Origin: an uncultured Ruminococcus sp.
GTDB lineage: Bacteria; Bacillota; Clostridia; Oscillospirales; Ruminococcaceae
Reading direction: 5' to 3'
DNA: 43,207 nucleotides
Assembly: GCF_902762735.1 (NCBI RefSeq)
Contig: NZ_CACWPP010000012.1
Coordinates: 1 to 43,207 of the forward strand
Part shown: positions 1 through 43,207 of the stretch, piece by piece
Layout: every line of letters begins with the position of its first letter
How positions within the stretch are numbered: the stretch's first letter is position 1
Program-made: the position numbers and the translations under genes
Notes under the pieces: generated by a model
Seen by the model: the letters and a program-made list of their open reading frames with translations, nothing else
Told to the model about the DNA's origin: nothing
Databases searched by the model: none

Positions 1-98
1 CAATCCGCCTTAAAATTCAGACAAAATCCAGTCACAAAATCCATATATCCGAGCTTTTGCGACTGGATTTTGTGAATTTAAATAGTTGGATTGCTATA
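1..98. repeat. Palindromic MITE-like element, family 1, copy 1 (left end cut by window)
   Basis: Ends in GGATTGCTATA, with inner complementary arms ACAAAATCCAGTC and GACTGGATTTTGT. The same sequence recurs inverted at 2126-2228 and in diverged form at 8590-8691. Terminal TATAGCAATCC and a TA at the border suggest insertion at TA, as for IS630/mariner-type MITEs (inference). No protein of its own. The start of the element lies just outside the window. Confidence 0.8.
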
Positions 99-161
99 GG
101 CTATCCTGACGAGATAGTTAAGTATCTTACAAAAGAAGAGCTTGCAGGATCGAAAAGCTGA
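3..161 (+). CDS. C-terminal end of an unidentified protein, overlapping a repeat element
   Basis: A reading frame is open from the window edge to TGA at 159-161 and is followed at once by a terminator, so the last part looks like a genuine gene end. Residues encoded before position 98 come from the family 1 repeat. Only the last 20 or so residues (IGYPDEIVKYLTKEEL and a short tail) are outside it. If translated, the repeat has supplied or replaced coding sequence near the C-terminus. I do not recognise the family; too little is visible. It could also be a chance open frame with the true gene ending upstream. Confidence 0.35.
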   Translation: MRLKIQTKSSHKIHISELLRLDFVNLNSWIAIGYPDEIVKYLTKEELAGSKS

Positions 162-190
162 AAACGCCCCATGATAAGGGCGTTTTTTAG
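162..190 (+). terminator. Rho-independent terminator
   Basis: Stem ACGCCC/GGGCGT around a CATGATA-like loop, followed by TTTTTT. It begins directly after the stop codon at 161 and so belongs to the partial gene at the window start. The bases between it and 322 hold nothing I can name. Confidence 0.8.
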
Positions 191-322
191 CTCTGCGCGG
201 GACGGGAACGCATCTGATGCGGGAAACTGCCGCATATCTCCGCTGAAAAACATCTCTGTGAGAGCGATACAGTCAACAGTCTGAAAAAGAAAAGCCCTTG
301 CTGTTCGGCAGAAACTTGGCAG

Positions 323-360
323 AAAAAATAAGACCGCGCTTACAAAAAAGCCCGATCTTA
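323..360 (-). terminator. Terminator of the tRNA-Leu transcript
   Basis: Read on the minus strand: an eight-pair stem TAAGATCG/CGGTCTTA (one G-T pair) followed by TTTTTT, 13 nt beyond the tRNA 3' end. Confidence 0.65.
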
Positions 361-373
361 CGAGGTATTATGA

Positions 374-457
374 TGCCGCTGACCGGACTTGAACCGGTAC
401 GGTATTGCTACCGGCAGATTTTGAGTCTGCTGCGTCTGCCAATTTCGCCACAGCGGC
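374..457 (-). tRNA. tRNA-Leu (anticodon CAA)
   Basis: On the minus strand this folds as an 84-nt type II tRNA. The acceptor stem GCCGCTG/CAGCGGC is perfect. The anticodon stem GCAGA/TCTGC holds the loop CTCAAAA, giving anticodon CAA, which reads the leucine codon UUG. There is a long variable arm and a T arm with GGTTCAAGTCC. The discriminator base is A and the 3' CCA is not encoded. It is a single-gene transcript, with a strong promoter at 471-499 and a terminator at 323-360. Confidence 0.97.
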
Positions 458-470
458 TTGCTGACAATTT

Positions 471-499
471 ATTATAACACATATCGGCATAAAAGTCAA
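471..499 (-). promoter_or_regulatory. Promoter of tRNA-Leu
   Basis: Minus strand: TTGACT, 17 nt, TATAAT, ending 14 nt before the tRNA 5' end. A near-consensus vegetative promoter. Confidence 0.9.
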
Positions 500-568
500 G
501 TGTTATTCGGTAAAATAATATAGTGAAATATTTATGCAAAATCACTATTAAAAACGCATAAAAAATGG

Positions 569-597
569 TTGATTTTTGCGGTGGAATATGTTAGAAT
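569..597 (+). promoter_or_regulatory. Promoter of the cheY-cheX operon
   Basis: TTGATT, 17 nt, TAGAAT, giving a leader of about 60 nt before the start at 664. Both boxes are one or two bases from consensus. Confidence 0.7.
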
Positions 598-663
598 TAT
601 TAAGACGAGGTACACAGTGCTGCTGCATATGTATCTTATGCTTGTAACGGGAGGTTATATAAT

Positions 664-1044
664 ATGGTTATACAGGATCTGAAAGTTCTTATCTGCGATG
701 ATTCGATGTTCGCAAGGAAGAAAATGAGCATGACGATCTCAGCTCTTGGCATCAGTGAGGTCTTTGAAGCTGCCGACGGTGAAGAGGCAGTGGCAAAATA
801 TAAGGAGAACAAGCCCGACGTGGTATTCATGGACATTATCATGCCTCGCATAACGGGTATCGAAGCGCTGAAGCAGATAATCGAGTTTGACCCTGATGCC
901 AAAGTCGTTATGGCATCAAGTGTCGGTACGCAGGGACATTTAAAGGAGGCATTGCGCGCAGGGGCGGCTGATTTTTTGCAGAAGCCCATCTCTGACGAGG
1001 ATACAAAGGCTATCCTTGAAAACGCCGCTAAGGGGGTGCTGTAA
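664..1044 (+). CDS. cheY: Stand-alone response regulator receiver protein, CheY type
   Basis: A 126-residue single receiver domain with no output domain. The acidic pair D12/D13, phospho-acceptor D57 (in FMDIIMP), the Thr/Ser position S85 and K107 (LQKP) are all present, so it should be phosphorylated by a CheA-like kinase and signal through protein contacts. GGGAGG lies 9 nt before ATG. The next gene starts on the base after its stop and encodes a CheX/CheC-like domain, a class of CheY-P phosphatases. The pair is thus a regulator with its likely phosphatase. No kinase, receptor or flagellar gene is in the window, so its role (chemotaxis, pili, or a receptor-independent use) is open. Confidence 0.9.
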   Translation: MVIQDLKVLICDDSMFARKKMSMTISALGISEVFEAADGEEAVAKYKENKPDVVFMDIIMPRITGIEALKQIIEFDPDAKVVMASSVGTQGHLKEALRAGAADFLQKPISDEDTKAILENAAKGVL

Positions 1045-1929
1045 TTGTTTGCACAATTTTTTGGCGGATATTTGCTGAATAAAAAGCTGGTCACTTCAGA
1101 CGACCTGACGCAGGCGTTTGAGGACAAGAAGCACACACGCATGAGGCTCGGTGTGCTGGCGATAAATGCAGGACTGATGACGGCAGATCAGGTAGAGCAT
1201 GTAAACATAACTCAGCAGAGCGTCGATAAAAGATTTGGCGATCTGGCGGTAGAGCTGGGATATGTTACAGAAGAGCAGGTGGATAAACTGCTCTCACAGC
1301 AGCCGACCGAGTATCTGCTTCTGGGACAGACGCTGGTGAACAACGGCGTGCTTACCAATGCACAGTTCGAGCAGGCGATAAACGACTACAAATCGGACAA
1401 TGAGCTGACTGACAGCGATCTTGAGGGCAGTAAAAACGAGAGCCTGAGCAAGCTGGTAACAGAGTTCTATCATCTGGAAGAGGCTGTAAATGCACGTATG
1501 CTGACAGATTATGTGACGATGATGTTCAAGAACATCATACGTTTCATAGACGGCGACTTTACGCCGCTGGAGGCGATGGTGGTCAGGGAATTCGATGCTG
1601 AGAACCTGATAGAACAGCGCATAACAGGCACATATGATGCAGTGACCTGCATAACTGCCGACAAGGACGTTTACTTTGAGTTTGCAAAGCGCTTCGCGGG
1701 AGAGACTTTCAGCGACATCACAGGCTTTGAGAATGAAACGGTGGGCGAGTTCCTGAATGTGGTCAACGGTCTGTTTGCTGTGAACCAGTCCAATGAGGGC
1801 GGTGCTGAACTTTCGATGACACCGCAGAAAGTCATCACGGGCAGCAAGATAACCTTTGAGAAGCCTGCATACTGCATACCTGTGGTATTCAGCTTCGGCG
1901 AGGTAGATTTCATAGTTTCGGCAGAATAA
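1045..1929 (+). CDS. CheX-like chemotaxis phosphatase domain with MshEN-like N-terminal region
   Basis: 294 residues from a TTG codon that directly follows the cheY stop; AAGGGGG lies about 9 nt upstream inside cheY, and no better start is visible. The first 115 residues carry three spaced motifs of the kind GxLLxxxxLVTxxxLxxAF, GxLAVELGYVTEEQVDKLL and GQTLVNNGVLTNAQFEQAI. This resembles the MshEN/GspE N-terminal fold seen in type II secretion and pilus ATPases. Residues 190-290 look like CheX, with the E-x-x-N pair at E235/N238, the dephosphorylation motif of CheC/CheX/FliY. CheX proteins are usually about 150 residues, so the N-terminal half is an addition. It probably acts on the CheY encoded just upstream (inference). 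Confidence 0.75.
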   Translation: MFAQFFGGYLLNKKLVTSDDLTQAFEDKKHTRMRLGVLAINAGLMTADQVEHVNITQQSVDKRFGDLAVELGYVTEEQVDKLLSQQPTEYLLLGQTLVNNGVLTNAQFEQAINDYKSDNELTDSDLEGSKNESLSKLVTEFYHLEEAVNARMLTDYVTMMFKNIIRFIDGDFTPLEAMVVREFDAENLIEQRITGTYDAVTCITADKDVYFEFAKRFAGETFSDITGFENETVGEFLNVVNGLFAVNQSNEGGAELSMTPQKVITGSKITFEKPAYCIPVVFSFGEVDFIVSAE

Positions 1930-1940
1930 CAGCATATCTT

Positions 1941-1968
1941 GCGGACGGGTGTAAGCCCGTCCGTTTTT
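1941..1968 (+). terminator. Terminator of the cheY-cheX operon
   Basis: Perfect stem CGGACGGG/CCCGTCCG with loop TGTAAG, then TTTTT. It starts 12 nt after the stop. Confidence 0.9.
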
Positions 1969-2096
1969 GTTATACCGCTGAAACACTGCACGGCTTTTCG
2001 GCGGGGGTCAACAATAGTTGCGGGAGAAAACAGCTCAATAAATGTTCATGGTTATAGTGAAGTCGTGAGGGAAAGTTAGGCAGTAAAATGACATAT

Positions 2097-2126
2097 CTGC
2101 GGGCGGGGGAGCGCGTCCGTTTTTTT
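2097..2126 (+). terminator. Second, decayed terminator-like hairpin
   Basis: CGGGCG/CGTCCG stem with one G-T pair and a TTTTTTT tract, preceded by CATATCTGCGG. The terminator at 1941 is preceded by the similar CATATCTTGCGG. It looks like a diverged duplicate of that terminator and abuts a family 1 repeat. Between the two hairpins (1969-2096) I see no gene. Confidence 0.5.
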
Positions 2127-2228
2127 ATAGCAATCCAACTATTTAAATTCACAAAATCCAGTCGCAAAATCCCGGATCTATGGATTATGTGACTGGATTT
2201 TGTCTGAATTTTAAGGCGGATTGCTATA
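2126..2228. repeat. Palindromic MITE-like element, family 1, copy 2 (complete)
   Basis: 103 bp from TATAGCAATCC to GGATTGCTATA. The two 38-nt ends are imperfect inverted repeats: 11 outer bases and 13 inner bases (ACAAAATCCAGTC) match exactly. It is inverted relative to copy 1 at the window start. It lies between the cheX terminator and the ricT promoter. The stretch 2229-2383 after it holds no recognisable feature. Confidence 0.9.
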
Positions 2229-2383
2229 GTGAAGCAGTGCGTAAATACGTTAAGGCTGAGAAGTATTGTGCTTGGATAAAGGGCGGTATTGCGTTTGCAG
2301 AAAATGACAGATATTCGGGCAGAGGTTTTCGGTCATGTCAATAATTATGAATTGTCCGGTTGTGGAAATCCAAAGTTCACCCC

Positions 2384-2412
2384 TTTACTTTTGTAAAAAA
2401 ATATGTTATAAT
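2384..2412 (+). promoter_or_regulatory. Promoter of ricT
   Basis: TTTACT, 17 nt, TATAAT. The predicted transcript starts near 2419, downstream of an in-frame ATG at 2360. That rules out the longest reading frame and supports the start at 2471. Confidence 0.85.
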
Positions 2413-2470
2413 AATTTTGTATGTATGTGAGCTGATATGCTCAGTCCCGATTGAAAAGAAAGGAATGCAT

Positions 2471-3331
2471 ATGAAGATAATCGGAGTGCGCTTTAAAAGC
2501 GTTGGAAAAATATACTATTTCGACCCGCAGGATAACGAGCTGGTCAATGGTGACAAGGTCATTGTTGAAACTACTCGCGGCGTTGAGTGCGGTGAGGTCG
2601 TGATGACTGACCGCGAGATAGACGAGAAGAATTTCAAGAACCCTATCAAGCCCATCATCAGAAAGGCTGATGAGCGCGACCTGAGATCCATCGAGAAAAG
2701 CAAGCAGAAAGAAGCGGAAGCATTCGAGATATGCCGCAAAAAGATCGAAGAGCATAAGCTGAAAATGGATCTTATCGACGTTGAATGCACTTTCAACAAC
2801 AATAAGATGCTGTTTTACTTCACTGCCGAGAACAGGGTGGATTTCCGCGAACTGGTAAAGGACCTGGCGGGCATTTTCAGGACAAGGATAGAGCTGAGAC
2901 AGATAGGTGTGCGCGATGAAGCGAAAATGCTGGGCGGTCTGGGCATCTGCGGTCAGCCGTTCTGCTGTTCGAGATTTCTGGGTGATTTCCAGCCTGTTTC
3001 CATCAAGATGGCGAAGGAACAGGGGCTTAGCCTTAATCCCACAAAGATAAGCGGTTGCTGCGGCAGACTTATGTGCTGTCTGAAATACGAGCAGGACAGC
3101 TATGAAGATCTGCTGAAACACACACCGAAAGTCGGCGCGATAGTTAAGACTGCTGACGGCAAGGGCGTGGTGCAGGAGGTAAATCTGCTGACGGGCAAGC
3201 TGAGGGTCAAGATGGATCGCTCGGATAACGTGGTAACTGTCAAGAAGGACGATGTTGAGGTCATAAAGGACGGCAACATCAGGGTCGATAAGAACGAGCT
3301 TAGCGCTCTTAAAGGACTGGAGGGGAAGTAA
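2471..3331 (+). CDS. ricT: RicT (YaaT), PSP1-domain regulatory protein
   Basis: 286 residues starting at ATG 2471, with AAAGGA 6 nt upstream; another ATG lies two codons earlier. The PSP1 domain fills most of the protein. The diagnostic cysteine groups are C160, C165/C166 in GLGICGQPFCCSRF and C196/C197, C202/C203 in SGCCGRLMCCLKYE. In Bacillus subtilis RicT forms the Y-complex with RicA and RicF, which carries iron-sulfur clusters and directs RNase Y processing and developmental signalling. ricT normally sits next to holB and darA. Here those genes are 2-3 kb away on the opposite strand. The next gene follows with no gap, so they are co-transcribed. Confidence 0.92.
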   Translation: MKIIGVRFKSVGKIYYFDPQDNELVNGDKVIVETTRGVECGEVVMTDREIDEKNFKNPIKPIIRKADERDLRSIEKSKQKEAEAFEICRKKIEEHKLKMDLIDVECTFNNNKMLFYFTAENRVDFRELVKDLAGIFRTRIELRQIGVRDEAKMLGGLGICGQPFCCSRFLGDFQPVSIKMAKEQGLSLNPTKISGCCGRLMCCLKYEQDSYEDLLKHTPKVGAIVKTADGKGVVQEVNLLTGKLRVKMDRSDNVVTVKKDDVEVIKDGNIRVDKNELSALKGLEGK

Positions 3332-3961
3332 ATGCCGTCATCACCTGTGCATCTTCTGCTGGCTTTTAAAATGGCAGACAGTCTGGGCGTTAAGAACAAG
3401 GCTGATTTCATGCTGGGCGCGATAGCTCCCGACTGTGTGAATTACGGTATGGAACAGGCGAGCGAGAAAGTCCGCTACACCGCACATATCCGCGATAAGG
3501 ATTATGACAAGTGGAAAGCTCAGCTGAAGGATTTTGCAAAAGATAACGCTGAACAGTTCGCGGACAGCAGAGACTTTCTGCGGGGGTATCTGTTCCACTG
3601 CTGGTCGGATATTGCGTGGGACGAAGCCGTTCAGCCGAAGATATTTGAGTTTCTGGGAACGCTGGGCTTCGGTTATGACGATATGACCGCCCAGAAGTGG
3701 AAAGAGCTTTACAGGTTCAACAGCCTTGTGACAAAGCAGGCTGACTATGCTGAGTGCGTAAAGCTGGTGAAAGCGGGCAAGCCCCGTGATATTGCGGGCT
3801 GTTCAGCCGAACTGATAGGGAAGTTTGCGGCTTATGTGGCTGATGATCACAGCGACAAGATAATTGATGAAGCGCCGCTTTTCCTGAACGAAAAGCACAT
3901 CGCTGACACTGTTTTGCAGATGGATAACTGCGGTTACAGCGATGAACTGAGAAGAATTTAG
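3332..3961 (+). CDS. Zinc-dependent phospholipase C-like protein
   Basis: 209 residues starting on the base after the ricT stop, with GGAGGGGAAG just before the ATG. The N-terminus PSSPVHLLLAFKMA, a mid-protein GAIAPDCVNYG, H52 in YTAHIRDKD and H89/D93 in YLFHCWSD match the His/Asp metal-ligand pattern of the bacterial zinc-dependent phospholipase C family (PF00882), found in many Firmicutes as intracellular proteins of unknown substrate. There is no signal peptide, so a secreted lecithinase role is unlikely. Its place directly after ricT suggests only co-expression. The family call is fairly firm, the activity is not. Confidence 0.8.
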   Translation: MPSSPVHLLLAFKMADSLGVKNKADFMLGAIAPDCVNYGMEQASEKVRYTAHIRDKDYDKWKAQLKDFAKDNAEQFADSRDFLRGYLFHCWSDIAWDEAVQPKIFEFLGTLGFGYDDMTAQKWKELYRFNSLVTKQADYAECVKLVKAGKPRDIAGCSAELIGKFAAYVADDHSDKIIDEAPLFLNEKHIADTVLQMDNCGYSDELRRI

Positions 3962-4010
3962 ATAAAAATACGCTGAAAGGCGGAAAAGACATAAAACGGA
4001 GATGTTAGAA

Positions 4011-4370
4011 ATGTTCACAATACTGTCAAATGATTCCATAACTACAATGCAGAATGTGTATACGCCATTCCCGATGGGCATGCACCTGATATTCTGCATA
4101 GCGGCGACTATCGTATACGGCTTGCAGTTTTTGAATAAGAAGTCACTGCATTATCTTTTGCTGCTGTTTGCCTGCGATGCGACTTTCGTTACGCAGATAA
4201 ACACATCAAAGCCTGTTATCACAGGGCTTTTCGTGGCTGAGGTGCTTCTGCTGGCGGGCGCGGCTGTATTCTCTTTCAAGTACAGCAAAAAGCTGAAAGC
4301 GGCTGAGGCTGAGAAGAAGAAAGCCCCGAAAGAGAACGGCGATACTGTCGATAATGCGTTTGAGGACTGA
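4011..4370 (+). CDS. Small membrane protein of unknown function
   Basis: 119 residues from ATG 4011, chosen over ATG 4002 because GGAG at 3998-4001 is 9 nt from the former and touching the latter. The sequence has three short hydrophobic stretches (about residues 22-37, 42-62 and 66-85), then a charged C-terminal tail rich in Lys, Glu and Ala (AEAEKKKAPKENGD). I do not recognise the family. It is followed 3 nt later by a dehydrogenase gene, and the whole run ricT to 5333 appears to be one operon ending at the terminator at 5340. Confidence 0.75.
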   Translation: MFTILSNDSITTMQNVYTPFPMGMHLIFCIAATIVYGLQFLNKKSLHYLLLLFACDATFVTQINTSKPVITGLFVAEVLLLAGAAVFSFKYSKKLKAAEAEKKKAPKENGDTVDNAFED

Positions 4371-4373
4371 GCC

Positions 4374-5333
4374 ATGAAAATAGTTATTCTTGACAGCGAA
4401 ACTGTCTCGCGCGGCGGCGATGTCAGCCTTGATGGCATAACTTCGCTGGGCGATGCGCAGGTATATGGCTATACGCCAAATGAAGAGGTAGCCGACAAGA
4501 TAGGCGATGCTGATGCGGTGATCTGCAACAAGTGCCTTATGACCGAAGAGGTATTTGAGAAGTGCAAGAATCTGAAATATGTGGGTCTGTTTGCAACGGG
4601 CTATAACAATGTTGACCTGAATGCCGCTGACAGACACGGCGCTGTTGTCTGCAACGTGCCTGCGTATTCTACCGACTCGGTGGCACAGCACACATTTGCG
4701 CTGATACTCAATCACTTCAACAAAATTCGCGCGTATGCTGATACAGTCGATAACGGCGACTGGGTAAACTACAAGCTGTTCACCTACTTTTATATACCGA
4801 CATACGAGCTGAAAGGCATGACCATCGGCATTGTGGGCTACGGCAGTATAGGCAGGAGAGTGGCTGAGATAGCGCGGGTATTCGGCATGAAAGTGCTGAC
4901 TTTCACACGTTCGCCCGAAAAGGTGGGAGACGGCGCTGAAGCTGTCAGCCTTGACAGACTGCTGAGGGAGAGTGACGTGGTGACGATGCACTGCCCGCTG
5001 ACCGACATTACCAAAGAGATGATAAACAAAGATGCGCTGGCGAAGATGAAGTCCACTGCCTACTTTGTGAACACTGCACGCGGCGGCGTGGTCAACGAAC
5101 AGGATCTCGCTGATGCGCTGAATGACGGCGTTATAGCAGGTGCAGGCATAGACACGCTGACTTTTGAGCCGATGCGTGAGGACTGTCCGCTGAGAAACGC
5201 AAAGAACATCACCATAACCCCGCACATCGCGTGGGCACCCAAGCAGACAAGAGAGCGGCTGCTTGAAACGGTGGCTGAGAACCTGCGCAGGTGGCGTGAC
5301 GGTCAGCCGCAGAACGTGGTAAATAACAGGTAA
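4374..5333 (+). CDS. D-2-hydroxyacid dehydrogenase (NAD-dependent)
   Basis: 319 residues, normal for the family. The nucleotide-binding motif GYGSIG is at 155-160. The catalytic Arg is R236 (NTARGGVV), the Glu is E265 (TFEP) and the acid/base His is H284 (ITPHIAW). Such enzymes reduce 2-oxo acids to D-2-hydroxy acids. Close relatives are often annotated as hydroxypyruvate or glycerate dehydrogenases, but the substrate cannot be read from the sequence. GAGG lies 9 nt before ATG, inside the upstream gene. Last gene of the ricT operon. Confidence 0.92.
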   Translation: MKIVILDSETVSRGGDVSLDGITSLGDAQVYGYTPNEEVADKIGDADAVICNKCLMTEEVFEKCKNLKYVGLFATGYNNVDLNAADRHGAVVCNVPAYSTDSVAQHTFALILNHFNKIRAYADTVDNGDWVNYKLFTYFYIPTYELKGMTIGIVGYGSIGRRVAEIARVFGMKVLTFTRSPEKVGDGAEAVSLDRLLRESDVVTMHCPLTDITKEMINKDALAKMKSTAYFVNTARGGVVNEQDLADALNDGVIAGAGIDTLTFEPMREDCPLRNAKNITITPHIAWAPKQTRERLLETVAENLRRWRDGQPQNVVNNR

Positions 5334-5339
5334 TAATAA

Positions 5340-5372
5340 AAGGCGAAGAAACTGCTTCTTCGCCTTGTTTTT
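5340..5372. terminator. Bidirectional terminator between the hydroxyacid dehydrogenase and holB genes
   Basis: Ten-pair perfect stem AAGGCGAAGA/TCTTCGCCTT. On the plus strand it is followed by GTTTTT and on the minus strand by TTTATTATT. It lies between two convergent operons. Confidence 0.9.
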
Positions 5373-5375
5373 ATA

Positions 5376-6347
5376 TCAGAAAAGGTCTGCGCACAGACTG
5401 TTGCAGACTAGCCCCAGACTGCAGTTTGCATCTATCCGTCTGATGTATTTTGTTATCTTGTCATAGACTTCTGCGCCTGCCGAAAGGGTCAGCCTGCGGG
5501 AAAGTGCATCTGCCAGCGCGGTGTCACAGCCTACGGCTTCGCCGTCTGCAAGGCGCACACAGGCATCACGCAAGAGTTCCGAGAAAAGGTAGAGCGCCTC
5601 GCGCAGAAGAGGTTTCTTGCCGTCAGCACCCGCCAGCGCTTTAAGAAATCCGTATTCCGAACCTTCTGAATAAGCCTGTGCTATCTGCCGCGCCAGTCCC
5701 ACCGAGTTATAAAACTGCTCATGTTCGATGTACGCTTTGCATCTGCCGATGTTGCCTTTTCCCGCTTCCAGTGCTTCGCGTATCTCTTCCGCAGGGCGGT
5801 CGGCATAATTTGTCTGCAAAAACTCGCCGCTCTCCTGCACGGTAACGGGTGTCACCGCAAGGCTTACGCATCGCGAGATTATGGTGGTCAGGAAAGTTTC
5901 CTTGCTGCGTGCTGTCAGTATCAGCGCAGTGTGGTCGGGTGGTTCTTCTATCAGTTTCAGCAGAATGTTCTGCACCTGGACCGAAGTTTGTATCGAGAGG
6001 TCAAAATCAGGTATGACATACACCTTTATGTCTCCCTCATTGGGTGCAACGGGTGCATCACCAACTATGCCGTCGCGAATATCCTCAACGATATAGTTTC
6101 CCTTGTCGTTAGACTGTGCAAAAATAAGGTCGGGGTGAGCGCCGCGCTCTATCAGCTGACACGCCCTGCATCTGCCGCAGGGGACACCGCTGTGTTCTTC
6201 ACACATCAGCTGTGCGGCGATGTACTTAGCCATCGTCTTTTTGCCCAGCCCCTTTTCGCCGTGTATTATTATAGAATGGGGTTCGCGCCCAGCCGACACC
6301 ATTCTGGCAGTCTGTGCGAGAAGTGCCTTGTTGCCGTATATCTTCAT
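5376..6347 (-). CDS. holB: DNA polymerase III delta-prime subunit (clamp loader)
   Basis: 323 residues. Walker A-like GEKGLGKKT at 30-38; zinc-binding cysteines C49, C57, C60, C63 (CGRCRAC); the clamp-loader segment NILLKLIEEPP; and the SRC motif in IISRCVSL. It helps load the sliding clamp at the replication fork. Its ATG follows the darA stop by only 3 nt, and AGGTG within darA serves as ribosome site. This darA-holB pairing is conserved in Firmicutes (yaaQ-holB of B. subtilis). Confidence 0.95.
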   Translation of the reverse strand: MKIYGNKALLAQTARMVSAGREPHSIIIHGEKGLGKKTMAKYIAAQLMCEEHSGVPCGRCRACQLIERGAHPDLIFAQSNDKGNYIVEDIRDGIVGDAPVAPNEGDIKVYVIPDFDLSIQTSVQVQNILLKLIEEPPDHTALILTARSKETFLTTIISRCVSLAVTPVTVQESGEFLQTNYADRPAEEIREALEAGKGNIGRCKAYIEHEQFYNSVGLARQIAQAYSEGSEYGFLKALAGADGKKPLLREALYLFSELLRDACVRLADGEAVGCDTALADALSRRLTLSAGAEVYDKITKYIRRIDANCSLGLVCNSLCADLF

Positions 6348-6350
6348 GGT

Positions 6351-6674
6351 TTACACCTGTTCAAAGCGCTCTATGTCGGTGACGAAGATGGTCGCGCCGC
6401 CGATAGCCACTTCAACAGGGTATGACTGCCCGCCGTCAGGACCTGTGACCGTTGAGGACGGCACGAACTGCTTGCGCTTGCGGGAATGTTCTTTCAGCAC
6501 CGCTATGACTTCATCGACCTGTTCATTCTGACAGCATATCATAAAAGTAGTGTTGCCCGCCATAAGAAAACCGCCTGTTGATGAGAGCTTTGTGGCGCGT
6601 ATGCCTGCCTTCTGCAAGCCCTTGTTGACGGCGTATGTGTCATCGTTGTTGACTATTGCATATACAAGTTTCAT
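6351..6674 (-). CDS. darA: DarA/PstA, cyclic di-AMP receptor protein
   Basis: 107 residues, the usual length of this PII-like family. MKLVYAIVNNDD at the start, KLSSTGGFLMAGNTTFMIC and the C-terminal GGATIFVTDIERFEQV match the c-di-AMP receptor DarA (PstA, YaaQ). It binds c-di-AMP as a trimer; its downstream partner is not established. A strong GGAGG precedes the ATG. It lies between the decarboxylase-like gene (55 nt upstream) and holB, the same neighbours as in B. subtilis except that tmk and yaaR are missing. Confidence 0.95.
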   Translation of the reverse strand: MKLVYAIVNNDDTYAVNKGLQKAGIRATKLSSTGGFLMAGNTTFMICCQNEQVDEVIAVLKEHSRKRKQFVPSSTVTGPDGGQSYPVEVAIGGATIFVTDIERFEQV

Positions 6675-6729
6675 ATAGGTTTCCTCCGAAATATGATATG
6701 TGCGGGGTAATGCCGCATCACATTATATA

Positions 6730-8070
6730 TTATAGCACACTTATGCTGAAAACGCCATACCTTTTGAGAATTTTTATGATCTCGGCAGTTATTTCTTCGC
6801 CGCTGACTGCTATGGGCACTGACGGCTGACAGCTTGTGACGGTCATGCCGCAGATACAGCCCTCAGCTTCATTGACTGAGATCATTCTTGCGGGTGACAG
6901 CGCCGCCTTTCTGATGGGCATGCGCACCACCGCAGAGGGTATCTCGTCAAATTCAGCCGCCCTGCCGCTGCTGACAGGTATTTCGGAAAGGGCTTTTTCC
7001 AGCTTTGTGTAGTCCTCTTCGGTATTGAAAGGCGTGGTCATCAGCACAACGAGATCGGGGTCGGTGTACTCGGGTTCAATGCCGTAACTGCGGAGCTTGT
7101 CGCCCAATTCGTCACCGTTCATGCCGCATTCGCCCGCCGCGACAGTCAGCTTGCACTGTTCTTCGCCGACGGTATTCCAGCCCATGTCATTCAGCCGCTT
7201 TCTGCAAAGTGCAGTGCGCTTCACGCATTCGGCAAGGTCAGACCTGTACCCTTTCATCAGATAGTCACTGCAAAGGTCAAGACTTTCCATGATAAGGTAA
7301 GAGGGGCTTGTAGAGGCGAAAAGCGACATCATCAGTTTTGCGCATTCGGCATAGCCTGCGGGTGCGTCCTTTGAGATATGCAGAAAAGCCCCGCCCGTAT
7401 AGCAGGGAAGCGTCTTGTGCGCCGAATCACAGCAGAGGTCAGCGCCCAGTGTCATGGGGTGAATGTCATTTTCAAGAAATTTCAGATAAGCGCCGTGCGC
7501 ATCATCGACTATAAGCGGAACGCCCTCTCCCTTGCAGACTTTTGAGATACCTGCAATATCGGCGATAAAGCCCAGATAGTCGGGCGATGTGATGTAAACG
7601 GCATCAGCCTTGCGGGGACAATTCTTCATCGCAAGCGCAATATCATCAGCCGTCACCCCCGAAGAGCAAAGCGAGCGGCTCTTCACCGCAGGGTAGACCC
7701 AGCACACCTCTATATCCAGCAGTATGCAGGCATTGATAAACGCCTTGTGGACGTTGCGGGGTGCTATGACCAGCATCCTGCCGCTGTGGTCAGCGCGGCA
7801 TCTGTCGGCTATGGCGAGCATGGTCTTTATGCAAAGGCTTGAACCTTCGGTGGAATAGAGGGTCTTTGCCGCCCCGAAAAGTTTAGCGGTCTGTGCCTCG
7901 CTCTCGGCGATGATGCCTTCTGCCCCGAAAAGATAATCCGCACCGCGTATCTCGGTGAGGTCAAGGGCTTCCATACCGTGAAAGCGCCTGCCTTTATGAC
8001 CCGGCATGTGGAAACGCGAAGTGCCGCTCTGAGAATATTTTTTGGCAAAATCGTAAATTGGTGCTGACAT
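6730..8070 (-). CDS. Orn/Lys/Arg decarboxylase-like PLP enzyme (YaaO type)
   Basis: 446 residues from ATG 8070, chosen because AGGAGCG lies 5 nt upstream; a longer frame to 8112 has no ribosome site. N-terminal RFHMPGHKGR, the VDDAHGA segment (D190, H192) and the PLP lysine K219 in SAHKTLP identify the fold type I basic amino acid decarboxylase family. It is much shorter than the inducible E. coli enzymes, like B. subtilis YaaO and SpeA. The substrate (arginine, lysine or ornithine) cannot be told from sequence. Its position upstream of darA and holB matches yaaO. The leader contains an attenuator-like hairpin (8097-8133). Confidence 0.88.
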   Translation of the reverse strand: MSAPIYDFAKKYSQSGTSRFHMPGHKGRRFHGMEALDLTEIRGADYLFGAEGIIAESEAQTAKLFGAAKTLYSTEGSSLCIKTMLAIADRCRADHSGRMLVIAPRNVHKAFINACILLDIEVCWVYPAVKSRSLCSSGVTADDIALAMKNCPRKADAVYITSPDYLGFIADIAGISKVCKGEGVPLIVDDAHGAYLKFLENDIHPMTLGADLCCDSAHKTLPCYTGGAFLHISKDAPAGYAECAKLMMSLFASTSPSYLIMESLDLCSDYLMKGYRSDLAECVKRTALCRKRLNDMGWNTVGEEQCKLTVAAGECGMNGDELGDKLRSYGIEPEYTDPDLVVLMTTPFNTEEDYTKLEKALSEIPVSSGRAAEFDEIPSAVVRMPIRKAALSPARMISVNEAEGCICGMTVTSCQPSVPIAVSGEEITAEIIKILKRYGVFSISVL

Positions 8071-8096
8071 GACAACGCTCCTGTCTGTAATGTGAG

Positions 8097-8133
8097 AAAA
8101 GCCCCGTACCACCGTCTTTGCGCAGTGCAGGGC
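8097..8133 (-). promoter_or_regulatory. Attenuator-like hairpin in the decarboxylase leader
   Basis: On the minus strand an imperfect stem of AGCCCTGCAC with GTGGTACGGGGCT is followed by TTTT, ending about 27 nt before the start codon. A second hairpin AAAGCG/CGCTTT lies upstream near 8155-8175. Together they could terminate or modulate transcription into the decarboxylase gene. Confidence 0.4.
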
Positions 8134-8245
8134 TGATGTTTCTTTAAATGTGTGAAAGCGCGGGCGCTTTTATATGGCGAAAACAAGGCAGTCATGCGGG
8201 TGTAAAAATATGAGAACGCCCCATACCCGCTGTCTGCCGCGTTTA

Positions 8246-8566
8246 TCACTTCTCGAACAGCCTGCGCATGGCTTCGCGGCTGAGATTGCCTGCGATGCGC
8301 TGTCTGCCGCGATTTATGGTGCGCGAAACGGTGGACTTGTCCACACCGAATTTCTGTGCTATCTGCATGACAGTCAGACCGTCCCTGTAATATAATAGTA
8401 TATAGCACTTCTGCTTTTTTGTGAGACAATCCTGCATAAGCATGCGCAGAGCCGCTTTTTCACGGCTGAGATCGGGCTTTTCGGTGCTTGCCTCTTCATC
8501 GGTGAAACAGTCATCAGCCTGTAAGATATTTTCGCACATATCATATGAGATCCTTTTGTTTGCCAA
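8246..8566 (-). CDS. Sigma-70 region 4-like DNA-binding protein
   Basis: 106 residues from TTG 8566. AGGAGG (8578-8583) is 11 nt before that codon; the ATG at 8539 is an alternative start, and the TTG at 8590 lies upstream of the ribosome site. The C-terminal half, from LTKKQKCYILLYYRDGLTVM through IAQKFGVDKSTVSRTINRG, is a typical sigma region 4 helix-turn-helix. The N-terminal half is acidic and unlike sigma region 2. It is probably a phage-like or stand-alone regulator rather than a full sigma factor. Transcribed from 8755-8783, with a family 1 repeat inside its leader. Confidence 0.75.
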   Translation of the reverse strand: MANKRISYDMCENILQADDCFTDEEASTEKPDLSREKAALRMLMQDCLTKKQKCYILLYYRDGLTVMQIAQKFGVDKSTVSRTINRGRQRIAGNLSREAMRRLFEK

Positions 8567-8589
8567 GTTCTGCAAAACCTCCTGTATCA

Positions 8590-8691
8590 ATAGCGAACAG
8601 CTTTAAAATTCAGATAAGTTCGGTTCACGAAAAAACATAGCTCCCGTCTTTTGTAAACGGGACTTGTGGATCTGAATAGTTGGACGCTATA
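8590..8691. repeat. Palindromic MITE-like element, family 1, copy 3 (diverged)
   Basis: Retains CTTTAAAATTCAGA near one end and CTGAATAGTTGGACGCTATA at the other, aligned to the other copies, but the interior differs (CCCGT...ACGGG stem). It lies between the promoter at 8755-8783 and the sigma-like gene, so it would be transcribed as 5' leader. Confidence 0.75.
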
Positions 8692-8754
8692 AATTTGAAA
8701 TAGATATGTAACCAAAATGTAAATTTTAAAAATACGTACATTTATTCAGGTCTT

Positions 8755-8783
8755 AGTATACCATATATTGTGGTCAAAGTCAA
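8755..8783 (-). promoter_or_regulatory. Promoter of the sigma-like gene
   Basis: Minus strand: TTGACT, 17 nt, TATACT. The start would be near 8748, giving a leader of about 180 nt that includes repeat copy 3. Confidence 0.8.
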
Positions 8784-8854
8784 GGTAAAACGCAATTTTG
8801 ATTTTTTTTGTTCAAATTGAGTGGAAATTATCGGACTGTTTGTGCAAATTGTGC

Positions 8855-8883
8855 TTGATTTTTGTTGAAAGATATGCTATAAT
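8855..8883 (+). promoter_or_regulatory. Promoter of the DUF896-WYL operon
   Basis: TTGATT, 17 nt, TATAAT. The leader is about 265 nt. It includes CGGACAT (8917) complementary to ATGTCCG (8957) and an exact 18-nt direct repeat at 8996-9041. Confidence 0.8.
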
Positions 8884-8995
8884 ATCTCTTGCAACGGTGG
8901 TTCGGGGATTTAAAACGGACATTTTGTTAATTACAGAAGAACAAAAAAATGTACACATGTCCGTAATATTTCACTGTTCCATTATACAGCCGTGA

Positions 8996-9041
8996 GGGTA
9001 TTGTGTAAGCCTGAGCGGGGGACGGGTATTGTGTAAGCCTG
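8996..9041 (+). repeat. Exact 18-nt direct repeat in the leader
   Basis: GGGTATTGTGTAAGCCTG occurs at 8996-9013 and 9024-9041, 28 nt apart, inside the long leader before the DUF896 gene. There is no coding frame across it worth calling. Confidence 0.7.
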
Positions 9042-9154
9042 TCAGCACCTTAACAAAGTGGGAGAGCTATGCCTGTTTTGGTTACAGAAATATTACAAAA
9101 GTTACAAAAGAGGGGGCAAGGCAAGACCCATCAGAAGGAGCAGTGTAAAGATTT

Positions 9155-9376
9155 ATGGAGAAAAAAAAGCTGAAAAGAATATCTGAGCTGACAGCCATTT
9201 CCAGACAGCGTGAACTGACCGAAGCGGAGAAGTCTGAGAGGGAAGCACTGAGAATGGAGTACAGGCGAAGCGTCACGGCAAATTTCACAGATACTCTTGA
9301 GCATACCTCGATAGTTGAGCCTGACGGTTCAAAGATCAAGGTAAAGGATATGAAGCGCGGTGGGGAGGATAAATAA
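9155..9376 (+). CDS. DUF896 (YnzC-like) small protein
   Basis: 73 residues. KKLKRISELTAISRQRELTE followed by AEKSEREALRMEYRRSVTAN, then a C-terminal IVEPDGSKIKV, match the DUF896 family: small helical-hairpin proteins of Firmicutes whose role is unclear (the B. subtilis relative YneA operon member YnzC is SOS-associated). AAGGAG lies 14 nt before the ATG, a long spacing. The next gene, a WYL regulator, starts 1 nt after the stop, so they are co-expressed. Confidence 0.8.
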   Translation: MEKKKLKRISELTAISRQRELTEAEKSEREALRMEYRRSVTANFTDTLEHTSIVEPDGSKIKVKDMKRGGEDK

Positions 9377-9377
9377 A

Positions 9378-10361
9378 GTGGCAGTTGAAGCAAGACAGAA
9401 GCTCAAGCTTCTGACCATGAAGAAGTTTTTTGAGACAGAGACAGATGAGAGGCACACCATAACAGGGGCGAAGCTGATCGAGGTGCTGGCATCAAAGGGC
9501 ATCAAGGCTGAGCGCAAGACCATTTATGATGACATCAGGACGCTCTGTGAGAGCGGAATGGACATCGTGACCGTGAAAGATGGTCATTCAAATGCTTATT
9601 ATCTGGGCGAGAGGACTTTTCAGCAGGAGGAACTGCTGGTGCTTGCAAACATCGTTGCATCGAGCAGATTTCTGACCAAGAAGAAATCGAGAGAGCTGGT
9701 CAAGAAACTTCAGACACTTACCAACAGGTATGACGCGGAGAGGCTTTACGGACAGATCTACATAGACAACCGTGCGAAGAGCTTCAATGAGGTCATTTAC
9801 TATTCTGTAAACAAGATACAGGAAGGTATAAGCGCAGGTAAGGAGATCAGGTTCAAGTATACCGAGTTCAACCCTGACAAAAAACAGGTGCTGAAGCACG
9901 GCGGTGAGTTTTACACTGTTACCCCATACACACTGGTGTGGGAGAATGAGAATTACTATCTGGTGTGCTACTGCAATAAGCATGAAAAGATCTGCCGTTA
10001 TAGGGTAGACAGGATGCTGAATGTTGAGCTGACTGATACTGATGCAAGAAAGCTCAGTGATGAGGAAAAGAACGAGGTGACAAATCTCCAGTCTGTCTAC
10101 GGCATGTACGGCGGCAGAAGAGAGAGCGTTACTATGCAGTTCGACAATTCGCTGGCGAATGTGGTGATAGACAGGTTCGGTCTTGACTGTCACCCGACAA
10201 GAAAAAACGAGAACTCATTTACTCTGACGGTGGACGTACAGATCGCACCGACTTTCTGGGGCTGGTTCTTCCAGTTCGGGAACAAGGCGAAGATAGTTTC
10301 ACCCGAAAACGTTATTGAAGAAGGTAAACAGTACCTGAACGAGATACTTCAGAATTATTGA
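9378..10361 (+). CDS. HTH and WYL-domain transcriptional regulator
   Basis: 327 residues from GTG 9378. GGGGAGGA lies 8 nt before it inside the DUF896 gene; an earlier GTG at 9360 overlaps the ribosome site. The N-terminal 70 residues hold a winged helix (ITGAKLIEVLASKGIKAERK then TIYDDIRTL). A WYL domain follows around residues 130-230, with FYTVTPYTLVWENENYYLVCY, then a WCX-like C-terminal part (VTMQFDNSLANVVIDRFG). WYL proteins sense small ligands or nucleic acid and often control defence or DNA-damage genes. Its target is not evident; autoregulation of this operon is likely (inference). Confidence 0.9.
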   Translation: MAVEARQKLKLLTMKKFFETETDERHTITGAKLIEVLASKGIKAERKTIYDDIRTLCESGMDIVTVKDGHSNAYYLGERTFQQEELLVLANIVASSRFLTKKKSRELVKKLQTLTNRYDAERLYGQIYIDNRAKSFNEVIYYSVNKIQEGISAGKEIRFKYTEFNPDKKQVLKHGGEFYTVTPYTLVWENENYYLVCYCNKHEKICRYRVDRMLNVELTDTDARKLSDEEKNEVTNLQSVYGMYGGRRESVTMQFDNSLANVVIDRFGLDCHPTRKNENSFTLTVDVQIAPTFWGWFFQFGNKAKIVSPENVIEEGKQYLNEILQNY

Positions 10362-10467
10362 CTGCTGCATGCAGACATGTGCATTGGAGAGGCGCAGGTC
10401 TGAAAAATATTGGAGAGACGGGAGAAATACCCGAAGAAACGAGAGAAGATAATATATGATAAGCGAT

Positions 10468-10505
10468 CGGCCTCCCGGCGCAAGGTCAAGCCTTACGGGA
10501 GGTCG
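10468..10505 (+). other. Ten-pair hairpin of unknown role
   Basis: CGGCCTCCCG pairs with CGGGAGGTCG (one G-T pair) over an 18-nt loop that itself contains AAGG/CCTT. No T-tract follows. It lies 40 nt before the gene at 10545, so it may be part of its leader, an RNA-processing site or a protein-binding site. Confidence 0.55.
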
Positions 10506-10544
10506 AATTGTATGCAGACGTAAACTGCTGAAAGGAGAAATGTT

Positions 10545-10976
10545 ATGCTGTTGGCATTATTATGCACGATAATACTCATAGCGGCGGTGGCAGGGCTGTT
10601 CTTTTCGGTCGGATTGGCGGCGGCGCTGATAGGCGGTTTGTTTATGGGCATTTCAATGACGGTCATAAAGCTGTTTATATTACCGCGCTTTGAAAAGCGC
10701 GACAAGATGCGCCTTGCGAACGATAATGTTCGTATCATTCCCGAAAAGCTGGAAGTGAGGTACGATAATTACAAGAACGGCTATGTGATCGACTGCTATT
10801 ACCATTCGCCCGAAACAGGCAGACAGTTTGTATTTACCACACAGCCGCTGCCCAATGACCCCACGCCGTATCTGAGAGATACGAAGATAACGGTCGTGGC
10901 GAACCGCATCGACTACTCGAATTATTATGTTGATCTGGGAGGTATCGGGGGATACCTGCCTGACAACAGACTATAA
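10545..10976 (+). CDS. Membrane protein of unknown function
   Basis: 143 residues, with AAAGGAG 9 nt before the ATG. One or two membrane segments cover residues 2-46. The rest, about 95 residues, is soluble with beta-type pattern (VIDCYYHSPETGRQFVFTTQ, then TKITVVANRIDYSNYYVDLG). This layout recalls DUF3592-like proteins, which have a hydrophobic stretch and a small beta domain. I cannot assign a function. It is single, with its own terminator at 10982. Confidence 0.65.
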   Translation: MLLALLCTIILIAAVAGLFFSVGLAAALIGGLFMGISMTVIKLFILPRFEKRDKMRLANDNVRIIPEKLEVRYDNYKNGYVIDCYYHSPETGRQFVFTTQPLPNDPTPYLRDTKITVVANRIDYSNYYVDLGGIGGYLPDNRL

Positions 10977-10981
10977 AAATG

Positions 10982-11014
10982 CCGCACTGTCTTATGGGAC
11001 AGTGCGGTTTTTTA
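10982..11014 (+). terminator. Terminator
   Basis: Perfect ten-pair stem CCGCACTGTC/GACAGTGCGG, loop TTATGG, then TTTTTTT. Confidence 0.93.
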
Positions 11015-11023
11015 TTATGTATT

Positions 11024-11136
11024 GTGGTTATCCCGCTGACACACCAAAAAAACGATGTTATATCGGGAATTGAATACAGTTGTTGTTCCTCATTGATAAA
11101 GGTATTTTGCAGTGGTGTGCTAAAGGGATTGTCATA
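11024..11136. repeat. Palindromic element, family 2, copy 1 (core hairpin lost)
   Basis: One end is TGGTTATCCCGCTGACACAC and the other GGTGTGCTAAAGGGATTGTC, matching the ends of the copies at 30931 and 37531. The G/C-rich core hairpin of those copies is missing here. It lies between convergent genes. Confidence 0.8.
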
Positions 11137-11155
11137 TTATGTATTGCTGATGATA

Positions 11156-11184
11156 GAAAAACTCAGCCCGCATTTTCAGCGGGG
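11156..11184 (-). terminator. Probable terminator of the minus-strand gene at 11193
   Basis: Minus strand stem CCCGC/GCGGG with loop TGAAAAT, then CTGAGTTTTT. Confidence 0.5.
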
Positions 11185-11192
11185 GAGCGGTA

Positions 11193-11609
11193 TTATCTCA
11201 GCAGCTGGTCGATGAGTGCGTCAATGAGCGAACTGCCGTTATTGACACGGTAGATGACGGGTATGATGAAGCAGGCGAGCCTTGCGGTCCTGACAAGGAA
11301 TGCTTTCTTGTCGTCGCTGAAAGCATCGCTCACTCTGTCGCGGGCAGAGTCGAACAGGTCGAACAGGGCTGAAAGCGCACCGCTTATCGCCAGACCTGCG
11401 AACATGATGACGAGAGATAACGGCAGGTTGTCGTCCCAGAAGCCAACGCCGATTATCGTTACGACTATGCCGATGGCTACTCTCAGACCGCCGTTCTCGA
11501 ATGAAGTTTTTATCATGGGCCAGCCGATGACAAGCGCTATCGCTATACCCCAAAATGACTCTGTTGTTAAGCCAATCAGTATTATTATCAGTCCTATCAG
11601 TATTCCCAT
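11193..11609 (-). CDS. Membrane protein of unknown function
   Basis: 138 residues from ATG 11609; AGGAAG is 6 nt upstream, whereas the ATG two codons earlier touches it. Three or four hydrophobic segments cover residues 1-85 (GILIGLIIILIGLTTESF, IAIALVIGWPMI, LRVAIGIVVTIIGVGFW, LSLVIMFAGLAISGALSALF). A charged C-terminal part of about 50 residues follows. The end of the preceding gene is 45 nt upstream, so the two minus-strand membrane proteins are probably one operon. No family recognised. Confidence 0.7.
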   Translation of the reverse strand: MGILIGLIIILIGLTTESFWGIAIALVIGWPMIKTSFENGGLRVAIGIVVTIIGVGFWDDNLPLSLVIMFAGLAISGALSALFDLFDSARDRVSDAFSDDKKAFLVRTARLACFIIPVIYRVNNGSSLIDALIDQLLR

Positions 11610-11653
11610 ATCCATCTTCCTTTCGTGATCTCGGGTCGTTAGTTTTTTGTGGG

Positions 11654-12376
11654 TCAGCGCCCTGACCAGTGCTTGAACTTTCTGGTATTTATGTAGTATT
11701 CGTCAGGGTCGCTCTGCTTTGCTTTGCGGTAGCGGTAGTCGTAGTACTGACGTTCGCTTTCCTTGCGTCTGCGCTCATCTTCTTCAGCCATCTTTCTCTT
11801 CTTTTCGTTCTCGGCATCTATCTGCTGCTGACGTATCGCGGCAGAGTTATCGACAGGCGGTCGATAACTGTCAAAGTCGATGGAAGTATCGGGCGGCGTG
11901 AAGGCGTTATCAAGAAATGCAGCAAAAGCCGCTCTGCCAAGAAGTTTCAGTGTGCCGGGCTGTTCTTCGGTGCTGCGGGGTGGAGCTGCGGGCTGCTTTG
12001 CATCGGTGCCGCCCGAGAAAAGAAACAGCGCCAGAACTACTGCCGCCGCAGTTATGCCGACAGCCCAGCCTGTGCCGATCTCGGAGGCAGTTCCGCTGCT
12101 CCATAAAACGACCAGACCGTAGAACATCAAACCTATTATCACAAATCTTGTAAAACTGAAAAGTATGTGCGCCAGCCAGAGGACTTCATCGCCGTTTTCA
12201 AGTTCGCGTTTTTTAAAAGACAGAATGAAGGCGATAACGCCCGCCGCACAGACGGTCAAACCGTCACTGCTGCCGCCTGCGAGGTACTGATATATCCCCC
12301 ACAAAGCCGCGCCCGCGCCGCCGACTTTCAGCACTATATTTAAAATAAATGAAAAAACTTTGAGTAATGTCCTCAT
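11654..12376 (-). CDS. Membrane protein with charged C-terminal helix
   Basis: 240 residues from ATG 12376, which has AAGG about 8 nt upstream; a longer frame starts inside the promoter at 12444-12472 and is excluded. Four membrane segments lie within residues 1-135. The C-terminal 80 residues are polar, with a stretch of Arg/Lys/Glu (NEKKRKMAEEDERRRKESE) likely to form a coiled coil or charged helix, ending in a Tyr/Arg-rich tail. No family recognised. Probably transcribed with the 138-residue membrane protein downstream. Confidence 0.75.
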   Translation of the reverse strand: MRTLLKVFSFILNIVLKVGGAGAALWGIYQYLAGGSSDGLTVCAAGVIAFILSFKKRELENGDEVLWLAHILFSFTRFVIIGLMFYGLVVLWSSGTASEIGTGWAVGITAAAVVLALFLFSGGTDAKQPAAPPRSTEEQPGTLKLLGRAAFAAFLDNAFTPPDTSIDFDSYRPPVDNSAAIRQQQIDAENEKKRKMAEEDERRRKESERQYYDYRYRKAKQSDPDEYYINTRKFKHWSGR

Positions 12377-12443
12377 GCAGATCGCCTTGCCTTTCTTACC
12401 ATGTATTGGTTTGCAATTATCATGTTTACTATCATCGTGATTA

Positions 12444-12472
12444 ATTATAATCCATATGCAGATAAAAGTCAA
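12444..12472 (-). promoter_or_regulatory. Promoter of the minus-strand membrane protein pair
   Basis: Minus strand: TTGACT, 17 nt, TATAAT, giving a leader of about 60 nt before ATG 12376. Confidence 0.88.
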
Positions 12473-12516
12473 TAACTTTACTACAAAGTTTACAATTTGT
12501 TAATATTTAAATCCGG

Positions 12517-12605
12517 ATTTGGTTGTGTATTGTTCCCCCGCCGAAGGCGGGGGGAACAATACGAAAGAACAGCCATTTTGTATCATCAACAATACACAAC
12601 CAAAT
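12517..12605. repeat. Palindromic element, family 3, copy 1
   Basis: Perfect 18-nt terminal inverted repeats (ATTTGGTTGTGTATTGTT and its complement at 12588-12605). Inside, GTATTGTTCCCCCGCC pairs with a neighbouring GGCGGGGGGAACAATAC. The left GTATTGTT can therefore pair either with the inner AACAATAC or with the terminal one. Confidence 0.85.
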
Positions 12606-12995
12606 TGGGATATATTTAACGTGCGATCATCATTTCGGGAGCGCTTTTGGTGCATGCGAAAAAAGGGCAAAATCCCCATAAAAAGCCTGCATACTGCATT
12701 TCACGACCAAATCTTTGCAATTCGCGACAAAAATGTGCAAATTGCGAAAATCGTGGTATAATATTTACAATAAAAGAAATGCGGAAAATACAAAAAACTA
12801 TGCCGCAAAAGAAAAGGATACACTTCCACCCCCAATTTTCCTGTATAATAAATTGTAGAGACCATCATGGCACTGCTATGGTGGTCTTTGCATATCACAT
12901 GGGGTTAGTTGTAGCTAATGTATACAAAAACAATCTCCGTGAGAAATAAATTTTGGCTTTGCAAACGAATTATTGTTAACTAAAGATGAAATCTC
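12606..12995 (+). other. Gene-free stretch with a strong hairpin
   Basis: I find no convincing gene here. A TATAAT at 12761-12766 and another TATAAT at 12844-12849 have no good -35 box. A 12-pair hairpin AGACCATCATGG/CTATGGTGGTCT with loop CACTG lies at 12859-12887, just after the second. The region is AT-rich and could hold a small RNA or only decayed repeats. Confidence 0.4.
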
Positions 12996-13027
12996 TTGAC
13001 TTGACGGATAGATTGTGCTAATATAAT
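12996..13027 (+). promoter_or_regulatory. Promoter of the FTR1 iron operon
   Basis: TTGACT at 12996 with TAATAT 17 nt later; a TATAAT overlaps at 13022 (15 nt from the overlapping TTGACG). Either pairing starts the transcript near 13031-13034. Confidence 0.7.
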
Positions 13028-13056
13028 GACGGTTAGTGAGAACAAATATTTTTAAG

Positions 13057-13083
13057 AAAAAGTTGGCTTTGTGCCGACTTTTT
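13057..13083 (+). terminator. Terminator in the FTR1 leader (attenuator candidate)
   Basis: Eleven-pair stem AAAAAGTTGGC/GCCGACTTTTT (one G-T pair) with loop TTTGT. It lies only about 25 nt after the predicted transcript start and 95 nt before the first gene. It would end most transcripts unless read-through is controlled. Confidence 0.75.
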
Positions 13084-13099
13084 GTATTTTAGGCCGAAG

Positions 13100-13122
13100 T
13101 TAGCTTAGGTAAACTAAGTTAA
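13100..13122 (+). promoter_or_regulatory. Inverted repeat, candidate metalloregulator operator
   Basis: TTAGCTTAG and CTAAGTTAA separated by GTAAA; the half sites are complementary throughout, with one G-T pair in RNA form. The sequence resembles the TTAGG-type boxes bound by DtxR/IdeR family iron regulators. It lies between the leader terminator and the FTR1 start. The identity of the binder is inference. Confidence 0.5.
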
Positions 13123-13177
13123 GCAAGCCAAACACTGACCGAATGAGACAAACAGTCTCGGTGGGAGGAAAATGATA

Positions 13178-14809
13178 ATGTCACATAAAAATACCGTGAT
13201 AGGCAGGCTTTTGCCGCTGCTGACGGCGCTGATGCTGGCGCTTTTCAGTACGGGCATCACAGTTTTTGCGTCAACGGATTACTACCCTTCGTGGGAGGAG
13301 TACAAGGCTGCGGGTCAGCCTTCATCTACATGGAACGATGTTGCGGACTCCATCGACAAGCTGATGGAAGCGTCATATCAGCTGTATTCGCAGGGCAATA
13401 CCGATGAAGCCTATACGCCTATCCTCAATGCCTATAATTACTATTATGAAACATCGGGCTTTGAAAGAAATGTCAACGGCTATTCGGGTTCAGAAGTCAG
13501 CAAGGCTGAACTTGCTTTCAAAACGGCGCGAAAAGCTGTCAAAAAAGGCGAGGATATTGAGAAGATAAAAGAGATATTCAATGACCTCAGCGGGATACTT
13601 CACGTTCAGGCAAATCACCTTGACGGTCTTGGCGACAGCGGCGAGTCGAAGCTGACATTCGGCGAGGGCGGTGCTGCTGAGGAAACTGCGGCACAGGCTG
13701 ACAGCACGGAACAGACTGCTTCGGCAGAAACACCTGCGGCGGACAGCGGTTCTTCACCGCTGGACAGCGGCGGCACGAATGTGTGGGTCACTTTCGCAAG
13801 CTGTTTCGCTATAATCCTGCGTGAGGGTCTGGAAGCGATACTGGTTGTCGGTGCGATAATCGCATATCTGGTAAAATCGGGCAACAAGGATAAGCTGAAA
13901 CACGTTTATATCGGCTGTATTGCGGCTATTGGCGCGAGCTTCCTGTGCGCATGGCTGCTCAGTCTGCTAAAGCTGGCAAACACTGCAAATCAGGAGATAA
14001 TCGAAGGCGTGACCGCGCTGACGGCTGTGCTGGTGCTGTTCTATGTCAGCAACTGGATGGTCTCCAAAGCGGAGGCTGATACTTGGAACAAGTACATTGA
14101 TGAACAGGTGAAAGTATCTGCTGAGACAGGCAGTGTGTTCACGCTGGCATTTACTGCGTTCCTTGCGGTGTTCCGTGAGGGTGCGGAGGTGATACTCTTC
14201 TACCAGCCGCTTCTCAACGATGCCAAGAGCATGAGCTATGTCTGGGGCGGCTTCGGTGTGGGCGTTGTGGTGCTGGCTGTGGTATTCCTGTGCATCAGGT
14301 TCTTAAGTGTGAAACTGCCGATAAGACCCTTCTTCCTCGGCACGAGCATACTGATGTTCGTTATGTCCATATCTTTCCTGGGTGCGGGCATCAAGGAGCT
14401 TATCGAGGGCGATGTTATCGACATGACTTCACCTGACCGGTTACAGGCTGTCATACCGTTCAACGATGTGCTGAATGTGCTTGGCATCTATCCTGTGCTT
14501 GAAACGCTGATACCTCAGCTGATACTGATATTTGTAACGCTGATGATATTCGTTATGCAGAAATTCAAGATCAAAAATAAGAACGAAGCGGGCATACTTG
14601 CCATCGTTTTTGGAGGTCTTGGCGGACACAAGTTCTATCTTGGCAAATACGGTCAGGCACTTGTCTGCGTGGCATTCTGCTGGAGCGGTATCCCCGAACT
14701 GCTGGGCATCATACAGGGCATACATTACCTGACTGAAACGAACGAGCAGTTTGAGGAAGAGACAGCTCCCAAAAAGAAAGCGCCAAAGAAAAAGGCGGCG
14801 AAAAAATAG
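13178..14809 (+). CDS. FTR1-family high-affinity iron permease with C-terminal TM2 domain
   Basis: 543 residues from ATG 13178 (GGAGG 9 nt upstream; the ATG at 13172 is too close). A signal-like segment (11-32) is followed by a soluble extracytoplasmic region to about 200 with a helical iron-binding-like part and a Ala/Ser/Thr/Glu linker. The FTR1 permease domain has REGLE at 215-219 and REGAE at 333-337, the two iron-binding signature motifs. About residues 475-530 form a TM2 domain (FGGLGGHKFYLGKYGQALVC), an uncommon fusion. The tail is Lys-rich (KKKAPKKKAAKK). It should carry Fe(III) or newly oxidised iron across the membrane. First gene of the island; leader holds a terminator and an operator-like repeat. 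Confidence 0.93.
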   Translation: MSHKNTVIGRLLPLLTALMLALFSTGITVFASTDYYPSWEEYKAAGQPSSTWNDVADSIDKLMEASYQLYSQGNTDEAYTPILNAYNYYYETSGFERNVNGYSGSEVSKAELAFKTARKAVKKGEDIEKIKEIFNDLSGILHVQANHLDGLGDSGESKLTFGEGGAAEETAAQADSTEQTASAETPAADSGSSPLDSGGTNVWVTFASCFAIILREGLEAILVVGAIIAYLVKSGNKDKLKHVYIGCIAAIGASFLCAWLLSLLKLANTANQEIIEGVTALTAVLVLFYVSNWMVSKAEADTWNKYIDEQVKVSAETGSVFTLAFTAFLAVFREGAEVILFYQPLLNDAKSMSYVWGGFGVGVVVLAVVFLCIRFLSVKLPIRPFFLGTSILMFVMSISFLGAGIKELIEGDVIDMTSPDRLQAVIPFNDVLNVLGIYPVLETLIPQLILIFVTLMIFVMQKFKIKNKNEAGILAIVFGGLGGHKFYLGKYGQALVCVAFCWSGIPELLGIIQGIHYLTETNEQFEEETAPKKKAPKKKAAKK

Positions 14810-14879
14810 TCTACTATATCCCAAAAATAAGGGTAACTATAATAGAACAACAAAGTCATATTTTAAGGAGGAATTTTTT

Positions 14880-15563
14880 ATGACTAAGAAGAAGTTAGTC
14901 GGCATCGCACTGGCATCTATGATGGCTATGAGCCTCGCAGCATGCGGCGACACCGATACAAGCAGCTCTGCTGAGAGCAAGGCTGCTGCAAGCAGCGCTG
15001 AAACAACTGCTGCTGCTGAGAGCGAGAAGAGCGAGGGCACAGATGCTGTCGTTGAGGACACCCCTGCCGCTGCTGATGACGCTGCTGCGGGCTTCACTGA
15101 GTATCCTATCTTCGAGGACCAGGAAGTTGGTTTCCTGAACGTTTCTGCTGTTTACTTCCAGCCTGTTCCTATGTCGGGCGGCAACGAGAAGGTTGACGGC
15201 TTCAACATTCACCTTGAGGCTGACGTTTCCGCGCTGGAGAACGATCTGGGTTTCGGTGTTGGCGACTGGGTACCTTACATGACAGTTGACTACAAGATCA
15301 CAGGTTCTGACGGAAACGTTGCTGCTGACGGTACTTTCATGGTAATGTCCGCTTCTGACGGTCCTCACTACGGTGCTAACGTAGCTCTGCCTGATGCAGA
15401 TACTTACAGCATTGAATTCCAGTTCCACAACCCCGAAGAGAACGGCTACCTGCTGCACACCGATGCAGAAACAGGCCCCGGTGGTAATTTCGACGAGTAC
15501 TTCAAAGACGGCAACCTGAAGGTCACATTTGACGGTTGGGATTACGTTCCTCAGGAGTGGTAA
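14880..15563 (+). CDS. P19/Tp34-type iron-binding lipoprotein
   Basis: 227 residues from ATG 14880, with AAGGAGG 9 nt upstream. Lipobox LAAC at residue 22, then an Ala/Ser/Glu linker of about 45 residues. The remaining 160 residues match the periplasmic P19/Tp34 family (PF10634): FNIHLEADVSALENDLGFG, GDWVPYMTVDYKI and DGPHYGANVALPDADTYSI. The conserved His residues in HLEAD and PHYG are expected copper/iron ligands. In Campylobacter P19 is needed for iron uptake with an FTR1 permease. The gene lies 70 nt after FTR1. The partnership is therefore well supported. Confidence 0.92.
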   Translation: MTKKKLVGIALASMMAMSLAACGDTDTSSSAESKAAASSAETTAAAESEKSEGTDAVVEDTPAAADDAAAGFTEYPIFEDQEVGFLNVSAVYFQPVPMSGGNEKVDGFNIHLEADVSALENDLGFGVGDWVPYMTVDYKITGSDGNVAADGTFMVMSASDGPHYGANVALPDADTYSIEFQFHNPEENGYLLHTDAETGPGGNFDEYFKDGNLKVTFDGWDYVPQEW

Positions 15564-15603
15564 TTTTACATCGGTAAATTTCCTTCAATTAACAAAAATG
15601 CTT

Positions 15604-15635
15604 TATGCGCTGTGGACGAATATCTTCAGCGCATA
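15604..15635 (+). other. Nine-pair hairpin between the P19 and DUF2318 genes
   Basis: TATGCGCTG pairs with CAGCGCATA over a 14-nt loop, followed after 7 nt by TTTTT. It may reduce read-through from the highly expressed lipoprotein gene into the membrane genes. Confidence 0.55.
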
Positions 15636-15704
15636 TTGTGCGTTTTTGAAGTTAACAAAGGTTAATTTTTATTAACGAAATAATCCTCTGAAAGGAGAAG
15701 ATCT

Positions 15705-16979
15705 GTGTTAAAATATTTTGTGATGACCGTAGAAACGCTGGTGCTGGCGGCTGTGCTGACAGGCGCTCTGCGGGGCTTCATCAAACTGATAAAAGAGCGT
15801 TTCGGCGCTTATGCAGGCGGTATCGGCGCAGGTGTCGGCTTTGCGGCGGCGGCTCTTATGGCTTTTCTGAAAAATGCCACCACCAAGATAGATACCTCGC
15901 TGTGGAATTTGCGCATCTTCACTGTGACGATGATACTGTCGGTGCTGATGATAATAATTTCCATATTCCGCAAAAATAAGGTGATGGGGGCGATAAGCTG
16001 TGTTTTGGGCGGACTTGTCGCGGCACTGCTGATCTTCTATGCCCTTCCTGATGTGCTGGCGTACCCGTACATTATCCTGCTGACCGAGAAAACCGTGCTT
16101 TCGACGGGCTTTTTGTTCAAGTGCATCGGCATAATCTTCGGTCTGATACTCATGGTCGTGGCACAGATGGCTGTACACAACGGCATGCTGAGGCTTTCGG
16201 GCTGGCAGGCGTATGCTGTCACAGCGGTGATACTCATTATCAACGCCGCAAGACAATTCTGCGCAAGTCTGGGCATAATGCTCAACAAGCGCATGCTTGA
16301 AAACTTCGACCCCGATATAAAGCACGATATTTTCGAGCTGGTGAAATTTTCCTCCAATAACAGCAATATATTCGTTTATACGGCACTTACAGCGGCACTG
16401 GTGATGCCTGTTCTGCTGTGGATAAAGAGCCTGCGTGCCAACGAGCCTTACGACAATCCCGCACAGAAGCGCAAACTGCGCAAAAAGTGGCGCGTTACCA
16501 GAACTTGGGCGAACCTCGCTATATTCTGCCTTGTTTTTGGGCTGGTGACATTCACCACCCTCGATGCGGTGGCTAACAGGGAAGTGCCGCTGTCTCCCGT
16601 TGAAGATGCAAAGATAGAGAACGGCTATGTGATAGTGCCTTTTGAACAGGTCGATGACGGTCATCTGCACCGCTTTGCTTATGTGACCGAGAACGATATT
16701 CAGATACGCTTCATCGTCATAAAAAAGCCGAACTCTTCGGCTTACGGCATCGGTCTTGATGCCTGCGATGTCTGCGGCGAAACGGGCTATTTCGAGAAAG
16801 ACGGTCAGGTGGTGTGCAAGCTGTGCGATGTTGTGATGAACATTCAGACCATCGGTTTCAAGGGCGGCTGCAACCCGATAGTCATACCCTATGAGATACG
16901 TGACGGGCAGATATTAGTGCCGCTGGACGGTCTTACCGAGCATGAAAAGATGTTCAAGAACAACCGAATGAGAAGCTGA
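15705..16979 (+). CDS. DUF2318 membrane protein (iron-uptake associated)
   Basis: 424 residues from GTG 15705, with AAAGGAG 7 nt upstream. Eight or so membrane segments occupy residues 1-290. The C-terminal domain of about 130 residues is DUF2318, with C354/C357 (CDVCGETG), C371/C374 (CKLCDVVMNIQTIGF) and C389 (GGCNPI). These cysteines could bind a metal or carry out redox chemistry. DUF2318 proteins accompany FTR1, P19 and the FtsX-type ABC genes in the Campylobacter p19 operon. The biochemical role of the family is not settled; delivery or reduction of iron outside the membrane is plausible. Confidence 0.92.
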   Translation: MLKYFVMTVETLVLAAVLTGALRGFIKLIKERFGAYAGGIGAGVGFAAAALMAFLKNATTKIDTSLWNLRIFTVTMILSVLMIIISIFRKNKVMGAISCVLGGLVAALLIFYALPDVLAYPYIILLTEKTVLSTGFLFKCIGIIFGLILMVVAQMAVHNGMLRLSGWQAYAVTAVILIINAARQFCASLGIMLNKRMLENFDPDIKHDIFELVKFSSNNSNIFVYTALTAALVMPVLLWIKSLRANEPYDNPAQKRKLRKKWRVTRTWANLAIFCLVFGLVTFTTLDAVANREVPLSPVEDAKIENGYVIVPFEQVDDGHLHRFAYVTENDIQIRFIVIKKPNSSAYGIGLDACDVCGETGYFEKDGQVVCKLCDVVMNIQTIGFKGGCNPIVIPYEIRDGQILVPLDGLTEHEKMFKNNRMRS

Positions 16980-16990
16980 GGAGGGGCAGT

Positions 16991-18283
16991 ATGTTCTTTA
17001 GAATGATACGCGGGACACTGTTCCGCCAGTGGAAAAAAATGCTGATGATAGCCTTTACCATAGCGCTTGGCGCATCGCTGGCTTCGGCTATGCTGAGCGT
17101 TATGCTGGATGTGGGCGACAAGGTAAATCAGGAACTTAAAACTTACGGCGCGAACATAACCGTTGTACCGAAGGAAAATTCGGTGCTGACGAACCTCTAT
17201 GAGGTCGAGGACGGCGGTGTGAGCGGCGCTTATTTGCAGGAAGATGAACTGGGCAAGATAAAGACCATCTTCTGGGCATTCAACATCGTGGATTTTGCGC
17301 CGTTCGTCAATGTTGATGCGACACTTGACGACGGCACTGAAGTGCAGTGTGTGGGAAGCTGGTTCGACCACCACATGGATCTGCCCACAGGTGAAACTCT
17401 TGATGCGGGCGTTGTAAGTCTGCGAAGCTGGTGGGAACTGACAGAAGGTTCGTGGATAGATGAACAGCTTTCTGCCAACAGCGCCGATGAAGTGATGGTG
17501 GGCAAAGACCTTGCCGAAAAGCTGGGCGTTAAGGCGGGCGACACGCTCCATCTGAACGGTCCCGCATCTGACAAAAACATGAAAGTTGCGGGCATATACG
17601 ATGCGGGCGGCACTGAGGACATGCAGATGTACATGCAGCTCGACACCGCGCAGGAACTTGCCGACCTTGAGGGCAGGGTAGACAAGATAGAAGTCAGCGC
17701 ACTGACAACTCCCGAAAACGAACTTTCTGAGCGTGCGGCAAAAGACCCGTCATCGCTGACAGTGGCGCAGATGGAAACATGGACATGCACCGCTTATGCA
17801 AGTTCGATATGCTACCAGATACAGCAGGTCATCACCGATTCGGTAGCCGCCCCCGTAAGGCAGGTGGCTGACTCGGAGGGTGCAATACTCAGCAAGACAC
17901 AGCTTCTGATGATACTGATAACCATACTCAGTCTGATAGGTGCGGCGCTGGGTATATGCAATCTGGTGACGGCAAGCGTTATGGAGAGAAGTCAGGAGAT
18001 AGGTCTGATGAAAGCCATAGGTGCGCATAACCTGTCAGTGGCACTGCTGGTGCTGTGCGAGATATTCATAACAGCGATAATCGGCGGTGTTGCGGGCTTC
18101 TTTGCGGGCTTTGGCTTTGCACAGCTGATAGGTCACACGGTATTCGGTTCAGCCATAGAGATGCGCCCGATGGTAGTGCCCATAGTTGCGGTGCTGGTGG
18201 TGCTGGTGACGCTGATAGGCTCGATACCCGCCATAAGAATGCTGCTGGGTCTGCGCCCGACAGAAGTTCTTCACGGCAGATAA
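16991..18283 (+). CDS. ABC transporter permease, FtsX/MacB type (first)
   Basis: 430 residues, with GAGGAGGGGCAG before the ATG. One N-terminal membrane helix (20-40), a large extracytoplasmic domain of about 270 residues with the opening TYGANITVVPKENSVL, and three C-terminal helices of the FtsX domain (SQEIGLMKAIGAHNLSVALL and the following segments). Members of this class are mechanotransmitting rather than channel-forming, coupling ATP hydrolysis in the cytoplasm to work on extracytoplasmic proteins. It probably pairs with the second permease (18302) and the ATPase at 19871, as in the P19 operons of other bacteria. Confidence 0.92.
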   Translation: MFFRMIRGTLFRQWKKMLMIAFTIALGASLASAMLSVMLDVGDKVNQELKTYGANITVVPKENSVLTNLYEVEDGGVSGAYLQEDELGKIKTIFWAFNIVDFAPFVNVDATLDDGTEVQCVGSWFDHHMDLPTGETLDAGVVSLRSWWELTEGSWIDEQLSANSADEVMVGKDLAEKLGVKAGDTLHLNGPASDKNMKVAGIYDAGGTEDMQMYMQLDTAQELADLEGRVDKIEVSALTTPENELSERAAKDPSSLTVAQMETWTCTAYASSICYQIQQVITDSVAAPVRQVADSEGAILSKTQLLMILITILSLIGAALGICNLVTASVMERSQEIGLMKAIGAHNLSVALLVLCEIFITAIIGGVAGFFAGFGFAQLIGHTVFGSAIEMRPMVVPIVAVLVVLVTLIGSIPAIRMLLGLRPTEVLHGR

Positions 18284-18301
18284 GAGCGGAGGCAGAGTAA
18301 A

Positions 18302-19471
18302 ATGAAAAAGAGAAAAATGTTCATACGTATGATAACAGCCTCGCTTATGCGGCGGCGTTCGCGAATGGTGGTGGCGCTTCTGTCCATAGCCATCGGTGCG
18401 ACAATACTTTCGGGGCTGGTGTCGATATACTACGATGTACCGAGACAGATGGGCGCTGAGTTCAGAAACTACGGCGCTAACATGATATTCACTGCGGGCG
18501 ATGATGCTTTCACCTTAGACGATGTGAGAGCGGGACAGTCGAAGATAGACAGCTCGCAGATAGTGGGCGTTGCGCCATACCGCTATGAGAACGTGAGGAT
18601 AAACGATATTCCCGTTGTTGCGGCGGGCACCGACCCTGAGGGCGCTAAAAAAGCAAGCCCTTACTGGCGTGTTGAGGGCGAGTGGTTCTCGGGTGACAGT
18701 CAGCTGCTTATCGGCGCATCGGTGGCAGAGACTTTCAGGCTGAAAGCGGGCGACACCATAGAGGTTTCTTACAGCCCCGTGTCGGACAGCGATGAAACGA
18801 CTTCTGACGGCGAGGACGAGTTCACACTTGACACCTACAAGCCGTTCACAGTGATGGGCGTTTTGCAGACAGGCGGTTCGGAAGAGAACTACATCTACAT
18901 GAGCCTTGATGCGCTGACTGAGCTTACGGGCGAAGAGGGCACTCTCGATGTGGCAGAACTGAGCGTTTCTGCCGACTCGGAACAGCTCGCGGGCTATATC
19001 AGCGAGATAAACGGCAGTGTGAAGAACGTTCATGCAAGCCTTGTAAAGCGCGTGACCGCATCGGAAGCATCGGTGCTGACAAAATTGCAGGCACTGGTGC
19101 TGCTGGTAACGATAGTCGTGCTGGCGCTGACGATGATATGCGTTGCCACCACCATGACAGCAGTTGTGGCGGAGCGCCGCAAGGAGATAGGTCTGCGCAA
19201 GGCGATAGGCGCATCTGACAAGAGCATAATACAGGAATTTATGGGCGAGAGCATGCTTCTGGGTCTGCTGGGCGGACTTCTCGGCGCGGTGCTTGGCTTT
19301 GTGTTCGCACAGCAGGTCAGCATCAATGTGTTCAGCAGTTCGATCTCGTTCAGACCGCTTCTTCTGCCGATAACAGTGCTGGCTTCCATAGCGGTAACAG
19401 GCATATCCAGCCTTATGCCCATAAGAAGTGCAACAGACGTTGACCCCGCACTTGTCCTCAAAGGCGAATAG
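18302..19471 (+). CDS. ABC transporter permease, FtsX/MacB type (second)
   Basis: 389 residues, starting 18 nt after the first permease with GGAGG upstream. Same architecture: helix at about 18-40, an extracytoplasmic domain opening with RNYGANMIFTAGDDAF, then the FtsX segment RKEIGLRKAIGASDKSIIQE and two further helices. The two permeases are divergent paralogues and probably form a heterodimer. A third paralogue is encoded at 26483. No stop or frameshift disturbs it. It is followed by 400 nt of repeats and a new promoter before the ATPase. Confidence 0.92.
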   Translation: MKKRKMFIRMITASLMRRRSRMVVALLSIAIGATILSGLVSIYYDVPRQMGAEFRNYGANMIFTAGDDAFTLDDVRAGQSKIDSSQIVGVAPYRYENVRINDIPVVAAGTDPEGAKKASPYWRVEGEWFSGDSQLLIGASVAETFRLKAGDTIEVSYSPVSDSDETTSDGEDEFTLDTYKPFTVMGVLQTGGSEENYIYMSLDALTELTGEEGTLDVAELSVSADSEQLAGYISEINGSVKNVHASLVKRVTASEASVLTKLQALVLLVTIVVLALTMICVATTMTAVVAERRKEIGLRKAIGASDKSIIQEFMGESMLLGLLGGLLGAVLGFVFAQQVSINVFSSSISFRPLLLPITVLASIAVTGISSLMPIRSATDVDPALVLKGE

Positions 19472-19473
19472 GT

Positions 19474-19510
19474 TATTAATTCATAATTCATAATGCATAA
19501 TTCATAATTG
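19474..19510 (+). repeat. Short AT-rich tandem repeat (AATTCATAATTCAT type)
   Basis: Several tandem copies of AATTCATA and GCATAATTCATA directly after the permease stop. Similar runs lie at 19671-19689 and 22089-22121. Such runs are common between genes in some clostridia; nothing suggests a function. Confidence 0.8.
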
Positions 19511-19611
19511 TTGACATGCATTGGAGCTTGTCTCTGCATAATGATATTTGTCATTAAAGGCGGGCAAATTCGCTGTGAAAATAATTATTTGGGGAAATTG
19601 ATAAAATAGGC

Positions 19612-19640
19612 TTGTAATTAATTGAGATTTATGTTATAAT
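19612..19640 (+). promoter_or_regulatory. Internal promoter before the ABC ATPase
   Basis: TTGTAA, 17 nt, TATAAT. It lies in the 400-nt gap within the island and gives a leader of about 225 nt to the ATPase. Confidence 0.75.
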
Positions 19641-19646
19641 TATCGC

Positions 19647-19870
19647 AAGGAGAGTTCCGATAGATTTTTTAATGCATAATTCATAATTGCTGAGCACATT
19701 CACAATTCTCCAAAAACAACCCAAAGCGCGAGAGCTTTTTGCGCCCTGACCGTAGGGAGCGGAGCGAACGAAGCGTCAGACCTGACGCGCAAAAAGTCCC
19801 GCACAACATCAGCAGAGCTGAAGTTTGTGGTATGGGGAACGCAGTCCCCCATTTAAGATAGGAGTTTAAG
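19647..19870 (+). other. Structured leader before the ABC ATPase
   Basis: Contains AATTCATA repeats (19671-19689), CTTTTTGCGC complementary to GCGCAAAAAG at about 19788, an inner GCGTCA/TGACGC hairpin, and ATGGGGA/TCCCCAT near 19832-19852 shortly before the ribosome site. These could be alternatives of one fold. No protein-coding frame is convincing. Confidence 0.5.
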
Positions 19871-20560
19871 ATGAGTTTATTGGAACTGAAAAATGTTTAT
19901 AAGATCTATGGAGATCTTCATGCGCTCGATGATGTGAGCCTGAAGGTCAAAAAGGGCGAGTGGGTGTCGATAATGGGACCCTCAGGCTCGGGAAAAAGTA
20001 CGATGATGAATATTATCGGGTGCATGGATAAGCCAAGCAAGGGCGAAGTTCTGCTGGACGGTGTGGATATTTCTAAGGAGTCGAAGAAGAACCTGACCAA
20101 TATCCGCAGGGACAAGATAGGGCTTATCTTCCAGCAGTTCCACCTGGTAAATTACCTGACAGCGGTGGAGAATGTCATGCTGGCGCAGTATTATCACAGC
20201 ATACCCGATGAAAAGGAAGCACTCGAAGCGCTGGACAGAGTGGGTCTGGCGGACAGGGCGAAGCATCTGCCCAGTCAGCTTTCGGGCGGTGAACAGCAGC
20301 GCGTGTGCGTGGCAAGGGCGCTGATAAATTATCCTGAGATAGTACTGGCTGACGAGCCGACAGGCAACCTCGATGAAGCTAACGAAGAGGTCGTTGTTGA
20401 CCTGTTTCACAAACTGCATGACGAGGGTACGACGCTGATAGTAGTCACCCATGACCCTGAGGTAGCTGAGGTGGCACAGCGCACGCTGGTGCTGAGGAGC
20501 GGCAAGCTCAGCAAAGAGGTCGTCAATGAGAATTTTACAGGCAAGATAAGGTTTGACTAG
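19871..20560 (+). CDS. ABC transporter ATPase (MacB/LolD type)
   Basis: 229 residues. Walker A GPSGSGKST, Q-loop near FQQFHLVNYLTAVENVMLAQ, signature LSGGEQQRV, Walker B VLADEPTG and the His switch in VVTHDPEV are all intact. This is the energising subunit for FtsX-type permeases, and its partners are presumably the two encoded at 16991 and 18302. It has its own promoter (19612) and continues with no terminator into the FMN-binding lipoprotein gene 16 nt later. Confidence 0.95.
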   Translation: MSLLELKNVYKIYGDLHALDDVSLKVKKGEWVSIMGPSGSGKSTMMNIIGCMDKPSKGEVLLDGVDISKESKKNLTNIRRDKIGLIFQQFHLVNYLTAVENVMLAQYYHSIPDEKEALEALDRVGLADRAKHLPSQLSGGEQQRVCVARALINYPEIVLADEPTGNLDEANEEVVVDLFHKLHDEGTTLIVVTHDPEVAEVAQRTLVLRSGKLSKEVVNENFTGKIRFD

Positions 20561-20576
20561 AGCGGAGGTATAGCGT

Positions 20577-21014
20577 ATGAAAAAGCTGATGATAGCAGTG
20601 TCGGTGCTGGCGCTGACTGCGGGGCTGACCGCATGCGGGAGCAAGTCTTACAAGGACGGCACTTACAAGGCTAAAAGTGCCGAATATCACAGCGATGACG
20701 GCACAGAAGAAGGCAACGGCTACGGTGAGGTCGAGCTGACCATATCGGGCGGCAAGATAACCGACTGCACTTTCAAGACCTACGAGCTTGACGGGACACT
20801 CAAAGACGAGGATTACGGCAAAGAGGACGGCGAGATAAAGAACAAGGACTATTACAGCAAGGCACAGCGCGCAAGGGCGGCTTGCGAGAACTATGCCTCT
20901 CAGCTGGTGTCGAAGGGCGATATTGAGGAGGTCGATGGCGTGAGCGGTGCGACTGTCAATTACAGTGAGTTCAAGGAGGCTGTTACTGCGGCATTGAAGC
21001 AGGCAGAGGAATAA
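20577..21014 (+). CDS. FMN-binding lipoprotein (flavinylated, FMN_bind domain)
   Basis: 145 residues. Signal peptide with lipobox LTAC, lipidation at C20, then an FMN-binding domain with YKDGTYKAKSAEYHSDDG, EVELTISGGKITDC and the flavinylation motif D120-G-V-S-G-A-T126. In this family ApbE transfers FMN onto the Thr. The protein would then be an outer-face electron carrier. ApbE itself is not in this window. In Campylobacter-like operons a thioredoxin-like protein sits here instead. The ribosome site is GGAGG, 8 nt before the ATG; its stop overlaps the next start. Confidence 0.92.
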   Translation: MKKLMIAVSVLALTAGLTACGSKSYKDGTYKAKSAEYHSDDGTEEGNGYGEVELTISGGKITDCTFKTYELDGTLKDEDYGKEDGEIKNKDYYSKAQRARAACENYASQLVSKGDIEEVDGVSGATVNYSEFKEAVTAALKQAEE

Positions 21015-21532
21015 TGCGGGTGCTGCGTCATGTCATCGTTACAGCGGCGGCGCTGTTTCTGATGCTGGGTCTGCCATTTCTTAACAGTGACTATTATAAG
21101 CGTCTGCGTGACGGCACTGACGCTGTGTCAAGTGCGTCCACTGCGCTTGACAAGCCGTCGGGTGAGTATGTGGTGTTCATCAACCGAAGCCTGCATACCA
21201 ACAGCGCAAATCTCGCGGCGTGGGAAGGTTTCTTTGCTGAGGGCAGGGACGAGGGGCTTTACAATGTCTTTGAGGACCTGCATTGTACCGTAGCCGAGAA
21301 TGATGCGGCAGGGCTTGAAATGGCAAATAGTTTCCGGTCGATACTGCCCGAGAACCAGATGAAAGTCAGCACCGAAAATGTGATGCTGATGCTTTCAAAG
21401 GCTGAGAACGGGCGGTTCGATGTGATAGTTATGTCTAAGGAGATCGCAGATATGTTCGGTGCAGAACGCATAGCGGCAATGACTGACGCAGATATGCTGA
21501 CAGTAAAACAGGCAGAGGGGGAAGAAGCGTGA
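21014..21532 (+). CDS. Membrane-anchored protein of unknown function in the electron-transfer cluster
   Basis: 172 residues, with ATG sharing its first base with the stop of the FMN gene (overlap of 1 nt). Residues 5-24 form a hydrophobic anchor or uncleaved signal. The rest is predicted to lie outside the membrane and has a mixed alpha/beta pattern (GEYVVFINRSLHTN, RFDVIVMSKEIADMFGAERI). It contains one cysteine (in DLHCTVAEN) and no recognisable cofactor motif. I do not recognise a family. The tight coupling to the flavoprotein before and the cytochrome b-like protein after suggests that it is part of the same complex. Confidence 0.8.
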   Translation: MRVLRHVIVTAAALFLMLGLPFLNSDYYKRLRDGTDAVSSASTALDKPSGEYVVFINRSLHTNSANLAAWEGFFAEGRDEGLYNVFEDLHCTVAENDAAGLEMANSFRSILPENQMKVSTENVMLMLSKAENGRFDVIVMSKEIADMFGAERIAAMTDADMLTVKQAEGEEA

Positions 21533-22077
21533 GAAGAGTCAATGCAGTCATAAGTATGCTGATACTGGCGCTTTTTCTCTTTCATGGAGTGGTCGGCGGT
21601 TTTCAGCTGGCGGGCGTTATGGAGGGCGGAAATGCCCTGATGCAGAACCTCGCCCATATAATGGAAGCGATGATAGGGCTGCATTTGCTTATCGGCACAA
21701 AGCTGACTGTTGACACGGTGATAGCCATGAAAAAGTCGGGTACGCATTATTACAAGGAGAACAGGCTTTTCTGGCTGAGAAGAGTCAGCGGCTTTGCTTG
21801 TATGGTGTTCATAGCGCTCCACATCATGCTGTTTGTCGGCAAAAATGACGGTGTTTACCGCCTGAACTTCTTCGGCGGCTTACAGCTGGCAACGCAGATA
21901 CTGCTGGTGCTTTCCATCGCGGTGCATGTGATAAGCAACGCAAAACCGATGCTTCTCAGCTTCGGCACAAAGTCGTATAAAGAACTTGGCATCGACCTTG
22001 CGGTGATATTATCGGGCATACTGCTGTTCACAGGGGTGTGCTTTGTGATATATTATTTCAGGTGGAAGATGATATAA
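21529..22077 (+). CDS. Cytochrome b-like membrane subunit (fumarate reductase/succinate dehydrogenase anchor type)
   Basis: 182 residues from GTG 21529, overlapping the previous stop by 4 nt (GTGA), so translation is coupled. Five membrane segments (about 8-28, 40-58, 84-104, 115-137, 155-177). Histidines inside or at membrane edges are H19 (LFHG), H43 (LAHIM), H52 (GLHL), H98 (ALHIM) and H133 (AVHVI). The pattern suits one or two bis-His hemes b as in diheme FrdC/SdhC anchors. Quinol or menaquinol oxidation is plausible. The flavoprotein and iron-sulfur genes follow nearby, at 22535 and 24264. Confidence 0.75.
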   Translation: MRRVNAVISMLILALFLFHGVVGGFQLAGVMEGGNALMQNLAHIMEAMIGLHLLIGTKLTVDTVIAMKKSGTHYYKENRLFWLRRVSGFACMVFIALHIMLFVGKNDGVYRLNFFGGLQLATQILLVLSIAVHVISNAKPMLLSFGTKSYKELGIDLAVILSGILLFTGVCFVIYYFRWKMI

Positions 22078-22088
22078 TGGCGCTTTTT

Positions 22089-22121
22089 TAATTCATAATT
22101 CATAATTCACAATTCATAATT
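22089..22121 (+). repeat. Short AT-rich tandem repeat (AATTCATAATTCAT type)
   Basis: Run of AATTCATAATTCATAATTCA units, like that at 19474-19510. It begins the repeat-rich 457-nt gap before the flavoprotein gene. Confidence 0.8.
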
Positions 22122-22141
22122 GTTGGCATGGGCGAAAGTTT

Positions 22142-22188
22142 GCCGTTCTGCCGCAAGCGGGTAAGAACGGCAAGCGGGTAAGAACGGC
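22142..22188 (+). repeat. 17-nt tandem duplication with a competing hairpin
   Basis: AAGCGGGTAAGAACGGC occurs twice back to back (22155-22171, 22172-22188). GCCGTTCT at 22142 is complementary to AGAACGGC in either copy, so two mutually exclusive hairpins are possible. Confidence 0.7.
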
Positions 22189-22232
22189 AATCATCGCGAT
22201 GGGCGGTCATCGCTTAACCGCGTAAACAGGCG

Positions 22233-22352
22233 CTTGTGACGACTTGTGACGGGTTGACGGCATTTTGCAATACTTCTTTATATATTTATTATTTTTCTTT
22301 TTCTATGTGAAAGGAATATAAAAACCCGTCAAACCCGTCACAACCCGTCACG
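22233..22352 (+). repeat. Tandem hairpin element, copy 1 (arms of the ACCCGTCA type)
   Basis: Left arm with TTGTGACG and GTGACGGGTTGACGG, a conserved T-rich core (22261-22322), then a right arm with three ACCCGTCA-like units. The arms are complementary over about 26 nt. The core, with ACTTCTTTATATAT and CTATGTGAAAGGAATATAAA, is shared with copy 2 although the arms are not. Confidence 0.75.
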
Positions 22353-22367
22353 GAGGGGCTAAAGGCT

Positions 22368-22490
22368 GATGTATGGAGGGTCATGGAAGGGTCGGGGCGT
22401 TTTGCAGGACTTCTTTATATATTATATTTTTCTTTTTTCTATGTGAAAGAAATATAAAGACCTTGCAAACCTTCCATACCCTTCCATAGG
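22368..22490 (+). repeat. Tandem hairpin element, copy 2 (arms of the CTTCCATA type)
   Basis: Left arm TATGGAGGGTCATGGAAGG, a core almost identical to copy 1 (TTTTGCAGGACTTCTTTATA and CTATGTGAAAGAAATATAAA), and a right arm of CCTTCCATACCCTTCCATA. The arms are complementary to each other but unrelated to those of copy 1. It ends 45 nt before the start of the flavoprotein gene. Confidence 0.75.
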
Positions 22491-22534
22491 ATATGAAACG
22501 TACTGTCAGATATTGGGAAAAGGTTGAACGGCTT

Positions 22535-24082
22535 ATGGAAAAGACTATCATTATCGGCGCGGGGCTTTCGGGGCTGACGGCGGCTATCACCCTTGCGAAG
22601 GGCGGGCGGCACTGTCGGCTGGTATCACTGCAAGCCTCTGAAAGGGCGCAGTCGGTGCTTGCTGAGGGCGGCATCAATGCGGCGCTGGACGTTATGGGCG
22701 AGGGCGACAGTCCGCAGTACCATTTTGAAGATACCATGAAAGGCGGGGTGTACCTCGCTGATGAAAACGCTGTCAGGCGGCTGACTGAGGGTGCGCCCGA
22801 AGTCGTGCGGTGGCTGGCGGGGCTTGGTGTGCCTTTCAACATGGCTGAGGGTCATCTCGTTCAGCGAAATTTCGGCGGGCAGAAGAAAAAGCGCACCGCT
22901 TACGCCAAAAGCAGTACAGGCAAGATGATAATGTCGGCGCTGATAGATGAAGCGCGAAAGTACGAAGCATCGGGGCTTATCGAGCGCTTCCCGCACCACG
23001 AGTTCATTGAAGCCGTTATTGAGGACGGCGTATGTAAAGGGGCGGTGGTGCGCGACTGCTATGCCGACAAGTCTGCGGTAATGCGGGGGAAAGTGATAAT
23101 GTGCTGCGGCGGAATGGCAGGGCTGTTCCCGAATATGACCACAGGTACGACACAAAACAGCGGCTATGCGGCGGCAAAGCTGTTTGAACAGGGGGTCATC
23201 TTCGGCAACGCGGAGATGCTCCAATACCACCCGACGACCATCGGCATACCCGACAAGCGCTGTCTTGTCACCGAAGCGGCACGCGGCGAGGGCGGCAGGC
23301 TGTATATCGAGAGGGGCGGCGAAAAGTGGTATTTCATGGAAGAAAAATACCCAGAGCTGAAAAACCTGATGCCCCGCGATGTCGTTTCGCGCGAGATGTA
23401 CTTCGTAAGGCGGCGGGAGGACTGCGGCGACACGGTTTATCTGGATATGACGGGGCTTTCTGCCGAGATATGGCAAAAGCGTCTGCCCGACCTGCGCGCC
23501 GAGATAATACACTATCTCGCCATCGACCCTGCCGAGAAGCCTGTGCCTGTCCATGAGGGCATACACTATTTTATGGGCGGCATCTACACCGATGTGAACC
23601 ATCGCACCAATATCAGCGGGCTGTATGCGGCGGGCGAGTGTACCTGCCAGTATCACGGTGCTAACCGTCTGGGCGGGAATTCGATGCTGGGGGCTGTTTT
23701 CGGCGGAAAGACTGCCGCTGAGGATATACTTGCGGGTGACGAGGGCGAAAATTCGGACGAGACAGAGTTTTCGGGGGACTGCCATGCCGATGAACCGAGC
23801 GAAGCGGTCAGAAAAGAACTGGGCGAAATATTGTACTCAGGACTGGGCATAGTCAGGAGCGAAGCGGGTATCGACTCAGCTATTGCAGGGCTTGACGCAC
23901 TTGAAAAGCGCGAAGGCATCTTCCCGCGTACAAGGCTGGGACGAGCGATGCTGATGTCGGCAAAAGCCCGAAAAGAGAGTCGCGGTGCCCATTACCGCGA
24001 GGATCACCCCGACAAGGACGAAAGCCTGCGTTCTCCCACTTTTTCATGGTGCGAGGGCGGCGAAGTCAGGGTGAAGATATAG
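22535..24082 (+). CDS. Fumarate reductase/succinate dehydrogenase-type flavoprotein subunit
   Basis: 515 residues from ATG 22535 (AAAAGG 11 nt upstream; the in-frame ATG at 22493 has no ribosome site and lies at the end of the hairpin repeat). FAD motif GAGLSG at 8-13, substrate-site segments AEGGINAALD, LQYHPTTIG, TEAARGEGGRLY, VSREMYFVRR, HYFMGGIYTD and GECTCQYHGANRLGGNS. The LGGNS and GEC forms favour FrdA/SdhA over L-aspartate oxidase (NadB). The His that binds FAD covalently in FrdA is replaced by Gln (Q39 in ERAQSVLAEGG), so FAD is probably held non-covalently. The partner subunit is at 24264. Confidence 0.85.
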   Translation: MEKTIIIGAGLSGLTAAITLAKGGRHCRLVSLQASERAQSVLAEGGINAALDVMGEGDSPQYHFEDTMKGGVYLADENAVRRLTEGAPEVVRWLAGLGVPFNMAEGHLVQRNFGGQKKKRTAYAKSSTGKMIMSALIDEARKYEASGLIERFPHHEFIEAVIEDGVCKGAVVRDCYADKSAVMRGKVIMCCGGMAGLFPNMTTGTTQNSGYAAAKLFEQGVIFGNAEMLQYHPTTIGIPDKRCLVTEAARGEGGRLYIERGGEKWYFMEEKYPELKNLMPRDVVSREMYFVRRREDCGDTVYLDMTGLSAEIWQKRLPDLRAEIIHYLAIDPAEKPVPVHEGIHYFMGGIYTDVNHRTNISGLYAAGECTCQYHGANRLGGNSMLGAVFGGKTAAEDILAGDEGENSDETEFSGDCHADEPSEAVRKELGEILYSGLGIVRSEAGIDSAIAGLDALEKREGIFPRTRLGRAMLMSAKARKESRGAHYREDHPDKDESLRSPTFSWCEGGEVRVKI

Positions 24083-24152
24083 CTTCTGCACTGACACGGA
24101 ATAACTGTCAAAAAATTACTTTAGACTTTGAAAAATGTCGGCAGAGTGTACA

Positions 24153-24181
24153 TTGACTTTATCGGCTTGCTGTGATATAAT
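24153..24181 (+). promoter_or_regulatory. Promoter before the iron-sulfur subunit gene
   Basis: TTGACT, 17 nt, TATAAT. It separates the iron-sulfur subunit and the genes after it from the flavoprotein gene, which ends at 24082. Confidence 0.9.
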
Positions 24182-24263
24182 TCCTATAAAGCAGAGTTAA
24201 ATTATAGGAGATTTTCGGCAAGGTCGGGAAAATGCCTGAAACAGGCGAAAGGGAGTGAACGTG

Positions 24264-24980
24264 ATGACCACCGAACTGAAAATTCTCAGGCGTGAAAGCG
24301 CTCAGGAAAAAGCCTGTTGGCAGAGTTTCATATTTGAGACAGATGATGAAAACGCCGCTGTTTCCACTGCGCTGACAGCCTTAAATGCACGCGCCGAACT
24401 GAAAGACAAGGACGGCAAGCCTGCAAAGCCCATCAGATGGGAGTGCAGCTGTCTGCAAAAGAAGTGCGGTGCATGCGCGATGGTCATAAACGGCAGTCCG
24501 CGTCTTGCCTGTGACAGCAAGCTGAAAGAACTCGGCAGTGTTGTGACGGTCGAGCCGCTGAGGAAATTCCCTGTGGTGGCTGACCTGATAGTTGACAGAA
24601 AGGCGATGTTAGACAGCCTGCGCGAGATGTCGGTATGGCTGAAAAGCGAGCTTGCTCCCGATGAAAAAACGCAGGAGATCGCCTACGAAGCATCGGGCTG
24701 TTTGCAGTGCGGGTGCTGTCTGGAGGTCTGCCCGAACTTCTATGCGGGCGGCAAATTCGTCGGCATGGCTGGCGGAGTGCCTGTTTCGCGGCTGATAGAA
24801 CAGCTCCCGAAAGATGAAAAGCGCGATATTCTGAAAGAGTACCGCAGGCGGGTCTATGCGGGGTGCGGGAAATCGCTGGCGTGCAGGAAGGTCTGTCCTG
24901 CGGGGCTTGACATCGAGAAACTGCTGGTCAACTCAAACGCCGCCGCCGCATGGAAGTCGCTGTTTTGGCGCAAAAAGTGA
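24264..24980 (+). CDS. Fumarate reductase/succinate dehydrogenase-type iron-sulfur subunit
   Basis: 238 residues from ATG 24264 (GGGAG 8 nt upstream; the GTG codons at 24255 and 24261 are worse placed). The plant-type 2Fe-2S set is C63, C68, C71, C83 (C-x4-C-x2-C-x11-C). A first ferredoxin cluster has C146, C149, C152, C156 followed by Pro, with an extra C151. The third has C201, C207, C211 followed by Pro. This is the standard three-cluster FrdB/SdhB layout. It should carry electrons between the flavoprotein at 22535 and a membrane cytochrome b, probably that at 21529. Its end overlaps the next gene. Confidence 0.92.
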   Translation: MTTELKILRRESAQEKACWQSFIFETDDENAAVSTALTALNARAELKDKDGKPAKPIRWECSCLQKKCGACAMVINGSPRLACDSKLKELGSVVTVEPLRKFPVVADLIVDRKAMLDSLREMSVWLKSELAPDEKTQEIAYEASGCLQCGCCLEVCPNFYAGGKFVGMAGGVPVSRLIEQLPKDEKRDILKEYRRRVYAGCGKSLACRKVCPAGLDIEKLLVNSNAAAAWKSLFWRKK

Positions 24981-25876
24981 ACAGGCTGGGGCTTTGGCTG
25001 TTCGCGGCGGTCTATTTTGGGGTGACTGCTTGCGGGCTGACGCTGGCGGTGAGGGCATCTCAGCCGCGTTATCACTATGAGGTCAGGCAAGACCTCAGCG
25101 TACATTTTGACAATGCCGATAAAGTCATCGAGAAAGTGCGCTTACGCCTGAAAGAGCGGGCAGAAGTCATACGCATAACATACAGCGCCCAAAACAGCAG
25201 TCTTGATGATACAGATAAAATAGTTCGTGAGCTGATGCGATTCGCCTGCGCCGAGACAGACCGTCCCGACGAAGGCGATTATATTGGGTGTCAGTTAGGT
25301 GGATATAACTCTGCTTTCACCGAAGAAAAAGCCGATGGCGGTCACAGGAACGTCATTGAGATAACGCCGATATATTTTACTGATGCCGCGCAGGAAAGCG
25401 AGACAGACAGCGCTGTAAAGGCAGTGCTTGAAAGTCTGGGGCTGTCTGATGATGCGGGCGATGAGGAGAAGGTCAGGGCTGTTTATGACTGGGTATGCGA
25501 CAATGTGCAGTATGACCATATCCACCGCCGAAATGACAGCTACCGACTGCGTTCGGCGGCATACGGGGCGCTGGTTTACAGGCGGGCGACCTGCATGGGC
25601 TATGCGGTGACGGTATACCGTCTTTTGCGGGAACTGGGTGTCGGCTGTCGGGTCATAACAGGTGATGCGGCGGGGGAGTACCACGCATGGAACATCGTAT
25701 GTATTGACGGCGAGTGGTACAACGCTGATGCCACATGGGATTCTATGGGCGGCGGACGGGAGAACTATCTTAAAAGCGACAGTGACTTCGGTGAACATGT
25801 GAGGGAAGAAAAGTTCGATACAGCCGAATTTCGGGCGATGTACCCGATGGCTGTCACAAGTCTGAAAGGAAAGTAA
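24950..25876 (+). CDS. Membrane-anchored transglutaminase-like protein
   Basis: 308 residues from ATG 24950, overlapping the iron-sulfur gene by 31 nt; a GTG at 24977 overlapping its stop (GTGA) is an equally good start, giving 299 residues. A hydrophobic segment near residues 13-35 anchors the protein. A transglutaminase-like core follows: the catalytic Cys in RATCMGYAV, the His in EYHAWNIV and the Asp in YNADATWD. It also has the domain linker VYDWVCDNVQYD. Such domains act as proteases or cross-linkers in the cell envelope. Why it is joined to an electron-transfer subunit is not evident. Confidence 0.8.
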   Translation: MEVAVLAQKVNRLGLWLFAAVYFGVTACGLTLAVRASQPRYHYEVRQDLSVHFDNADKVIEKVRLRLKERAEVIRITYSAQNSSLDDTDKIVRELMRFACAETDRPDEGDYIGCQLGGYNSAFTEEKADGGHRNVIEITPIYFTDAAQESETDSAVKAVLESLGLSDDAGDEEKVRAVYDWVCDNVQYDHIHRRNDSYRLRSAAYGALVYRRATCMGYAVTVYRLLRELGVGCRVITGDAAGEYHAWNIVCIDGEWYNADATWDSMGGGRENYLKSDSDFGEHVREEKFDTAEFRAMYPMAVTSLKGK

Positions 25877-25882
25877 TGTAAA

Positions 25883-26287
25883 ATGAAGAGAAAAGCTATT
25901 GAATGGATATTGGGAGTTCTGCTTCTGGGGTGCAGTCTTTGCCTCAGCGTTGGTGTAAAGCTGGTGTTCCACGCCTGCGGTCCGAAAGACGACGGCAGTT
26001 TTATGACCTGCCACTGGGCTGAACAGGCTGTGCTGGTCATCGGCGGCGCTATGACTGTCATTTCTTTGCTGGTGCTGTTTGTGACAAACGGCGGCATGCG
26101 CAGGGGACTGGCGCTGGCGCTGGCACCTCTGGGGATAGGCGCGGCACTTATACCCAACACCATGATAAAGCTATGCATGATGAACGATATGCACTGCCAT
26201 GCGGTGATGAAGCCTGCGGTCATAATATTCGGCATAACGGCGGCAGTACTGGGTGCTGTTTACGCACTGGTCGGCAAAAAAGACTGA
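25883..26287 (+). CDS. DUF4418 membrane protein
   Basis: 134 residues, 6 nt after the transglutaminase-like gene. Four membrane segments. The DUF4418 pattern is visible: FHACGPKDDGSFMTCHWAEQ after the first helix and KLCMMNDMHCHAVMKP near the third. The Cys, His and Met residues (MTCHW, CMMNDMHCHAVM) look like soft-metal ligands. DUF4418 genes regularly precede an FtsX permease and ATPase in anaerobes, as here. The substrate is unknown; copper, iron or a metal-dependent envelope step is possible. Confidence 0.85.
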   Translation: MKRKAIEWILGVLLLGCSLCLSVGVKLVFHACGPKDDGSFMTCHWAEQAVLVIGGAMTVISLLVLFVTNGGMRRGLALALAPLGIGAALIPNTMIKLCMMNDMHCHAVMKPAVIIFGITAAVLGAVYALVGKKD

Positions 26288-26372
26288 CTTGCGGCTGACG
26301 GCAAAGCAGTCCCCCGAAAAGGATAGCCCCTCAGCGCTGTCTGATTATAAATGTCTCTGAAATTGGCAGTGT

Positions 26373-26406
26373 ATTGCTTTCCCCCGCAGAAGTCAGGGAA
26401 AACAAT
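26373..26406 (+). repeat. Decayed family 3 core hairpin
   Basis: ATTGCTTTCCC and GGGAAAACAAT, complementary with one mismatch, flanked by GTGT. It resembles the core hairpins of families 2 and 3. It sits in the 195-nt gap between the DUF4418 and permease genes. Confidence 0.55.
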
Positions 26407-26482
26407 ATGAAAAACGAAAATTTCGCGTTAACGGCAATACACATCTTTATCGAGAAACAAATTATAACATGGAGAATGAAAA

Positions 26483-27679
26483 ATGAAAAGTCTGGCAATA
26501 AAAAATCTAAAGGGCAGACCTGTTCGCACCGCTGTGCTGATGGTGCTGGCGGCACTGCTGAGTTTCACGGCGCTGGGCGGCACGCTGGTGGTGGCAAGTC
26601 TCGGCAAGGGACTTGACTCGCTGAAAGCCCGTCTTGGTGCAGATGTGATGGTCGTGCCGAAAGAAGCCACCATGAAAAAGAAGTTCGAGGACATCGTATT
26701 GCAGGGAAGCACGGGTTATTTTTATATGAGTTATGCCCTTGCCGACGAAGTGATACAGCGTGAGGGAGTTGGGCAGGTGTCGCCGCAGTTTTTTCTGGCT
26801 TCGACAGGTTCGAGCTGCTGTTCGATACCTGTACAGATAATCGGATTTGACCCCGCTACCGATTTTACTGTAAGTCCCTGGATAAAGCGTACTTACGGCG
26901 GTGAACTGGGCAAATACGACATCGTGGCGGGCAGTGACCTCAATGCCTTTGTGGGCGATAAGCTGAGTTTCTACGGCGTTGAATGCACTGTTGCCGCAAA
27001 GCTGGAAAAGACAGGCACTTCCTACGATACGACGGTATTCACCAATAAGGACACCATCACTGCGCTGATACAGTCATCACTGGACAAGGGTATGAACGAT
27101 TTCAAGGACACAGACCCCGAAAAAGCTGTCTCCTGCCTGATGATAAATGCGGCTGACGGCACTTCGCCCGAAGAACTGGTAAACGATATAAATATCCACT
27201 GCAAAAAGGTCAGGGCTTTCAGGTCGGGCGACATGATAAGCGGCATCGCGGGGAGTCTTGGCGGCGTTTCGCAGATGATACGACTGCTTATCGCGGCGGT
27301 ATGGGTGCTGGGCATAGTGATACTTCTGCTGGCATTCACCATGAGCGTAAACGAGCGCAAAAAGGAGTTCGCGGTACTTCGGGTAATGGGTGCATCGCGG
27401 GCAAAGCTGGCGGGACTGGTGCTTAAAGAAGCACTCTGCACCTGTCTGGGCGGCAGTCTTATAGGCGCTGTTGTCGGACTGCTGGTGCTTCTGCCTTTCA
27501 ACGGCGTTATCGAAAAGACACTTGCACTGCCGTTTCTTCTGCCAAATGCGGGGAGCATAACGGGCTTTGCCGTTTCAGCTGTTGCCCTTTCGGTAATATC
27601 GGGTGCAGCGGCGGCGGCTGTCAGCGCATGGCGGGTCAGCCGCATCGACACGGGGCTTATTCTTAGGGGGGACAACTGA
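26483..27679 (+). CDS. ABC transporter permease, FtsX/MacB type (third)
   Basis: 398 residues, with GGAG 9 nt before the ATG. N-terminal helix (about 15-38), an extracytoplasmic domain beginning RLGADVMVVPKEATM, and three C-terminal helices with the FtsX segment RKKEFAVLRVMGASRAKLAG. It is a paralogue of the permeases at 16991 and 18302, sharing the GAx(x)xVVPKE opening. The stop overlaps the next start by 1 nt. As a single permease it would form a homodimer with the adjacent ATPase. Confidence 0.92.
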   Translation: MKSLAIKNLKGRPVRTAVLMVLAALLSFTALGGTLVVASLGKGLDSLKARLGADVMVVPKEATMKKKFEDIVLQGSTGYFYMSYALADEVIQREGVGQVSPQFFLASTGSSCCSIPVQIIGFDPATDFTVSPWIKRTYGGELGKYDIVAGSDLNAFVGDKLSFYGVECTVAAKLEKTGTSYDTTVFTNKDTITALIQSSLDKGMNDFKDTDPEKAVSCLMINAADGTSPEELVNDINIHCKKVRAFRSGDMISGIAGSLGGVSQMIRLLIAAVWVLGIVILLLAFTMSVNERKKEFAVLRVMGASRAKLAGLVLKEALCTCLGGSLIGAVVGLLVLLPFNGVIEKTLALPFLLPNAGSITGFAVSAVALSVISGAAAAAVSAWRVSRIDTGLILRGDN

Positions 27680-28350
27680 TGGAACTGACAGCTGAAAAAG
27701 TCACGCGGGAATTTGTTCGCCCAAGCGGTAAGACAAACAGATTTTTTGCGGTAAAGGAGACCGACTTCGCGCTTCAGTCGGGCAGGCTGACGGTGCTGAT
27801 GGGGCGTTCGGGAAGCGGCAAGACCACTCTGCTGAACATGCTTTCGGGTCTGCTGATGCCGTCATCGGGCAGGATAACTGCTGACGGCAAAGACCTCTAC
27901 GCCATGCCCGATAAGGAGCTTTCGCGGTTCAGGTGTGAGCATTTCGGCGTTATACCGCAGGGGCAGACTGCTATTCACAGCCTGACTGTCACTGAGAATA
28001 TCCTTTTGCCGTTCGCACTTTACGGTGATGCCCCCGATGAAGCCCGCGCCCGTCAGCTAATGGAGCGGCTGGATATTGCTGACCTTGCAAACGCCCGTCC
28101 CGCCGAACTTTCGGGCGGTGAACTCAGGCGAGTGGCGATAGCAAGAGCGCTGGTGCGCAAGCCCTCACTGATATTTGCCGATGAACCCACAGGCGATCTC
28201 GATGACGAGAACACCGCAGAAGTGTTCCGCTTTCTGAAAGAGTGCGCCTCTGAGGGCGCGGCAGTGCTGGTAGTCACCCACGAGAACGATGCTAAGGGTT
28301 ACGCCGACATAATGCTGAAAATGTCGGCAGGCGAGCTTACACAGGAATAA
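27679..28350 (+). CDS. ABC transporter ATPase (LolD/MacB type)
   Basis: 223 residues. Walker A GRSGSGKTT, signature LSGGELRRV, Walker B LIFADEPTG, His switch VVTHENDA. Its ATG overlaps the permease stop (27679), so the two subunits are translationally coupled. It is followed by a strong terminator at 28356, which closes the island. It differs from the ATPase at 19871, so each permease set appears to have its own motor. Confidence 0.94.
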   Translation: MELTAEKVTREFVRPSGKTNRFFAVKETDFALQSGRLTVLMGRSGSGKTTLLNMLSGLLMPSSGRITADGKDLYAMPDKELSRFRCEHFGVIPQGQTAIHSLTVTENILLPFALYGDAPDEARARQLMERLDIADLANARPAELSGGELRRVAIARALVRKPSLIFADEPTGDLDDENTAEVFRFLKECASEGAAVLVVTHENDAKGYADIMLKMSAGELTQE

Positions 28351-28355
28351 AAACA

Positions 28356-28394
28356 CGGCGCTGAAACTGTCATGGTTCAGCGCCGTTATTTTTT
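28356..28394 (+). terminator. Terminator closing the iron/ABC island
   Basis: Stem CGGCGCTGAA/TTCAGCGCCG with loop ACTGTCATGG, then TTATTTTTT. Confidence 0.93.
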
Positions 28395-28395
28395 A

Positions 28396-28510
28396 TATCC
28401 CAATTTGGTTGTGTGTTGTTGCCCGCCTGCGGTTGGGGGAAAAGAATACCGTCAGCTGTTGCTGCCCCATCACAAGGCTGTTTAGTGCAGTGTGTCAGCG
28501 GGACGATCTT
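28396..28510. repeat. Hybrid palindromic element (family 3 left end, family 2 right end)
   Basis: Begins CCCAATTTGGTTGTGT, the family 3 end, followed by a decayed core (GTTGTTGCCCGCC with GGTTGGGGGAAAAG). It ends with GTGTGTCAGCGGGACGATC, which is the family 2 end (complement of TATCCCGCTGACACAC). It lies between convergent genes. Confidence 0.65.
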
Positions 28511-28515
28511 ATTTT

Positions 28516-29529
28516 TTATTTGAATGCTTTTTTCATGCCCTCGACTGCTTCTATGACCCTGTCGCACCATGCGTCAAATTCGGGGTCATCATGCTGATAT
28601 TCGGGGTGTGCCAGCACGTATTCGACAGTGCGGCGTATACCCTCGCGGGCAGTGACGGTACATTTGAAGTCAGGCACGAGCGCCTTGACTTTTGAGTTGT
28701 CGAACACGACCGAGTTCGACTTGTCACCCATAAGACTGCCCACAAAATCGTAGCCGCTCATATCGGCAAGCGTCTGCGATGCAACGTGGTACGCTTTCAG
28801 CTGAACGCCCAACGCCTCAGCGATATAGCCGTATATCTCGTTCCAGCTGACGCTTTCATCACTTGTTATGTGGAAGACCTCACCTATCGCTTTTGGGTTG
28901 CCGACCAGACCCGCATAAGCCTTAGCAAAGTCGCTGTTGTGGGTTATCGTCCACAGGGAAGTGCCGTCACCGTGTATTATGACGGGCTTGCCCTCTTTTA
29001 TGCGCTTGACCACCTGCCAGCTTCCGCCGTCACCGTGTACCCCCAGCGGAACGCTTCGCTCGTCATAAGTGTGGCTGGGTCTGACTATCGTGACAGGGAA
29101 GCCCTTGTCCCTGTACAGACCCATCAGGTATTCTTCGCAGGCTTTCTTGTTGCGCGAGTACTCCCAGTAAGGGTTCTCCAGCGGCGTTTCCTCAGTTATC
29201 ACATAGCCTTTCGGGGGCTTTTGGTAGGCTGATGCCGAACTGATGTAGATGAACTGTTTTGTCCTGCCGCCGAAAAGCCGATAGTCGCGTTCAAGCTGTT
29301 GGGGCACAAATCCGATGAACTCGCCCACGCAGTCAAATTCCAGCCCGTCCAGCAGTTTTGCGGTCTTTCCCTCGTCATTTATGTCGGTGGTGATGTACTT
29401 TATGTTTCCCGAAAGACCTTCGTTGCGCGAACCCCTGTTGAGCAGATAAAGTTCGTGACCCTCTTCGGCAAGGCGCTTTGTTATCGCCATGCTGATAGTG
29501 CCTGTGCCGCCGATAAACAGTATTTTCAT
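28516..29529 (-). CDS. NAD-dependent epimerase/dehydratase family protein (extended SDR)
   Basis: 337 residues. Nucleotide motif GGTGTIS at 8-14, the catalytic Tyr-x3-Lys in WEYSRNKKACE, and IYISSASAYQ before it; the SDR fold is complete. It resembles nucleotide-sugar epimerases and the isoflavone-reductase-like NAD(P)-binding group, with no sign of which substrate is used. GGAGG lies upstream of ATG. It starts 12 nt after the alcohol dehydrogenase stop, so the two form an operon from the promoter at 30858. Confidence 0.88.
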   Translation of the reverse strand: MKILFIGGTGTISMAITKRLAEEGHELYLLNRGSRNEGLSGNIKYITTDINDEGKTAKLLDGLEFDCVGEFIGFVPQQLERDYRLFGGRTKQFIYISSASAYQKPPKGYVITEETPLENPYWEYSRNKKACEEYLMGLYRDKGFPVTIVRPSHTYDERSVPLGVHGDGGSWQVVKRIKEGKPVIIHGDGTSLWTITHNSDFAKAYAGLVGNPKAIGEVFHITSDESVSWNEIYGYIAEALGVQLKAYHVASQTLADMSGYDFVGSLMGDKSNSVVFDNSKVKALVPDFKCTVTAREGIRRTVEYVLAHPEYQHDDPEFDAWCDRVIEAVEGMKKAFK

Positions 29530-29541
29530 GGCGTTTCCTCC

Positions 29542-30720
29542 TTAAAGTTCTGCCTTGACAGCTATGCGGTATATCTCGGCAGCATCTTCAGATGACAGGT
29601 GAACGAAACCGCCTGTCCTGCCGTCGCCAACGCCCAGCTTTTCAACCAGTACAGGTATATCCTCTTCCTTAGCGCCCAGTTCGGCGAAGTTTATGGGCAT
29701 GCCGATGCTGTGCAGGAAAGTCCTGAAACGGCGGATACCCTCGCGGGCAGTCTTTTCGGGGTCAGCGAAATCCATATCCACCCCGAACACCCTTGTCGCC
29801 ATCTGACAGAAGCGCATTACATCGTGCTTGCAGACAAACTCCATCCACGCGGGCATTATCACAGCCAGTCCCGCACCGTGAGCGCAGTCGTAAAGACCCG
29901 AAAGCTCGTGTTCCAGCCCGTGACTGTTCCAGTCCTGTTCTCTGCCAACGCCGACTATATTGTTGTGTGCCACCATGCCTGCCCACATTATATTTGCGCG
30001 TGCATCATAGTTTTGGGGGTCAGCGATGACGCGGGGCGTTTCCCTCAGCATGGTCTTCAGCACCGCTTCGCACAGGCGGTCGGTTATCTCGACTTCCTTT
30101 GTGTTGGTGAAGTATCTCTCAAAAACGTGCGCCATTATGTCGGTAGCACCGCAGGCTGTCTGGTAAGCGGGCAGTGTCATCGTAAGTTCGGGGTCAAGCA
30201 CCGAAAATCTCGGTCTCAGCGCATCTGAGCCTGTCGCCCTTTTCAGCATGCCCTCCTCTTTGGTGATCACCGAGTCGCCCGAACCCTCACTGCCTGCCGC
30301 AGATATGGTAACTACCACGCCTACGGGGAGCGCTTTCCCGACTTTCTTTCCGCAGTAAAAGTCCCAGAAATCACCCTCATAAACAACGCCTGCCGCGATG
30401 CCCTTAGCCGAGTCGATGACCGAGCCGCCGCCCACAGCAAGGATAAAGTCAATGCCCTCGCGCCTGCAAAGTTCGATGCCCTCATACACCAGTGTGTCGC
30501 GGGGATTTGGCTTTACGCCGCCCAGCTCAAAGTAAGCCACGCCCTCTTCTTCCAGCGACTTTTTCACCTTGTCCAGCAGACTGCTTTTAACTGCCGAGCC
30601 GCCGCCGAAATGTATCAGCACCCTGCTTCCGCCGTATTTCTTGACATACCTGCCTGTTTCGCACTCACGCCCTCTGCCGAAAACGAACTCAGTTGGGCTG
30701 TAAAAGTTAAAATCATTCAT
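29542..30720 (-). CDS. Iron-containing alcohol dehydrogenase (BdhA type)
   Basis: 392 residues. Nucleotide motif GGGSVIDSAKG at 97-107. The four iron ligands are D194 and H198 (DIMAHVFE), H267 (WNSHGLEHELSG) and H281 (CAHGAGLAV). Full-length group III alcohol dehydrogenase closest to the NADPH-dependent butanol or 1,3-propanediol type. It would reduce aldehydes to alcohols in fermentation; the substrate is not determined. Good ribosome site AAAGGAG before ATG. Leader of about 130 nt from promoter 30858. Confidence 0.93.
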   Translation of the reverse strand: MNDFNFYSPTEFVFGRGRECETGRYVKKYGGSRVLIHFGGGSAVKSSLLDKVKKSLEEEGVAYFELGGVKPNPRDTLVYEGIELCRREGIDFILAVGGGSVIDSAKGIAAGVVYEGDFWDFYCGKKVGKALPVGVVVTISAAGSEGSGDSVITKEEGMLKRATGSDALRPRFSVLDPELTMTLPAYQTACGATDIMAHVFERYFTNTKEVEITDRLCEAVLKTMLRETPRVIADPQNYDARANIMWAGMVAHNNIVGVGREQDWNSHGLEHELSGLYDCAHGAGLAVIMPAWMEFVCKHDVMRFCQMATRVFGVDMDFADPEKTAREGIRRFRTFLHSIGMPINFAELGAKEEDIPVLVEKLGVGDGRTGGFVHLSSEDAAEIYRIAVKAEL

Positions 30721-30857
30721 TTTTATAACTCCTTTCAGTATGGAAAATGTTAAGCGCTATATAGAAAATATCAGCATAATGGCAGAACGGCTGTCTGCTT
30801 AGAAAAAGCCTGTTTCCGCACTTTTTACAGTTACTGCCTTCTGCTGTGTTTTAGATG

Positions 30858-30886
30858 ATTATAACACACACTTTCGGAAAAGTCAA
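30858..30886 (-). promoter_or_regulatory. Promoter of the alcohol dehydrogenase operon
   Basis: Minus strand: TTGACT, 17 nt, TATAAT. The leader 30721-30851 has no clear structure beyond short hairpins. Confidence 0.9.
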
Positions 30887-30930
30887 TCACAAAAGCGAAC
30901 ATAAATTTAGCAGATAACAGCATTATGCAA

Positions 30931-31079
30931 TATGGTTATCCCGCTGACACACCACAAAACAGAACTTAAGGTTCTTGGCGTATATCTTTCCCCCGCCTGC
31001 GGCGGGGGAAAGATATGGGGTGCTCAATTATCCTTTTGTTTACCGCATTTTTAGTTGGTGTGCTAAAGGGATAGTCATA
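30931..31079. repeat. Palindromic element, family 2, copy 2
   Basis: About 149 bp. Ends TATGGTTATCCCGCTGACAC and GGTGTGCTAAAGGGATAGTC. The core hairpin ATCTTTCCCCCGCC/GGCGGGGGAAAGAT differs in its A/T stem from copy 3. Sequence outside the core is about nine-tenths identical by eye to copy 3, which is inverted. Confidence 0.9.
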
Positions 31080-31084
31080 TTATG

Positions 31085-31118
31085 CAAAAAAAGACCCGCT
31101 CTGTCAGAACGGGTCTTT
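31085..31118 (-). terminator. Terminator of the C11 peptidase gene
   Basis: Minus strand stem AAAGACCCG/CGGGTCTTT with loop TTCTGACAGAG, followed by TTTTT. Confidence 0.9.
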
Positions 31119-31130
31119 GAAATGCATTTA

Positions 31131-34100
31131 TTATTCAGCAAAAACAGTTATCTCGGTCGAACCGTCGATACTTGTCAGCTTCTTGCCGTCGGTCTTGAAA
31201 TAGGGGTTCTTAGCGTCAACGACCAGCTTCTTCACCTTATAGCCTGTGAATGCGTAGCCGCGTATACGCTTGACATTTTTGCCTATCTTCAGCTCAGGCA
31301 GTTCAACGTTCGCCTTATGACTGAAGCCTGCGCCGAATGCGCTTGTGCCGATGTATTCGAGCGACTCGGGCAGTACCAGTTCGCTGAGACCGATGCAGTC
31401 CTGAAAAGCGAAGTCGCCGATCTTCTTGACAGACTTAGCAAAAGTGATCTTTGTCAGACCCTTGCCCTCATCGTCCAGACCAAGACCGAGACCTGGATCA
31501 TAACTGCCTGCAAAGGCATACGCGCCTATCTCCTCAACGCCGTCGGGTATGGTGAATTCAGTTCTGCTCTGACCTGCGAATGCCAGCAGTTTCTTCATGT
31601 CGGCAGTGTACAGCACATTGTCCTTAGCAGTGAAATTCTTGTTATCCTTTGCAACAGTCAGCTTTTCGAGCTTAGCACATTCAGCAAAAACAGCGGGGTC
31701 GATGATAGCAACGCCTGCGGGGATCTCTATCTCCTTGATAGAAGTGCCGCTGAATGCGTAGCTGCCGATGCTTTCGAGCTTTTCGGGCAGTACGACTGTC
31801 TCCAGCGATGTGTAGTAGTTGAACAGACCCTGCGGGATAGTTTTGAGGTTCTTTGGCAGTGTCACTTTTGTCAGCTTGCGCAGAGCCTGCTTTGAGATCT
31901 GTCCCATAGTCTCAACGCTGTCAGGGAATACCAGCTCAGTCGGATCTGAATCGTCAAAAGCGTTGTCGCGAATGACAGTTACAGCCTTTCCGCCTGCTTT
32001 TGCGGGTATCTCTATCTTGCCGTCCTTATCCTTGTTCTTGCTCTCATACTTCACCAATTCGGCATGGTCATCAACTATCGCGAATTTCAGCACGCCGTTA
32101 TCGGACTTTTCTTCGGTGAGCTTGTCAAGTGTCTTGTCCTTGAACTCATATGAGCCGATGTTGGAGCAGTACTCCTTGCCATCGTAGGTGAAAATGCTCA
32201 TCTGTACAGCATATTCAGCGGGCATTTCGGAGAAGTGGAAAGCCTTGACATCGAAATTCTCGCCGACAGCCATGAACTCGCCGCCGTAAACGGTAGGTTC
32301 AAGTTCGCTGTAATGTTTGCGGGGTGTCTTGTCATCGGGCTTGAAACCGCTGAACGGGCTGGAGAATGACATCCATTCGTTCAGGTCTATCTCGTCCTTA
32401 GAAGCCACAGCCACACCGCCCGAAGTGGTGTTGTCGCTTGTAAGACCCGTGATGGAAGCGCTGCCCTTGCTGTCAACGGTGCTTTCGATAAGCACAGGCA
32501 TTCTCTCATCAGAAAGCTCCTGGTCAGCGCAGAGTATACCTGTTGAGCGGTAGCTGCCCTTGCCCATGAACTTTGTCAGACAGCTTATGGGCTGTGACTC
32601 TCTGTCAGAAACAACGCCGATGCTCACGGGGTCGAGATCCATCTTTACCACGCCGTCCTTATCGACCTCAGCGGGCACATACAGCAGTCTGGGTGTCCAT
32701 GCCTTTTCCTTGCCCTCAAAGCCCACGTTTGTAAGAACGGTATAGTAAACGCCACGTGCATCTTTCATCTGCTCGTCGGTCAGCTGTGCGTAAGCGTATC
32801 CGTCGTCCTTGAACTTCTTGTTTGAGGATTTGCTTCCTTTAGCCACAACTTCTATATCAAGTTCATCAAAAATGCTCTTCTCGGAGGGTTTGCTGCTGTC
32901 AGGCTTGCTTGATGTGTCAGCCTTAGAGCTGTCTTCTGCCTTGGAACTGCTCTCTTCCTTCTTGCTTGATGTATCAGCCTTAGAGCTTTCCTCAGCCTTG
33001 GAACTGCTCTCTTCTTTCTTGCTGGAAGCCTCAGCCTTAGAACTTTCCTCAGCCTTGGAACTGCTCTCTTCTTTCTTGCTGGAAGTCTCAGCCTTAGAAC
33101 TTTCCTCAGCCTTAGAACTGCTCTCTTCCTTCTTGCTGGAAGTCTCAGCCTTAGAGCTGCTCTCCTTTTCGCCCGCAGAAGAGCTTTCGGGCTTGGAAGA
33201 ACTGCCTGAGCCGTTCAGCGGAGGATACAGCGCAGTCATAAGCTCGCGGTACTCATTGTTTATAGGCGAGGTGGTTATCAGGTCATAGCCGCCGATCTTG
33301 TAAAGTGCATCGGACATGTCGTAGTCAGCCGCACTGTTTGTCAGCGGGAAATACATTGACATACCGCAGGTGCCCTTGATGGTAGTCGAGCCGTCTACCA
33401 GCATATCGCTCATGGCAGCTTTCAGCTTTTTGCCCTCAGCGGAATATGAGCCTGAGACTGCATCTGCCACAGTTGCAAGGTCGGCGAGGTCATAGCTTGC
33501 GTAGCTGTGTACGCTGTCAAGGAAGTGCTTGTACTTGCTCTTGTCGCCCTTGTCAATATCAGTTTTCATCGCCTTGCAGACATCGCCGACAGCATTCTTA
33601 ACATCGTCGGTCTTTTTCAGGTCGAAAGTACCGAGAGTGGCACTCTTTATAAAAGAGCTGCCGCTGGCTTTTTTGAGATATTCAAAATACGATTTAACAA
33701 TGCTGCTGCAAATATCCTTTGTCTTGCTTGAACCGCTCACGCCGCTGAGGAAGCTGTAATCCCAGCCGCAGCCCGGTTCAATATCAGCCGAAGCCACCAG
33801 ATAATCAGCATAAGGCTGCAATAGATCGGCTATCTCTATCGAGGACATCAGGCAGGCATCAAAGCCGACGAATGCCAGCTTCTTGCTCTTGAACTGACTG
33901 CTCTCCAGCGCTGTTTTCATTTCAGACATCATAAGTGTGTCGCCCATGCCGAGTTCAGGGTCCTGGTTCAGCTCGTCCATGCCGTAACCCAGCACAGGTC
34001 CCGCGCCGTGATCCCAGCAGATAAGTGCATAGTCATCGGCAGGGTACTTTTCGGGAACGTCTTTCAGGAAAGCGCCGAAAGTTTCGGCAGTGCCCATGTT

Positions 34101-34781
34101 CTTCTTATCGGTCTCATATATATTGATGCCTGTCTTGCCGTCAGCCGACAGGTCAGCTCCGCTCGACTTGTATTCTATGTAAGCATTTTTGCCTGTGGGA
34201 TAGCCTGTCAGCCACCATGTCTTAGCGCCGCCGCAGTATACTACCAGATTAACGTCCTTGTCATCAAGTCCGCTCTCTATCATCTCGACAATATCTTTTG
34301 AACCTGCCATAGATGCCTGATTGCTTTCAAGGTCTGAACCCACCATGTATACCATTATGGTCAGCTTCTTCTTGTCCTCAGCCTTTTTGTCAGACCATTT
34401 CCTTGCCTTGAACTTTTCATCGGGCTTGACACTATTGGAAACCTTTGACAAAGAAGCGAAAGGCAAACTCCTGTCAACCGCAGAAAGCTCTGTCAGCTTC
34501 ATGTTGGGGAGCATTCCGTCCTCACTGGATGAAAGCTCGACAAATTCAGCGGAAGTGACCTCATCATCAGTTGTCAGCTCGTCCTCATCGGCGGTGGTCT
34601 CTTTGGTCATCTCGGGTTCGCTGTCCTTCTTTTCGTCAGCAGAAGATCCTGCCGCAGAAGATTCTGCCGCTTTGCTTTCGGCTGCTGAACTTTCCTCTGT
34701 TTTCTTGTCGCCGCAGCCTGTCATCATTGTCGCTGTCAGTATAAAAGCAGTCAGCGCACTGATAATTTTTTTTGTTTTCAT
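31131..34781 (-). CDS. Clostripain-family (C11) lipoprotein with Ser/Lys repeats and BspA-type leucine-rich repeats
   Basis: 1216 residues from ATG 34781 (GGAGGAG upstream; an ATG at 34826 falls in the promoter). Lipobox MTGC with C23, then a low-complexity linker. Residues 135 to about 500 are a peptidase C11 domain with the catalytic pair H258 (CWDHGAGP) and C310 (GFDACLM). A linker follows with four 19-residue units (SSKKEESSSKAEESSKAET type), then a middle domain of unknown type. The C-terminal 300 residues are LRR_5 (BspA) repeats such as KLESIGSYAFSGTSIKEIEI. It is a surface protein, likely binding or cleaving arginine/lysine-containing targets. Single-gene transcript. Confidence 0.92.
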   Translation of the reverse strand: MKTKKIISALTAFILTATMMTGCGDKKTEESSAAESKAAESSAAGSSADEKKDSEPEMTKETTADEDELTTDDEVTSAEFVELSSSEDGMLPNMKLTELSAVDRSLPFASLSKVSNSVKPDEKFKARKWSDKKAEDKKKLTIMVYMVGSDLESNQASMAGSKDIVEMIESGLDDKDVNLVVYCGGAKTWWLTGYPTGKNAYIEYKSSGADLSADGKTGINIYETDKKNMGTAETFGAFLKDVPEKYPADDYALICWDHGAGPVLGYGMDELNQDPELGMGDTLMMSEMKTALESSQFKSKKLAFVGFDACLMSSIEIADLLQPYADYLVASADIEPGCGWDYSFLSGVSGSSKTKDICSSIVKSYFEYLKKASGSSFIKSATLGTFDLKKTDDVKNAVGDVCKAMKTDIDKGDKSKYKHFLDSVHSYASYDLADLATVADAVSGSYSAEGKKLKAAMSDMLVDGSTTIKGTCGMSMYFPLTNSAADYDMSDALYKIGGYDLITTSPINNEYRELMTALYPPLNGSGSSSKPESSSAGEKESSSKAETSSKKEESSSKAEESSKAETSSKKEESSSKAEESSKAEASSKKEESSSKAEESSKADTSSKKEESSSKAEDSSKADTSSKPDSSKPSEKSIFDELDIEVVAKGSKSSNKKFKDDGYAYAQLTDEQMKDARGVYYTVLTNVGFEGKEKAWTPRLLYVPAEVDKDGVVKMDLDPVSIGVVSDRESQPISCLTKFMGKGSYRSTGILCADQELSDERMPVLIESTVDSKGSASITGLTSDNTTSGGVAVASKDEIDLNEWMSFSSPFSGFKPDDKTPRKHYSELEPTVYGGEFMAVGENFDVKAFHFSEMPAEYAVQMSIFTYDGKEYCSNIGSYEFKDKTLDKLTEEKSDNGVLKFAIVDDHAELVKYESKNKDKDGKIEIPAKAGGKAVTVIRDNAFDDSDPTELVFPDSVETMGQISKQALRKLTKVTLPKNLKTIPQGLFNYYTSLETVVLPEKLESIGSYAFSGTSIKEIEIPAGVAIIDPAVFAECAKLEKLTVAKDNKNFTAKDNVLYTADMKKLLAFAGQSRTEFTIPDGVEEIGAYAFAGSYDPGLGLGLDDEGKGLTKITFAKSVKKIGDFAFQDCIGLSELVLPESLEYIGTSAFGAGFSHKANVELPELKIGKNVKRIRGYAFTGYKVKKLVVDAKNPYFKTDGKKLTSIDGSTEITVFAE
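32905..33160 (-). repeat. 57-bp tandem repeats inside the C11/LRR gene
   Basis: Four consecutive units of 57 bp, encoding a 19-residue Ser/Lys/Glu/Ala/Thr pattern (AETSSKKEESSSKAEESSK), with few silent differences. They are likely to vary in copy number between strains. Confidence 0.85.
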
Positions 34782-34824
34782 TGTTCTCCTCCATATAATT
34801 AAAATATTAAATATTACAGTTAAC

Positions 34825-34853
34825 ATTTTATCACATCTTCAAACTTTTGTAAA
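34825..34853 (-). promoter_or_regulatory. Promoter of the C11/LRR gene
   Basis: Minus strand: TTTACA, 17 nt, TAAAAT. It overlaps an alternative ATG at 34826, which supports the start at 34781. Confidence 0.82.
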
Positions 34854-34917
34854 GGTATAAACTGCCCCATTTTGACCCCGCTTCTCCCCGATAATTAAGC
34901 ATTTTGATAAATTGCAT

Positions 34918-34947
34918 AACAAAAGCGCCCCCGTTTATGAGGGCGCT
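34918..34947 (-). terminator. Terminator of the C39-like gene pair
   Basis: Minus strand stem AGCGCCC/GGGCGCT with loop TCATAAACGG, then TTTTG. Confidence 0.8.
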
Positions 34948-34980
34948 GTGAAAGCTGTGTGACAGTTTGGTTTTACTGTT

Positions 34981-35982
34981 TCAGTGAAGTATTATCATGC
35001 CTTTCATATCACCTTCGACCAGTCCTGCGGAGGTGCAGAGCGTATCAGCGCTTACGGCAGTCAGACTTCTTCCGCCCTGACCGTAAAAGGGGTCACAGCA
35101 ATAGAAGATACTGCCGTACTCTTCATCAGTGTCATATCCGCAGACTATCACATACTGTGTACCTGTCGTGATGCCGTAGTAATCGCTGTGGTCGTAGTCT
35201 GCCACGCCATCGCTGTATCTCACTGCCAGCATCACCCTGTTTGAGCTGTCTATCTGCTGTTTTATGGCACTTTCGCTCACATCGGTCAGCCTTTCAGCCA
35301 CCAGGTCTCCGCCCGAATAGGTGTTTATCAGCTTGACGGGGTCGTTCTCAGCATCAAGCACTTCTTCGGCGCTGATGAGGTCAGCTTTGTTCCAGCGTCT
35401 GAGTTTCTGGCTGTTTACCAGTGCTGCGGCTGTCACGGGAGCGCAGTCATCACTGCTGCAAGGGTAAGTACCGCTGTACTCGTCTTTCATTATGCTGTCA
35501 GCGGCTGTCGGCAGGATAGTTGCAGTCATCACTTCGGTGAGGTCATCGGCGGGTATGTATCCCGTCTGCGAGAGATAGCTGATCTTTATCTGCTTGCCCG
35601 TCCCGAATTCGGAAATATCCAGCGCATCGTAGGAAGCATAAAGCTCGCCCACAGTCGCCGCGCCGATGTACCCGCCGTCTTTGTCGGTAACGCCTGTGTC
35701 GGTGCTTACGCGGTAGAGGTGTCCCTGCGGGATCACTCGCGGCTCTTCGGGCGGCTCTTCATATACCCTGCGCGTCTGCACAGCTGTCTCTTCCTGCACG
35801 GCAGTATTGCTGCTTTGCGGCACGGAACTATTCTTATCCCTCTTGTGGGTCTTTGGTGCTATGCCGTAAAAGATTATACCTATCAGTATCACCGCCCCGA
35901 GGATCATGCCAAGACCCAGCCTGGAAGCCTTAGCAATATCGTTGCGGTTGTCGTTCATTATTTTTTTCAGCTCGTTCTTCAT
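34981..35982 (-). CDS. Membrane-anchored SH3-like and C39-like peptidase fold protein, possibly inactive
   Basis: 333 residues. A membrane helix at 22-42, a Pro/Glu-rich linker, then a bacterial SH3-like domain (about 88-150, ending YLSQTGYIPADDL). A C39-like peptidase fold follows, with C180 (SSDDCAPVTAAAL) at the nucleophile position. The His expected before the VxxGYD motif (usually GHxVVVxGYD) is Gln or Tyr here (TGTQYVIVCGYD), so the triad looks incomplete. There are extra Cys pairs (C175, FYCCDP). It may bind peptides or cell-wall material rather than cleave them. The gene is 2 nt downstream of a lipoprotein gene and shares its promoter. Confidence 0.75.
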   Translation of the reverse strand: MKNELKKIMNDNRNDIAKASRLGLGMILGAVILIGIIFYGIAPKTHKRDKNSSVPQSSNTAVQEETAVQTRRVYEEPPEEPRVIPQGHLYRVSTDTGVTDKDGGYIGAATVGELYASYDALDISEFGTGKQIKISYLSQTGYIPADDLTEVMTATILPTAADSIMKDEYSGTYPCSSDDCAPVTAAALVNSQKLRRWNKADLISAEEVLDAENDPVKLINTYSGGDLVAERLTDVSESAIKQQIDSSNRVMLAVRYSDGVADYDHSDYYGITTGTQYVIVCGYDTDEEYGSIFYCCDPFYGQGGRSLTAVSADTLCTSAGLVEGDMKGMIILH

Positions 35983-35984
35983 TA

Positions 35985-37022
35985 TTACCCGTCTTTCTTC
36001 TGTATCGCAGGGGAGAGCATCAGTGTACAGCCGTAATTATCCCGCCAGTACGGGTCATGCAGTTCGTAAGCGCCCAGATACTTGTTATAGCTGATATAAG
36101 TTGCCATGCTGTCTCCGCCTTCGGGCAGTTCAAGCTCTATACCGCTGTCAGTCAGTTCATACTTCAGCCGCAGACCGCTTTTCAGTATACCCTCGCCCTC
36201 AGTTGTATTACCGTCATAGTCGTACCACTGTATGTTCACATAACCGTTCTCAAAGTCGAACACGGGGTAGTCAAGATCTGTGCGCAGTCTGTTATAGCCC
36301 GACATGCCTTTGAGCATCACGCGCGGTATCAGCCTTTCCCCTTCGGGCAGATAGGGCATCATCGCCGCCAGATATTCGTGATCTATCATTCTTTTCCAGT
36401 CGATCTGCGTCAGCATCATCGTGTCGTAATTTTTGGCAAAAACTGCCATAGTCAGGTCATCGCCCGAAAAATACAGTTTTATCGAAGCCCTCTCTTCAAA
36501 CGGTGCGGAATGCCCGTTCACCGCGAGATCTATCTCGCAGCAGCTGTCGCAAAGCTCGGCATTCAGCTTGAATGTCTTGTCGTCCGTTACAAATGCGTAA
36601 AAATAGAGCTTATCTTCGATTATCGTGTAAGGTTTTGCCTCAACGCCGTACTCTTCCAGTATTTCCTGCTTTGTATCATTACCGTGCATTCTCGCCATGA
36701 ATGCGGGGTATCTGTGCCACTCGCCGTTTTCGTCGTAACTGTCCCAATAGCTGTAATTGTAGAGACTGTCTTTCTCTTCAAAGAACTTTTTTATGTAATC
36801 CTTGTCCTCACCCACGCAGAAATCCCTGTATACCAGCGGTGCGCCGAACTCGGGTTCGGTGTCGTCGTATTCTGCACCGACTTTTGCGTAGACTACCTCA
36901 GCCACACTGTCCTCATATTCTCTGGGGACGGGCTTCAGCTTTTTCTCGGCAGTCGGTGTGATGGTACAGCCGCTCAGCATCACAGCGGCTATCACAGCTG
37001 CCGCAGCTCTGTATTTGCGCAA
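35985..37022 (-). CDS. Lipoprotein of unknown function
   Basis: 345 residues from TTG 37022 (AAAGGAGG 8 nt upstream). Signal peptide with lipobox MLSGC, C19. The rest is soluble, rich in Tyr, Asp and Glu, with beta-type segments, and lacks a motif I recognise (PVFDFENGYVNIQWYDYDG, ELHDPYWRDNYGCTLMLSP). It is followed by the C39-like protein gene with 2 nt between them, so the two are made together and probably work in the envelope together. No frameshift seen. Confidence 0.8.
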   Translation of the reverse strand: MRKYRAAAAVIAAVMLSGCTITPTAEKKLKPVPREYEDSVAEVVYAKVGAEYDDTEPEFGAPLVYRDFCVGEDKDYIKKFFEEKDSLYNYSYWDSYDENGEWHRYPAFMARMHGNDTKQEILEEYGVEAKPYTIIEDKLYFYAFVTDDKTFKLNAELCDSCCEIDLAVNGHSAPFEERASIKLYFSGDDLTMAVFAKNYDTMMLTQIDWKRMIDHEYLAAMMPYLPEGERLIPRVMLKGMSGYNRLRTDLDYPVFDFENGYVNIQWYDYDGNTTEGEGILKSGLRLKYELTDSGIELELPEGGDSMATYISYNKYLGAYELHDPYWRDNYGCTLMLSPAIQKKDG

Positions 37023-37061
37023 ACAGCACTCCTCCTTTCACGAAAAGTTCAGATGTACCTT

Positions 37062-37090
37062 ATTATACCACATTTCCCCGAAAAGGTCAA
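37062..37090 (-). promoter_or_regulatory. Promoter of the lipoprotein/C39-like operon
   Basis: Minus strand: TTGACC, 17 nt, TATAAT. It is back to back with the plus-strand promoter at 37120. Confidence 0.87.
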
Positions 37091-37119
37091 TCCCCGAACG
37101 GACGGTCAGCAACAGGCGG

Positions 37120-37148
37120 TTGACATCACACTGATGATATGCTATAAT
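37120..37148 (+). promoter_or_regulatory. Promoter of the DUF4491 gene
   Basis: TTGACA, 17 nt, TATAAT: a perfect consensus. The two divergent promoters lie 30 nt apart. Confidence 0.93.
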
Positions 37149-37190
37149 GGTTAGTGCTTACTAATGGAAAATTATGGAGGATAATCAACT

Positions 37191-37475
37191 ATGAATTTCA
37201 CAGGCATACTTCTGGGCGGCATCACATTTCTTATCATCGGGCTGTTCCACCCCATAGTCATAAAGGCAGAGTACTATTTCTCAAAGAAGATATGGTTCGT
37301 TTTTGCCATCGTTGGGGCGATATTCCTGCTTGTTTCGCTGTTTGCGGGAAATGATCTTGTCAGCAGTCTGTTTGCTGTGTTATCAGCCGGCTGTTTCTGG
37401 AGCATTCACGAGCTTTTCGAGCAGGAGGAGCGTGTCCGAAAAGGCTGGTTCCCGAAAAATCCCGACCGAAGATGA
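37191..37475 (+). CDS. DUF4491 membrane protein
   Basis: 94 residues with three membrane segments. The family pattern is clear: GLFHPIVIKAEYYFSKKIWF, then CFWSIHELFEQEERVRKGWF and PKNPDRR at the C-terminus. DUF4491 proteins are common in Bacteroidetes and Firmicutes from the gut; no function is established. GGAGG precedes the ATG by about 11 nt. Single gene with its own consensus promoter and terminator. Confidence 0.88.
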   Translation: MNFTGILLGGITFLIIGLFHPIVIKAEYYFSKKIWFVFAIVGAIFLLVSLFAGNDLVSSLFAVLSAGCFWSIHELFEQEERVRKGWFPKNPDRR

Positions 37476-37481
37476 TGACAA

Positions 37482-37515
37482 AAAAGCACTGCCCGCGCGG
37501 ACAGTGCTTTTCTTG
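37482..37515 (+). terminator. Terminator of the DUF4491 gene
   Basis: Stem AAAAGCACTG/CAGTGCTTTT with a CCCGCGCGGA loop, followed by CTTG. The A and T tracts allow it to act in both directions. Confidence 0.85.
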
Positions 37516-37530
37516 TATACTATATAAATA

Positions 37531-37693
37531 TATAATTATCCCTTTAGCACACCGACTAAAAATGCGGTAAACAAAAGGATAATTGAGCGTTGTATATTTT
37601 TCCCCCGCCGCAGGCGGGGGAAAAATATACGCCAAGAACCTTAAGTTCTGTATAGCCGCTGTTTTTGTGGTGTGTCAGCGGGATAACCACATA
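37531..37693. repeat. Palindromic element, family 2, copy 3
   Basis: 163 bp, inverted relative to the copy at 30931. Ends TATAATTATCCCTTTAGCAC and GTGTGTCAGCGGGATAACCA. The core hairpin TATATTTTTCCCCCGCC pairs with GGCGGGGGAAAAATATA. It carries about 11 extra bases (near AGCCGCTG) not in copy 2. It lies between the DUF4491 terminator and the end of the sugar permease gene. Confidence 0.9.
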
Positions 37694-37713
37694 TAAATAT
37701 AATAAATATAGCT

Positions 37714-38685
37714 TTATTCCTTAACGCCGCCTATTGTCAGACCTGCAACGAAGTATCTCTGAAGGAAGGGATACAGTATGATTATCGGCAGGGAAGTGAT
37801 AACTGTTGCCGCCGCTCTTATCGAGGTAGGTGTTACAGTTGCGGTGGAATGCTGAGCGGTTTCAGCGGTCGCTTTCTGGTTAGTTACCGAGCTTAACAGC
37901 TTCATCAGCTCATACTGGAGGGTGGTCAGGTCATCATCCATCTTGTTGTACAGCATCGCATCGAACCAGCTGTTCCACTGTCCTACTGCGGTGAACAGTG
38001 CAACAGTCGCGATAACGGGCATGCACAGCGGGAAGATTATCTTGATGAAGATGGTCAGATGACCTGCGCCGTCTATCATCGCAGACTCTGCAAGGCTGTC
38101 AGGCAGACCGTTCATGTAAGTCCTCAGCACCAGCATGCTGAATGCGGGCACCATGCCAGGCAGTATGTATACAAGGAAACTGTTTGTCAGACCGAGATTT
38201 TTGTAAACGATGAATATGGGAATAAGACCGCCCGAAACATACATCGTTACAACGTACAGCAGTGAGAGCTGTTTTTTGAACAGGAATTCCTTTCTGCTGA
38301 GAATGTAAGCCAGCAGGGCAGTCACCAGAGTGGAGGTGACAGTGCCTATCACCGTTCTCAGCACGCTTGTCCTTGCGGCAGCGAACATGCTCTGCTTGCC
38401 GAGAACTGTCTCATAGTTTTTGAGCGTGAATACGCGGGGCACAAGTGTAATGCCGCCTTTCAGCGCATCAAGACCGTCATTGAACGATACTGCCACCATG
38501 TTGAGCAGGGGGTAGAGTATGATGATGGTAAATATGACCATAAAAATAGTATTGATCGTATCGAACACCATATCGCCCTTTGAGCGGCGGCTCATTATGC
38601 CGTGTTTGGTATTAGCGCCGATGTCCTCAGACTTGCGCTTTTTGCCCGTCCGGGGGGCGGGAAGTGTTTTTGTAAGTTCTGCCAT
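37714..38685 (-). CDS. Carbohydrate ABC transporter permease, LplC/YtcP type
   Basis: 323 residues, six membrane helices after a polar N-terminus of about 30 residues. The EAA-loop segment GLPDSLAESAMIDGAGHLTI is present at about 200-220, as is the terminal LQRYFVAGLTIGGVKE typical of LplC/YtcP. It is last in the LplA-LplB-LplC order, which runs on the minus strand from 41476. The ATPase is not encoded here. As in related systems, a shared MsmX-like ATPase elsewhere is likely to energise it. Confidence 0.92.
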   Translation of the reverse strand: MAELTKTLPAPRTGKKRKSEDIGANTKHGIMSRRSKGDMVFDTINTIFMVIFTIIILYPLLNMVAVSFNDGLDALKGGITLVPRVFTLKNYETVLGKQSMFAAARTSVLRTVIGTVTSTLVTALLAYILSRKEFLFKKQLSLLYVVTMYVSGGLIPIFIVYKNLGLTNSFLVYILPGMVPAFSMLVLRTYMNGLPDSLAESAMIDGAGHLTIFIKIIFPLCMPVIATVALFTAVGQWNSWFDAMLYNKMDDDLTTLQYELMKLLSSVTNQKATAETAQHSTATVTPTSIRAAATVITSLPIIILYPFLQRYFVAGLTIGGVKE

Positions 38686-38700
38686 TTTCTGCGCCCTCCT

Positions 38701-39621
38701 TTAGTACAGACTTTCTTCGCCCATCGCCTTAGCGGTGGTATTTGCTATGACTATAAGTATGATGCTGACAAGGCTCTTGAATATACCTGCCGCAGTACCG
38801 ATGGCGTAATTGCCCTTGCCGATGCCGTAGTTCAGCACGTAGATGTCGATAGTTTCGGATACCGACTTTACAAGGTCGTTGCCCAGCAGATATTGCAGTT
38901 CAAAGCCGACATTCAGTACGTTGCCGACATTCATTATCAGCAGTATCAGTATGGTGGGCTTGAGACCCGGCAGAGTTATGTGCCAGATGCGTCTCATTCT
39001 GCCTGCGCCGTCTATCGAAGCCGCCTCATACAGGTCGGGGTTGATGGAAGTTATCGCCGCCAGATAGATTATGCTGTCCCAGCCCGTTTCTTTCCAGCGG
39101 TTCGCGAATGCCACTATCCACCAGAAGTATTTCGGTTCAGCAAGCCACTGTACGGGTTTGTCGATAAATCCCACTGCCATCAGCACCTTATTGATAGTGC
39201 CGTTCTCCATCGAAAGGACATCGAACACGATGCCTGTCAGAATTATCATTGACAGGAAGTGAGGCAGATAGGAAATGGTCTGCACAAACTTTTTGCCGAT
39301 GCTGAAGCGGAACTCACTCAGCAGAATGGCGAAGATTATGGGGCAGACAGTGCCGAGAATCAGATTTATGACACCCATCGCAAGTGTGTTTCTCACGCAG
39401 AGTATGAAGTCATTGTTTCTGAACAGAAACCTGAAATTTTCAAGTCCTATGAATTCCGAGTGGAACAGACCGTCGCGGGGCTTGTATCGCTGGAAAGCCA
39501 TCAGCCAGCCCACCAGCGGCGCGTAGTTGAATATTATGACATACACTACAAAAGGTATGCTCAGCAGAAGAAGTGACTTCTGATTTTTCAGCTTTTTGGC
39601 AAAATCAGGGTCTTTGAACAT
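38701..39621 (-). CDS. Carbohydrate ABC transporter permease, LplB/YteP type
   Basis: 306 residues from ATG 39621 (GGAGG 8 nt upstream; the ORF continues further upstream without a ribosome site). Six membrane helices. The EAA loop is DLYEAASIDGAGRMRRIWHI at about 195-215, and the ending FKSLVSIILIVIANTTAKAM is typical. It starts 160 nt after the solute-binding protein gene, with a strong hairpin between them that probably sets the binding protein in excess over the permeases. LplC follows 15 nt later. Confidence 0.93.
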   Translation of the reverse strand: MFKDPDFAKKLKNQKSLLLLSIPFVVYVIIFNYAPLVGWLMAFQRYKPRDGLFHSEFIGLENFRFLFRNNDFILCVRNTLAMGVINLILGTVCPIIFAILLSEFRFSIGKKFVQTISYLPHFLSMIILTGIVFDVLSMENGTINKVLMAVGFIDKPVQWLAEPKYFWWIVAFANRWKETGWDSIIYLAAITSINPDLYEAASIDGAGRMRRIWHITLPGLKPTILILLIMNVGNVLNVGFELQYLLGNDLVKSVSETIDIYVLNYGIGKGNYAIGTAAGIFKSLVSIILIVIANTTAKAMGEESLY

Positions 39622-39724
39622 TTTGTTGCACCTCCGAGAATATATATCCCAAATTCCCCAAGACAAAGATATTTGCCAAAGGCGGCAGGGGACAGATCGC
39701 CGTGTTTACATTGTTGCCATGATA

Positions 39725-39745
39725 CAGCCCCCGTAGCGGGGGCTG
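39725..39745 (-). terminator. Hairpin between lplA-like and lplB-like genes
   Basis: Perfect eight-pair stem CAGCCCCC/GGGGGCTG with loop GTAGC and no T-tract. It is suited to partial termination or 3'-end protection of the binding-protein message. Confidence 0.65.
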
Positions 39746-39781
39746 ATATGACAAAGTTATTTTAGGAAGAGTAGAAGTCAA

Positions 39782-41476
39782 TTAAGATTTGCCGTTTGCA
39801 ACGTCGATCCTTCTCTGGATCTCAGCGTCGAAAGCGGGCAGCAGAACGCCGTCAACATCGCACTTCTTGTGGTAAACATCGAGATACTCTTTCCAAGCAG
39901 TATCGAAGTCTTCAGCTATGCAGACCTTAGGCAGGTACTCATGCTTAACGGAAGCCATGTCAGCCCATACCTGACCTTCGGGAGTATCGGTAGTAAGTGC
40001 GTTGGAGTAAGACCACATCGGGAACCATGGCTCGTTCTTCTGTGCGGGGTCGCAAAGTTCAACGTAGGTCTTTACGCCGTAAGCATCGAAGCATTCCTTT
40101 ACCTCGTCACTCAGCGACTCATAGAACTCTGTTGCCTGGTGCTGAGGGTCACAGCCGTTGATGCCGTCGTGATCCATGCCGCTGTAATTCGGGAAGTAAG
40201 CATATGGGCAGAGGTTTGCGTTCATGTAAGCCTGATCTTCGGAGTTTCTTCTCATCTCATCGGTACGTGTGAACACGCCGTCTTCGCCCTTGTTGTAGTT
40301 TACGCCCTCAAGACCCCAGTTTCTCATGGTCAGTATCTCGGGGTCGAGCAGGTCGTTCATAAACTGCATAGCGCCTTCGGGATCTTTGCAGGATACGGTT
40401 ATGCCGACACCGTTGGAAACGTCCAGTGCGGAGTTGGAGTGCCAGTGCTCGTCCATGCCCTTGTCGATGGTGATGCCTACGGGAACATAAGTGCAGTCAT
40501 CAAGACCTGCCGCCTTGATAGCGTTCTCACCGTCGTTGAAATCCCAGTGCTGGTCAACCATGCCGCAGACTCTTCCTGTGGACAGCTTGGAGATGTATGC
40601 ATCGTAGTTCATGGTGAATGTTTCGGGGTCGATGATGCCCTTCTTGTACTCATCGTTCAGCTTTCTGAAATATCTCTCAGCTGTGGGAGTGGTGTTGTAG
40701 TCGATAGCCTTGTGTGTTTCTCTGTCAACGATGCAGCAGCCGTCGTTGGGATAACCGTCCAGGAAGAAAGGTGCGTTCTCAAGGCAGAAATATCTCCAGT
40801 CATCGCAGAGTATCTCATAGCCGATGTTGGGAGTGCCGTCCTCCATAGTGGGGTTGGCTTCAACGTACCTTTCTATCAGGTCGAAGTATTCATCGAGAGT
40901 TTCTATCTTGGGATAGCCTGCCCATTTCAGAACTCTTGTCTGTATCCAGAATGCTTCATCGTTGTGTACGCAGGTGGTGTCGTGATCCCAGATGTTGCCG
41001 AACTGAGGGATTATGTAAACGTGACCGTCATCAGCCCTGATGGAGTTCCACTGTGCTTCTGTGTAGAAGTTCTTGATGTTGGGGTAGTTGTCCCAGAGTT
41101 CATCTATTGCGATGAAAGCGCCTGCTTCGACCATTCTTGCCATGCCTGACGAAGCGTCAACGAAATCGGGGTAGTCGCCGCCTGCTATCATAACACCGAT
41201 AGCTTCCTCAGCGGTCTGACCTGTCAGCCACTTCATGTCGCACTTTGCGCCGATCTTTTCAGCGATAGCGTCCTGTACAACGTTGTTGTCGTCAAGCTCG
41301 TTGCCCGGTACTGCAAAGAATGCGCTGAAAACCTTTACATCAACTTCATCACCGTTTGAGTTGGTGACTTTCTCGGTCTTCTGTTCACTCTTGCTGCTTA
41401 CGTTGCCGCATGCCGCCATGCCGAGCGCCATAACAAATGCCAGTGTGAATGCGGCTGCTTTCTTGATCTGTTTCAT
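39782..41476 (-). CDS. Extracellular solute-binding lipoprotein, LplA/YtcQ type
   Basis: 564 residues from ATG 41476 (GGAGG upstream). Lipobox MAAC, C23, then a full-length binding protein of the large clostridial oligosaccharide class, about 550 residues. It has aromatic-rich binding surface segments such as WRYFCLENAPFFLDGYPNDG, YFDLIERYVEANPTMEDGTP and CPYAYFPNYSGMDHDGINGC. Such LplABC importers carry plant oligosaccharides (xylan, pectin or mannan breakdown products); the actual sugar is not readable. First gene of the operon, under the promoter at 41552. Confidence 0.92.
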   Translation of the reverse strand: MKQIKKAAAFTLAFVMALGMAACGNVSSKSEQKTEKVTNSNGDEVDVKVFSAFFAVPGNELDDNNVVQDAIAEKIGAKCDMKWLTGQTAEEAIGVMIAGGDYPDFVDASSGMARMVEAGAFIAIDELWDNYPNIKNFYTEAQWNSIRADDGHVYIIPQFGNIWDHDTTCVHNDEAFWIQTRVLKWAGYPKIETLDEYFDLIERYVEANPTMEDGTPNIGYEILCDDWRYFCLENAPFFLDGYPNDGCCIVDRETHKAIDYNTTPTAERYFRKLNDEYKKGIIDPETFTMNYDAYISKLSTGRVCGMVDQHWDFNDGENAIKAAGLDDCTYVPVGITIDKGMDEHWHSNSALDVSNGVGITVSCKDPEGAMQFMNDLLDPEILTMRNWGLEGVNYNKGEDGVFTRTDEMRRNSEDQAYMNANLCPYAYFPNYSGMDHDGINGCDPQHQATEFYESLSDEVKECFDAYGVKTYVELCDPAQKNEPWFPMWSYSNALTTDTPEGQVWADMASVKHEYLPKVCIAEDFDTAWKEYLDVYHKKCDVDGVLLPAFDAEIQRRIDVANGKS

Positions 41477-41551
41477 AAATATAACCTCCATAAAAACGTT
41501 TAGTTTAGCTTTGAACATATTAGCTAAATTTTGTTTTCTTTTCTTGAGATT

Positions 41552-41580
41552 ATTATAGCAGATAAATCGTAATTTGTGAA
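41552..41580 (-). promoter_or_regulatory. Promoter of the sugar ABC operon
   Basis: Minus strand: TTCACA, 17 nt, TATAAT. The leader is about 70 nt. Confidence 0.75.
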
Positions 41581-41598
41581 TACTTATAACGAAATTAA

Positions 41599-41641
41599 GC
41601 AATAATTGCAAATACTTTTGACCAAATCAGCAAAATTTGCT
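41599..41641. promoter_or_regulatory. Palindromes upstream of the sugar operon promoter
   Basis: GCAATAATTGC (41599-41609) and AGCAAAATTTGCT (41629-41641) are perfect palindromes just upstream of the -35 box, suited to a repressor or AraC-type activator. No regulator gene is adjacent. The remaining AT-rich bases to 41845 show nothing else. Confidence 0.4.
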
Positions 41642-41845
41642 TAATTTGAGTTAACACTAGAAAAAAGTAAACAAAAATTGTTAAGCACTGCGCAATTTTT
41701 GACTAGAATAATTATTGCTGAATGTGCTATATTAATATATTTATGAAATCGTTATCATGTAAATGAATGCTTTTGTGTGCATTGAACATATATCTGTGAA
41801 TGAGATATACTGCCTTTGTATGTTAAGAACAAGATAATTGTGATA

Positions 41846-41874
41846 TTGACATTGATTTGTTGTTGTGTTATAAT
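41846..41874 (+). promoter_or_regulatory. Promoter of the phosphatase gene
   Basis: TTGACA, 17 nt, TATAAT: perfect consensus. Leader of about 38 nt. Confidence 0.92.
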
Positions 41875-41918
41875 TATATGTGTAATTTATTACCGTATCA
41901 TATTAAGGAGAAACTCAC

Positions 41919-42620
41919 ATGGCTACTTATGTTATGAGCGATATTCACGGCGAATACGAAAAGTACCTTTTGATGCTGGAGAAGATACAGCTGAAAAGCG
42001 ATGATACTTTGTTTATACTGGGTGATGTGGTCGATCGCGGTGCAAGACCCGTCGATGTGCTGAAAGATATGATGAAGCGCCCGAATGTCTACCCGCTTAT
42101 GGGCAACCATGACCTGCTGGCGATAGACATTCTGCACAAGCTGAATGTGGAGATAACCGAAGAGAATTATTCAAACCATCTCAGCACCGAGACCATGACC
42201 GAACTTATCGACTGGCTGAAAGACGGCGGCGGTCCGACGCTGGGGCAGTTTCGCGGGCTTAGTGCGGCTGAACGGCGCGATGTTCTCGATTATATGGAAG
42301 AGTTCAGTCTGTGCGAAGCGGTAGATGTCAACGAAAAGACTTATGTGATGGTGCATGCGGGTCTGGGGAATTTCCGCAAGGGCAAAAAGCTGAGGGACTA
42401 CACCTTGCAGGAACTTCTGATGGACAGGCACGACCCCGAAAAAGATTACTTTGAGGACGATGACATATATGTGATAACGGGGCACACTCCCACCGTTTTG
42501 ATCTGCGGCAAGCCCGAGATATATCAGAGCCACCACAATATCTTTATCGACTGCGGCGCGTGCATGGGCGGCAGGCTGGCGTGTCTTTGCCTTGATACTA
42601 TGGAAGAATTTTATATCTGA
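41919..42620 (+). CDS. PPP-family metallophosphatase (serine/threonine phosphatase-like)
   Basis: 233 residues. The two-metal site is complete: D8/H10 (MSDIHGE), D36 and D39 (GDVVDRG), N63/H64/D65 (GNHD), then VMVHAGL and VITGHTP. This is the bacterial PPP class (like PrpE, ApaH-related and diadenosine or protein phosphatases). Substrate is not determined; protein dephosphorylation or Ap4A cleavage is possible. AAGGAG precedes the ATG by 9 nt. Single gene with its own consensus promoter and terminator. Confidence 0.92.
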   Translation: MATYVMSDIHGEYEKYLLMLEKIQLKSDDTLFILGDVVDRGARPVDVLKDMMKRPNVYPLMGNHDLLAIDILHKLNVEITEENYSNHLSTETMTELIDWLKDGGGPTLGQFRGLSAAERRDVLDYMEEFSLCEAVDVNEKTYVMVHAGLGNFRKGKKLRDYTLQELLMDRHDPEKDYFEDDDIYVITGHTPTVLICGKPEIYQSHHNIFIDCGACMGGRLACLCLDTMEEFYI

Positions 42621-42624
42621 ACCG

Positions 42625-42660
42625 TGACCCGCAGTGCGCTGTGCCTGCGGGTCATTTTTT
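42625..42660 (+). terminator. Terminator of the phosphatase gene
   Basis: Nine-pair stem TGACCCGCA/TGCGGGTCA, then TTTTTT. The T-tract overlaps the end of the minus-strand gene at 42652. Confidence 0.92.
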
Positions 42661-43050
42661 GCAGATAAGCCTGTTGTGTTCGCGGAGTTTTGCGGCTTCC
42701 ACAGGGTCAGTCTCAGCTGTTGTAAGCGCATAGCCGCTGAGAGTCCGATACAGTTCAAAACCGCTGTTTTGCCTATCTAAGCGCTCGCAGACATCTTCGG
42801 CGGAAGGGAAGTACTCGGGCGGGAGATAAGCGTCCATCGTAAGGCGCACGCCGCCGCAGTATCGGCTGATGCGTATGCCGCCCCGCACTTCGCCTTCGCC
42901 GTCTGCCGAAAGATGCGCCCGCACTGCCGCCAGAAATATGAGCGCACTAACTTTCTTCTCGCGGAAGTCCTCAAAACTCAGCCCCAGTTCAGAAAGTTCA
43001 CCCGCGCCCACCAGCACCGAAACTCTTCTGCCGCGCCTGCGTATCTTCAT
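42652..43050 (-). CDS. Small protein of unknown function (weakly MecA-like N-terminus)
   Basis: 132 residues, with GGGGGTGG before the ATG. The beginning (VSVLVGAGELSELGLSFEDF followed by a run to LAAVRAHL) faintly recalls the N-terminal domain of MecA adaptor proteins, and the middle (GGIRISRYCGGVRLTMDAYL) is a beta segment. No catalytic motif is visible. I do not regard the MecA relation as established. The stop lies within the T-tract of the phosphatase terminator. Confidence 0.6.
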   Translation of the reverse strand: MKIRRRGRRVSVLVGAGELSELGLSFEDFREKKVSALIFLAAVRAHLSADGEGEVRGGIRISRYCGGVRLTMDAYLPPEYFPSAEDVCERLDRQNSGFELYRTLSGYALTTAETDPVEAAKLREHNRLICKK

Positions 43051-43103
43051 ATTACCACCCCCGAATATGTTATGCGGTCTTGCAGAAATGTGTTACAGTC
43101 CGC

Positions 43104-43132
43104 AAAAAAGGACACCTGTGGGAGGTGTCCTT
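43104..43132 (-). terminator. Terminator of the gene entering from the right edge
   Basis: Ten-pair stem AAGGACACCT/AGGTGTCCTT with loop GTGGG; on the minus strand it is followed by TTTTTT. Confidence 0.88.
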
Positions 43133-43139
43133 GCCTGTT

Positions 43140-43207
43140 TTATCGGGCTGTTTTTCTCTTTACGAGACTTGCTGTCAGCAGTGTGCAGGTCAGCAGTGCG
43201 GGCGAAA
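43140..43207 (-). CDS. C-terminal end of a membrane protein (partial)
   Basis: The last 21 codons of a minus-strand gene are inside the window, ending TAA at 43140-43142, just before a terminator. They encode a hydrophobic stretch (ALLTCTLLTASLV) followed by KRKTAR, the pattern of a final membrane helix with a positive cytoplasmic tail. This also occurs at the end of sortase substrates, but the LPxTG motif, if any, lies outside the window. Confidence 0.6.
   Translation of the reverse strand, partial: SPALLTCTLLTASLVKRKTAR

Follow-up and report, generated by a model that had tools for sequence, protein, structure and literature searches.

A P19/FTR1 iron-import operon joined to a putative quinone-independent fumarate reductase module in Ruminococcus

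Background

The locus described here raises the question of why the genes of a bacterial iron importer should lead, on one strand, into those of a membrane cytochrome b and a fumarate reductase-like enzyme. P19/FTR1 clusters presumably depend on proteins encoded elsewhere for their electron link, according to the account in PMC8238504. FetE and FetF may act as oxidases in the description of PMC10783030, which also has them relaying reducing power, and a reducing role for the FMN-binding protein is favoured in what PMC6083913 and PMC8238504 say of it.

The window (the whole stretch of DNA analysed) comprises 43,207 nt of contig NZ_CACWPP010000012.1 (GCF_902762735.1), from an uncultured Ruminococcus sp. 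An earlier note on this DNA had proposed that the iron operon and the fumarate reductase-like genes work together, and gave as its alternative a separate fumarate reductase lying there by chance. By examining the genes of the window, their order in related genomes, and the residues conserved in their products, we find the link between importer and fumarate reductase to be well supported.

Results

The whole unit occupies positions 13172-28350 of the + strand, running from the P19/FTR1 iron operon through Anch, CytB, FrdA and FrdB to the genes for a transglutaminase, a DUF4418 protein, FtsX3 and ATP2, with two predicted signals on its 5' side:

12996..13024, +: promoter-like site TTGACT-17-TAATAT on the operon's 5' side (consensus scan, 9/12 matches, no functional evidence)
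13100..13118, +: DtxR/IdeR-like box (13/19 against the consensus; enriched 5' of FTR1 in relatives)
13172..14809, +: FTR1 iron permease with a C-terminal TM2 domain (PF03239, 1.1e-22; PF05154, 6.5e-12)
14880..15563, +: P19-type iron-binding lipoprotein (PF10634, 1.9e-42)
15705..16979, +: FtrD-like/DUF2318 membrane protein (PF10080, 3.3e-29; CxxC-x13-CxxC-x14-C in the translation)
16991..18283, +: FtsX-type permease 1 (position, conservation)
18302..19471, +: FtsX-type permease 2 (position, conservation)
19871..20560, +: ABC ATPase 1, ATP1 (position, conservation)
20577..21014, +: FMN-binding lipoprotein, FMNlp, with DGVSGAT at 20934-20954 (PF04205, 4.8e-08)
21014..21532, +: Anch, with a single N-terminal helix, flavinylation-like DAVSSAS at 21119-21139 and a small alpha/beta domain (nearest solved structure 3noh)
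21529..22077, +: CytB, a complex II-type five-helix anchor with invariant His19, 52, 98 and 133 (fold match, alignment)
22535..24082, +: FrdA, with fumarate-site residues present and Gln (22649-22651) in place of the complex II FAD-binding His (FAD_binding_2, Succ_DH_flav_C)
24255..24980, +: FrdB, with eleven Cys, enough for 2Fe-2S, 4Fe-4S and 3Fe-4S clusters (Fer2_3, Fer4_8)
24950..25876, +: transglutaminase-core protein, absent from L027 and L028 (PF01841, 3.1e-16)
25883..26287, +: DUF4418 membrane protein (PF14387, 7.7e-28)
26483..27679, +: FtsX-type permease 3, FtsX3 (position, conservation)
27679..28350, +: ABC ATPase 2, ATP2 (position, conservation)

The genes for FTR1, P19, DUF2318, two FtsX permeases and an ATPase stand in the canonical order of a P19/FTR1 system, the FtrD-like protein carries the DUF2318 motif CxxC-x13-CxxC-x14/15-C, and the FMN-binding protein is the seventh gene, matching the Firmicutes pattern. 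These seven genes have the same order as the known cluster, as described in PMC6083913, PMC10783030 and PMC8238504 (Campylobacter fetMP-fetABCDEF and the Gram-positive FMN form); here, eight additional genes lie downstream of the FMN-binding protein. Each gene named in the earlier note proves to be a + strand open frame where it was placed, and Pfam confirms the FTR1, P19, DUF2318, FMN_bind, FrdA and FrdB domains. Its endpoint of 24980 has to be moved, since FrdB overlaps the transglutaminase gene and the unit extends through four more genes, which recur in relatives. No Rfam family matched across 12500-28700.

Coupled starts occur at FMNlp/Anch, Anch/CytB, FrdB/transglutaminase and FtsX3/ATP2, whereas ATP1, FrdA and FrdB are preceded by long gaps (399, 457 and 172 bp). 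Repeats lie in the gaps before ATP1 and before FrdA, and the one before FrdB holds a strong promoter-like TTGACT-17-TATAAT at 24153-24181 (consensus scan), a possible separate promoter for FrdB here. The long gaps look secondary, because the median gaps among 80 relatives are 10 bp for CytB-FrdA (n=68) and -4 bp for FrdA-FrdB (n=60).

The DtxR/IdeR-like box is a prediction, scored against a consensus. Over 54 stretches upstream of FTR1, some of them at loci where the start lies inside the gene, the mean score was 12.59 against 11.04 (sd 0.96) in composition-preserving shuffles; at the 25 loci with a well-placed start it was 13.84, the stretches in front of five other genes giving 9.7-10.8, a comparison weakened by the mostly coding nature of those controls. 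A Fur box 5' of FTR1 was rejected, Fur-like scores matching those of shuffles (11.02 vs 11.09). As far as the account in PMC8092306 goes, the two ruminococci did not transcribe genes of this kind at a high level in sheep.

The arrangement recurs widely. Relatives retain the gene order at 12 of 13 loci, to the extent that their contigs cover it, and among the closest 80 named loci the iron operon lies upstream and FrdAB downstream in 48 of the 53 that are well flanked (the two sets have records in common); the note's own counter-case, FrdA and FrdB at unrelated loci in relatives, therefore fails for most. The iron operon is upstream in 55/59 loci having 7 kb of upstream sequence, FMNlp adjoins the CytB/FrdA/FrdB module at most loci, and full Anch genes were recovered at 77/80, the remaining three (L104, L119, L148) starting at a contig end. 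Long FtrD and CytB are found in the identical 14 of 150 relatives, and a search for FrdB gave a single match in each of these 14 genomes, located within the iron operon in 13 and in a lone module in G063. At four loci (L136, L143, L147, L154) FtsX3-ATP2 sit between CytB and FrdA, so that the gene sets are mixed.

Exceptions occur in both directions. Four genomes lack FrdAB at the iron operon and all four carry it elsewhere, and in the FrdA tree these relocated copies branch from within the linked ones; the clear lone modules L137, L145, L158 and L159 each belong to a genome with a full FtrD elsewhere (4/4), and where the parts are clearly split the genome usually retains both. G340, G183 and G360 have the iron operon but no module, while in G302, G404 and also G155 (behind L144) the module is present and FtrD is not. 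One locus counted as a lone module in the split-locus check and the FrdA tree, L156, possibly reflects a contig break. Its contig starts shortly ahead of Anch, and in the same genome the iron operon (L179) stops at a contig end after ATP1. From the 48 linked loci and the nesting of relocated copies, the iron operon and FrdAB module very probably constitute one functional unit, as had been proposed.

Between importer and enzyme lie the proteins that would carry electrons. The flavinylation motif D-x-x-[ST]-G-A-[ST] is present in FMNlp of 69/69 relatives, and ApbE in all 14 CytB genomes, as it commonly is anyway (131/150). Anch has the canonical motif in 11/75 and a looser D..[ST]xA[ST] in 64/75; the window's version, DAVSSAS, departs from the canonical form twice, and its Anch is possibly flavinylated, a second flavoprotein. 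The window's Anch has no convincing Pfam match (0 families at E 0.01). Structure 3noh (RUMGNA_00914 of Ruminococcus gnavus, annotated 'putative peptide binding protein'), whose chain starts at VTGAT, belongs to the family formed by the Anch proteins of lone modules (E 7.3e-41 with Anch of G404); its similarity to Anch of the window is distant (profile E 0.002).

CytB, previously read as a five-helix, His-rich cytochrome b, gives 0 Pfam families at E 0.01 in the window, and 20/76 relatives match PF01127. The reading is upheld by its fold, which is that of a five-helix type-B complex II anchor, and by four His that are invariant in 76/76 relatives; we regard it as a putative diheme-type anchor with these His as heme ligands. 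Mostly acidic columns occur at D62 (78%), E77 (88%), E152 (53%) and D156 (99%).

The FrdA-like flavoprotein and three-cluster FrdB of the first reading are likewise sustained by Pfam domains, by fumarate-site motifs present in 66 to 72 of 72 FrdA sequences, and by eleven Cys of FrdB, sufficient for three FeS clusters, retained in 14/14. Among NCBIfam models, FrdA scores highest with the Bacillus-type SdhA PRK08641 (413.5 bits, under its cut-off of 855); L-aspartate oxidase was rejected for FrdA at 316.5 bits, and FrdB follows. Neither an FMN_bind match (Pfam) nor a leader was seen in FrdA, which thus lacks the features of exported flavinylated enzymes. The His that binds FAD covalently in complex II is replaced by Gln in 72/72. 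Complex II variants without the covalent bond reduce fumarate and are unable to oxidise succinate, in the account of PMC5773532, and therefore FrdA is predicted to be limited to fumarate reduction.

A UbiA prenyltransferase scored above cut-off in 0/14 close genomes, and in 2/17 genomes of a wider set. Ferrochelatase was not found in 14/14 genomes, and heme would therefore be scavenged or made another way.

Discussion

Linking the genes to one another, we hypothesize that this P19/FTR1 importer has its own quinone-independent, membrane-bound fumarate reductase taking electrons from the outer face, a reading to which we give an even chance. The outer-face FMN lipoprotein would hand electrons to the tethered, possibly flavinylated Anch, from which they would pass to the outer and then the inner heme b of CytB, to the FeS clusters of FrdB and to the FAD of FrdA, where fumarate would be reduced to succinate in the cytosol. 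This path from flavoproteins through CytB to FrdBA is likely, FMN-to-heme contact included as a predicted step, and the fumarate reductase is probably fed by flavin proteins rather than quinones. The electron source would most likely be iron, oxidised by P19/FTR1 for inward transport, with fumarate in the role that oxygen has in oxidase-coupled FTR1 transport; iron oxidation as the purpose is slightly less likely than not. Counting against the reading as a whole are the absence of ferrochelatase, the genomes with iron operon or module alone, UbiA in the wider set, the departures of DAVSSAS from the canonical motif, the reducing role that the literature gives to the FMN protein, the possible separate promoter of FrdB and the lack of high transcription in sheep.

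Direction was left open by the earlier note, which had electrons either fed or drained. Were they to flow outward, FrdA would oxidise succinate (or another cytosolic donor) and CytB and the flavoproteins would reduce external Fe(III), serving the importer as a ferric reductase. The reducing role for the FMN protein mentioned above fits such a scheme, as does the description of Bifidobacterium SifE in PMC5449479 as a possible ferric reductase; however, the missing covalent-FAD His, taken together with how variants of this kind behave (as far as PMC5773532 describes it), argues that draining inward to fumarate is favoured over feeding outward from succinate, and FAD-type Rossmann hits aside, the module's Pfam matches include no NAD(P)H-binding part. 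Outward flow is accordingly quite improbable, and we lean towards the inward direction. The chance neighbour of the earlier note, an ordinary menaquinol:fumarate reductase, is less probable still: its anchor fold and C-A-B gene order are those of type-B complex II, and UbiA does appear in two genomes of the wider set, but it is lacking above cut-off in the close genomes, and so widespread a linkage is not to be expected by chance.

A rival of more weight, if still unlikely, is a general electron outlet, in which a flavin-linked fumarate reductase serves anaerobic respiration or redox balance and is co-regulated with the importer through iron demand and a shared FMN carrier, without moving iron. 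The genomes with module but no FtrD, the four clear lone modules, and the three iron operons without a module favour it, as does Ruminococcus albus 7, which reduces added fumarate (5.5 mM consumed, 2.2 mM succinate gained, as given in PMC6776011, not linked to this locus). Against it stand the adjacency of the module to FMNlp at most loci, the iron operon upstream in nearly all those with enough sequence, and the four loci with mixed gene sets.

The C-A-B gene order is typical of known type-B complex II operons. Members of that type (Wolinella QFR, Desulfovibrio gigas QFR, Chloroflexus SDH) share with the present enzyme the five-helix diheme-type anchor, the FrdA active site and a three-cluster FrdB; it differs from them in lacking the covalent-FAD His, in the absence of UbiA above cut-off from close genomes, and in its connection with an iron importer and extracytoplasmic flavoproteins. 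The extracytosolic flavinylated fumarate reductases described in PMC8238504 (Listeria FrdA, Shewanella UrdA) likewise combine ApbE-type flavin carriers with a fumarate reductase-like enzyme, whereas the present FrdA, in which neither leader nor FMN_bind was seen, comes with FrdB and a membrane cytochrome b. In the DUF4405 cytochromes of flavinylation clusters and FezC, a membrane cytochrome b is also proposed to link flavinylated proteins, with a connection to iron, but as far as PMC11334425 describes them these are six-helix proteins with no FrdAB, whereas CytB here is a five-helix complex II-type anchor. A search of openly accessible papers, supplements of PMC8238504 apart, found no earlier description of complex II genes attached to a P19/FTR1 cluster.

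Conclusions

We tentatively propose, at somewhat below an even chance, that in anaerobes the electrons of oxidation-driven iron import end on fumarate, through a quinone-free complex II that draws them across the membrane from covalent FMN carriers of the importer. If true, the module would supply a transmembrane electron link that P19 systems had been missing, and would be a quinone-free complex II with an outer-face protein as its partner. The locus provides a concrete, deletable candidate for that link in a cultured species, Ruminococcus albus 8, whose FrdA (L082) is 96% identical to that of the window. If the proposal is right, iron status would be tied to fumarate reduction in bacteria that degrade fibre in gut and rumen, and oxygen-free iron uptake could thereby gain an electron outlet in many of the bacteria of gut and rumen.

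Gene content of the locus

The source genome (4.06 Mb in 242 contigs, the window being contig 12) carries on the + strand fifteen genes in which a P19/FTR1 iron operon, ending in an FMN-binding lipoprotein (FMNlp), is followed by a module of four: a membrane-anchored candidate flavoprotein (Anch), a five-helix complex II-type cytochrome b (CytB), FrdA and FrdB. The families named for ten scanned proteins are backed by Pfam and NCBIfam, and the FtsX and ATPase calls by their sequences and conservation; the gene list of the earlier note is accurate, and the last four genes fall beyond the range it gave. Ruminococcus albus 8 (L082) is the closest relative that bears a name. A TM2 domain (PF05154) lies at the FTR1 C-terminus (14573-14722).

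Genes and predicted regulatory features of the locus
13172 to 28350, + strand, genes 1-7: FTR1, P19, FtrD/DUF2318, FtsX1, FtsX2, ATP1, FMNlp
13172 to 28350 (same span), + strand, genes 8-15: Anch, CytB, FrdA, FrdB, transglutaminase-core protein, DUF4418, FtsX3, ATP2
13057-13083: hairpin resembling a terminator (11 pairs), located after a promoter-like site at 12996 and before FTR1
13100-13118: predicted DtxR/IdeR-like box, score 13 of 19 against the consensus
24153-24181: strong promoter-like site ahead of FrdB

DtxR/IdeR-like boxes are enriched 5' of FTR1, with a mean best score of 13.84 of 19 in 25 loci, and of 12.59 over 54 stretches versus 11.04 in shuffles. The hairpin suggests possible attenuation, and because of the promoter-like site ahead of it FrdB may additionally be made alone in the window's strain. 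The operon's two long gaps hold AATTCATAATTCATAATT repeats (19478-19509, 19671-19688, 22090-22121); with seven matches within the window against about 0.01 expected, these look like inserted repeat elements.

Linkage of the iron operon and the module

CytB is present in 14 of 150 relatives (the window's genome included), and the same 14 carry full-length FtrD, whose open reading frames (415 to 452 aa) cover the whole model. Further FtrD matches above the cut-off are short frames (G051, G055, G079), second short copies (G020, G026) and one borderline partial match (G099), and weaker matches occur in another 12 genomes. The short FtrD-like protein, in frames of about 150-205 aa without the long membrane part, is seen at G051, G055, G079, G026:C28 and G020:C325. 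FrdB is found in the 14 CytB genomes, in G018 and G092 at about 40% identity, and weakly in four.

The proposal that the iron operon is joined to the cytochrome b and FrdAB part is borne out by recurrence of the order. It is kept to the contig limits in 12 of the 13 loci fetched from relatives, ten of them extending from FTR1 to ATP2; two (L027, L028) are without the transglutaminase, and the thirteenth, L026, is Anch-CytB-FrdA-FrdB only. When 84,980 species genomes were scanned, 176 CytB relatives were confirmed; the best 80 were taken further, and 53 of these had at least 7 kb upstream and at least 2.5 kb downstream. FtrD lies upstream and FrdA and FrdB downstream in 48 of the 53, a fraction valid for this clade, since the search started from CytB and the nearest loci were taken; several of them duplicate records among the relatives' 13 loci. 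Among the 53, L129 is without FrdAB, and the iron operon is absent at L137, L145, L158 and L159.

Where CytB-bearing iron operons are without FrdAB (L129, L135, L152, L157), FrdB is found elsewhere in all four genomes, each time alongside FrdA, and three of the genomes also show a second CytB. The relocated FrdA copies nest among linked ones in a quick tree (47 rows, SH-aLRT support only), L172 grouping with L134 (98) and L173-L175 with L140 and L151 (100); eight changes of the 'linked' label are needed, and linkage has thus been broken or made more than once. Second CytB-type proteins adjoin relocated FrdAB at L173, L174 and L175 and share 33 to 41% identity with CytB of the window, two of them with four His by eye and no Anch upstream. 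Six modules show no iron operon beside them. For five (L137, L145, L158, L159, L156) a full FtrD lies elsewhere in the genome, and L156 may be just a contig break; the sixth, L144 of G155, has no full FtrD in its genome, and FMNlp nonetheless precedes Anch.

The iron operon and the module can each exist alone: in G340, G183 and G360 the iron operon, together with DUF4418, ATP2 and FtsX3, occurs in the absence of Anch, CytB and Frd, and the genomes G302 and G404 carry Anch-CytB-FrdA-FrdB and give no FtrD match. The latter modules (L220 2901-5978; L221 10302-13610) come after heavy-metal P-type ATPase-like and ArsR-like regulator genes, as named by eye. In the remaining loci the module has FMNlp on one side and the DUF4418 set on the other, an arrangement that resembles an insertion. 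FtsX3 and ATP2 stand between CytB and FrdA in L136, L143, L147 and L154, so that the gene sets are intermixed and more than neighbours. DUF4418 is relocated in L089, L091, L105, L111, L112, L127, L136, L154 and L160, either ahead of FTR1 or between FtsX2 and ATP1, the remaining order being unchanged.

Flavoprotein candidates

The flavinylation motif, D-x-x-[ST]-G-A-[ST] (PMC12052999, excerpt), is present in 69 of 69 FMNlp. Anch has a single N-terminal helix and then a D-A-[VI]-[ST]-x-A-[ST] stretch; the looser pattern D..[ST]xA[ST] is found in 64 of 75, 11 of them with canonical [ST]GA[ST]; outside the 64 are ten near misses and L145, without any motif. According to the same excerpt, Gly to Ala leaves about 50% flavinylation, and Ser is lower than Thr; the Gly to Ser of the window's Anch is outside the cases it gives. 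The Anch of G404 (L221 10302-10820) has the motif DAVTGAT and matches PDB 3noh at 7.3e-41, the chain of which starts at a flavinylation-like VTGAT; 3noh is also the closest structure to the predicted Anch model (pLDDT 85.1; E 2.3e-06). This 2010 structural-genomics entry from Ruminococcus gnavus, an Anch-family protein, is titled putative peptide binding protein. ApbE occurs in all 14 CytB genomes, yet is so common (131 of 150 relatives) that it does not discriminate them.

Electron direction and quinone

The five fumarate-site motifs of FrdA are kept in 66 to 72 of 72 sequences, and the eleven FrdB cysteines in 14 of 14. The position of the FAD-binding His of complex II (RSH of 6lum and 8dye, by alignment) is Gln in 72 of 72, seven of which fell outside the search pattern and were read by inspection as RAQS. 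With the covalent FAD bond, FrdABCD has a potential of -55 mV instead of -145 mV, and variants without it still reduce fumarate and are unable to oxidize succinate (PMC5773532, excerpt). Chiefly for this reason, we favor electron flow from the outer face via the flavoproteins, CytB, FrdB and FrdA to fumarate.

The UbiA search detected all 14 of its control genomes. No CytB genome of the 14 exceeds the cut-off (weak sub-cut-off matches in G002, G015 and G047), and two of 17 further genomes do (G444, G448); for the close relatives of the window a quinone as partner is improbable, and the conclusion is limited to them. Ferrochelatase was found in none of the 14 CytB-bearing genomes, despite the four invariant His of CytB.

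Proposed mechanism

Yeast Ftr1p transports Fe3+ formed in place by an oxidase, drawing on the energy that is set free, and the same is predicted of bacterial FtrC (PMC11966278, excerpt). In the Fet system, FetE and FetF, in the place that FMNlp has here, may be oxidases, a reducing-power relay also being mentioned (PMC10783030, excerpt). An anaerobe would need an electron acceptor other than that of the oxidase system; joining the Ftr1p/FtrC coupling with the possible FetE/FetF oxidase role, we propose that fumarate would accept electrons from iron oxidation, with CytB-FrdBA as their conduit. We keep as a rival the reading that the FMN protein serves in reduction, toward which excerpts of PMC6083913 and PMC8238504 lean. 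In pure cultures of R. albus 7, 5.5 mM fumarate was used and succinate rose by 2.2 mM (PMC6776011, excerpt), as would fit an active fumarate reductase, with no tie to this locus; in sheep, the two ruminococci did not highly transcribe fumarate reductase genes (PMC8092306, excerpt).

None of the papers listed by the literature searches connects P19/FTR1 clusters with complex II; terms for both occur, as separate examples, in the excerpt of PMC8238504. Each half, iron operon and FrdAB module, is of a known kind; new here are the junction of the halves, the setting without UbiA, and a second flavoprotein candidate, Anch.
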